Below the pieces are notes generated by a model. The model was not told the DNA's origin, did no database searches, and saw only the letters and a program-made list of their open reading frames with translations. A stretch of DNA of 38,853 nucleotides, taken from the NCBI GenBank assembly GCA_014879545.1, contig JACSRV010000113.1, positions 1-38,853 on the forward strand, read 5' to 3'. Position 1 is the stretch's first letter. Every line of letters starts with the position of its first letter. Position numbers and translations under genes: made by a program. Of this stretch, positions 1 to 38,853 are shown in pieces. The DNA comes from Chitinophagaceae bacterium (lineage in GTDB: Bacteria; Bacteroidota; Bacteroidia; Chitinophagales; Chitinophagaceae).

Positions 1-2
1 TG

Positions 3-203
3 CTGGATGTGCTGAGTGTGCTGGGTGTGACCAAGAACAGCATACTGACTGCACCGACACCGGCAGCAAAGACCGCATATGAGACCATTCTGAACAATCA
101 GACTGTGATCTATCAGGCGGCGTGGAACCTGAAGCCAAATCTGGCGACAAACAGAGCCCTGATAAAGGCTAAGTTGTTGGAATTTGCAGCGACCATCTAT
201 TAA
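3..203 (+). CDS. C-terminal end of an unrecognised protein (cut by window edge)
   Basis: An open frame enters from the left edge and stops with TAA at 201-203, giving the last 66 or so residues. The visible part is mixed helix-like sequence ending in ...LLEFAATIY; it has no membrane segment, cysteine motif or sorting signal. I do not recognise the family. The next gene begins 38 bases downstream on the same strand, so the two may be co-transcribed. A GTG at 9 could serve as a start, but the frame is open up to the edge, so truncation by the window is more likely. Function unknown. Confidence 0.5.
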   Translation: MDVLSVLGVTKNSILTAPTPAAKTAYETILNNQTVIYQAAWNLKPNLATNRALIKAKLLEFAATIY

Positions 204-241
204 TTGCAAGGGTGCGGAAACGTGCCACATACCTACAAAGC

Positions 242-637
242 ATGAATATTAAAGTCTTATCCGCATCTTTACTATTGCTGACTGCAGGGTTGCCTGCTAT
301 GGCGCAGCAAACTGCGGCCACCGAACAGACCGAGGTGACGAAAAGTGAATTTTCGGCACTGGTGACGGAGTTGGGTAAAATGCTGGATAAGGATAAGAAA
401 GCCGAAGCAGAGCAGCTTTTCACAGAGATCAACAAATTGGCGAATGCCGAATTCGGGTCGACACGGGAGAAGATGCGCCATGCACAGAATGATGCTGACA
501 AGAGCAGATACAGCGCACTGACGGTGAAGCAAAGGAATATGTTTGCGCAGGTACTGAAAATGCGTCAGGAGAACATGATAGCTAACAAGCAACAGATAAT
601 GGAGCAGCTGGAGGCGTTTTCGGCGACGATAGAATAA
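242..637 (+). CDS. Small exported protein of unknown function
   Basis: The predicted product is 131 residues. I chose the ATG at 242 because it begins a good signal peptide: a short basic start (MNIK), a hydrophobic core (LSASLLLLTAGLPA) and a cleavage site like AMA-QQ near residue 20. The mature part is highly charged and mostly helical, rich in Lys, Glu and Gln, with no Cys and no recognised domain; it is probably a periplasmic helical protein. It is followed by a strong intrinsic terminator at 658-696, so the transcript probably ends here. The frame stays open upstream to 212, but that extension would bury the signal peptide. No function can be assigned. Confidence 0.7.
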   Translation: MNIKVLSASLLLLTAGLPAMAQQTAATEQTEVTKSEFSALVTELGKMLDKDKKAEAEQLFTEINKLANAEFGSTREKMRHAQNDADKSRYSALTVKQRNMFAQVLKMRQENMIANKQQIMEQLEAFSATIE

Positions 638-657
638 GAACGACAACAAATTTTTAG

Positions 658-696
658 GCGAGGGCTCTGGGAAATCAGGGCCTTCGTTGTTTTTTA
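658..696 (+). terminator. Intrinsic terminator after the small exported protein
   Basis: A 12-pair stem (658-669 with 676-687, including some G-U pairs) encloses the 6-base loop 670-675 and is followed by a T-rich tract at 688-695. It lies 21 bases after the stop at 637 and just upstream of the VOC gene at 706, separating the two transcription units. Confidence 0.8.
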
Positions 697-705
697 AAGG
701 TCAGG

Positions 706-1140
706 ATGATGGAAAACAAAAAAAGAGTAACGGGTATAGGTGGTATTTTCTTTAAAGCCCAGGACCCGAACGGAGTGCGAGAGTGGTATCACAAACATCT
801 GGGTCTGGGGAATGACCCGTACGGAACGGTTTTTGACTGGAGAGACGCGGTGGACCCTTCGAAAAAGGGATGCACCGTATGGAATCCGTTCAAGGCAGAT
901 ACACAGTATTTCGCGCCATCGGGTAAAGACTTTATGATCAATATGCGAGTAGAGGACCTGGAGTGGCTGTTGGGTGAGTTGAAAAAGGAGGGCGTGGAGC
1001 AGATAGGTGAAATGCAGGTATATGATTACGGAAAGTTTGCCCACATAATGGACCCCGAAGGGAACAAGATAGAATTGTGGGAGGCAATTGACTATGATTT
1101 TGGCGCTGCGGACGAGGGTACAGGACAGGATCAGCCGTAG
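706..1140 (+). CDS. VOC-superfamily (glyoxalase/bleomycin-resistance-like) protein
   Basis: A 144-residue protein with the VOC fold pattern: an N-terminal strand plus helix (GIGGIFFKAQDP, then REWYHKHLGL) and the typical C-terminal block HIMDPEGNKIELWE, whose Glu is the usual metal-binding position. The family includes glyoxalase I, dioxygenases and antibiotic-binding proteins; the sequence does not say which substrate applies here. Two Met codons lie at the start (706 and 709), and either could be used. The last 10 bases overlap the end of the convergent flavoprotein gene, so no terminator fits between them. It is probably cytoplasmic, with no signal peptide. Fold assignment is firm, function is not. 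Confidence 0.85.
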   Translation: MMENKKRVTGIGGIFFKAQDPNGVREWYHKHLGLGNDPYGTVFDWRDAVDPSKKGCTVWNPFKADTQYFAPSGKDFMINMRVEDLEWLLGELKKEGVEQIGEMQVYDYGKFAHIMDPEGNKIELWEAIDYDFGAADEGTGQDQP

Positions 1141-1847
1141 ATCTCTATCTGCACATCGCGTTTGTCGTAGCCGAGGGCGAGTATGCGCTCGCGTGCTTCG
1201 TCGATCATTTCGCGCCAGCCGCACAACATGAAAGAAGCGGGCTGATGGTTCCGGCATAATTCCTCGTAGATCTTGTGTACGTATCCGGTATGGCCGTCCC
1301 AGTGCTGGCGGGAGAGCGTGGGTATGTAGCGGAAACCTTCGATCTTGTTTTGCAGATCGAGCATCTCGTCGTGGTACAGGAGATCGGCGATGGTGCGGGT
1401 GCCGAATATGAGATTTATCTTGTAGCCTTTGATATTGTGGTGGTGTATGTACTTTATCATGCTGCGGAAAGGCGCGATGCCGGTGCCGGTGCAGATGAAG
1501 AAATGTTCTTTGTCTTTGTCGGCGGGCAGTGTGAAAACGCCCTGTGGGCCGCGCAGTGTAAGTGAGTCGCCGACCTTGACGTTCTCGAAAATGTAGCGGG
1601 ACCCTACCCCACCGTGGAGATGCACAATGATGAGCTCGATGACATTGGTGCCATCGGGCATGGAGGCGATGCTATAGCTGCGCCAGCGTTTGTTTCGCTG
1701 CTCGTGAATGGGAAGATCGAGGGTGACGAACTGGCCGGGGACAAAAGTGAAGTCGGATTTTTCGGGCATTTCTACCCAATACCGGCGAGTGTTGGACGTA
1801 GCCTGTTTGATGTGTGTGACAACTCCTTTTTGCCAAGCCGGAATCAT
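1131..1847 (-). CDS. Ferredoxin-NADP reductase-like FAD/NAD(P)-binding oxidoreductase
   Basis: A 238-residue single-module flavoprotein. The N-terminal beta-barrel carries the FAD-binding RSYS motif (in KRWRSYSIAS). The C-terminal half carries the nucleotide-binding GTGIAPFRSM motif and the CGWREM element near the end that contacts NAD(P)H. No 2Fe-2S ferredoxin domain is attached, so electrons probably pass to or from a separate ferredoxin or flavodoxin. It ends convergently with, and overlaps by 10 bases, the VOC gene. It is divergent from the DEAD-box helicase, with 122 bases between their starts. Family assignment is secure; the physiological partner is unknown. Confidence 0.9.
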   Translation of the reverse strand: MIPAWQKGVVTHIKQATSNTRRYWVEMPEKSDFTFVPGQFVTLDLPIHEQRNKRWRSYSIASMPDGTNVIELIIVHLHGGVGSRYIFENVKVGDSLTLRGPQGVFTLPADKDKEHFFICTGTGIAPFRSMIKYIHHHNIKGYKINLIFGTRTIADLLYHDEMLDLQNKIEGFRYIPTLSRQHWDGHTGYVHKIYEELCRNHQPASFMLCGWREMIDEARERILALGYDKRDVQIEIYG

Positions 1848-1944
1848 GGGGTTAAAGGTAGTTTATTTTGCGGGAGGGGTATATAGAGCCTTGTAATAAT
1901 GACATTGGTGTGAGGTGGTGAGCGGGTAAGTGGCGGTGAATTGC

Positions 1945-1952
1945 TATCTTAG
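1945..1952 (+). promoter_or_regulatory. Possible -7 promoter element for the DEAD-box helicase
   Basis: TATCTTAG fits the Bacteroidota TAnnTTTG element at all but one fixed position and lies 17 bases before the TTG start at 1970. No clear -33 TTG at the proper distance was found, so the call is weak. Confidence 0.35.
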
Positions 1953-1969
1953 CAAAAATTCTACATATT

Positions 1970-3220
1970 TTGTATTTCGCTGATTTTGGCTTTGATGATG
2001 ATCTGATGGATGGCATAGATGCCATGGGCTACGAAAAAGCCACCCCTGTACAAGCGCAGGTAATACCACTGATACTGGAAGGAAGGGATATAATTGCCGC
2101 AGCCCAAACGGGTACGGGAAAAACAGCCGCGTTTTTGCTTCCGGTGCTGGAGCAGCTGCTGACGAAGCCGCATGATGAAAGATCGGTGAATGCACTGATC
2201 ATTGTGCCGACGCGTGAGTTGGCGACACAGATATCGCAGGCGCTTGAGGGCATAGCTTACTACACTAATATAAGCTTCATATCGGTTTACGGAGGAACGG
2301 GCGGTGCATTGTTCGCGTCGGAGCGGAAGGCACTGGAAACAGGAGTGGACATTGTGATATGTACACCGGGCAGAATGATATCGCACCTGAACATGGGTTA
2401 TGTGAAGTTGGGTGGGCTGAAGTATCTGATACTAGATGAGGCGGACAGGATGCTGGATATGGGTTTTTATGAAGACATCATCAAGATCATATCTTACTTG
2501 CCGAAGGAAAGGCAGAACCTGTTATTCTCGGCAACGATGCCACCGGCTATAAGGAAGTTGGCCAATACCATTCTACATAATCCTGCAGAGATAAATATTG
2601 CTATATCGAAGCCGCCGGAGCAGATAACACAGGGTGCTTTTGTGGTGTATGAACCACAAAAGCCGGGACTGGTGAAGTATGTGCTGAAGCAGAAGGAGTT
2701 TGCGAGTGTTATAGTTTTCTGCTCGAGTAAGCTGAGTGTGAAGAAACTATATGAGGAGCTGAAACGGGCGAAATTTGCGGTGGGTAGTATCCACTCGGAC
2801 CTGGAGCAGGACCAAAGGGAGCAAGTGTTGCTTGATTTCAAGAGTAAGAAGCTGTCTATACTGGTGGCAACAGACATACTGAGCCGAGGTATAGATATTG
2901 AAGATATAGACTTGGTGATCAACTATGACGTGCCACATGACGGAGAGGATTACGTGCACCGCATAGGCAGGACAGCGAGGGCTGCGACAAAAGGAACGGC
3001 GTATACTTTCATCACCGATAAAGAACTGTTCAAGTTTCATAAGATAGAGAAGCTGATAGGGAAGGAAGTTGAGAAACTGCCGGTGCCTGCTGAGTTTGGC
3101 CCGGCACCGTCGCCTGCGGCGCGAACAGAGCGCAGTGGCAACGCAGGAGGAGAAGGACAAAGGAACAAGAAGAAAAGGAGGTATAAGGGAAATGGCGGCG
3201 GTGCCAAGAAGCCGCAGTGA
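1970..3220 (+). CDS. DEAD-box ATP-dependent RNA helicase
   Basis: A 416-residue RNA helicase with all core motifs in order: Q motif (ATPVQAQVIP, preceded by the conserved aromatic), motif I AQTGTGKT, Ia PTRELA, Ib TPGR, II DEAD, III SAT, IV VIVFCSS, V ATDILSRGID and VI HRIGRTARA. The tail is basic and Gly/Lys-rich (ending GGGAKKPQ), as in RhlE-type helicases that help fold or degrade RNA and assemble ribosomes. The start is an unusual TTG at 1970; the first in-frame ATG would remove the upstream residues FADFGF that belong to the Q-motif region, so TTG is preferred. It is cytoplasmic. RhlE-like is my best guess for the subfamily. Confidence 0.93.
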   Translation: MYFADFGFDDDLMDGIDAMGYEKATPVQAQVIPLILEGRDIIAAAQTGTGKTAAFLLPVLEQLLTKPHDERSVNALIIVPTRELATQISQALEGIAYYTNISFISVYGGTGGALFASERKALETGVDIVICTPGRMISHLNMGYVKLGGLKYLILDEADRMLDMGFYEDIIKIISYLPKERQNLLFSATMPPAIRKLANTILHNPAEINIAISKPPEQITQGAFVVYEPQKPGLVKYVLKQKEFASVIVFCSSKLSVKKLYEELKRAKFAVGSIHSDLEQDQREQVLLDFKSKKLSILVATDILSRGIDIEDIDLVINYDVPHDGEDYVHRIGRTARAATKGTAYTFITDKELFKFHKIEKLIGKEVEKLPVPAEFGPAPSPAARTERSGNAGGEGQRNKKKRRYKGNGGGAKKPQ

Positions 3221-3228
3221 GGACTACC

Positions 3229-3296
3229 ACACAACCGATATATTGTGTAGGTTTGTCCAGACCCCGCACTATGAAAGAAGCACACCCTGTGTGTGC
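3229..3296 (+). promoter_or_regulatory. Helicase-lutB spacer: -7-like element and two hairpins
   Basis: The 103-base gap holds a perfect TAnnTTTG match (TAGGTTTG, 3248-3255), which may drive lutB. Hairpin one pairs ACACAA (3229-3234) with TTGTGT (3243-3248). Hairpin two pairs GCACAC (3280-3285) with GTGTGC (3291-3296). Neither hairpin has a T-run, so they are not classical terminators. Confidence 0.3.
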
Positions 3297-3323
3297 CCTG
3301 TGAGATATTATTAATGAATAGAA

Positions 3324-4700
3324 ATGGGTAATCAGCAAAACATATTTCTTGCGAAGAGTGAGGTGAAGGCGCATGACCTGGAGCACAAGCGAAAGGTGGC
3401 GTTCAACATACAGAAGTATAATGACAGTGTGGTGAAGGGTAAGAAGCAGTACTCGAACCTGGAGCTGGCACGCAGGCGCGCAAAGAATATTAAGTGGAAG
3501 ACGATAGAGAACCTTGATAAATACCTGGAGCAATTTGAAAAAAATTTTACCGCCAACGGCGGTAAGCTGATATGGGCTGAAGACGCAGAAGAAGCAAGAC
3601 AGGCCATACTGCAGATATGCAAGGAGAAGAACACACGCCAGGTAGTGAAGGCAAAGAGCATGGTGACGGAAGAGCTGCACCTGAATTCTTTTTTTGCAAA
3701 GAACGGAATTGAGTCGGTGGAGACGGACCTGGGCGAATATATACAACAACTAGACGAAGAGCCGCCTTACCATATAGTGACGCCGGCCATGCACAAGAGC
3801 AAGGAAGATGTGGCGAAGCTGTTTCATGAGAAGCTGGGCACTGAGCCGCACCTGAGTCCGTCGGAGATAACGTTGGTGGCGCGCAAGAACCTGAGGGAGA
3901 AGTATGTGACCGCAGAGGTGGGCATAACAGGAGGTAACTTTTTGCTGGCTGATGTGGGTGGTGTGTGTGTGACCGAGAATGAGGGGAATGGCCGGCTGTC
4001 GACAACGTTTCCGAAGACACATATAGCGGTGGTGGGCATAGAAAAGCTGCTGCCATCAATCAATGACCTGCCACTGTTCTGGCCGCTGCTGGCGACCTTT
4101 GGCACGGGGCAGCAAGTGACGGTGTATAACAGCATTTTTACAGGACCGAGGCGGGCAAACGAAACTGACGGGCCTGAGGAGATGTATGTGATATTGCTGG
4201 ATAACGGCAGGACGAACCTGCTGCGGAAGGAAGTGCGCGAGAGCATGTACTGCATCAGGTGCGGGTCTTGTCTAAACGCGTGCCCGGTGTATAAGAATAT
4301 TGGAGGCCATGCCTATGGCACTACCTATAGTGGCCCGATAGGTGCAGTGATAACGCCGCATCTGGAGGGGATGAATGAATTCAAACATCTGAGTTATGCA
4401 AGTAGCCTGTGCGGTAACTGTACCGAGGTATGTCCGGTGAAGATCAACATACATGAGATGTTGCTGGAGAACAGGAAGATAGCTGTGGAGGATAATCTGA
4501 ACGGGTTTGGCGAACATGCAGTGTGGGCATTGTGGGAGCGTGCGATGCTGAGCCGGACAATGTTGAACCTCGCGAGCGCGAATATGAAGGGCAAGGTAGT
4601 GAACAAACTATTTGAAGACACATGGGTGAAACACCGAACGCCACTGCGATTTGCAGAGAAGTCGTTTAACAAGATTTGGAAGGAACGCCAGGGAAAATAG
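3324..4700 (+). CDS. lutB: LutB-like LUD-domain iron-sulfur protein (lactate utilization)
   Basis: A 458-residue protein of the LutB/YkgF family, a subunit of the LutABC complex that oxidises L-lactate to pyruvate. The N-terminal two thirds is a LUD domain. It is followed by a ferredoxin-like region binding two 4Fe-4S clusters: Cys310, 313, 316 and 320 (CIRCGSCLNACP) and Cys363, 366 and 370 (CGNCTEVCP). The C-terminal helical part is typical of the family. No lutA or lutC gene is adjacent; the next gene, 6 bases downstream, is a deacetylase-like protein, so the partners must be elsewhere if the complex exists. The start ATG at 3324 fits the family N-terminus. It is cytoplasmic or membrane-peripheral. 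Confidence 0.88.
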   Translation: MGNQQNIFLAKSEVKAHDLEHKRKVAFNIQKYNDSVVKGKKQYSNLELARRRAKNIKWKTIENLDKYLEQFEKNFTANGGKLIWAEDAEEARQAILQICKEKNTRQVVKAKSMVTEELHLNSFFAKNGIESVETDLGEYIQQLDEEPPYHIVTPAMHKSKEDVAKLFHEKLGTEPHLSPSEITLVARKNLREKYVTAEVGITGGNFLLADVGGVCVTENEGNGRLSTTFPKTHIAVVGIEKLLPSINDLPLFWPLLATFGTGQQVTVYNSIFTGPRRANETDGPEEMYVILLDNGRTNLLRKEVRESMYCIRCGSCLNACPVYKNIGGHAYGTTYSGPIGAVITPHLEGMNEFKHLSYASSLCGNCTEVCPVKINIHEMLLENRKIAVEDNLNGFGEHAVWALWERAMLSRTMLNLASANMKGKVVNKLFEDTWVKHRTPLRFAEKSFNKIWKERQGK

Positions 4701-4706
4701 GAACAC

Positions 4707-6020
4707 ATGGCGACCGTAGTTGTATATAGTCCGTTTGTGAATGAGCGTCTCAGGTATGTAATGGGATGGCTGATGAAGGAACGACTGCAACTGGATGTGC
4801 GCATTACCGATAATAAGGAGGAGGCGGACTTGAGTGAGTGTGTTGTGTACTATGGTATGCAGCAAGCGGGGAAATTCTGTGTGCCTGCAGCAGAGCTGCT
4901 GCAGCAAACCGGTACGGCTACTGTGAAACCCGAGGTGGGGAGTTGGGGGCTGATGCCTACCCTATTTGCAATGAGTGAAGATGGATACACGATACCCTTT
5001 GATATTTTCTCGGCAGTTTTTTATCTGATAACACGATATGAAGAGTATGGCAGGTATGTACCTGACAAACACGGCAGGTATCCTGCGACCGAAAGTGTGC
5101 TCACTAAAAACGGATGGTTGCAGCGACCGATAGTAGATGAGTGGGTGTATGCATTGAGAAAGGAATTGCAGAAGCGACTGAATATAGAGGTGTCAGAAAT
5201 GCACTTTGTATTCAGGCCGACCTATGATATAGATATGGCGTACGCGCATCTGCACAAGGGTGCGAAGAGGATAGCCGGAGCTTTTCTGCGGGCTTTGGCG
5301 GCGGGTAACCTAAGAGAAATAAGTTTGCGGGCACAGGTGCTGAAGAAAAAGCAGAAAGATCCGTATGACTCGTTCAGGTGGCTGAGGCAGGTGCACAAAG
5401 AGTATGGATTTATACCGACGTATTTTGTGCTGTCGACGCTGCGCACAACAAAGTTTGATAAGAACATACATCCTGAACATCCGGCGATGGTGCGGGTGAT
5501 CAAGAACCTTGCGAAGGAGGGGATAATTGGGATCCACCCATCGTATTATTCAGGCGAGGGAAATGTGATGCAGGCAGAGAGAGGTGTGCTGGAGACTGTG
5601 GCGGGAAAAAGAACCACAATATCGAGGCAGCACTATATACGCGCTGTGTTGCCGCAGACATACAGAAGCCTGATCGCAGCCGGGATAACGGAAGACTATA
5701 GTATGGGATATGGCACGCATCTGGGTTTCAGGGCGGGGACCGGAAGCTCGTTCATGTGGTATGATCTTGAGCAAGAAAAGAAAACCAATCTTCGGGTGTT
5801 CCCGTTCTGTTTCATGGATACCACTGCCCACTACGAAGCCGGGTTGACAACACAACAGGCGTTTGAAAAGCTGGAAGCGATGAGTAAGTTATTGGAGCAA
5901 ACCGGTAGCAAACTGATCACGGTATTCCATAATTTTTCGTTGGGTACAGATAATGAATGGACGGGGTGGCGCCAGGCGTATGAGTTGTTTTTACATAGCA
6001 TGTCGATGAAGGGAAAATAA
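4707..6020 (+). CDS. Polysaccharide-deacetylase-like protein (DUF7033 plus NodB-like region)
   Basis: A 437-residue protein without a signal peptide. The first ~170 residues resemble the N-terminal domain (DUF7033 type) that precedes degenerate deacetylase barrels in Bacteroidota. The second part has the barrel landmarks: FRPTYDIDMAY where the catalytic DxD-type Asp pair sits, GIHPSYYSGE in the His-motif position, and a closing ITVFHNFSLG segment. The substrate is unknown; cell-envelope or capsular sugars are the usual inference. It follows lutB after only 6 bases, indicating translational coupling, although no shared pathway is evident. The family call rests on pattern recognition only. Confidence 0.7.
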   Translation: MATVVVYSPFVNERLRYVMGWLMKERLQLDVRITDNKEEADLSECVVYYGMQQAGKFCVPAAELLQQTGTATVKPEVGSWGLMPTLFAMSEDGYTIPFDIFSAVFYLITRYEEYGRYVPDKHGRYPATESVLTKNGWLQRPIVDEWVYALRKELQKRLNIEVSEMHFVFRPTYDIDMAYAHLHKGAKRIAGAFLRALAAGNLREISLRAQVLKKKQKDPYDSFRWLRQVHKEYGFIPTYFVLSTLRTTKFDKNIHPEHPAMVRVIKNLAKEGIIGIHPSYYSGEGNVMQAERGVLETVAGKRTTISRQHYIRAVLPQTYRSLIAAGITEDYSMGYGTHLGFRAGTGSSFMWYDLEQEKKTNLRVFPFCFMDTTAHYEAGLTTQQAFEKLEAMSKLLEQTGSKLITVFHNFSLGTDNEWTGWRQAYELFLHSMSMKGK

Positions 6021-6024
6021 CACC

Positions 6025-6060
6025 AAAAAAATGGGGAACAAGCGAAGTGCTCATTCCCCA
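6025..6060 (-). terminator. Intrinsic terminator of the M3 peptidase gene
   Basis: Stem TGGGGAA (6032-6038) with TTCCCCA (6054-6060); on the - strand it is followed by a run of seven T (complement of 6025-6031). It lies 24 bases past the peptidase stop, in the gap between two convergent genes. Confidence 0.7.
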
Positions 6061-6083
6061 ATGCCATTATGTTAAGTAGTAAA

Positions 6084-7814
6084 TTACTTTACGCCCATTT
6101 CTTTGAGGATGGGTGTAACGAAGTCGGACAACTCTTTAATGTAGGCAGGTGAGAAATCGAAGCGGATACCGGCAGTAGCGTACAGTTCTTTTAGTGTTTT
6201 GGTGTAGCCAAGGCTGAGCGCGTTCTGATAATTCTGTAATGCCTGTTGTTTGTTGCCGCGGTATTGCCGCCACATTGCAATGGCACCAAGCTGGGCGATA
6301 CCGTATTCGATATAATAGAACGGAACCTCGAAAAGGTGCAGTTGTTTCTGCCAGAGGTTGCGGCGATATTCGTCGAATCCGGACCAGTCGGTGATGCCTG
6401 TAGCAAATTCGTCGAGTATGGCGAGCCACTGTTCTTCGCGCTGCTGCACAGAGTGACCAGGATTGGTGTAGAGCCAATGCTGGAACTTATCAATAGTGGC
6501 GATCCATGGAAGGACAGAGATGATACGTTCCATTTCTTCGAGCTGCGCGCGGTGGAGTTCCGTCTGGTCTTTAAAGAAGACATCCCAATGTTCCATAGAG
6601 AACAGTTCCATACTCATACTGGCGAGTTCGGCGATCTCCATTGGATATTCTTTGAACGCTGTGAGCGGGAGTGGGTGAGAGAGGAAAGAATGGATAGCGT
6701 GCCCACCCTCGTGCATCATGGTGATGACATCGCCCATGGTACCGGCAGCATTCATGAAGATAAACGGAACACCGGTCTCGGCGAGCGGGCAATTGTAGCC
6801 ACCCGGGGCCTTGCCTTTGCGGCTTTCGAGATCGAGACGCTCCATGCCCTGCATGGTAGTGAGGCAGCTGCTGAAAAACGGAGAGAGTCGGCTGAAGGTC
6901 TCAACCGTTTTTTCAGCGAGTTCTTTTCCTGATGTAAAAGGATGGAGCGGCTGAGTTCCTTTTGGTTCGGCGTCGCCGTCCCAGGGGCGCATGACATCAA
7001 GGCCGAGGCGCTGCTGTCGGTTGCGAGCAAGCATGGCATGCAACGGAACAATATGTTCTTTAACGGCATTGTGGAAATCGAAACAGTCTTCGACCGTATA
7101 ATCGAAGCGACCGAGTTCGCGGAATTTATAATCGCGGTAGTTATCGAAGCCGGCGTTGCGGGCTACCTGATGGCGAATGGAAAGTAGCTTGTCGAAAAGT
7201 TCGTTGAGTTTGTCTTTATCAACGAGGCGACGGCCGGCCACTTTTGTAAATACTGATTGCCTGAGATCGCGTTCGGGGTTCTGCAGGAATTTTGCTGCCT
7301 GCTGGAGGGTGTATTCTTTACCGTCGATCTCGACACTCATGGCGCCTGAGATGACACCATATTGTTGTGCGAGCAAATTGAGGTCGGCCTGAAGCGTGAC
7401 GTTCTCTTCGCGATACAATTGAGCGGCATTCTCTACACCACGTAGGTAGGGGAAGTACATGTTGGGATCGAGTTCATTGACGAACGGACAGGCAAGTAGT
7501 TTTTTGTTGAGTGCAAACGTGTAGGGTTTGATCTTTGGTTCGATCTCCATGCAGAAGAAAGTGAAAGCCTCTTCAATTTCCTTGTTAGTTGTGTCGCAAG
7601 TCATTTTTATTTGGCGCCAACAAGCGTCTTCGCTTATGACGGCTTCGAGTTCGCTAATGTTGCCGAGCCAGGTAGCCAGTTCTGAAGAAGACTTTATCTC
7701 TCTTTCAGTCAGCTCATCATAGTATGGTTTGAGTGTTTCCCAATTGGTAACAGTGAATTCTTTGGGGAGGAAAGTCCTTTCTTTTACAGGAAGCGGTTGG
7801 AATGTTGTGTTCAT
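6084..7814 (-). CDS. pepF: M3-family oligoendopeptidase (PepF-like)
   Basis: A 576-residue zinc metallopeptidase of family M3 that cleaves short peptides in the cytoplasm. The HExxH zinc motif is HEGGH, with His368, Glu369 and His372 in MMHEGGHAIHSF; the third ligand is in the downstream helix ELASMSMELF, about 28 residues later. The N-terminal helical domain and the total length match the oligoendopeptidase F group. There is no signal peptide. It converges on the deacetylase-like gene with an intrinsic terminator between them. A TAnnTTTG element lies 26 bases upstream of the ATG at 7814. The symbol is by family analogy. Confidence 0.9.
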   Translation of the reverse strand: MNTTFQPLPVKERTFLPKEFTVTNWETLKPYYDELTEREIKSSSELATWLGNISELEAVISEDACWRQIKMTCDTTNKEIEEAFTFFCMEIEPKIKPYTFALNKKLLACPFVNELDPNMYFPYLRGVENAAQLYREENVTLQADLNLLAQQYGVISGAMSVEIDGKEYTLQQAAKFLQNPERDLRQSVFTKVAGRRLVDKDKLNELFDKLLSIRHQVARNAGFDNYRDYKFRELGRFDYTVEDCFDFHNAVKEHIVPLHAMLARNRQQRLGLDVMRPWDGDAEPKGTQPLHPFTSGKELAEKTVETFSRLSPFFSSCLTTMQGMERLDLESRKGKAPGGYNCPLAETGVPFIFMNAAGTMGDVITMMHEGGHAIHSFLSHPLPLTAFKEYPMEIAELASMSMELFSMEHWDVFFKDQTELHRAQLEEMERIISVLPWIATIDKFQHWLYTNPGHSVQQREEQWLAILDEFATGITDWSGFDEYRRNLWQKQLHLFEVPFYYIEYGIAQLGAIAMWRQYRGNKQQALQNYQNALSLGYTKTLKELYATAGIRFDFSPAYIKELSDFVTPILKEMGVK

Positions 7815-7839
7815 AAGTTGAAACCTTGAATGAGGCAGG

Positions 7840-7847
7840 CAAATTTA
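7840..7847 (-). promoter_or_regulatory. -7 promoter element of the M3 peptidase
   Basis: On the - strand this reads TAAATTTG, a perfect TAnnTTTG match, 25 bases before the start codon. No convincing -33 TTG was found. Confidence 0.45.
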
Positions 7848-8148
7848 GGATATTGGTATAAGCCTGCAGGTATAATAATTGTTAGAAAACTGACCGGGGA
7901 AGATGTGAGAATTTGTTATTTGCCCAAACAAATAGGATTAATGATTATGTTATTTGGCCACTCAGTCATATTGCGTTTTGGTTGAATGTGGTGTTTTGGA
8001 AGCAAATTTTGTAAAAATGATGTTCAATTTATAAAAAATGACAGCAAAAAGCCTGTCAGCAACCCGGTGAGATATTAATTACTGACTATATCTATAAAAC
8101 TGATGGCGGCGGTTTGCACTTCCATTTTTTTGCTACCCCCACCGGTAG
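7848..8148. other. Gene-free stretch between M3 peptidase and sRNA candidate
   Basis: AT-rich spacer without a supported gene. The only structure seen is a short inverted repeat, TATTTG (7917-7922) with CAAATA (7929-7934). Confidence 0.5.
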
Positions 8149-8156
8149 TATATTTG
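8130..8156 (+). promoter_or_regulatory. Promoter of the candidate small RNA
   Basis: TTG at 8130-8132 and a perfect -7 element TATATTTG at 8149-8156, separated by 16 bases; this is slightly short of the usual Bacteroidota spacing. Initiation near 8162-8164 is predicted. Confidence 0.5.
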
Positions 8157-8162
8157 CATCAA

Positions 8163-8223
8163 GTTGTGAATTTAATGGGTTAGTAAGTAAGAGCTGCCGG
8201 ATTCTTCCGGCGGCTCTGTTTTT
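8163..8223 (+). ncRNA. Candidate ~60-nt small RNA ending in an intrinsic terminator
   Basis: A perfect -7 element (8149-8156) is followed about 30 bases after the predicted start by a strong hairpin: an 11-pair stem, 8190-8200 with 8207-8217, one U-G pair, loop 8201-8206, then a T-run at 8219-8223. There is no coding potential beyond ATG GGT TAG. The unit is self-contained and lies over 200 bases upstream of radA, so it looks like a small RNA or a constitutively terminated leader. The family is not recognised. Confidence 0.45.
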
Positions 8224-8418
8224 AGGGGTACCCTAAGCCAGAGTAGGCTGACCGGAGTATTCTATTCTTTTCTCTCACCAATAGCCGATGACCCTGGTTG
8301 AGTCAAAATTTTTTTGAAGGGTCTGCATCTCATTTTCGGGAAAAAACAAAAGATGGTCTGCATGAAAAATGTGGATATCGTAAAGGAGCATCTGTCGTGC
8401 TGGCGGAAGGTGAAGTTG
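8224..8418 (+). other. radA upstream spacer
   Basis: No supported gene. It contains the direct repeat GGTCTGCAT at 8320-8328 and 8355-8363, and a weak composite hairpin GACCC (8290-8294) with GGGTC (8319-8323). An open frame beginning at 8298 runs into radA in another frame and is not considered real. Confidence 0.4.
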
Positions 8419-8426
8419 TATCTTTA
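8419..8426 (+). promoter_or_regulatory. -7-like element of radA
   Basis: TATCTTTA differs from TAnnTTTG at the last base only and ends 7 bases before the radA ATG, so the transcript would start at or very near the start codon. Confidence 0.4.
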
Positions 8427-8433
8427 ACGAACG

Positions 8434-9813
8434 ATGGCAAAAATCAAATCAGCATTCTTCTGTCAGCAATGTGGATATGAGACACCGAAATGGACGGGTA
8501 AGTGTCCGTCGTGCGGTACATGGAATTCTTTTGTGGAAGAAGTGGTGCAGCGCGATGAAAAGAAACGAGGCGATATGCAGGGCTGGGAGGACGGAGACAA
8601 CAAAGAAAAAAACAAGGCGCACAAGCTGGATGAGATAGTGCATGTGGAGGAAAGGCGGCTACCAGCGCCGGATACAGAGCTTAACCGGGTGCTGGGTGGT
8701 GGCGTGGTGCCCGGATCGGTGATACTGGTGGCGGGTGACCCGGGGATAGGAAAGAGCACCTTGTTTCTGCAATGCGCATTGCAGTGGAAAACGGTAAGGA
8801 CACTTTATGTATCGGGGGAGGAAAGTGCTCAACAAATAAAGTTGCGCGCGGAGCGACTGGGGATAACTAACAACAATCTGTACCTGTTGACGGCGACCGA
8901 AACGTCGACCATCTTTAACGAAGTGAAAAAGGTGAAGCCGCAGGTGCTGATCATAGATTCTATACAGACGTTGGAGTCGCCATATGTAGAGTCGGCTGCG
9001 GGCAGTGTATCGCAGGTAAGGGAGTGTGCAGCCGAACTGCAAAAATTTGCGAAGACATCGAATATACCTGTGTTCATAATAGGTCATATAACTAAGGACG
9101 GATCTATAGCAGGACCTAAGGTATTGGAGCATATGGTGGACACGGTTCTGCAGTTTGAAGGAGACCGTCATTATGCCTACCGGATATTGCGGACACTGAA
9201 AAACAGGTTCGGATCGACGGCGGAACTGGGTATTTATGAGATGGTGCAGCAAGGAATGCGCGCTGTGACGAACCCATCTGAAATTTTATTATCTCAACAT
9301 GATGAGCCGCTGAGCGGTATTGCTATAGCTGCAACGATGGAGGCATCGAGGCCTCTGATGATAGAAGTGCAAGCTCTGGTGACGACAGCCGTGTATGGAA
9401 CGCCTCAAAGAACGGTAAGTGGAATGGACCTGAGGCGGCTGCAGTTGCTGCTGGCGGTGCTGGAGAAACGGGGCGGATTCCATTTTGGGGCGAAAGACGT
9501 GTTTGTGAACATAGCAGGTGGATTGAAAATAGAAGATCCATCGATAGAATTGGCGGTAGTGTGTTCATTATTATCTTCTTATGAAGATAAAACGTTGCCA
9601 TCTAATATTTGTCTGGTGGGAGAGGTTGGCTTAAGCGGAGAAATAAGGGCAGTGAACAGGATAGAGCAGCGGATAGCGGAGGCAGACAAATTGGGTATGG
9701 ATGTAATATTCATACCGAAGGCGAATGCAAAGGGTCTGGACCGAAAGAACTATAAGATAGAGATAAAGATGGTGAACAAAGTGGAGGATGTGTATAAACT
9801 GCTTTTTGCGTGA
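8434..9813 (+). CDS. radA: DNA repair protein RadA
   Basis: A 459-residue full-length RadA (Sms), a RecA-related helicase that drives branch migration of recombination intermediates. It has an N-terminal zinc finger (Cys10, Cys13, Cys24, Cys27 in CQQCGYETPKWTGKCPSCG), Walker A GDPGIGKST, a Walker B strand VLIIDSIQT, the RadA-specific KNRFGS motif, and the C-terminal Lon-like domain. ATG 8434 directly precedes the zinc finger and is the family start. It converges with pheS; both share the terminator at 9865-9893. Confidence 0.97.
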   Translation: MAKIKSAFFCQQCGYETPKWTGKCPSCGTWNSFVEEVVQRDEKKRGDMQGWEDGDNKEKNKAHKLDEIVHVEERRLPAPDTELNRVLGGGVVPGSVILVAGDPGIGKSTLFLQCALQWKTVRTLYVSGEESAQQIKLRAERLGITNNNLYLLTATETSTIFNEVKKVKPQVLIIDSIQTLESPYVESAAGSVSQVRECAAELQKFAKTSNIPVFIIGHITKDGSIAGPKVLEHMVDTVLQFEGDRHYAYRILRTLKNRFGSTAELGIYEMVQQGMRAVTNPSEILLSQHDEPLSGIAIAATMEASRPLMIEVQALVTTAVYGTPQRTVSGMDLRRLQLLLAVLEKRGGFHFGAKDVFVNIAGGLKIEDPSIELAVVCSLLSSYEDKTLPSNICLVGEVGLSGEIRAVNRIEQRIAEADKLGMDVIFIPKANAKGLDRKNYKIEIKMVNKVEDVYKLLFA

Positions 9814-9864
9814 TGGGATTTCAATTTATGATAAGTGGCGCTAGATAGCGATATTTAAAAAGCG

Positions 9865-9893
9865 AAAAAGGAGCCACCGAGTGGCTCCTTTTT
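9865..9893. terminator. Bidirectional terminator between radA and pheS
   Basis: A perfect 13-pair hairpin (9865-9877 with 9881-9893, loop CGA). A-rich on the left and T-rich on the right, it gives a T-run in both directions and serves both convergent genes. Confidence 0.9.
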
Positions 9894-9915
9894 TATGGAA
9901 TAATGTTTTGCGTCG

Positions 9916-10941
9916 TCACAACCCCTGGAATTGCCGGAGGAAGCGAACATCGTTCTGAGAATATAGACGGAGATCGTTCACCTGGTATTTGATCTGGGTG
10001 ATACGCTCTACGCCCATACCGAATGCGAAACCGGAATAAACCTCAGGGTCGATGCCGAAGTTGCGCAGGAGGTTGGGGTGTACCATGCCGCAACCGAGGA
10101 TCTCGACCCAGCCGGTGTGCTTGCACAGACTGCAGCCGGAACCACCACATACGGTACAGGAGATATCCATTTCGGCACTTGGCTCAGTGAACGGGAAGTA
10201 GGACGGGCGGAAACGCACCTTGGTATCGGGGCCGAACATTTCTGTAACGAAATAATAGAGCGTTTGCTTGAGATCGGCGAACGATACATTTTTATCAACG
10301 TACAGTCCTTCGAACTGATGAAAGAAGCAGTGTGCCCGGGCAGAGATAGTTTCGTTGCGATACACACGGCCGGGGCAAATAACACGAACCGGAAGCGGAG
10401 TGGTCTCGAGGATGCGCGCCTGAACTGACGATGTGTGGGTGCGTAATACCCAATCGGGGTTTTGCGCTACGTAAAAAGTGTCCTGCATGTCGCGAGCTGT
10501 ATGATTCTCGGGCATGTTGAGCGACGTAAAGTTATGCCAGTCGTCCTCGATCTCGGGACCGGTAGCGACACTGAAACCGATCTTGCTAAAGATATCTACA
10601 ATGCGATTCTCGACAATGCGCAGCGGGTGGCGCGTGCCAATAGGCAGTGGCGCACCGGGGAGACTGGTATCAATGGCCGCAGCATTGGCGTTGCCTTCGT
10701 CTTTGAGATGGGCGAACTGCTCGTAGCGACCCTCGGCAAGTTGTTTAAATGAATTGAGCAACATGCCGGCTTCTCTACGTCCTTCCGGCGGGACGTTCTT
10801 CATTTCATTTGCCAATAATTTGACAATGCCCTTGGTGCCGAGGAACCTGATACGAAATTGCTCGAGGTCGGCGGCGTTGGCGGGGTTGAAAGAATTAATT
10901 TCCTGCTCGTAGGGCAGAATCTGTTCCTGTAAGGATGCCAT
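9916..10941 (-). CDS. pheS: Phenylalanyl-tRNA synthetase alpha subunit
   Basis: A 341-residue catalytic alpha subunit of class II PheRS, which charges tRNA-Phe together with PheT. Visible are the N-terminal coiled-coil arm, motif 1 region IEDDWHNF, motif 2 HQFEGLYVD, and motif 3 GFAFGMGVERI near the C-terminus. I start it at 10941 (MASLQEQI) because the frame upstream to 11004 encodes a hydrophobic stretch foreign to PheS. A perfect TAnnTTTG element lies only 6 bases before that ATG, which supports this start. pheT is not adjacent on the left; the right neighbour is the phage-like block on the opposite strand. Confidence 0.96.
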   Translation of the reverse strand: MASLQEQILPYEQEINSFNPANAADLEQFRIRFLGTKGIVKLLANEMKNVPPEGRREAGMLLNSFKQLAEGRYEQFAHLKDEGNANAAAIDTSLPGAPLPIGTRHPLRIVENRIVDIFSKIGFSVATGPEIEDDWHNFTSLNMPENHTARDMQDTFYVAQNPDWVLRTHTSSVQARILETTPLPVRVICPGRVYRNETISARAHCFFHQFEGLYVDKNVSFADLKQTLYYFVTEMFGPDTKVRFRPSYFPFTEPSAEMDISCTVCGGSGCSLCKHTGWVEILGCGMVHPNLLRNFGIDPEVYSGFAFGMGVERITQIKYQVNDLRLYSQNDVRFLRQFQGL

Positions 10942-10947
10942 AAGGAA

Positions 10948-10955
10948 CAAAGATA
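10948..10955 (-). promoter_or_regulatory. -7 promoter element of pheS
   Basis: On the - strand this reads TATCTTTG, a perfect TAnnTTTG match, ending 6 bases upstream of the ATG, so the mRNA may be leaderless. A matching -33 TTG was not found. Confidence 0.45.
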
Positions 10956-11244
10956 TTATTTCTACGGGAACCATGAGGGAATGCAGGTGCAGGATATTCA
11001 GCAAAAATTGCGTTAATATGAGCTGCTACAACAGAGACAAACGAAAGAAAGGGGAACATGTGGCGTGCAAAGCAGAATGAAATATGTAAGCAGACTGAGT
11101 ATGAGAAGATTGGGAGCGAAAAAAAATCTATGATAAGAAGCAGACTGTCAACGATGTGGCAACAGGAGCGAATGACAGAAACGTGATTTGCGGGGCAGTG
11201 GAATGCAGAAGACCTTTGTGTCACAAAACAACGAAATCCCTATC
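10956..11244 (+). other. Spacer between pheS and the phage-like block, with two tiny overlapping frames
   Basis: No clear gene and no TAnnTTTG element facing the phage-like operon. Two short basic frames occur: 20 codons from ATG 11018, and 18 codons from an ATG at 11077 overlapping the first stop (ATGA). They may be remnants of a lost upstream gene or chance. A frame from a TTG at 11188 joins the protease frame. Confidence 0.3.
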
Positions 11245-12237
11245 ATGAGTGACAAATTGAAAAAAGCAGAGCGGAGTTATGTACTCTCGGACAGCAGTGT
11301 GAACGAATATGGGTTCAGGCTATTGACCTCGGGTTACGAGATCGAATCATTCAGGAAGAATCCGATCGGATATTATATGCATAAGCGAGAGGATGGCATA
11401 GTGCTGAAATGGGAAGACCTGCGAGTGGAAGGCGACCAGGTGCTGGGTGTGCCGGTGATAAATCTGGCAAACGCGAGAGGAGAACAGACATTGCAGGAAG
11501 CAGAAAACGGTTTCCTGAACGCAGCATCGGTGGGGCACATAGTGGTGCTGGAGTATAGTCTGGATAAAGAACTGATGCTGCCGGGCCAAACGGGACCAAC
11601 GATAACGAGGTGGTACAATAAGGAGTGCAGCCTTGTGGACATACCCGGGAACTGCAATGCGCTGACCCAATTGTATGACGCCAACGAGAACGAACTGAAC
11701 CTGGCTGATATGGGCGGGAGCAGGCAGATGTACCCGATGGGCAACCATGAGTTGCTGGCGACGATGGCCACTCATCTGAAAATGGAAAAGACAAGTGACG
11801 TACATCAAATAGGCAAGGCTGTGGAGCGACTGGCACAGAAGGCGACACAGCTGGAAGCAGAGAATCAATTGCTGTATGAAGAAAGGGCCCGACTGACAGC
11901 TACATTGGATGAAATACAAGCGAGCCGAAAGAAGGCCGAGGTGCAATCGCTGCTGGTGAGAGCACTGGAAGACAAGAAAGTGACCGTGGAATTGCGTGAC
12001 CGGCTGGCCACCGACTATGCCGGTAATCCTGACGGACTGCGCACACTAATAGCGGCAATGCCTGCATACCGGTCGATAGCCGAACAACTGAGCCAGCCGA
12101 AACAGGAGGGCAATATGGCAGACTGGACCTGGGACGACTATGAACGTAACGACCCCAGCGGGAAAAAGTTAATGGAACTGCGCGCAACAGACGCCGCTAA
12201 ATATCAGGAGCTGTTCAACGGCAAATTCAACGCCTGA
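11245..12237 (+). CDS. Prohead protease fused to a scaffold-like C-terminal region
   Basis: A 330-residue protein. The N-terminal half resembles HK97-type prohead proteases of Bacteroidota phages: SDSSVNEYGFRLL, FRKNPIGYYMHKRE with His46, and NAASVGHIV with Ser95, the likely catalytic pair. Residues ~193-235 form a charged coiled coil (QLEAENQLLYEERARL). The C-terminus ends in an acidic-basic tail of the kind seen in scaffold proteins (LMELRATDAAKYQELF). In phages this protein scaffolds capsid assembly and then cleaves itself and the coat. ATG 11245 was preferred over 11203 because similarity starts just after it. The capsid gene follows after 118 bases. No portal or terminase precedes it, which is abnormal. 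Confidence 0.78.
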   Translation: MSDKLKKAERSYVLSDSSVNEYGFRLLTSGYEIESFRKNPIGYYMHKREDGIVLKWEDLRVEGDQVLGVPVINLANARGEQTLQEAENGFLNAASVGHIVVLEYSLDKELMLPGQTGPTITRWYNKECSLVDIPGNCNALTQLYDANENELNLADMGGSRQMYPMGNHELLATMATHLKMEKTSDVHQIGKAVERLAQKATQLEAENQLLYEERARLTATLDEIQASRKKAEVQSLLVRALEDKKVTVELRDRLATDYAGNPDGLRTLIAAMPAYRSIAEQLSQPKQEGNMADWTWDDYERNDPSGKKLMELRATDAAKYQELFNGKFNA

Positions 12238-12355
12238 GCACCGTAAAAAAGCAACAAGAATTTTTTGTAGAAAAAGCTACATGCGCAGTTGTGCAGGGAT
12301 GCTAACGTGTGCAACATTGAGACATAATTCTATCACCAAACAATCATAAAAAAAG

Positions 12356-13270
12356 ATGGCAATTCAAAAAGAGATATGGCAGGACCATATAGAGGGAAAT
12401 CTATTCAAGAACAATGAGTTTCTGCTGGCGTCGACAGATGCAAGCCAGTATGTGCTGCAAGGAAAGGTAGTGCACATACCACAGGCGGGAGCAACAGCGA
12501 CTGTAGTAAAGAACCGGGCATCGGTGCCGGCAACAGTAGTGCAACGAACAGACACAGATGTAACCTATGTGCTGGATGAGTTCACCACGGATCCGATACT
12601 GATACCGAATGCGGAGAGTTTTGAACTGAGCTACAACAAGCGCGAAAGCATCCTTGCCGAATATGAGTCGTCGCTGAGGCAGACAATAGCAGAGAACCTG
12701 TTGATAGACTGGAGTCCGACGGGAGCGACAGGAACAATCATACGAACGACAGGCGTATCGACAGCGACGCACCTTGACGACACGACCGGTAACCGAAAGA
12801 AGCTGACGGTGAATGACCTGAAATACGCGCAATTGCAGATGAACAAGCAGAACATACCAATGGAGGGAAGGTATGCCCTGATAAGTGCAGACATGTTTCA
12901 ACAATTGACAGATGATATGTCGGCGACTCAATATCGCGATTTCAGCGCAGCCTATGATGTGAAAGATGGTGTGTTGGGACGACTGTTCGGTTTCAATATC
13001 ATGATGCGGGGAAGTGTAGTGAGCTATGATAACGCGACACTGCCGGAGGTGAACAGTTACGGAGCGCTGGCAGCAGCAGATGACAATGATGGTGTGCTTT
13101 GCTGGCAGGTGAGTGCAGTGGAACGTGCGCTGGGACAGATCACTTTCTTTGAACGAATAGGCGACCCTACGTACTATGGTGACATTTATAGTGTGGGTGT
13201 GCGAATGGGTGCAAGGAAACGGAGAAGCGATGCGAAGGGAATTGTGGCCATAGTGCAGGCCGCCGCTTAA
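12356..13270 (+). CDS. Major capsid protein (HK97-fold)
   Basis: A 304-residue protein with the pattern of Bacteroidota phage coat proteins: an N-terminal segment with repeated aromatics (EIWQDHIEGNLFKNNEFL), a beta-rich part (VVHIPQAGATATVV), a long helix (FELSYNKRESILAEYESSLRQ), the A-domain-like ALISADMFQQL, and a C-terminal IYSVGVRMGARKRR segment. It forms the icosahedral shell. Its presence separates this block from headless tailocins and eCIS. It directly follows the protease/scaffold gene, the usual phage order. The assignment is from pattern recognition; no structure comparison was made. Confidence 0.8.
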   Translation: MAIQKEIWQDHIEGNLFKNNEFLLASTDASQYVLQGKVVHIPQAGATATVVKNRASVPATVVQRTDTDVTYVLDEFTTDPILIPNAESFELSYNKRESILAEYESSLRQTIAENLLIDWSPTGATGTIIRTTGVSTATHLDDTTGNRKKLTVNDLKYAQLQMNKQNIPMEGRYALISADMFQQLTDDMSATQYRDFSAAYDVKDGVLGRLFGFNIMMRGSVVSYDNATLPEVNSYGALAAADDNDGVLCWQVSAVERALGQITFFERIGDPTYYGDIYSVGVRMGARKRRSDAKGIVAIVQAAA

Positions 13271-13279
13271 AAGACGAAA

Positions 13280-13552
13280 ATGTTATGTGAAATAAAAATA
13301 TGGATACTCATTGGGGCGGCCGGTGTAATGGCAACAATACTGGGCTTTACGATAAAGGTGATCACGGATCAGGTGATAAAGAGGTTGGATGAAATAGTGA
13401 CTGAGTTGAAACAGCTGACACAAGTGACCACCGTGCAGGGACAACAGATACAGGGGCTGAAAGACCAGGAAGCCATGATACACCACCGCCTCAATGAGCA
13501 TGCCGAACGACTACATGCGCTGGAGACGAGCGCAATACTTTATAAACACTAA
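13280..13552 (+). CDS. Small membrane-anchored coiled-coil protein
   Basis: A 90-residue protein starting 9 bases after the capsid gene. It has one N-terminal membrane helix (IWILIGAAGVMATILGF, residues ~7-23), then a helical coiled-coil-like region (VTELKQLTQV, GQQIQGLKDQEAMI). This architecture resembles XhlA-type phage membrane proteins associated with lysis, and also phage membrane-associated accessory proteins. It could aid release of particles or anchor them, but the position between head and tail genes is not typical for lysis. Function is inference only. Confidence 0.6.
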   Translation: MLCEIKIWILIGAAGVMATILGFTIKVITDQVIKRLDEIVTELKQLTQVTTVQGQQIQGLKDQEAMIHHRLNEHAERLHALETSAILYKH

Positions 13553-13564
13553 AATCAAGAAAAC

Positions 13565-13993
13565 ATGTTCTGTAACAAAATGAGAAAGAAGATCCGCCAG
13601 CTGGTGCAGCACTTTGACGAGTATGTTGAAGCACATGCAGAAGCTGCACTGCAGATAACAACGTCGCTGAAGGAAATGCTGGAATCGCCGGCGGCAGATG
13701 TAGTGACATTGCTGATACCAGGGGAAGCAGATGATCTGCTGAAACGACATATAATAACCGCACTGGAGAAAGCGGTAATGACCCTGACTGCAGTGAATAC
13801 ATGCGCGGGGGAAGGAGATATAAATGCAAGGATCAAGTGCCTGATGACTGAGCTGGCAAAAGCTGCACCTGAAGTAAGGGACGCGTTGTTGCATAAGCTG
13901 GCAAGCCTTATTACCGCAGCATTGGATGGAGGCAGGATGAAGCAACGGGATTATGATCTGTATGTTCAGGCAAAATATACCGCATCGAGGTAG
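13565..13993 (+). CDS. Helical protein of unknown function between head and tail genes
   Basis: A 142-residue, almost entirely helical protein without a signal peptide or membrane segment, containing runs such as KKIRQLVQHFDEYVEAH and LLHKLASLITAALDGG. It occupies the place where phages usually encode head-completion or tail-terminator proteins, but no such family is recognised. It begins 12 bases after the previous gene, so it is part of the operon. It could be a connector replacement, a chaperone or a cargo protein; I cannot tell. Confidence 0.55.
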   Translation: MFCNKMRKKIRQLVQHFDEYVEAHAEAALQITTSLKEMLESPAADVVTLLIPGEADDLLKRHIITALEKAVMTLTAVNTCAGEGDINARIKCLMTELAKAAPEVRDALLHKLASLITAALDGGRMKQRDYDLYVQAKYTASR

Positions 13994-14070
13994 GGCGATT
14001 GCCGCACCGGTGGGTAATGTTTCGGGAACAAGGGGACAACAACGAACTGTAAAACAAAAAACAAGAGAGA

Positions 14071-15249
14071 ATGGGTAGTGTAAATATTACGTTGGCCAAC
14101 GGCCAATTGGGCGGAACACTGCTGACCAATGATGGGATAGCAGGTTTGGTAGTGACCGGGGTGACCGAGGGTGCCTATACGGTGGGTACACCGATATTGA
14201 TAACGAGTGTGGCTTCTGCTAACTCCGCAGGGATAACAGAGACAGGAAATGCATTTGCCCTGCGACAGGTGAAGGAGTTTTATGCACAGGCAGGGAGTGG
14301 CGCGCAATTGTATCTGATGCTTGTGCCAGCAACGATGACTGTGGATGAGGTGGCTCAGGTGAGTGAGACAGCAGGAGCCAGGAAATTGCTGGACTATTCG
14401 GGAGGCAGGATAAAATTGCTGGGAGTGCTGAGTGACGACGCGGCTGTGATTGCAGCAGGATCGGTGGTGACTGTGACCAATGGTTTGAATGAGGATGTAT
14501 ATGCTGCGGCGACCAACATGGCTGCACTTGCGCAGGAGTACTTTGAAGCACACAAGCCATTCAGAGCTGTGATCGGGGGAACAAGTTATTCGGGTACAGC
14601 AGCAAGTCTCACTGATATGACAGCGGGCGGGTCGAATAACCGGACTGCTATTGTGATAGGAGATACGGTTGCGGGTAAGGCGGCATGTGTGGGGTTGGTA
14701 TTGGGTGTACTGTCAACAGTGCCTGTGCAACGAAAGATAAGCAGGGTTCGTAACGGACCACTTTCGAATACCGGTGCATTTCTTGCGACAACAGCACTTG
14801 CTTCTGTTGCAGAAAGCTTGCCGGTAATAGCAGGAAAGGGATTCATCACATTCATTACCTACCCGAACACAACAGGTTATTATTTCTCAGGTGATCCGAC
14901 CTGTGCCGCAACGACGGACGATTACAGTGTGCTGGCGAGGGGACGAGTGATAGACAAGGCACATGTGCTGGCATATTCAACATTTGTGCAGGTAGTGGAT
15001 GATGAAGTGCCGGTGACCACAGATGGAACATTGGAACCCGGATTCTGCAAATGGCTGAGCCAGCAGATCGAGAACCTGATCAATAATACGATGACCGCTA
15101 ACAGGGAGATAAGTAGCGTGACTTGTTTTATAGACCCGGAGCAGAATATACTAAGTACTAACCAACTGAATGTAGTGATAGGAATTGTGCCGATAGGCTA
15201 CGCGACGCAGATAGAGATCAGCCTTGGTTTCAATAATCCAGCAATTTAG
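14071..15249 (+). CDS. Tail sheath protein (DUF2586-like)
   Basis: A 392-residue protein resembling the contractile sheath family DUF2586 found in Bacteroidota myophage-like clusters. It starts with MGSVNITLANGQLGG, which would dock to the tube or neighbours. The middle contains the alpha/beta core (AQLYLMLVPATMTVDEVAQ, RIKLLGVLSDDAAVIA). The end, IEISLGFNNPAI, is the typical strand that links sheath subunits. It is the motor of a contractile tail. It lies immediately upstream of the tube gene. The frame is intact, so the tail is probably still able to contract. Confidence 0.82.
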   Translation: MGSVNITLANGQLGGTLLTNDGIAGLVVTGVTEGAYTVGTPILITSVASANSAGITETGNAFALRQVKEFYAQAGSGAQLYLMLVPATMTVDEVAQVSETAGARKLLDYSGGRIKLLGVLSDDAAVIAAGSVVTVTNGLNEDVYAAATNMAALAQEYFEAHKPFRAVIGGTSYSGTAASLTDMTAGGSNNRTAIVIGDTVAGKAACVGLVLGVLSTVPVQRKISRVRNGPLSNTGAFLATTALASVAESLPVIAGKGFITFITYPNTTGYYFSGDPTCAATTDDYSVLARGRVIDKAHVLAYSTFVQVVDDEVPVTTDGTLEPGFCKWLSQQIENLINNTMTANREISSVTCFIDPEQNILSTNQLNVVIGIVPIGYATQIEISLGFNNPAI

Positions 15250-15289
15250 AAGGACTGAATAATCATTAACGTAAAAAAGAATCAAAGGG

Positions 15290-15724
15290 ATGCCGACAAT
15301 ACCATTTTTCGATAGTAAAGACTGTGAATGGGCAGACATGACCGTAACAGTGGCGGGTTCGAACCTGACCAAGATAAGGGGACTGAAATACAAGGCCCTG
15401 AAGGATAAACAATTGCTACATGCAGCAGGTGATGAGCCCATAAGCATTCAGGGTGGGAAGCGCACCTATGAGGGCCATATAAAAGTGCTGAAGGGTGCGC
15501 TGGATGATATGAACAAGGCGGCGCTGCTTGCGGCTGGCGATGATATACTTGATCTGCAATTTGATATAGTGATCACGTACAAGGCTAAGGGATCGAGAGG
15601 CTTGCAGACAGATACCCTTGTGGGTGTAGAGATAAAGGAGTTTGAGAAAGGATGGGACCAGGGTGCGAAGCATATGGATGTGACGTTGCCGATCGTATTC
15701 ATGAAACTTGTTTCTGTACAATAA
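15290..15724 (+). CDS. Tail tube protein
   Basis: A 144-residue beta-rich protein just after the sheath, the standard position and size for the inner tube of contractile tails. Landmarks are the N-terminal strand WADMTVTVAG, the basic loop GGKRTYEGHIKVL, and the C-terminal strand MDVTLPIVFMKLVSVQ. Hexamers stack to form the rigid tube propelled by the sheath. It sits in the operon 40 bases after the sheath gene and 12 bases before the chaperone gene. Confidence 0.78.
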   Translation: MPTIPFFDSKDCEWADMTVTVAGSNLTKIRGLKYKALKDKQLLHAAGDEPISIQGGKRTYEGHIKVLKGALDDMNKAALLAAGDDILDLQFDIVITYKAKGSRGLQTDTLVGVEIKEFEKGWDQGAKHMDVTLPIVFMKLVSVQ

Positions 15725-15736
15725 TCTTTCAAAGAA

Positions 15737-16060
15737 ATGAACGAACAGAACAGCAGGCCGACAGGTAGTGTATCAGATGGCCAAATAAAAGAATGGAAGG
15801 CTACCCACAAGCATGGTATCTACTCGATAGAAGTTGAGGGGCATATTGCCTACTTCAAGAACCCCGGAAGACATGAGTTGAATTGCGCGATGAGTAAGGC
15901 AGATAATGAGCGAGCGCTGGACATGTATGAAGAGCTGGCATCGTTGACCTTCATTGGGGGAAGTGATGAACTGCTGCGCGACGATCAGATGTTCATAGGT
16001 GTTTGTCAGGAGTTGAAGGTGAAACTGGAAGGGAAAAAGGCGGTACTGGTAAACTTATAG
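15737..16060 (+). CDS. Tail assembly chaperone, short (unshifted) form
   Basis: A 107-residue protein between tube and tape measure, the place of P2 gpE or lambda gpG. It has a strand-rich N-terminal half (HGIYSIEVEGHIAYFKNP) and a helical part with acidic residues (ADNERALDMYEELASL). It ends at a TAG at 16058-16060, just after the slippery run GGGAAAAAGG at 16031-16040. A second open frame in -1 phase continues to 16227. Chaperones of this kind coat the tape measure while the tail tube polymerises. The family call is from position and frameshift architecture, not from sequence similarity alone. Confidence 0.7.
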   Translation: MNEQNSRPTGSVSDGQIKEWKATHKHGIYSIEVEGHIAYFKNPGRHELNCAMSKADNERALDMYEELASLTFIGGSDELLRDDQMFIGVCQELKVKLEGKKAVLVNL

Positions 16061-16227
16061 AGGGGTCGCGCGGAGGTCCGGCGCACGATCCCGTTGGATT
16101 TATGGAGACGATACTAGAATATCATTTGCCGGGTTTGGACCACCGAGAGTTGAGTGACGAGGAGTTTGCAAGGAAAGTAGCGCATCTGAATTACATACTT
16201 CAACGGGAGCGGCCTTCAGATGAGTAA
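15737..16227 (+). CDS. Tail assembly chaperone, long form by -1 ribosomal frameshift (predicted)
   Basis: Slippage of one base back at AAG (16037-16039, read as AAA 16036-16038) would join residue 101 of the short form to the downstream frame from GGC 16039, giving a product of about 163 residues ending ...QRERPSDE. The added part holds the acidic helix LSDEEFARKVAHL. This mirrors lambda gpG/gpGT and P2 E/E', where a minor long form binds the tape measure. Without slippage the extension could start only at a weak TTG 16003 or the internal ATG 16102, which argues for frameshifting. Confidence 0.6.
16031..16040 (+). other. Probable -1 frameshift site (slippery run)
   Basis: GGGAAAAAGG is read in zero frame as GGG AAA AAG G. 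The A-AAG step allows tRNA-Lys to re-pair after moving back one base. It closely resembles lambda's GGGAAAG site in base content. A GC-rich potential stem, roughly 16067-16084, lies downstream, further away than is usual for a stimulator. Confidence 0.55.
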
Positions 16228-16250
16228 GCGTAGGAAAAAGGAGAGCAGAG

Positions 16251-17378
16251 ATGGAGCATGGAATTACGAATGGTGACAAACAAAGGTATGCTGCCAGGGA
16301 AACTGATGGATTGAACAGGATAATTGAGTTGACAGGTCAATTCTTGAAATTGAGGAACACAGGACTCATAATAAGCGGAATCGGTTTATCATCGGTATTC
16401 AGATTTGTGAGGGTTGGCGGGAAAGCAGTATTCCCCAAAGGAGAAAAAGTGCAATCGGGAGTTAGACAACATAATGATGAAGATCTGATCTCGGGGCGCG
16501 GAAAGACAAATGGTCTGAATATTGGAAGTAGCGATATAGGGACGAGAAAACCAGAGATGTACATTCAACAAATGCCAGTTTCCTTTGAGCAGAATAGTTT
16601 GCGAAGTCAGATAGTAAGTGGAAGGAGACATCTATTCCAAGTATTGAAGTCAGAGTTGCCCTCCAAGAGATTGACAAACCTCAATTCTCATGATGAAAAG
16701 GGTCCGGATGAATACCGACAGCAGCCAGCAAGGGAAGCAAAGGAGGGTCAGAGTTTCACCGGGGATGTTGCAGCCGGCCATCGGTCAAAAAATATCAGGC
16801 CGATCAAACATCAAATGCTGAGTGTAGCCCCCTTGTTCGCCGGACAACGGACAATAGTAAGGAAGGAGAAAACAAAGGGGATAGGGCCGTTGGGAAAAGA
16901 AGTTGGATCGAAGTTTGTATATGACTTACGTACACCACGCAATCTTGAGAAGTCTCGTTCGAATGGAGTACAAAGGTTATCTCAAATCGGCATGGTTCCA
17001 TCTCCCGGTATGTTGCAAAGTGGCTACAAACCAGCTGTCGAATCGCTAAAGATCTCGCGAAAATATTTAGCGCAATCGGTTCGACCTCTTTCCTTAGGGG
17101 CCGAAATGCCGATGGGTGGCAAGCTATTGTCAGATGACCGGCAACCCGAACAGACGTTATTCGACTTTCCGGCAGCCAATGCTGGAGGAAAAGTGAGAAG
17201 AGGAAGGGACGGCAACGCGGATCAGCGAAACCACTCAGTGAAAGTAGAGATCAATCATCCATTAATCGGATCGTTGACGATCCAGAACAGCCGGGGTGAC
17301 GGAGGGGTGTATGAGTTGCGTTCGAAGATAGAAGGTGTATTGTTGGATATTCTTGAAAGCGTAAATACAATAGGGTAA
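16251..17378 (+). CDS. Short tape-measure-like protein
   Basis: A 375-residue, strongly basic protein rich in Gly, Ser, Arg and Gln, located after the chaperone frameshift gene where the tape measure must be. The end (VKVEINHPLIGSLTI ... KIEGVLLDILESVN) resembles the C-terminal docking helix of tape measures in Bacteroidota phages. The middle has no long coiled coil or hydrophobic helices; one short apolar segment lies near residues 38-48 (TGLIISGIGLS). At roughly 0.15 nm per residue, a tape of this length would give a tail near 55 nm, well below ordinary myophages. It could be an internally deleted tape measure or a specialised cargo-like protein. Confidence 0.5.
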   Translation: MEHGITNGDKQRYAARETDGLNRIIELTGQFLKLRNTGLIISGIGLSSVFRFVRVGGKAVFPKGEKVQSGVRQHNDEDLISGRGKTNGLNIGSSDIGTRKPEMYIQQMPVSFEQNSLRSQIVSGRRHLFQVLKSELPSKRLTNLNSHDEKGPDEYRQQPAREAKEGQSFTGDVAAGHRSKNIRPIKHQMLSVAPLFAGQRTIVRKEKTKGIGPLGKEVGSKFVYDLRTPRNLEKSRSNGVQRLSQIGMVPSPGMLQSGYKPAVESLKISRKYLAQSVRPLSLGAEMPMGGKLLSDDRQPEQTLFDFPAANAGGKVRRGRDGNADQRNHSVKVEINHPLIGSLTIQNSRGDGGVYELRSKIEGVLLDILESVNTIG

Positions 17379-17381
17379 GAG

Positions 17382-18032
17382 ATGGCAAAAGTAAGTTTGA
17401 GTCTGGTGGATCTCTATAAGGAGGCATTTGGGATGAGGCCGGAAGCGTTCAAGCCAAATTTCCCGAAAACACATGGCGAAGTGGATGGAATGAGGACGGG
17501 TTCGGGAATGGGTGGATCTCCGTATTATGAAGATGGGATTAATGGGAGAGTTTTCATGCCGGTCACAATCAGTTTTGAGGATGATGGTCAAATGGCATTC
17601 GGGGGTGCAGGAAGTAATTCAAACGCAGGGCAGAAGCCCAATAAATCCTGGCTGTTGCCTAATCCGATGGTGAGCATAGAGAGCAGGAAGCACATCATTG
17701 ATACTGCATTGACCGAGCGGAGAGGTACGGTAAAGGAGATGATTAATACTTCGGACTATGAGATAATGATAAGGGGATTGATTGTTGGGTCCACCCATGA
17801 TTTTCCTGAGGATCAGGTAGCGATGTTAAGAGATGCATATGAACAAAACAAACCTGTTTCAATCGCGTCAGCAGTTACAGATATATTCTTGTTGAGACCG
17901 GACAGGAGCGGTAGTGATAAAGTGGTGATAGCAGAGATGCGTCTTCCGGTGATACGCGGCGTAAAAAATGTGCGTCCGTATGAATTGAAGTTGATAAGTG
18001 ATGAGACGTTTAACCTGATATCAATTGAGTGA
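17382..18032 (+). CDS. DUF6046-like phage tail/baseplate protein
   Basis: A 216-residue protein starting 3 bases after the tape-measure candidate. It resembles a family (DUF6046) encoded beside hub proteins in Bacteroidota phage-like clusters. Recognisable parts are the Gly-rich N-terminal region (MRTGSGMGGSPYYEDG), NKSWLLPNPMVSIES, EMINTSDYEIMIRGL and the closing YELKLISDETFNLISIE. It probably joins tube to hub, like LysM/gpX-type proteins elsewhere; that role is inferred from position. Its stop TGA shares a base with the ATG of the next gene (TGATG), indicating translational coupling. Confidence 0.6.
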   Translation: MAKVSLSLVDLYKEAFGMRPEAFKPNFPKTHGEVDGMRTGSGMGGSPYYEDGINGRVFMPVTISFEDDGQMAFGGAGSNSNAGQKPNKSWLLPNPMVSIESRKHIIDTALTERRGTVKEMINTSDYEIMIRGLIVGSTHDFPEDQVAMLRDAYEQNKPVSIASAVTDIFLLRPDRSGSDKVVIAEMRLPVIRGVKNVRPYELKLISDETFNLISIE

Positions 18033-19054
18033 TGTTTGTACTGACCAGTAAGATAGCAATAGGTGGATTCATGTTTACCACCGTAAACGAAGTGGTTATA
18101 AGGAAGAGCGTGCACAGTGTTGTAGAGACCGCTGAAGTGCATATCCCCGCCGTGGCCATGATAAGACGAAAGGGAATAGCACAACCCGAAAGAAGAATGA
18201 CATCTGAACTATTCAGAGCTGGTGACGCAGTAGTGATACAACTTGGATACAATGGGTCGCTTAAAACGGAGTTTACGGGTTATGTGAAGAATGTAGTGTG
18301 CGACAAGCATGTAACCATTGAATGCGAAGGTGTAAGTTGGTTGTTAAGGCACACTGTGCCGGAGAACGTAGTGGACGCAAGGGACATTCAGAGCGCTATA
18401 GTTGCCATAAAAAAGACACTTCCGGGTTTGCATGTTAAGTGCAAGGACAATGTGGCGCTGACGAGTGCATTTTCAGCCGGTATGTCGGGGCTAGATGTGG
18501 TGAACGCGATCAACACGTACAGTGATGGCAACATAAGGTGTTTTATGGCAGAGCGGGATGTGTTGTGGTGCGGGCGCTTCTATAGCGCTTGCGAAACGGC
18601 TGAGGTATTTAATTCGGGTGGCGTTGTACAATACAAGTTGGGATATAATGCGCTTAGAGAAAGTGAGCTGAAGGTACACAATACTGAAGCAGCACCTGCA
18701 CAGGTTACCTACATGAGAAGGCCTATCAATGGCGTTATTGAAACCGGCACGACAGCTAAGGCAGGAGACACAGGAGCAAACTATGTGCGGATGCTGAATC
18801 ATGTGGCAGGGAGACAAGGCCTGAAGCAACTTGCTGACGAGCGAATGGCCCGGTTCAGGTATAAAGGGCTTGAAGGTCGGCTTACAGCGTTTTTGCAGCC
18901 GTATGTTCAGCCTGGATTCAGAGTGTCGATCATAGATAGTCTGAACAAAGACAGAGAAGGGACCTATTTGGCTGAAAGTGTGGAGGTGAGGTTTGGTGTA
19001 GGCGGAGGCAGGCGAATAATTGAGGTTGGGCCAAGAGTTGCAAAAATGAAATAG
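18032..19054 (+). CDS. Tail hub protein (gpD / late control D-like)
   Basis: A 340-residue protein with features of P2 gpD and T4 gp27-type hubs: N-terminal barrel strands (EVVIRKSVHSVVETAEVHIP), GDAVVIQLGYNG, FTGYVKNVV, a middle domain with repeated sheets, and a C-terminal YVQPGFRVSIID segment. The hub trimer closes the tube and holds the spike. I use the ATG at 18032, which overlaps the previous stop by one base, rather than the GTG three bases earlier. The spike gene follows after one base. Confidence 0.72.
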   Translation: MFVLTSKIAIGGFMFTTVNEVVIRKSVHSVVETAEVHIPAVAMIRRKGIAQPERRMTSELFRAGDAVVIQLGYNGSLKTEFTGYVKNVVCDKHVTIECEGVSWLLRHTVPENVVDARDIQSAIVAIKKTLPGLHVKCKDNVALTSAFSAGMSGLDVVNAINTYSDGNIRCFMAERDVLWCGRFYSACETAEVFNSGGVVQYKLGYNALRESELKVHNTEAAPAQVTYMRRPINGVIETGTTAKAGDTGANYVRMLNHVAGRQGLKQLADERMARFRYKGLEGRLTAFLQPYVQPGFRVSIIDSLNKDREGTYLAESVEVRFGVGGGRRIIEVGPRVAKMK

Positions 19055-19055
19055 G

Positions 19056-19604
19056 ATGAATAGAAGTAGTGTGAGGATAATAGACGGATTGAAGGAGCTG
19101 TCACGAAGGCCATATGAAGTAGTTTCCGGCAAGGTCGTTGGCGGGAGTATCGATTCGGACGCAAACACAATGAGTGTGGTGTTATCAGCAAACGGCCTTG
19201 AAATAAAGGATGTTCTCCTGAAGGCTACGAGTGACGGCACGGATGGAGTGATCGGTATCCCTGAGGATGGTAGCGATGTGGTGATAGGTAGTATTGACGG
19301 GCCGGGACAATGGGTTCTGCTTCAGGCAAGCAGCATAGCTAAGTGGGAGGCGAGGTTGCATGGCCGATCGGTTGTAATAACTCCTGAAGCTATTAAAATT
19401 GACACAGGATTGGCCACAGTAAAGGTTGCGGAGAAAGTAACTGTGAGATCGGGCACGGAAGATCTTTACACACTGTTGCGGGATCTGCTTGATAGCATAA
19501 AACTCATCACTGTTACGACCCCCGCGGGGCCCAGCTCTGTCCCAGTGAATGTGGCAATGTTTGACGCGATATCGTTGAGATTAAACAATTTGTTGACGGC
19601 ATAA
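19056..19604 (+). CDS. Baseplate spike / puncturing protein (gpV-like)
   Basis: A 182-residue protein with an N-terminal OB-fold-like stretch (VSGKVVGGSIDSDANTMSVV, IPEDGSDVVIGSIDGPGQW) followed by short beta repeats (VVITPEAIKIDTGLATVKV) suited to a trimeric needle. It ends in the region TTPAGPSSVPVNVAMFDAI that is typical of Bacteroidota phage spikes. No His-based iron motif and no enzymatic domain are seen. It would sit on the hub and breach the target surface. It starts one base after the hub stop. Confidence 0.7.
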   Translation: MNRSSVRIIDGLKELSRRPYEVVSGKVVGGSIDSDANTMSVVLSANGLEIKDVLLKATSDGTDGVIGIPEDGSDVVIGSIDGPGQWVLLQASSIAKWEARLHGRSVVITPEAIKIDTGLATVKVAEKVTVRSGTEDLYTLLRDLLDSIKLITVTTPAGPSSVPVNVAMFDAISLRLNNLLTA

Positions 19605-19616
19605 GGAAGTGATGAT

Positions 19617-19916
19617 ATGGCACGGGAGATGAAAGATATTTCGCTGGATGAAGGAGATGATCTGTTGATCGAAAATGGAGACATAGTAATAGCGGAAAGT
19701 ACAGCTACGCACCAGCGGCAATTGTTACTGAACAATAAAGGTGATTTTAAGGAAAACCCTACGGTTTGCGTTGGTGTGTTCAACTATCTGAATGATGAGA
19801 ATTTTGACGGAATGATACGGGCCATCAATGTTGAGTTTTGCAGGGACGGTATGATTGTTTCGGATATCAGGCTGAACAAAGACGGATCAATAGAGACAGA
19901 TGCGGTTTACAAGTAA
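19617..19916 (+). CDS. gp25/gpW-like baseplate wedge protein
   Basis: A 99-residue acidic protein with the short DISLDEGDDLLIENGDIVI beginning and the TATHQRQLLLNNKGDFKENP block seen in Bacteroidota homologues of the gp25/gpW wedge family. In T6SS, eCIS and phages this protein starts sheath assembly at the baseplate. Size and position between spike and wedge genes agree. No membrane or signal segments are present. Confidence 0.7.
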   Translation: MAREMKDISLDEGDDLLIENGDIVIAESTATHQRQLLLNNKGDFKENPTVCVGVFNYLNDENFDGMIRAINVEFCRDGMIVSDIRLNKDGSIETDAVYK

Positions 19917-19928
19917 ACATACACGGAG

Positions 19929-20873
19929 ATGAAAAAAGGAATAGTACAGCCCAATCAGAGTTTACTGGATGTTGTTATTACTGAATATGGAACGGTGGGG
20001 GCGGCATTGAGTGTAGCAATGGTCAATGGAATAGAACTTGGAAGCGTACCATTTGCCGGGACGATCGTGAACCTACCCGAAGTCCTGGGTAATGAAGTAG
20101 ACATACAAACAATAGAGTATCTGCGCAGAGACAAGATCGAATTGGGAACCGCATACACTGCCGGATTGAGCTATTGGATAGTGTTTCGTCCGGTAATTTA
20201 TGCTGTACCGACAGAAACGGGTGATCCGCATGTGATGGGTTATTACCGATTTGAGATGCAGGGCACTGCTGATTTTTTGAATATCAATCCGATTGACGTT
20301 GACTTCCCCGGTACCAATCGACTCAACTACCAAACGGAAGAGAGATACATTCTAGGACTTGCGCCGGAGAGTGCATTGCCGGAATCTGCAACCGTAATGT
20401 CAGGAATCATTATCCCGTATAAGTTGCCCTGGACTGTTGGATTCGGATACATGATCGTGTGGAGTGACCTGAGTGCACCTATCACCACTGCAACGTATGG
20501 GGATATCGCCGGCAATACGGCATATGTGGCACCGGTTACGGTTTTTGACAATACGAGCAATACAGTTGTAGCCCATTTACTTGGAGACATAAGGATTGAA
20601 TTGGTATCATCTACAAACACAAATGCGACGCTGCGGTTAATAAGGCAGCATCCCCCAATTGCTCTGACCAATTTCAGCGAGTATAGTATGGAGTGGCTGG
20701 GTGTAGCGAGTGGCGGCGTTCCCGATCCATCAGATCCGGAAAATCCGGATAAGACATTGGTGACGCTCAATGCAGGGTTGCATACACTGGGATTGAAGAC
20801 GACATACATGAACACAGCAGCCGGTGTTATCTATCCGAGTTCTGCATTTACAATGGTTATCACAGTTGAATAG
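19929..20873 (+). CDS. LysM-like baseplate wedge protein (gp53-like position)
   Basis: A 314-residue protein. The first ~60 residues look like a LysM module (IVQPNQSLLDVVITEYG, VNGIELGSVPFAGTIVNLP), the fold also used by T4 gp53 as an assembly joint rather than for peptidoglycan binding. The remainder is beta-rich without a recognised family; it could be a wedge arm or an adaptor for the fibre. It is encoded 12 bases after the gp25-like gene and 6 before the gpJ-like gene. Confidence 0.55.
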   Translation: MKKGIVQPNQSLLDVVITEYGTVGAALSVAMVNGIELGSVPFAGTIVNLPEVLGNEVDIQTIEYLRRDKIELGTAYTAGLSYWIVFRPVIYAVPTETGDPHVMGYYRFEMQGTADFLNINPIDVDFPGTNRLNYQTEERYILGLAPESALPESATVMSGIIIPYKLPWTVGFGYMIVWSDLSAPITTATYGDIAGNTAYVAPVTVFDNTSNTVVAHLLGDIRIELVSSTNTNATLRLIRQHPPIALTNFSEYSMEWLGVASGGVPDPSDPENPDKTLVTLNAGLHTLGLKTTYMNTAAGVIYPSSAFTMVITVE

Positions 20874-20879
20874 AGAGAA

Positions 20880-21710
20880 ATGGCAAGGAAAATAAAGGAG
20901 ATACAAGAGCAGATAATAAGCACGATGGCTACAGATCCGCATTTGAGCACATACACGTGGAGCGATAGTAAGGTGGCTATGTGGCGTTTGTGGACTTTTG
21001 TCGTTGCTGTGTGTATATGGACACTGGAGGAGTTGTTTGATGCGCACAGAGAAGAGATGGAGTTAAAGATCAGTTCTATGCGTCCGCACAAATTATCGTG
21101 GTATGTAAACAAGGCAAAAGCTTTTCAATATGGTGTGGCACTACCGCCGGATAGCGATGAGTATTCCGAACCGACCGAGGATGAGAGTGTGGCAATTGTC
21201 CAATATGCAGCCGCGATAGAGTTGTTGAATATGATCAGGATAAAAGTGGCAAAGGGGCCAGCTACAGCGTTGGAGGGGTTGACAGCACCTGAGCTTAGTT
21301 CGTTTACTACGTACATGAACAGAATAAAGGATGCGGGTGTGAGGTTGCATATCACAAGTGATGCACCGGATACGTTCAGAGTGTCGTTGAAAATCTTCTA
21401 TGATCCGCTGGTGCTCACGGCAACAGGTTCAAGGATCGATGGCTCGGCGGCAAATCCGGTTATGGATGCTATCAAAAAATTTCTGGCAGACCTTCCTTTC
21501 AATGGCGTGTTTATCCTTAATAAGTTCATAGCCGCACTGCAAGCAGTTGACGGCGTGAAGATAGGACAGGTGCTGGCAGCGCAGGCAAGCTACGCATCAA
21601 CGCCATTTGTTCCTATCACCGTTAAGTATATTCCGGACGCAGGTTACATGAAACTGGACGAGGTCCATTTTGCGGCCAACATTTCTTACGAGGCGTACTT
21701 GCCAGAGTAA
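20880..21710 (+). CDS. Baseplate J-like wedge protein
   Basis: A 276-residue protein whose N-terminus matches the start of gpJ/gp6-type wedge proteins in Bacteroidota clusters (IWTLEELFDAHREEMELK, MRPHKLSWYVNKAKAFQYG). The later part carries the domain around FRVSLKIFYDPLVLTATG and the C-terminal FVPITVKYIPDAGYM. Dimers of such proteins build the ring that triggers sheath contraction. The hydrophobic stretch near residues 37-50 (WTFVVAVCIWTLEE) is probably buried, not a membrane helix. Confidence 0.68.
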   Translation: MARKIKEIQEQIISTMATDPHLSTYTWSDSKVAMWRLWTFVVAVCIWTLEELFDAHREEMELKISSMRPHKLSWYVNKAKAFQYGVALPPDSDEYSEPTEDESVAIVQYAAAIELLNMIRIKVAKGPATALEGLTAPELSSFTTYMNRIKDAGVRLHITSDAPDTFRVSLKIFYDPLVLTATGSRIDGSAANPVMDAIKKFLADLPFNGVFILNKFIAALQAVDGVKIGQVLAAQASYASTPFVPITVKYIPDAGYMKLDEVHFAANISYEAYLPE

Positions 21711-21737
21711 AAACCAAAATTCAAACATCGAGTAGGC

Positions 21738-22241
21738 ATGGGATTTTTTGATATCAATTATGATTCGCTGCGCACACAGTTATTGCCGGTGCGGCTGCGA
21801 AACAACAAGATGAAGGCGTGGCTGCGTTGTCTAATTGCGCCAATTAAGTGGTTGCATGTAAAGTTCCTGGGACTGAGGAACAATGACGTTTACACACTGG
21901 CACATACCGGACAGGTGGTTTATCTGGAGGCGGTGTTGAACGATACATTCGATCCTGTGGCGCGTGGAATCATGATAGTTGACGGCAGCTATGAAGACCC
22001 GATATTTACTTATACCATACCCGAGACCGCACCTCATTGGTTGGGTCTGGTAGGTGAGACTGGTATGGCCGGATTTGTTACACCAGTTTCCCTATACACT
22101 ACTGCCGAAACTGCATTGCTGGGAGACGCCTTTGTAGTGAGAGTTCCTTCAGCTGTTGTTTTTGATGAGTCAAGAATGCGTGCGTTGGTGAACAGGTACA
22201 GAATTGCAGGCAAAGGTGTTTACAGTATAGTGGTTTACTAA
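21738..22241 (+). CDS. gpI-like baseplate/fibre-attachment protein
   Basis: A 167-residue protein directly after the J-like gene. Its N-terminal part (LLPVRLRNNKMKAWLRCLI, IKWLHVKFLGLRNND) and the middle GQVVYLEAVLNDTFDP resemble gpI-type proteins that link wedges to tail fibres in Bacteroidota phages. The C-terminus is beta-rich and ends in IAGKGVYSIVVY. Position between wedge and fibre genes supports the role. Confidence 0.6.
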   Translation: MGFFDINYDSLRTQLLPVRLRNNKMKAWLRCLIAPIKWLHVKFLGLRNNDVYTLAHTGQVVYLEAVLNDTFDPVARGIMIVDGSYEDPIFTYTIPETAPHWLGLVGETGMAGFVTPVSLYTTAETALLGDAFVVRVPSAVVFDESRMRALVNRYRIAGKGVYSIVVY

Positions 22242-22268
22242 ACTAATTCAGAAGAAAAAAGGAAAGAC

Positions 22269-23108
22269 ATGAAGACAATAGATTTTACAAAACCGGGAGG
22301 CTTCCCTCTGACACAGGATCAGTTGAATTACCTGCAGTCGGCCTACAAAGAAGCCATTAATGCAGTTGCTGCAATGGGTGGGAGTGGTGCAGTACCTGTG
22401 ATTGTTAGCGGAATGGTAGTCGCCAACCCGTCCACCGGTGATTATTCGATAACCGATGGGTGGTTCTATTACAACGGTGAGCTGATCAGGTGTGTGGCAT
22501 CGTCGGTATCAGGTGCAAGTGGTGGTTCAGAAGCGTATATTTCGATAGTAGAAGTTTCTTCTCCGTTAGTTTTTTTTGACGGCAGTACGCCCAATGTGAT
22601 CAATGAGAAGACTGCAAACCTGCTGGTGTTGCCATCGGGAACTACTTCGGACGCAACCAGGTTTCCGTTGGTCGGTCTTACGCCATTTGGAAAACAATTT
22701 GGCATAGCCAACAGAGATGCTGTTTGGAAATCGATTGCCGTGAGCACATCAGTGGCGGAAGGAGGTGTGACCGGTACAGTATATTACAAGAAGGATTACA
22801 CTGCTAATACGCTGCACATAAGGGGAGTACTGACGGCTGCGAACGCGCAGAATTTTGCTGCCTCGCCGGGTTCTCTTTATTATCTGGTGGCCTCATTGCC
22901 GGCTGATTGTACTCCGGGTAGTACCGGGTATTTTGTAGCCACTCAATACTCCGCGTCCTTGTTTAAAGATGACTTGGGGATATCTTGGATTAAACAAATT
23001 AACTGCGGTGTAAATTCGGCTGGTCAACTATTCATAAATTGGATTCGACCAGAGGTCGGATTAGGTAGTTATGCAATCAATCTCAGCACATCGATTGTAC
23101 TCGAATAA
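22269..23108 (+). CDS. Putative tail fibre / receptor-binding protein
   Basis: The last gene of the block, 279 residues. Its N-terminus (FPLTQDQLNYLQSAYKEA) looks like the baseplate-binding part of fibres. The rest is Gly/Ser/Thr-rich beta sequence (SSVSGASGGSEAYISIV, LHIRGVLTAANAQNFAASPG) without an enzymatic signature. It would determine what the particle sticks to. Its TAA stop (23106-23108) abuts the mreD stop codon on the other strand, with no terminator between the two transcription units. Confidence 0.6.
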   Translation: MKTIDFTKPGGFPLTQDQLNYLQSAYKEAINAVAAMGGSGAVPVIVSGMVVANPSTGDYSITDGWFYYNGELIRCVASSVSGASGGSEAYISIVEVSSPLVFFDGSTPNVINEKTANLLVLPSGTTSDATRFPLVGLTPFGKQFGIANRDAVWKSIAVSTSVAEGGVTGTVYYKKDYTANTLHIRGVLTAANAQNFAASPGSLYYLVASLPADCTPGSTGYFVATQYSASLFKDDLGISWIKQINCGVNSAGQLFINWIRPEVGLGSYAINLSTSIVLE

Positions 23109-23654
23109 CTAGAATCTAGAGTTGTCCTGCTTGGTGAACAGTAACAGGTACACAATAATAAACAGCATGGAGGTGGCTGCCGATGCGGCGGTTTTCAGCA
23201 ACAATTGACCTATGTTGGATAGGTTCCACAGCTCAACGCTGAAAAAAAGAAGGTGATGCAGTATGATGAGAAATGCGCTATAAACCAGAAAAGGCATCCA
23301 ACCCATATTTTTGGTGGATGGCTGTAGCCCGGAATACTCCGAAAGATTACGTGGCAACAGGGCACTCAATACGTTTGTTCTCAGGTAAGCAATAAGCACA
23401 GTAGCGCAAGCATGCATCCCGGCCGTGTTGCCGAAAGAGTCGACCGTGGCACCCAATACAAAACCTGAGACAAGCAATGCCCAAACCGGAGTTTCAAAAG
23501 GAAGTAAAAGAATAAACAACGGGTATATATAGGGTATGAAAACAGGGAAACCGGACGGCTCGCTCCACCACCGCAGCGTGATCTTATTGAGGATCAGCAC
23601 CTGTAGCGAAACTATGATGCAGAACCTCAGAATATTTTTAAGATACACGTTCAT
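23109..23654 (-). CDS. mreD: Rod shape-determining protein MreD
   Basis: A 181-residue integral membrane protein with several hydrophobic helices and the MreD-like FVLGATVDSFGNTAGMHA segment. It is the third gene of mreB-mreC-mreD and works with MreC in the elongasome that guides peptidoglycan synthesis. It starts 49 bases after mreC. The last codons KQDNSRF end exactly where the phage-like block ends on the other strand. Confidence 0.88.
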   Translation of the reverse strand: MNVYLKNILRFCIIVSLQVLILNKITLRWWSEPSGFPVFIPYIYPLFILLLPFETPVWALLVSGFVLGATVDSFGNTAGMHACATVLIAYLRTNVLSALLPRNLSEYSGLQPSTKNMGWMPFLVYSAFLIILHHLLFFSVELWNLSNIGQLLLKTAASAATSMLFIIVYLLLFTKQDNSRF

Positions 23655-23703
23655 ACTGTTTTTTCTTTATCCATTTTGTTGGGTACACAATCAGTTTGAG
23701 CGA

Positions 23704-24561
23704 TCATTTTTTTATTGAAGAGTCCTCCAATTGCGTCTTTTCCTGGCGCATTTTATTTTCTACCACATACACATACTGAAGGTTTGCAAAATCGGTCGAT
23801 GACTTCAGGTAGATGTGCTGCATTGCATTCTTTTTTATTGGTTCCGTTTTTATCACAGTACCGATCAATACTTCAGGCGGGAAGTAAAGTGAGTAGCTGT
23901 TGGTAAAAACGGAATCTCCTTTTTTTACTTCAACTTGTTGCGGCACATCTATCATGGTAAGCACACGTGGATTTTTGCCCTCCCACACCACAAACCCATT
24001 TGCTATGTTTTTCAGCCGTGCACTCACTCTTTGTTTAGCACTCAGCACAGAAAGTATGCTGGAGTAGTTTGCCGATACATGCTCCACGCGCCCCACTACA
24101 CCCGAGCCGGATAGTACCGCCATGTTTTTACCTATGCCATGACGCGATCCCCTGTTTATTGTAATAAAGTTGTCTGTGGCATTTACAGAATTGTTGATGA
24201 CGCGCGCCGTCCGGTACACATATTCCGCATACCTTACAATATGTTTCGCCGTATCCCCTACCTGGGTTTTGGTCTTCACCAACGAATCACTAAGTGTATC
24301 AAGGCTTCGGTATTGTTCTATGATCTGGCGCAAACGGGCATTCTCGTTCTGCAAACTATCGTTCATCCGGCGCAAACCAAAATAGTATACCACATCGTTC
24401 TGCTTTTTGTAAACCAGTCCCGATACTGCGTTCGCCGAACTAACGATGTCATTTCCCTGCAGCGTATTAGTTCGTTCTATCATAACGATGCACATCACCT
24501 CTAATGTCAGGAACAAAATGAGGTTGAAGAAGCGGCGTATGAAAAATATAAAATTGCGCAC
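23704..24561 (-). CDS. mreC: Rod shape-determining protein MreC
   Basis: A 285-residue inner-membrane protein: one N-terminal helix (residues ~11-30, LNLILFLTLEVMCIVMI-like), a coiled coil (MNDSLQNENARLRQIIEQ), then the periplasmic double beta-barrel with RGSRHGIGKNMAVLSG and GVVGRVEHVS typical of MreC. It bridges MreB and MreD to the cell-wall synthases. It lies between mreB and mreD in a - strand operon. Confidence 0.92.
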   Translation of the reverse strand: MRNFIFFIRRFFNLILFLTLEVMCIVMIERTNTLQGNDIVSSANAVSGLVYKKQNDVVYYFGLRRMNDSLQNENARLRQIIEQYRSLDTLSDSLVKTKTQVGDTAKHIVRYAEYVYRTARVINNSVNATDNFITINRGSRHGIGKNMAVLSGSGVVGRVEHVSANYSSILSVLSAKQRVSARLKNIANGFVVWEGKNPRVLTMIDVPQQVEVKKGDSVFTNSYSLYFPPEVLIGTVIKTEPIKKNAMQHIYLKSSTDFANLQYVYVVENKMRQEKTQLEDSSIKK

Positions 24562-24661
24562 CCGTTCGGATTAATTTTATCGAGAGTTCATTACACAGTA
24601 ATTGTCTCAGAACTTCTTCCGCTTAAAAATAAGCGCAAGCCCAACAACAATAGCAAAGCGA

Positions 24662-25693
24662 TTACTTCATAAGGAAAGGCATCCTCGCGATATTTTTGAG
24701 GGCCATCCCTGTACCACGCACCACTGCACGCAGCGGATCGTCGGCAACATGCACAGGAAGTTTGATCTTATGAGATATCCGCTTGTCAAGACCTCTTAAA
24801 AGCGCACCACCACCGGTAAGGTACAGGCCTCTTCTGTAAATATCTGCAGCAAGTTCGGGAGGAGTGCTCTCCAGTGCTTTAAGTATCGCTTCTTCAATTT
24901 TGAATATAGACTTATCGAGTGCTTCGGCAACTTCCTGATACGATACCATTATCTGTTTAGGGATACCGGTAACAAGGTCGCGACCATTAACAGCAATATC
25001 ATCCGGCGGATTGTCGAGCTCTTTAAGTGCTGATCCTACATGTATCTTGATCTGCTCAGCAGTGCGCTCTCCGATCATCAGACTGTGATAGCGGCGCATT
25101 GCTTCCATAATGTCTCCGGTAAACTCATCACCCGCTATACGTATCGACTGATCGCAAACAATACCTGCCAGCGCTATCACAGATATGCCCGTGGTACCAC
25201 CGCCTATATCGATGATCATGTTTCCGGTTGGTTCTTCAACGTCAATGCCAATACCCAGCGCCGCGGCCATTGGCTCGTGTATCATATACACTTCTTTTGC
25301 ACCTGCTTGCTCGGCCGAGTCGCGCACAGCGCGTTTCTCAACTTCTGTTATGCTTGATGGGATACAGATCACCATCCTCCAGCTTGGCGGGAACATTGGC
25401 TTCTTGGGGTAAACAAGTTTTATCATTTCCCGTAGCATACCTTCAGCAGCGTTGAAGTCGGCTATCACACCATCTTTCAGCGGACGTATTGTTTTCAGGT
25501 TTTCGTGGGTCTTTTCGTGCATCATCATCGCTTTCTTTCCCACTGCTACGATCTTGTTGGTAGTGCGGTCAATAGCAACTATCGATGGTTCATCAACAAC
25601 TACCTGGTCGTTATGTATAATTAATGTGTTGGCAGTGCCAAGATCGATCGCAATTTCCTGCGTCAGAAATTTAAAAAAACCTAAAAAACTCAT
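24662..25693 (-). CDS. mreB: Rod shape-determining protein MreB (actin-like)
   Basis: A 343-residue actin homologue. Motifs are the phosphate-1 loop IAIDLGTANTLI, phosphate-2 IDIGGGTTGISV and the adenosine region LTGGGALLRGLD. It polymerises under the membrane and directs wall growth. It is the first gene of the mre operon; mreC follows after 100 bases. The upstream - strand region shows a TAnnTTTG match (complement of 25770-25777), 77-84 bases before the ATG, as a possible promoter. Confidence 0.97.
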   Translation of the reverse strand: MSFLGFFKFLTQEIAIDLGTANTLIIHNDQVVVDEPSIVAIDRTTNKIVAVGKKAMMMHEKTHENLKTIRPLKDGVIADFNAAEGMLREMIKLVYPKKPMFPPSWRMVICIPSSITEVEKRAVRDSAEQAGAKEVYMIHEPMAAALGIGIDVEEPTGNMIIDIGGGTTGISVIALAGIVCDQSIRIAGDEFTGDIMEAMRRYHSLMIGERTAEQIKIHVGSALKELDNPPDDIAVNGRDLVTGIPKQIMVSYQEVAEALDKSIFKIEEAILKALESTPPELAADIYRRGLYLTGGGALLRGLDKRISHKIKLPVHVADDPLRAVVRGTGMALKNIARMPFLMK

Positions 25694-25769
25694 TACTCCG
25701 GGATTTATGACATCAAGCGCAAAAGTGCAAAAAAGTATTTCAAAACGGGGGAAAACCTGCCATTTTCAG

Positions 25770-25777
25770 CAAAAATA
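25770..25777 (-). promoter_or_regulatory. Possible -7 element of the mreBCD operon
   Basis: The - strand reads TATTTTTG, a perfect TAnnTTTG match. No clear -33 TTG was found at the proper distance, so confidence is low. Confidence 0.35.
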
Positions 25778-25813
25778 TGCAAATATTGACGCCTCTCGGA
25801 CTATTTTATTAAC

Positions 25814-25873
25814 ATGGGGTTTATTTATCTATCTGCTGTTGTATTATTAATTATTGCAATTGTTGTGTGGTAA
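25814..25873 (+). CDS. Possible 19-residue hydrophobic peptide
   Basis: An ATG-initiated frame of 19 residues plus TAA encodes an almost wholly hydrophobic segment (GFIYLSAVVLLIIAIVVW), enough for one membrane helix. It lies alone in the mreB-carB gap and is followed 11 bases later by a 7-pair hairpin. It may be a small membrane protein or chance in AT-rich DNA. Confidence 0.25.
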   Translation: MGFIYLSAVVLLIIAIVVW

Positions 25874-25883
25874 AAACGTTACG

Positions 25884-25902
25884 AATGGGATAGCCTCCCA
25901 TT
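25884..25902. repeat. Inverted repeat (7-pair hairpin) in the mreB-carB gap
   Basis: AATGGGA (25884-25890) pairs with TCCCATT (25896-25902) around a 5-base loop. No T-run follows, so it is not a normal terminator. Confidence 0.45.
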
Positions 25903-25945
25903 GGAATTCCTCTAAGAACATTTCCATTCATATGCAAATTAATTA

Positions 25946-25979
25946 TTGCCCGATTCTACGGTCTTTTTTCCTACTTTTG
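25946..25979 (+). promoter_or_regulatory. Promoter of carB
   Basis: TTG (25946-25948) and a perfect -7 element TACTTTTG (25972-25979), 23 bases apart. Predicted start near 25985, leaving a leader of about 100 bases before the ATG at 26089. Confidence 0.6.
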
Positions 25980-25983
25980 CCCC

Positions 25984-26005
25984 TCGGGCGTTGAGCCCGA
26001 TTTTT
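25984..26005 (+). promoter_or_regulatory. Terminator-like hairpin at the 5' end of the carB leader
   Basis: TCGGGC (25984-25989) pairs with GCCCGA (25995-26000) around a 5-base loop, followed by five T. It would form at the very start of the carB transcript. It may protect the 5' end, regulate early elongation, or terminate upstream transcription. Confidence 0.5.
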
Positions 26006-26088
26006 ATGTCTGCTCATCTCCCCGGATATCGAATGACCTGCAAGGTTTCTTATCAGGTTGTAATATTTAATCTTTCATAATTTTTATA

Positions 26089-28938
26089 ATGCCACGCGAT
26101 CTATCTATCAAAAGTGTTCTCATCATCGGTTCCGGGCCAATCATTATCGGTCAGGCATGTGAATTTGATTATTCAGGTTCACAGGCCGCAAGGAGTCTTA
26201 GAGAGGAAGGAGTGAAGGTAATTCTCATCAATTCTAATCCCGCAACCATAATGACCGACCCCATTATGGCTGACAGGGTATATCTTTTGCCCCTGACGGT
26301 GGAGAGTATCGAGCAGATACTGGAAGAAAACCAGATAGATGCGGTATTGCCAACCATGGGCGGACAGACTGCACTGAACCTTGCGAAAGAAGCGGATGAG
26401 TTGGGGATATGGGAGCGCTACAATGTCCGCCTCATAGGTGTAGACATCAAGGCAATAGATAAAGCCGAGGACCGAGAGCTTTTCCGTAAATGGATGATCG
26501 AGTTGGGTGTACCTGTTGCTACTGCCAAAACAGCCAATTCGCTGTTGGAGGGCAAGGAGTTTGCACAGGAGATCGGTATTCCGTTGGTGATCAGGCCATC
26601 ATTTACTTTGGGCGGCACCGGCGGCGGCATTGTGTTTAATAAAGAAGAGTTGGACGGCGCTTTGGAAAGAGGCCTCACCGCGTCTCCTATACATGAGGTT
26701 CTTGTTGAAAAAGCCGTGATGGGTTGGAAAGAGTTTGAGTTGGAACTGCTGAGAGACATGAAGGACAACGTTACAATCATTTGTACTGTTGAGAACTTCG
26801 ACCCAATGGGCATTCATACCGGCGATAGCATCACGGTTGCGCCGGCAATGACGCTTAGCGACACTGCCTTTCAGTTAATGCGGAATACAGCAATACGTAT
26901 GATGCGCGATCTGGGCAATTTTGCCGGCGGTTGTAACGTACAGTTTGCGCTGAACCCTGAGACAGAAGAGATAATAGCAATTGAGATCAATCCTCGTGTG
27001 AGCCGTTCTTCTGCGCTGGCATCAAAGGCAACAGGTTATCCCATAGCGAAGATCGCAGCAAAGCTTGCAATAGGGTATTCACTTGACGAATTGAGCAATC
27101 AGATCACTCAGACCACCTCAGCTTATTTTGAGCCGGCTCTCGACTATGTCATCGTGAAAATGCCGCGCTGGAACTTCGACAAATTCAAAGGTGCCGACGA
27201 TACACTGGGCCTGCAGATGAAGTCTGTGGGAGAGGTAATGGCGATAGGTCGTACGTTCCCGGAAGCACTGCAGAAGGCTTGCCAGAGTCTTGAAAATAAT
27301 GCAACAGGTCTTTCGTTTATCAGCACCAGCAGGTTGAAGCCTGAAGAACTGATAGATACTTTGAAGCGACCTACGTGGGACAGGATCTTCAGGATAAAAG
27401 AGGCCATGGCTGCAGGGGTATCGATAAAGACCATTCGTGAGCTGACGCAGATAGATAGGTGGTTCTTGTACCAGATACAAGACATTGTGAATCTGGAAAA
27501 TGAGATCAGAAAAATAAAACACCTCGATAAAATGCCTGAGGCATTGATGAGGGAAGCCAAAAAGATGGGCTTTGGCGATGAGCAGATAGCTGATCTGCTG
27601 AGCGACTGCAGTGGCGAAGAGGTGTATGAATGCAGGAAGGCTATGGGAATTACCAGGGTATTCAAGATGGTGGATACCTGTAGCGCCGAGTTTGAAGCAA
27701 AGACTCCATATTATTACAGCACTTTTGAAAATAAACCGCAAACATCCCCTCGCACTATCCTCTCGAATGAGAGTATTGTGAGCGACAAAAAGAAGATCAT
27801 AGTACTGGGTTCCGGCCCCAACCGCATTGGTCAGGGAATTGAATTCGACTATTGCTGTACGCATGGTTTGCTGGCAATTCGCGAGTGTGGTTATGAGTCT
27901 ATAATGGTGAACTGCAACCCCGAGACTGTGTCTACTGACTTTGATATTGCAGACAAGCTGTACTTCGAACCGGTTAACTGGGAACACATTTGGGAGATAA
28001 TAGAACACGAACAACCCCATGGAGTTGTCGTTCAGTTGGGAGGTCAGACAGCGTTGAAACTCGCGAAAAGGTTGCATGAAAAAGGCATCAGGATCATTGG
28101 CACGTCTTTCGATAACATGGACATTGCCGAAGATCGCGGAAGGTTCAGCGATACTTTAAAGGAACTGAATATTCCTTATCCACGATACGGAACCGCGTAC
28201 ACCACTGACGAGGCAATAGAAGTGGCCAACGAAGTTGGTTATCCTGTTTTGGTACGTCCGTCATATGTTTTGGGCGGTCAGCGCATGAGGATCGTTATCA
28301 ACGATGACGAGTTGGAAAAGAGCGTTGTAAGTCTGCTGAAACACTTGCCGGGAAATAAGATCCTTATAGACCACTTCCTGGACAGGTGTCAGGAAGCCGA
28401 GGTAGATGCAATATGTGATGGCGAAGAGGTGCACATAATGGGAATTATGGAGCACATAGAGCCGGCAGGTATCCACAGCGGAGACAGCCATGCATTGTTA
28501 CCCGTGTTCAATCTGGGTCCATTGGTGGTAGAAGAAATGGCCGATATAGCCAAAAAGATTGCACTGCGCCTAAATGTGCGTGGACTCATCAATATACAGT
28601 TTGCTATAAAGGACAACAAGGTGTATGTGATAGAAGCGAATCCGCGGGCGAGCCGCACCACACCATTCATTGCAAAAGCATACAACATTCCTTACCTGAA
28701 TATCGCCACAAAGGTGATGTTGGGTGAAAAGAAGCTGAAGGATTTTGTGATGGAAAAGAAATTGGACGGATTTGCGGTAAAAGAACCGGTATTCAGTTTC
28801 AACAAGTTTCCGAACGTGAACAAAGAACTGGGACCGGAAATGAAAAGTACAGGCGAAGCGATCAGGTTCATCAAAAACCTGCGCGACCCTTGGTTCAGGC
28901 AATTGTATAAGGAGCGTAGCATGCACCTGAGTAAGTAA
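26089..28938 (+). CDS. carB: Carbamoyl-phosphate synthase large subunit, without MGS domain
   Basis: A 949-residue CarB, which makes carbamoyl phosphate for pyrimidine and arginine synthesis using ammonia supplied by CarA. Both ATP-grasp halves are complete: the first has [17 protein letters not shown] and [14 protein letters not shown], the second [17 protein letters not shown] and [14 protein letters not shown]. The protein stops soon after [13 protein letters not shown], so the C-terminal MGS-like allosteric domain (about residues 936-1073 in the E. coli enzyme, bound by UMP, IMP and ornithine) is absent. That makes feedback control by UMP at this domain impossible. carA is not adjacent. 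A promoter and a leader hairpin lie upstream. Confidence 0.95.
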
Positions 28939-28967
28939 GCATATGTGCCTGCATGCAAAGGATTTTA

Positions 28968-28994
28968 TTGTTCAGCAATTTTCAAATATATTTA
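28968..28994 (+). promoter_or_regulatory. Possible promoter of the T9SS-sorted protein gene
   Basis: TTG (28968-28970) and TATATTTA (28987-28994), 16 bases apart; one mismatch to TAnnTTTG. It supports the GTG start at 29011. Confidence 0.35.
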
Positions 28995-29010
28995 CTCAAA
29001 AATATATTCA

Positions 29011-30159
29011 GTGCGTTCATTTACTGCTATCATCATCCTTTGCTGTATTGTTCTTAAAGGTTATGGACAAATAACGCTTACATCTGCCGACTACCCGTCG
29101 GCACTGGTGGGTACCGACAGCCTGAAACAAGTAACATACAGTTCTCCCCTTCCTTCATTGGCACCGGCATTGGGAGGAATATGGGATATGACCGGTACGA
29201 CTGATAGTGCTGCCGACCTGTTCTCTTTTCGCGTTGCCGTTCCAACGTATCAATATGGAGATAGTACGACTGGTAGAATCGGGACATTTTTGTATCGGAA
29301 GAAGGATGTTCGGACAATTACTGCTATCGGGCACATTGAACAAGGGGTTACAACAAACGACACATTTCACAATCTCGTATCAATCACGGCTGGAAGCGAC
29401 ACAATGTTCATTCCAGCACAAACCGCTACATATTCTTCTCCGATAATCTTGAAGGCTTTTCCGTGCACAATGGGTGGAGTTTGGCATTCAACAATGAATA
29501 CAGATATCAATTTCCAGTTGACCATTACCATGTTCTCTCTTTCCCACCAGCCATTTACACAACGTCGTTTTACCATACGAAAGGATACTGTTGTTGGTTG
29601 GGGTAAGGTGCGCGTAAAAAATTCTGCAGGAGCCCCATCGCCATACATCAATGTTTTGCAAGTGCATACGTCAACCTATACTACCGACAGTTTTTATATG
29701 GGTAGTTCCGTTGCTCCCGGTGCATATCTGACATTATTGGGGCTTACGCAGGGAAAGAAAGATACGAGCTACACTCAATCTTTCTACCGCACCGGAGAGG
29801 TTACGCCGTTGGTCTCAGCAAGCTACAAAGATGCCGGATTAACAGTCCCGTCAAAAGTGATATACCACCACCAGCGACTGGAGACAGTAGGTTTGGAGAA
29901 ATTGATTGGCTACACAAGTATCGGTGTGTATCCTAATCCCGCGACAAATGAGCTTCATGTAAGTTTGCCTCAAAGCAGTCAATATGACTACACGATCAGC
30001 GATATTTCAGGCAAAGTATTGCTGAGTGGACAGATAGGCGGCAGGCAAGGGGACGCTTCCATTTCATTGCCGCAACATTTGTTGACGGGTCTGTATCAGA
30101 TCAATATCAGTACCAACGGAGAAATAAAGTACACAACGCAATTGGTTATAAGTAGGTAA
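29011..30159 (+). CDS. Exported protein with type IX secretion sorting domain
   Basis: I start it at the GTG at 29011 because that gives a clean signal peptide (SFTAIIILCCIVLKGYGQ) of about 20 residues; the longer frame from 28945 would bury it. The product is then 382 residues. The body is beta-rich with no recognised enzyme motif. The last ~75 residues form a type A T9SS sorting domain: YPNPATNELHVSLP, YTISDISGKVLLSGQI, LLTGLYQINIS and a basic end. Such proteins cross the outer membrane through the T9SS and are usually anchored to the surface. Its role is unknown. A membrane protein gene follows after 22 bases. Confidence 0.85.
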   Translation: MRSFTAIIILCCIVLKGYGQITLTSADYPSALVGTDSLKQVTYSSPLPSLAPALGGIWDMTGTTDSAADLFSFRVAVPTYQYGDSTTGRIGTFLYRKKDVRTITAIGHIEQGVTTNDTFHNLVSITAGSDTMFIPAQTATYSSPIILKAFPCTMGGVWHSTMNTDINFQLTITMFSLSHQPFTQRRFTIRKDTVVGWGKVRVKNSAGAPSPYINVLQVHTSTYTTDSFYMGSSVAPGAYLTLLGLTQGKKDTSYTQSFYRTGEVTPLVSASYKDAGLTVPSKVIYHHQRLETVGLEKLIGYTSIGVYPNPATNELHVSLPQSSQYDYTISDISGKVLLSGQIGGRQGDASISLPQHLLTGLYQINISTNGEIKYTTQLVISR

Positions 30160-30181
30160 GAAAAAACACAAAAGACAACTA

Positions 30182-31618
30182 ATGGATGTAAACGAGCGCT
30201 CATTAAAACGTCCGGCAACTGTGGCGCTTGCTGCTATGGTTGTGTTGCTGGTCGGGGCGTTGGTGTGGTATAAAGAGCGCGTGTTTTTTGCCGATGCTTC
30301 TTTCGTTGTTTTCAACGTACTCAACTACAAAAGATTCTATATACAGGAACACCGGCTGGGCTCATTTATAACACAGATGGTGCCATTGATTGGGCAAAAA
30401 CTGAACGCGCCCATAAAGTCGATCCTGATAGCCTATTCGCTTAGCTTCAACATTTTTTACCTGGCCGTTTCTTCTTGCCTTTATTACGTATACAGGCAGT
30501 ATAGGCTCACCATAGTAATGGCATTGTACTATCTGTTGTTTGTAACATCATCCTACTTCTGGACAAACAATGAGATCCATCAGGCTGTGGCATGGCTGTT
30601 TCTCACCATCGGTACAATGAAATACCTGCAACAACGCCGCGTGCGTTTTTCAATGCAGTATTTACTTTTTTTCGTGTTGGCGGCGATTACAGTGTCCACG
30701 CATTTTATCGTTATAATACCCTTTGTTTTTTTGTGGGTGTTCCTCTTGATGAACGATGAAGATGAGGCGATGTCACTTCGGCAGAAAAGTATCTATAGCG
30801 TCCTTCTGATAGCCGTCATCGCAACGAAGTTTATTATGAGCATCAGCCAGCCCTATGATGGTGTTGCGTTGCACGGTGTCACGCACTTCAGCTTGAAGGA
30901 TATTCTCCTATCCTGGCGCACACCGGTGATAAATGTTTTCATAAAAAGATGTTTCACGTTATACTGGCCGGCCATAATTGTGCTGCTTGCCGGATTGTGG
31001 TCGCTGTACAAAACTGGTAACAAGCGCTTGTTGGCGTGGACAATAACATCATGGGTAGGCTATGGGATCGTAATGAGCCTTACCTATGGAGGTTACGACG
31101 CAGACTTCGCATTATTCCATATAGAGAGCGAGTGGATGTCGTTGGGTATTATCTGCGCCATGCCGTTTGTGTTCTATTTTCTTCCCCGATTGAAGCCGGC
31201 AATAGCAACGATCACGGTTGCAATCATAATGGTCACCCGGCTCGGGTACATTTACGCCTATGCCGCAGAGTATGAATGGCGGACAGAATTTAAAGAAAAG
31301 GTATTTGCTGAAATGAAAGAGCGCGGCATCACCAAGCTCGCACTCTATGCCGACAAAGACATTAGAAAGAGATTGATGCTGGATTGGTCGCTGCCTAATG
31401 AATGTATACTCATGTCTGCGATGAATGGTGACAAGCCGCAACGGACGTTCTGTATCATAGACTCTGGCGACAATGCCAAACGGGATGCGTTGCTGAAGCC
31501 AAGTGCCATCAGCATAAGTTTTGACATGCTGGTGCCCGAAAATCTTAATCGGCAGTACTTTGATATTGACACTTCCACTCCATACACTATAATGCCATAT
31601 ACTGAATTGATCAAATAA
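30182..31618 (+). CDS. Multi-pass membrane protein, GT-C glycosyltransferase-like
   Basis: A 478-residue protein with about ten hydrophobic helices between residues ~15 and 375, then a soluble C-terminal part of about 100 residues. The layout, with an early loop after the first helix (FFADASFVVFN) and alternating helices, resembles GT-C type glycosyltransferases or O-antigen/exopolysaccharide membrane enzymes that use lipid-linked sugars. No clear DxD-type motif can be pointed to with confidence, so the activity is a guess. It lies 22 bases after the T9SS-sorted protein gene and may be co-transcribed with it, though a functional link is unproven. Confidence 0.6.
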   Translation: MDVNERSLKRPATVALAAMVVLLVGALVWYKERVFFADASFVVFNVLNYKRFYIQEHRLGSFITQMVPLIGQKLNAPIKSILIAYSLSFNIFYLAVSSCLYYVYRQYRLTIVMALYYLLFVTSSYFWTNNEIHQAVAWLFLTIGTMKYLQQRRVRFSMQYLLFFVLAAITVSTHFIVIIPFVFLWVFLLMNDEDEAMSLRQKSIYSVLLIAVIATKFIMSISQPYDGVALHGVTHFSLKDILLSWRTPVINVFIKRCFTLYWPAIIVLLAGLWSLYKTGNKRLLAWTITSWVGYGIVMSLTYGGYDADFALFHIESEWMSLGIICAMPFVFYFLPRLKPAIATITVAIIMVTRLGYIYAYAAEYEWRTEFKEKVFAEMKERGITKLALYADKDIRKRLMLDWSLPNECILMSAMNGDKPQRTFCIIDSGDNAKRDALLKPSAISISFDMLVPENLNRQYFDIDTSTPYTIMPYTELIK

Positions 31619-31671
31619 CAACATTTTTATAACAGGCAAAGTGATACCTTGCCCCTTTAAAAGAAATTGAG

Positions 31672-32184
31672 ATGAAAGCTAAAAATCCGAAAGACACCTT
31701 TGTTGTGATGTCGGAACTGGTGTTGCCGAACGACACCAATACATTGGGCAACCTGATGGGTGGCCGCCTAATGCACTGGATGGACATTGCTGCTGCTATT
31801 GCCGGACAAAAGCACTGCGGTTGCCCGGTTGTAACGGCCTCTGTCGATAATGTGTCTTTTACCAGTCCTATAAAGTTGGGCAACCTGCTCACCATTGAGG
31901 CCAAGCTCACTCGTTCGTTCAATACATCCATGGAGGTGTTCATTCGTGTGTGGGGCGAGGACCTTTCTGCTCAATACAAGTATCTCTCAAACGAAGCATA
32001 CCTGACCTTTGTGGCGCTTGATCCTAATGGTCGTCCGAGAAAAGTGCCGGAGTTGATACCTGAAACGGATGAGGAAGTTAAAATGTATGATGGCGCTTTA
32101 CGTCGCAGGCAGTTACGACTGATATTGGGCGGAAAAATGAAAGCCGAAGATGCAGGCGAATTGCGTGCACTATTTATAAAATAG
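31672..32184 (+). CDS. Acyl-CoA thioesterase (hotdog fold)
   Basis: A 170-residue hotdog-fold protein of the acyl-CoA hydrolase family (YciA/BACH-like). The signature is NTLGNLMGGRLMHWMDIAAA, with Asn, Gly-Gly and Asp in the active-site pattern, followed by TASVDNVSFTSPIKLGN. It hydrolyses acyl-CoA to free acid and CoA in the cytoplasm; chain-length preference cannot be read. The C-terminal charged helix (ALRRRQLRLILG) is a family extension. The M16 gene begins 8 bases later, suggesting an operon. Confidence 0.88.
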   Translation: MKAKNPKDTFVVMSELVLPNDTNTLGNLMGGRLMHWMDIAAAIAGQKHCGCPVVTASVDNVSFTSPIKLGNLLTIEAKLTRSFNTSMEVFIRVWGEDLSAQYKYLSNEAYLTFVALDPNGRPRKVPELIPETDEEVKMYDGALRRRQLRLILGGKMKAEDAGELRALFIK

Positions 32185-32192
32185 AGAACACT

Positions 32193-33476
32193 ATGATCAC
32201 AGATCGCAAAATAGCACCCCCGATACACGATGCCGTTGAATTCGACTATGTGTTGCCGGCTATAAACAAAGTAAGCCTCGACAATGGTATGCCGCTTTAC
32301 TGGCTCAATGCCGGTGTGCAGGACGTGGTAGAGATAGACTGGGTTTTCCCGGCCGGACTATGGTATGAGCAGGCGCCCTCTGTGGCTCATGCAACTGCCG
32401 CACTGCTGAAGAGCGGGACATCTAAATACACCTCTCAACAGATACACGAAGCACTTGAGTTTTATGGCGCCCAACTCAAAGTGAGTGCCGGCAACGACAA
32501 GGCTACCGTGACGCTGCACACCATGACGAAGCACCTTCCTCAACTTCTGCCTATGGTAGTGGAGATGCTCACAGACAGCATCTTCCCTGAGGCTGAGCTG
32601 GAGCTGCATAAGCGCAACGCCATTCAGAAGTTGCTGGTGCACCTGCGCCAGTGTGAGTTTGTTGCCAACCAACAAATAGACGCGCTGATGTTTGGCGAGG
32701 AACACCCGTATGGCCGCTATTCACGCAAAGAGAAGATAGAAGCACTGAAGCGGGACGATGTAGTGTCGTTTTACAACAGATGCTACAACCTGGCCAATGT
32801 GAAGATTTTTATGGGTGGCAAGATAGGCGATGCAGAAGTGAAGGTGCTGAACGACAACTTCGGTAAACTGCAATTGAAGCCCGCTGAAACCACTAAGAGC
32901 GAATATGCGGTAAACAGCGCTGCGGAGCGTAAACACCGCATCAGCAACGACCCCAACGGTGTGCAAGGTGCTATCCGTATCGGGCGACTGTTCCCCAATC
33001 GTCACCACCCCGACTACACCCCCATGGTGGTACTCAACACTTTGTTCGGAGGCTACTTCGGGTCACGGCTCATGAGCAACATACGCGAAGAGAAGGGCTA
33101 CACTTATGGTATATACAGTTCACTCGCGCCCGATCTGAACGGTGGCTCACTCACCATACATACCGAGACCGGCAGAGACGTTGTGGAACAAGCCGTAGCA
33201 GAGATATACAAAGAGATGGAGTTGCTGTGCAAAGAGCTGGCCGACGATGAAGAACTGCTACTGGTGAAGAACTACCTGCTCGGCGGCCTTCTCGGCGACC
33301 TTGACGGGCCGTTTTCTATACTGCACCGCTGGCGCAGCATCATCCTCAACGGCTTCGACGAAAATTATTTCAACAATAACGTAAAGATCTACAAAACTAT
33401 AACGCCTGCTGAGTTGCAGGCGTTAGCTCGGAAATATTTCGATCCGAAAGACTATTATGAAGTGGTGGTCATTTAG
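32193..33476 (+). CDS. M16-family (pitrilysin-like) protein lacking the zinc motif
   Basis: A 427-residue protein with both M16 halves. In active members the N-terminal half has HxxEH; here the equivalent is VAHATAALLKSGT, so Glu and the second His are replaced by Ala and zinc binding is lost. The C-terminal half keeps the R/Y region FGGYFGSRLMSNIREEKGYT that completes the active site of a partner subunit. It therefore looks like the non-catalytic subunit of a heterodimeric M16B protease. No catalytic M16 gene is adjacent. It has no signal peptide. Its last codons form the left arm of an intrinsic terminator. Confidence 0.88.
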   Translation: MITDRKIAPPIHDAVEFDYVLPAINKVSLDNGMPLYWLNAGVQDVVEIDWVFPAGLWYEQAPSVAHATAALLKSGTSKYTSQQIHEALEFYGAQLKVSAGNDKATVTLHTMTKHLPQLLPMVVEMLTDSIFPEAELELHKRNAIQKLLVHLRQCEFVANQQIDALMFGEEHPYGRYSRKEKIEALKRDDVVSFYNRCYNLANVKIFMGGKIGDAEVKVLNDNFGKLQLKPAETTKSEYAVNSAAERKHRISNDPNGVQGAIRIGRLFPNRHHPDYTPMVVLNTLFGGYFGSRLMSNIREEKGYTYGIYSSLAPDLNGGSLTIHTETGRDVVEQAVAEIYKEMELLCKELADDEELLLVKNYLLGGLLGDLDGPFSILHRWRSIILNGFDENYFNNNVKIYKTITPAELQALARKYFDPKDYYEVVVI

Positions 33477-33492
33477 ACCACCACTTTTTTTT
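33460..33492 (+). terminator. Intrinsic terminator built into the end of the M16 gene
   Basis: A perfect 11-pair stem (33460-33470 with 33476-33486) with loop ATTTA, then eight T to 33492. The left arm is coding sequence and the stop codon (33474-33476) spans the loop. The T-run also contains the stop codon of the convergent receiver gene. Confidence 0.9.
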
Positions 33493-33994
33493 AGCGGAAA
33501 ATGTACAGCAGACCCATACCCAACAACGCCACGCCGGCAATAGCGGCCCACAGCATAGTGATCACACGCTTGTAGTTCTCATTAGCGGCTTTGATGCTAC
33601 CTAACTCGTTGATGTTGTTCAGGATGTTCTCCATGCGAGAGAAGGCAGTTTCGCCCTTGATCACATAGTCGTAGGCGCCATGTTTCATGCTGTCGATGGC
33701 CACTTCCAGTTTGTCCTGACCGGAGAGCATGATCACCTGTACATGTGGATATTGTTCCTTTATCTTCTTCAGCACTTCCACCCCGTTCTGCGCATCAGGC
33801 AGGTGAGAGTTCAGGTGGAAGTCAAGAACTACTATCTCAGGGTTCAGGTGCATATCTTGTAAAGCAGTCTCGCCGCTTTCGTATGTCTTGATCTGGTAAC
33901 TGAAACGCTCAGAGATGTAATCTTTAAGCATTTCATTCTGAATGGGTTCGTCGTCCACCAGAAAAATATACCTTTTACTTTGTTCAGCTGCCAT
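33491..33994 (-). CDS. Membrane-tethered response regulator receiver protein
   Basis: A 167-residue protein: a receiver domain (residues ~8-125) and a C-terminal membrane helix (about 143-165, MLWAAIAGVALLGMGLLYI). Receiver landmarks are the acidic pair in FLVDDEP, the phosphoacceptor Asp58 in VVLDFHL, the Ser in LSGQD, and Lys in VIKGE. There is no DNA-binding or enzymatic output domain, so signalling would be through protein contacts at the inner membrane. It lies 94 bases downstream of, and on the same strand as, the hybrid kinase, its likely partner. Confidence 0.88.
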   Translation of the reverse strand: MAAEQSKRYIFLVDDEPIQNEMLKDYISERFSYQIKTYESGETALQDMHLNPEIVVLDFHLNSHLPDAQNGVEVLKKIKEQYPHVQVIMLSGQDKLEVAIDSMKHGAYDYVIKGETAFSRMENILNNINELGSIKAANENYKRVITMLWAAIAGVALLGMGLLYIFR

Positions 33995-34088
33995 AAAATA
34001 ATTTTCAATTGTTTAGAAAAGTAAATTGAAATTTTCAAAAATCAAAATATCTACGTCACATTCGGGCAAAAAGCGCCTTTACGTGGTC

Positions 34089-36725
34089 TTATTGCTGTTT
34101 CAACTCCTCAAAAGCCTTGGCGCACAACCGGTTGAGGTTGGCAACCAGCGGCGGTATGGCGTCATAGTGGGCCGATGAGCCTGCGCTCTGCTCTATGAGG
34201 AAGATCTTGCTTACGTCTTCCTTCACCCCCATGTACGACAGTTGCGGCTTCAGCGAGTGGGCAGCTATCTTCACGGTGCCGAAGTCGCGGGCGGCCAGAC
34301 CTTTATCTATACTGTCCAGCAGCTTGGGCGCGTTGTCCAGGAACATGCCGATGTACTTCTGCATTTTTTCGGCATTGCCACCCGTCAGCTGGCGCAGGAA
34401 CTGCATATCCGTCACCTTGTCGGGCAGGGTGGGTAGTGGCGGTTCTTCTTTCTTCACCACTACTACAGGCTCCTCCTTCTTCGGTTCCACGGGTGCGTCC
34501 GTCATCACCGCGTCCATCTTTAGCAACAGTTCGTCTTCGTGGAACGGTTTTGAGATGTAGCCGTTCATGCCCACTTCAAAATACTGCTGCACATCTTCCT
34601 GCATCACATTGGCGGTCATGGCTATGATCTTCACATTGCGGTTCGGCTCGGGCAGCGTGGTGCGGATGAGGGTAGTGGCGGTTACACCGTCCATCACCGG
34701 CATTTGTATGTCCATCAGCACCACATCATACATTTCTGTTCTCACACAGTCTACCGCTTCTTTGCCGTTCTCGGCCATGTGCAGCCTTATGCCCGGCAGC
34801 ACCTCCTTCAGCGTATCGTCGGCCACCATGCGGTTGAACTCGTTGTCTTCCACCAGCAGCACCTTCAGATTGTTCAGTCGCTTCATAGAGCGCTCGTCCA
34901 GCACCTTGCTTTTCACTTCTTCTTCCTGCACGGCCGCCTGCTCAAACGGAACAATGGCCGTGAACGTAGTGCCCATGCCCAGCTCAGACGCTACACTTAT
35001 CTCGCCACCCATAAGGCTCACCAGCTGGCGGCAGATGGTAAGACCCAGACCCGTGCCGCCAAACTTGCGGGTAGTATCGGCGCCGGCCTGTGTGAAGCTG
35101 TCGAATATGGAATTGAGGTGTTCCTTCGCAATGCCTATACCCGTATCCTTTACATCAAAGCGCACCCACAGTTTGCTGCCCTCCTGCTTGGCCACAGATG
35201 CTATCACCTCTACCGATCCCTTTTCGGTGAACTTCACCGCGTTGCCCGCCAGATTGATCAATATCTGGTTGATGCGGGTAGGGTCGCCCACCAGGCGGCG
35301 CGGCAGATTGTGGTCCACCGTCAGGCGCAGGCCAATGCTCTTTTCTTCCGCTTTCAGCATCAGCATATCCGTAGCGCTCTGCAGCACCTCGCGTATAGAG
35401 AAGTCTATATGCTCTATCACTATCTTGCCCGCTTCTATCTTAGACACATCCAGAATATCGTTGATGATAACCAGCAGGTTATCGGCCGATATCTGAATGG
35501 CGTTCAGGTAGCGCAGTTGGTCGGGCCGGGGCGACTTCGACAGCAGCAACCGCGCCATGCCTATGATGGCATTCATGGGGGTGCGTATCTCGTGGCTCAT
35601 ATTGGCCATGAACTGGTGCTTCAGCTGGGCGGTGCGCTCGGCCACTTCCTTTTCCTTTTTCGCCAGCTCTATCTGCTGACGCACCTGCAGGTTGCGCAGC
35701 TCGTTGATGATCTTTTGCTGGAAGACCTCCTCCTTCAGCTGCTCGTACGACTTGAGGTGGTGGAACGCCTGCGGTATGTCGCCCATCTTGTCATAGAGCA
35801 CCGACAGCATTTCGTGCACACTCACCAGGTCGTGGCGGCGAGAGTATTCGTCGGCCAGGCTGTAGGCCGAGTTGAGCGACTGAAGCGCCTGGCGGTAGTT
35901 GCCATCGTCCATATACAGGCGTCCCAGGTAGAAGTGGCAGATGATCTGTACCTCCACATTGCCCAGCAACTGCGCTTCGCGCAGCGCATCGGTGAGGAAC
36001 TTCGACGAATTGCCGAAGTCCTGCATCTTATAATATACCTTGCCCAGCCCGCTCTCTGCCATTACATAGGCAGCCGTTTCCGGCTCCGACTGTTTCAGGT
36101 TCTCCTGAAAATACAGCAGCGCCTCGTTGAACATCTCTTTCTTAAAGTAGATGTTGCCCAGCGTGTTGTAGATATTCGTAAGGTTGGCGCGGTTGTGCTC
36201 CTTCTCAAATATCGGCAGGCACTTCAACGCATATTCCAGCGCGCTGTCGTAGTCGTTCAGGTCATACAGCAGGTTCGATATGCTGGTCAGTATCACCGTT
36301 TGCGCATACTCATCGCCTATCTCTTCGTTTATGGTCAGCGCCTTTTCAAAGTGCGTCACCGCGTTGGCAAAATCGCCCATATCGCGGTATATGTTGCCGA
36401 AGTTGTGCAGCACCCTTGCTTCCAGGCCCTTGTCTTTAATGCGTTCGGCAATAGACAGGGCATCGCGCAGAATAGCCAGTGCATCGTCATACAACCCTTG
36501 CAGCGACAGGCAAGAACCTTTCAGGTTCAGCCCGCGGCCTATGCCCCGTGCGTAGGCTACCGTTTTGGAGCGCGATATGATGTCTTCCGCCATCTTCAGC
36601 GCATGCTCCACGTCTATGCTGCGTATCTCCACGCCCATATCCACCAGCGTGTCTATGCGGCCTTTTTCATCAGTTTGTTGTGCAAGTGTTTCCTGCAGCT
36701 CTTTGTACCTTGGTGTGTCTATCAT
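34089..36725 (-). CDS. Soluble TPR hybrid histidine kinase with receiver and HPt domains
   Basis: An 878-residue protein with no membrane helices. The N-terminal ~330 residues are tetratricopeptide repeats (for example ALAILRDALSIAERI, AVTHFEKALTINEEIG). A coiled linker leads to the HisKA domain with His378 in NMSHEIRTPMNAIIG. The ATPase domain has NLAGNAVKF (N box), DTGIGI and GGTGLGL. The receiver has Asp672 in VVLMDIQMPVMDG. An HPt domain with His823 (AAHSLKPQ) ends the protein, so a full His-Asp-His relay is in one chain. The gene looks richer in G+C than its neighbours. The last phosphoryl step could go to the adjacent membrane-tethered receiver. Confidence 0.93.
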   Translation of the reverse strand: MIDTPRYKELQETLAQQTDEKGRIDTLVDMGVEIRSIDVEHALKMAEDIISRSKTVAYARGIGRGLNLKGSCLSLQGLYDDALAILRDALSIAERIKDKGLEARVLHNFGNIYRDMGDFANAVTHFEKALTINEEIGDEYAQTVILTSISNLLYDLNDYDSALEYALKCLPIFEKEHNRANLTNIYNTLGNIYFKKEMFNEALLYFQENLKQSEPETAAYVMAESGLGKVYYKMQDFGNSSKFLTDALREAQLLGNVEVQIICHFYLGRLYMDDGNYRQALQSLNSAYSLADEYSRRHDLVSVHEMLSVLYDKMGDIPQAFHHLKSYEQLKEEVFQQKIINELRNLQVRQQIELAKKEKEVAERTAQLKHQFMANMSHEIRTPMNAIIGMARLLLSKSPRPDQLRYLNAIQISADNLLVIINDILDVSKIEAGKIVIEHIDFSIREVLQSATDMLMLKAEEKSIGLRLTVDHNLPRRLVGDPTRINQILINLAGNAVKFTEKGSVEVIASVAKQEGSKLWVRFDVKDTGIGIAKEHLNSIFDSFTQAGADTTRKFGGTGLGLTICRQLVSLMGGEISVASELGMGTTFTAIVPFEQAAVQEEEVKSKVLDERSMKRLNNLKVLLVEDNEFNRMVADDTLKEVLPGIRLHMAENGKEAVDCVRTEMYDVVLMDIQMPVMDGVTATTLIRTTLPEPNRNVKIIAMTANVMQEDVQQYFEVGMNGYISKPFHEDELLLKMDAVMTDAPVEPKKEEPVVVVKKEEPPLPTLPDKVTDMQFLRQLTGGNAEKMQKYIGMFLDNAPKLLDSIDKGLAARDFGTVKIAAHSLKPQLSYMGVKEDVSKIFLIEQSAGSSAHYDAIPPLVANLNRLCAKAFEELKQQ

Positions 36726-36794
36726 TAATGTGTGCTCTATATGTTCAAAAAGGGGTGCTGCTGCACCCTATGCCCCACCCGGGGGCGAACCTAA

Positions 36795-36802
36795 CAAAGT
36801 TA
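36795..36802 (-). promoter_or_regulatory. -7 element of the hybrid kinase gene
   Basis: The - strand reads TAACTTTG, a perfect TAnnTTTG match, 69 bases upstream of the ATG at 36725. A TTTG (complement of 36829-36832) lies 26 bases further upstream, slightly farther than usual. Confidence 0.45.
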
Positions 36803-36832
36803 ACTTTAATGACCTGAAACATCACTGACAAA

Positions 36833-37260
36833 CATCATTTCTTATCCCCTCCGGTCTGTTTCCCGTCAGGATCGTGCGAAATTTTTTGTGGTGCGCAGTT
36901 TTGGACGTTTTCATTGATTATCAATGGGTATGTGGGAAGTTCTGCTTCTCACTGCTTCCCAAACCTGCGCAAAACCTGCGCACTTCTGCGCATCCCGAAT
37001 GCTTTCGGGACAAGAGACGAAGTGATTGAAAAACCTAATGCATTCATTTTGCCTCATTTTCTGCGACATCAATACAAGTTACAACCGCGGTTTAAAGCGG
37101 CCAAAAGAAAAATCTATGATAGTGCGGTTTCTGCGGTATCATAGAAAGTTGTTTGCTTGTGTCAAAAACATTTGCGCCAAAATGGGAAGTGAAGAAAAAT
37201 AGACTATAAATTGGTCTATATTTTGCTTAATTTGCTATAAAATGACGAAATAAGAAGTTT
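36833..37260. other. Gene-free spacer with short repeats
   Basis: No supported gene. It contains an inverted repeat TGGGAAG (36933-36939) with CTTCCCA (36955-36961); the hexamer TGCGCA three times at 36966, 36977 and 36987, about one helical turn apart; and the palindrome TCCCGAA (36993-36999) with TTCGGGA (37004-37010). Confidence 0.5.
36993..37010. repeat. Short palindrome (TCCCGAA/TTCGGGA)
   Basis: A 7-pair hairpin with a 4-base loop, of a type that often recurs between genes in Bacteroidota. Only one copy is in this window. Confidence 0.4.
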
Positions 37261-37287
37261 TTGCACTGCTTAATTTTACTATTTTTG
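37261..37287 (+). promoter_or_regulatory. Promoter of the DUF4143-type ATPase gene
   Basis: TTG (37261-37263) and a perfect -7 element TATTTTTG (37280-37287), 16 bases apart; the ATG at 37305 is 17 bases downstream. Confidence 0.55.
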
Positions 37288-37304
37288 TAAAATAAAGATG
37301 TTTT

Positions 37305-38753
37305 ATGGTCAGTTATAACCTTATTCCGACTGAGAAGATCATTGAGCGGTTACGATATGAAAATCCCTGGTGGGTAACCCGGCAGATTCCTGCCGCCTAT
37401 AGTGCAATGTCGAAGAGATTATACTTTAATCTGTTCTATCCATTTGTAAAAGAAAAAAACATCAAAAGAGCCGTGGTATTAATGGGGCCAAGACGAGTTG
37501 GCAAAACTGTGATGTTGTTTCATAGCATACACCAATTGCTGGAGGATGGAATAGACGCCCAAAGGATCTTCTTTATAGGAATAGATAACCCGATCTATGT
37601 TCATCTTAGTCTCGACGACATTCTATCGTTGTGTAAGGGATCGCTAAACCTATCTCATTTGGATGGATGTTACATTTTTTTTGATGAGATACAATATCTG
37701 AAAGACTGGGAGCGTCATTTGAAAGTAATGGTAGATTCCTATCCCGATACTAAGTTTATAGTGTCGGGATCAGCTGCTGCAGCTTTAAAATGGCATAGTA
37801 CAGAGAGTGGAACAGGCCGGTTTACAGACTTTATGCTTCCTCCCCTTACTTTTCAGGAGTATATACATCTCAGAAAGATGGAACATCTCATCTTCAGGGG
37901 CGCTATCGATTATGGAGGCAAGTCTTTACCATACTGCCTGACACACGATGTAAGGACACTGAACAAAGAATTCTTACACTATTTGAATTTCGGCGGATAT
38001 CCCGAGGTAGTACTGTCAGAAAGAATACAAGGCGATATGGGCAGGTATGTGAAAAACGACATTGTAGACAAAGTGTTGTTGCGAGATCTGCCAGGGTTGT
38101 ATGGTATTAAAGATGTTCAGGAATTAAACCGTTTTTTTACCTATCTGGCCTACAACTCGGGCAACGAATTCTCTTATGAAACAATATCGAGAGACAGCGG
38201 CATTCAGAAGGATACATTAAAAAAGTACCTGGAATACCTTGAAGCAGCTTTCCTGATCAAAGTACTGAACAAAGTAGATGTGAATGCGAAGCGACTGAAA
38301 CGGGTCACAAGTTTCAAAGTGTATTTAACCAATCCCTCATTACGAACAGCGTTATTCTCGCCCATATCAGAGACCGATGATGAAATGGGTAATATGGTTG
38401 AAACGGCCGTGCTATCGCAATGGATGCATCGTGAAAAGTTAGACTTAACCTATGCAAGATGGAAAGATGGGAAAAAAGAAGGGGAAGTGGATCTGGTGTT
38501 GGTAGACGACAAGAAGTTCAAACCAATTTGGGGGGTAGAGATCAAATGGAGTAACAGGTATTTTGAACTGCCAAAGGAGTTAAAAAGCATGATTCAATTT
38601 TGCAAAGCGAACGATTTGGAGAATGCATTGGTTACAACTATCGATCAGCAAGGTGTTAAAGAAGTGAATGGATTGCGGTTTACATTTTTGCCCGCTTGCG
38701 TTTATTCATACAACATTGGTGATATTACGTTGAAGATGAAAAATTCAAGTTGA
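37305..38753 (+). CDS. AAA-like ATPase with DUF4143 (PD-(D/E)xK-like) domain
   Basis: A 482-residue protein of the widespread AAA_14/DUF4143 group. Walker A is GPRRVGKT (Gly61-Thr68) and Walker B is FFDEIQYL (Asp127, Glu128). The middle carries the winged-helix-like region (YETISRDSGIQKDTLKKYLE). The C-terminal DUF4143 part contains EVDLVLVD and VEIKW, the nuclease-like D...ExK pattern. Despite its abundance, the role is unknown; links to DNA or defence have been suggested. It is the only gene on the right side and has its own promoter. No 4Fe-4S or membrane parts are seen. The ATG at 37305 is the first one in frame. Confidence 0.85.
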   Translation: MVSYNLIPTEKIIERLRYENPWWVTRQIPAAYSAMSKRLYFNLFYPFVKEKNIKRAVVLMGPRRVGKTVMLFHSIHQLLEDGIDAQRIFFIGIDNPIYVHLSLDDILSLCKGSLNLSHLDGCYIFFDEIQYLKDWERHLKVMVDSYPDTKFIVSGSAAAALKWHSTESGTGRFTDFMLPPLTFQEYIHLRKMEHLIFRGAIDYGGKSLPYCLTHDVRTLNKEFLHYLNFGGYPEVVLSERIQGDMGRYVKNDIVDKVLLRDLPGLYGIKDVQELNRFFTYLAYNSGNEFSYETISRDSGIQKDTLKKYLEYLEAAFLIKVLNKVDVNAKRLKRVTSFKVYLTNPSLRTALFSPISETDDEMGNMVETAVLSQWMHREKLDLTYARWKDGKKEGEVDLVLVDDKKFKPIWGVEIKWSNRYFELPKELKSMIQFCKANDLENALVTTIDQQGVKEVNGLRFTFLPACVYSYNIGDITLKMKNSS

Positions 38754-38853
38754 TCAGGAAGAAGGAATGTCATCTGGCATTGGGACTGTGAATACGTTTG
38801 GAGAACGGTTTGTATGCTCAGTTCCCGATGCCCTGCGGAACATCAGGAACAAC
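38754..38853. other. Right end of window, no gene seen
   Basis: 100 bases after the ATPase stop. I see no complete gene, terminator or promoter. Confidence 0.4.

Follow-up and report, generated by a model that had tools for sequence, protein, structure and literature searches.

We propose with moderate confidence that a block of phage head and tail genes in the genome of a Chitinophagaceae bacterium encodes the head and tail of a particle that derives from a phage and was domesticated by the genus, most likely as a gene transfer agent (GTA). The split arrangement, with head-tail genes at one site and packaging genes at another, appears to be genus-wide in Flavipsychrobacter-like Bacteroidota. 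The stretch of DNA analyzed here (the window) spans one entire contig, 38,853 nt long, from an assembly of 250 contigs that is 87.5% complete.

The head-tail block beside mreD

All open reading frames of the block are intact across the interval between pheS and mreD (Table 1), and profile matches bear out the preliminary description of a protease/scaffold, a capsid, and contractile-tail genes. The flanks that it named also stand: pheS on the left was recognized by Pfam, and the right-flank gene, which has no Pfam match, we take to be mreD on the basis of gene order (mreB, mreC, and ubiD are likewise presumed names). Gene A also has a weak profile match to Mu-like_Pro. Six genes (H, K, L, M, O, and P) have no profile match on their own and were named via position and relatives. 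The product of gene C would, by inference from its sequence, be holin-like, and Gb is likely a frameshift extension of G.

Table 1. Features of the window (nucleotide positions from its first letter) and the basis on which each was named
Feature	Position	Strand	Basis
Fragment of small gene downstream of ubiD in relatives	9..197	+	tblastn match; gene order in G034 and others
Head-tail operon promoter region, ACCTTTGTG element at 11212	11130..11244	+	motif
A, prohead protease/scaffold	11245..12237	+	phrog_11321, 8.6e-56
B, major capsid protein	12356..13270	+	phrog_267, 1e-33
C, 90-aa protein, hydrophobic N-terminal stretch, putative holin-like	13280..13552	+	sequence; conserved in relatives
D, 142-aa conserved protein	13565..13993	+	sequence; relatives
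E, tail sheath (DUF2586)	14071..15249	+	1.6e-53
F, tail tube	15290..15724	+	phrog_9206 (3e-21), phrog_4579
G, tail-assembly-chaperone position	15737..16060	+	phrog_19076; position
Gb, frame overlapping G, likely frameshift extension	16003..16227	+	invariant motif at overlap 16046-16060
H, short 375-aa gene, tape-measure position, fast evolving	16251..17378	+	position
I, DUF6046/baseplate hub	17382..18032	+	profile
J, baseplate hub	18029..19054	+	phrog_4930, 3.2e-41
K, spike position	19056..19604	+	position, relatives
L, baseplate-wedge position	19617..19916	+	position, relatives
M, baseplate-region protein	19929..20873	+	position, relatives
N, phage protein	20880..21710	+	phrog_38413, 7e-68
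O, baseplate/tail-end protein	21738..22241	+	position, relatives
P, last block gene, tail-fibre position	22269..23108	+	adjoins mreD

Packaging genes at a second locus

No packaging, portal, integration, or replication genes were seen within the window, so that the absence of terminase and portal noted in the preliminary description stands for this contig; since the window is one contig of 250, however, the statement does not extend to the genome. A genome-wide search for these genes, proposed in the same description, located lineage-matched genes for TerS, TerL, and Portal_Mu on contig C235. The packaging module comprises TerS, TerL, a gp36-like adaptor, a Mu-type portal, and a gp37-like connector. 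Searches of the same genome with the families Terminase_6N and Phage_portal gave no match because its portal belongs to another family and no Pfam model fits its TerL, and such an empty family search is therefore no proof of absence. TerL motif residues are invariant in 26 split-lineage sequences and largely common to 6 phage sequences. A GTA-like system with packaging genes elsewhere, one of the options originally raised, is thus supported, while another, a cargo other than packaged genome, becomes superfluous because a packaging motor exists. A headless tailocin or eCIS was rejected given that capsid, protease, portal, and TerL are present and conserved.

C235 ends inside ubiD, and its end matches the left edge of the window, which is tied to C235 by the small-gene fragment found there. 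The two modules are probably about 15 kb apart in this species, and their span of ~28 kb might fit a phage-sized head.

Conservation in relatives, a further check suggested at the outset, extends across the genus: among 34 testable species, 31 have P or a remnant of P adjoining mreD. The packaging module, recognized by a portal of the same lineage, has been retained by 30 of the 35 genomes of the genus and sits 9 to 128 kb from the head-tail block or on a separate contig (85 to 128 kb in G029 and G002); both modules are retained together in most species. Across the order, Portal_Mu occurs in 14 of 198 genomes, including this one. In some species the packaging genes lie about 10 kb off and divergent, as in Mu-like Bacteroidota phages, where they are divergent from protease and capsid. 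The preliminary description had weighed against its own reading the possibility of same-phage terminase and portal genes next to a second half of a prophage; half of this possibility is borne out, in that such packaging genes do exist, at that short distance in some species, but no half with transposition, repressor, or replication functions was found in the split loci.

Selection, descent, and phage relatives

As a third check from the outset, we compared the window genome with its relative G034 and found low dN/dS: 0.010 to 0.127 for 21 genes (0.012 for B), with gene H high against these at 0.48. The values indicate strong purifying selection on the head-tail and packaging modules. The decaying prophage first listed among the options is unsupported for the window's species, although parts are missing or broken in some relatives. 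Three genomes (G027, G030, and G033) are without both modules, G030 being only 59% complete, and the system is therefore dispensable. G032 (97% complete) keeps the packaging genes, but its P is a 65-aa C-terminal remnant and no capsid or sheath was found; in G001 merely a 135-aa C-terminal piece of P adjoins mreD; and the capsid gene of G031 has a frame break, which may be an assembly error. These losses and breaks, together with the loss of the MuF-like and gpG-like genes and, in certain species, of the endolysin gene, fit a remnant whose particle genes are retained by chance and slowly disappearing. Such an outcome is nevertheless highly improbable given dN/dS near 0.01 to 0.13 over synonymous distances of 0.2 to 2 and protein lengths that are near-constant between species.

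Selection on the head genes also bears on whether the particle is a weapon. A PBSX-type domesticated phage, which might pack host DNA but whose contractile tail would serve for killing competitors and not for gene transfer, fits the presence of such a tail and its divergent end (O is 77% identical to G034, the capsid 99%). We regard it as unlikely, because a tail alone suffices for killing, yet strong purifying selection acts on TerL, portal, and capsid, and most species have retained both modules. A PBSX-like killing particle is defined as one that kills sensitive strains and delivers no DNA. PBSX of Bacillus subtilis resembles the candidate in description, being a domesticated particle with capsid and contractile tail, but it is one contiguous element as opposed to the split modules here.

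The phylogenies of the two modules agree broadly with that of the host. The rpoB and head-tail trees have 7 of 8 supported splits in common without conflict, and the head-tail and packaging trees have 8 in common without conflict; there is one supported conflict each between rpoB and the packaging tree and between rpoB and the tail tree. Mantel correlations with rpoB were 0.64 and 0.60 (0 of 9999 permutations); rpoB was not found in the window's own genome, which therefore stands outside the rpoB comparison. This tracking of the host, along with fixation of the head-tail module at one site across the genus, argues against a prophage or satellite that is still mobile, having been split by assembly or recombination and being mobilizable by a helper or a dispersed element. 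We consider that very unlikely, even though the genus also harbors whole Mu-like prophages of this lineage and an operator (see below) is common to dispersed repeats and orphan TerS-family genes.

Two compact prophages of the genus (G012:C67 and G009:C37) have the same structural gene order as the split loci, with capsids 62 to 74% identical, and are placed in our trees on long branches within the split clade. They differ in forming a single ~33-kb piece with MuA/MuB-like genes and in having MuF, gpG-like, and longer tape-measure genes; the one in G012 also carries an S24 repressor and a Gam-like DUF3164 gene. Porphyromonas phages (e.g., phage012a, BK068093.1) have capsids 44 to 48% identical to that of the block, and the portals of Mu-like Bacteroidota phages (Porphyromonas phage012a and Bacteroides phage p00) are about 34% identical. 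Genes for transposase, MuB, Gam, and repressor are present in these phages, in contrast to the split loci. The fetched split loci gave no MuA-, MuB-, Gam-, or MuF-like matches and none to the gpG-like genes of related phages, and the transposition, repressor, and replication half was not found in them; a Mu-like transposable prophage, with MuA, MuB, and repressor beside the structural genes, was accordingly rejected. In the window's own genome, MuA gave no match in a search that had no positive control there, and no CHAP endolysin was found; a search for a relocated CHAP endolysin gave matches in only 2 of 14 genomes, one of them weak.

Shared promoters and the candidate gene transfer agent

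Of 25 genomes, 12 have an operator within 2 mismatches upstream of A, and 13 of 27 have it upstream of TerS; it occurs in 0 of 415 control regions. A promoter motif, which we take to be of the Bacteroidota type, is present at the same places in 17 of 25 and 16 of 27 genomes, and in 4 of 413 control regions. The operator sequence differs by species, in step with both module promoters; it is unrecognizable at 2 mismatches in about half of the genomes, including that of the window, in whose species the palindrome is degenerate. Judging from these motifs, a shared promoter/operator array probably turns both modules on together. TerS-family paralogs and operator-repeat copies (up to 19 of the latter per genome) are dispersed over the chromosome, and orphan TerS-family genes and dispersed repeats carry the same operator. 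These scattered paralogs and repeats may be TerS-bound start points for whole-chromosome packaging or, alternatively, particle-exploiting satellites. No operator-repeat copies were seen in G027, G030, and G033, which are without the system, but none were seen at the same pattern in nine carriers either, which makes the link between copies and system weak. That the system has distributed packaging or control sites, going beyond a contractile-tailed GTA in Bacteroidota, seems to us quite unlikely.

For the GTA that we favor, a Mu-like transposable phage would have become fixed beside mreD in the genus ancestor and shed the genes for transposase, repressor, and replication, with the packaging module relocating later in several lineages. 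Induction through the common promoter/operator array would express both modules jointly; the capsid would be filled via portal and TerL and then receive its contractile tail. The packed DNA would most likely be pieces of host chromosome, passed to sister cells, since no mobilization genes were found with the modules, whose separation reaches 128 kb.

PMC9662315 defines GTAs by six features: particle proteins from a tailed-phage ancestor, encapsidated DNA that is mostly random host DNA, full endogenization, often at multiple loci, a whole gene set that is unpackageable, vertical inheritance or co-diversification with the host, and DNA delivery to other cells. Those that can be read from sequence are present here wholly or in part. 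Capsid, protease, sheath, portal, and TerL proteins are recognized by profile from their genes; the two modules are fixed at places in the host chromosome that can be 128 kb from each other within a single contig; and the orthologous site and tree congruence indicate vertical inheritance. Packaging of the whole gene set is very likely precluded in G029 and G002, where the modules are 85 to 128 kb apart, but may be possible for the ~28-kb span in the window's species. As in RcGTA, BaGTA, and BhGTA, phage-derived capsid, tail, and terminase genes are host-fixed, often at several loci, inherited vertically, and without replication genes. In contrast to those agents, the host here belongs to the Bacteroidota and the system is known from its genes; the tails of BaGTA and BhGTA are described as non-contractile, whereas the system here would derive from a Mu-like phage with a contractile sheath.

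According to PMC12946183, GTAs are established for Alphaproteobacteria, Desulfovibrio, Brachyspira, and Methanococcus, and a Faecalibacterium element is listed as well; our literature search found none described in Bacteroidota. Complete relatives of the ancestral phage survive in the same genus, so the steps of domestication are directly readable. The head-tail block also occurs in a named isolate, Flavipsychrobacter stenotrophus RB1R16, which makes the system testable. If confirmed, it would be an independently evolved, contractile-tailed GTA in Bacteroidota, and a split, vertically inherited, apparently co-regulated Mu-derived system of this kind would represent an independent origin of particle-borne gene transfer.

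Structural genes between pheS and mreD

In this 3.48-Mb assembly (250 contigs, 87.5% complete), contig C241 (38,853 bases) carries a run of tandem genes, A to P, and an additional overlapping frame, Gb, between pheS and mreD. Profile matches name the protease/scaffold, capsid, sheath, tube and two hub proteins, bearing out the capsid and contractile tail that the preliminary description placed here; the remaining genes are labeled according to their place in the order. Within the block, nothing recognisable as a gene for packaging, portal, integration, repressor or replication was seen, again as first described, and its GC content (47.7%) equals that of the window. At the overlap of G and Gb lies CTGGTAAACTT, identical in 26 of 26 copies including two compact prophages; 25 copies of the site finish in TTA and one in TTG, and a 15-base form with TAG occurs in 44 of 213 loci. 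This motif is a candidate programmed-frameshift site.

Features of the window and of comparison loci (L handles)
Feature	Location	Strand	Remark
pheS	9916-11004	minus	left neighbour of block
Genes A to P	11245-23108	plus	head-tail module
G/Gb overlap motif	16046-16060		
H	16251-17378	plus	tape-measure position
mreD	23109-23654	minus	right neighbour of block
Operator-palindrome repeat copy	37116-37142		ahead of AAA_14/DUF4143 gene
Secreted-looking 189-aa protein	L103:5521-6090		no profile match; embedded in packaging module of most carriers
120-aa membrane protein	L103:6555-6917	opposite	no profile match; embedded in packaging module of most carriers
Orphan TerS-family gene	L235:261-1196		adjoins operator repeat
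Orphan TerS-family gene	L239:1768-2685		adjoins operator repeat

A packaging module apart from the block

A profile search located Portal_Mu on another contig of the same genome, C235, where it shares one module with TerL, TerS, a gp36-like adaptor, a gp37-like protein and the two tabulated genes for a 189-aa secreted-looking and a 120-aa membrane protein. Across the order, 14 of 198 genomes carry Portal_Mu, this one included, which gives the baseline. Of the options first offered, a gene transfer agent (GTA)-like system with packaging genes elsewhere is the one favoured by the evidence, TerS, TerL and portal of matching lineage being in this genome. The end of C235 interrupts ubiD, and the window starts inside the small gene that succeeds ubiD in relatives. 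In the closest relative, G034, a single contig carries the packaging module, ubiD, the small gene, pheS and A in that order, with 17 kb from portal to capsid. Given these matching contig edges and the G034 gene order, the packaging genes very probably sit just beyond the window's left edge. Phages of the same lineage have packaging genes directly upstream of the protease and divergent from it; in the window, pheS takes that place.

Placement varies across the genus. The module lies about 10 kb off and divergent, a phage-like arrangement, in G004, G013, G016, G021 and G028 (similarly placed in G006); adjoins ubiD and/or a TPR gene in G000, G034, G002, G029, G010, G009, G019, G007 and G014; and lies 28 kb away, past mreB, in G024 and G011. 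The largest single-contig distances between modules are 85 kb (G029) and 128 kb (G002).

Two compact prophages (G012:C67, G009:C37) share the structural order of the split loci but additionally have MuA- and MuB-like genes (the transposase label resting on position and similarity to a Porphyromonas phage transposase), MuF, gpG-like and longer tape-measure genes; that of G012 also has a Gam-like DUF3164 gene and an S24 repressor. Queries with all of these gave no match in the fetched split loci. Unless MuF and gpG-like genes lie elsewhere, their absence speaks against a fully phage-like particle. Twelve split-locus genomes have a CHAP-type endolysin between capsid and sheath. When 14 others were searched, only two gave matches, one weak, and the window's own genome gave none.

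Conservation, descent and loss within the genus

The capsid has matches in 28 of the 60 genomes compared (relatives plus the window's own), all 28 belonging to the 35 genomes of the window's Flavipsychrobacter-like genus and none to the 25 outside it; in G023 and G027 the sole match is to a compact prophage. A scan of a named collection returned 73 loci, the nearest of them from Flavipsychrobacter, Taibaiella, Chitinophagaceae or uncultured Bacteroidetes records. Six viral-database contigs of 4 to 14 kb (L021-L025, L027) correspond to this head-tail block, three carrying pheS, and probably represent host loci classified as viral. The preliminary description had proposed looking for conservation in relatives, and P or a piece of it adjoins mreD in 31 of the 34 genomes that showed mreD: 15 counting the window, and 16 among 19 additional genomes of the genus that gave a match. 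P is incomplete there in G032 (last 65 residues) and G001 (last 135), stops at a contig edge in G023, aligns by its first half alone in G005 and G016, and is absent at mreD in two same-family genomes of other genera. The lineage portal is present in 30 of 35 genus genomes; G027 and G033 have other portals only.

Capsid length is 303 to 305 aa in split-locus copies, except in G031, whose gene has a frame break. The dN/dS comparison also proposed at the outset gave 0.010 to 0.127 for 21 genes against G034 (P lying outside this pair) and 0.48 for H, which is only 42% identical to its G034 counterpart beside neighbours at 77 to 99%, and whose C-terminus is conserved in many species. Isolated higher values in other pairs were 0.22 (C), 0.19 (TerS) and 0.17 (lp189).

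Trees were built from rpoB (28 genomes; own rpoB not found), the head-tail genes (27 rows, two compact prophages), the packaging genes (29 rows, two compact) and a tail set (17), and compact copies were excluded from split comparisons. The rpoB and head-tail trees have 7 of 8 supported splits in common without conflict; rpoB and packaging, 7 (of 9 and 10), with G012 as the one point of conflict; head-tail and packaging, 8 without conflict; rpoB and tail set, 4 of 5 with one conflict.

Co-retention was counted in 32 genomes, G015, G023 and G025 being set aside as too incomplete. All 28 with the head-tail module have the lineage portal, and three of the four without it (G027, G030, G033) also lack the portal (Fisher p = 0.0008, a hand count uncorrected for kinship; p = 0.0065 without G030, which is only 59% complete). 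These three absences are losses, since on the rpoB tree the genomes branch from among carriers. Relatives of the 189-aa and membrane companion genes remain near mreD in G033 though its phage genes are lost, likely a trace of a packaging module that lay there ancestrally. The fourth, G032 (97% complete), keeps TerS, TerL and portal; its head-tail module is gone, with neither capsid nor sheath found and unrelated genes adjoining the P remnant.

A shared upstream array and the predicted particle

The same kind of array precedes both A and TerS: an operator palindrome, ATGAYAGNNC-N6/7-GNNCTRTCAT, then an ACCTTTG promoter-like element. With up to two mismatches, the operator occurs in 12 of 25 A regions, 13 of 27 TerS regions and 0 of 415 control regions (22 gene sets). 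For the promoter motif the corresponding counts are 17 of 25, 16 of 27 and 4 of 413 (21 sets). Both motifs were derived from these very regions, so the counts are descriptive rather than an independent test. A and TerS regions are more alike within than between genomes (19.2 versus 17.3 of 24 positions; 0 of 9,999 permutations, 17 genomes with separated modules; 167 of 9,999 with adjacent modules). The array also belongs to a dispersed repeat, with sites in 21 of 35 genomes, up to 19 (reversed-pattern controls, 0 to 1), so this likeness could partly reflect repeat copying rather than one regulator. Similarity in the repeat family (L235-L274) often spans 100 to 500 bp, with seven copies in the window's own genome, one of them in the window. 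Orphan TerS-family genes (phrog_4151), which have long additional C-terminal stretches, adjoin the repeat; relatives occur in L248, L253, L254, L264, L273 and L274, and two such genes in the own genome. Ahead of the operator upstream of TerS, several genomes carry a TTATCCACA-like sequence, which we take to resemble a DnaA box; its 8-mer TATCCACA occurs in 13 of 29 TerS upstream regions.

One-site conservation, purifying selection, promoter elements in common and the fact that separated modules are mostly kept together make it highly likely, on sequence grounds, that these genes specify a functional, host-owned particle employing its packaging motor. What it would carry is less certain, the main rival being a killing particle. 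The literature searched, a scope without subscription papers and most preprints, yielded no Bacteroidota GTA, and an earlier report may exist; PMC12946183 describes GTA-like elements outside the Alphaproteobacteria as very few. With nothing else to package, and by analogy with GTAs, we lean toward a particle that would transfer host DNA, slightly less firmly in light of G032.
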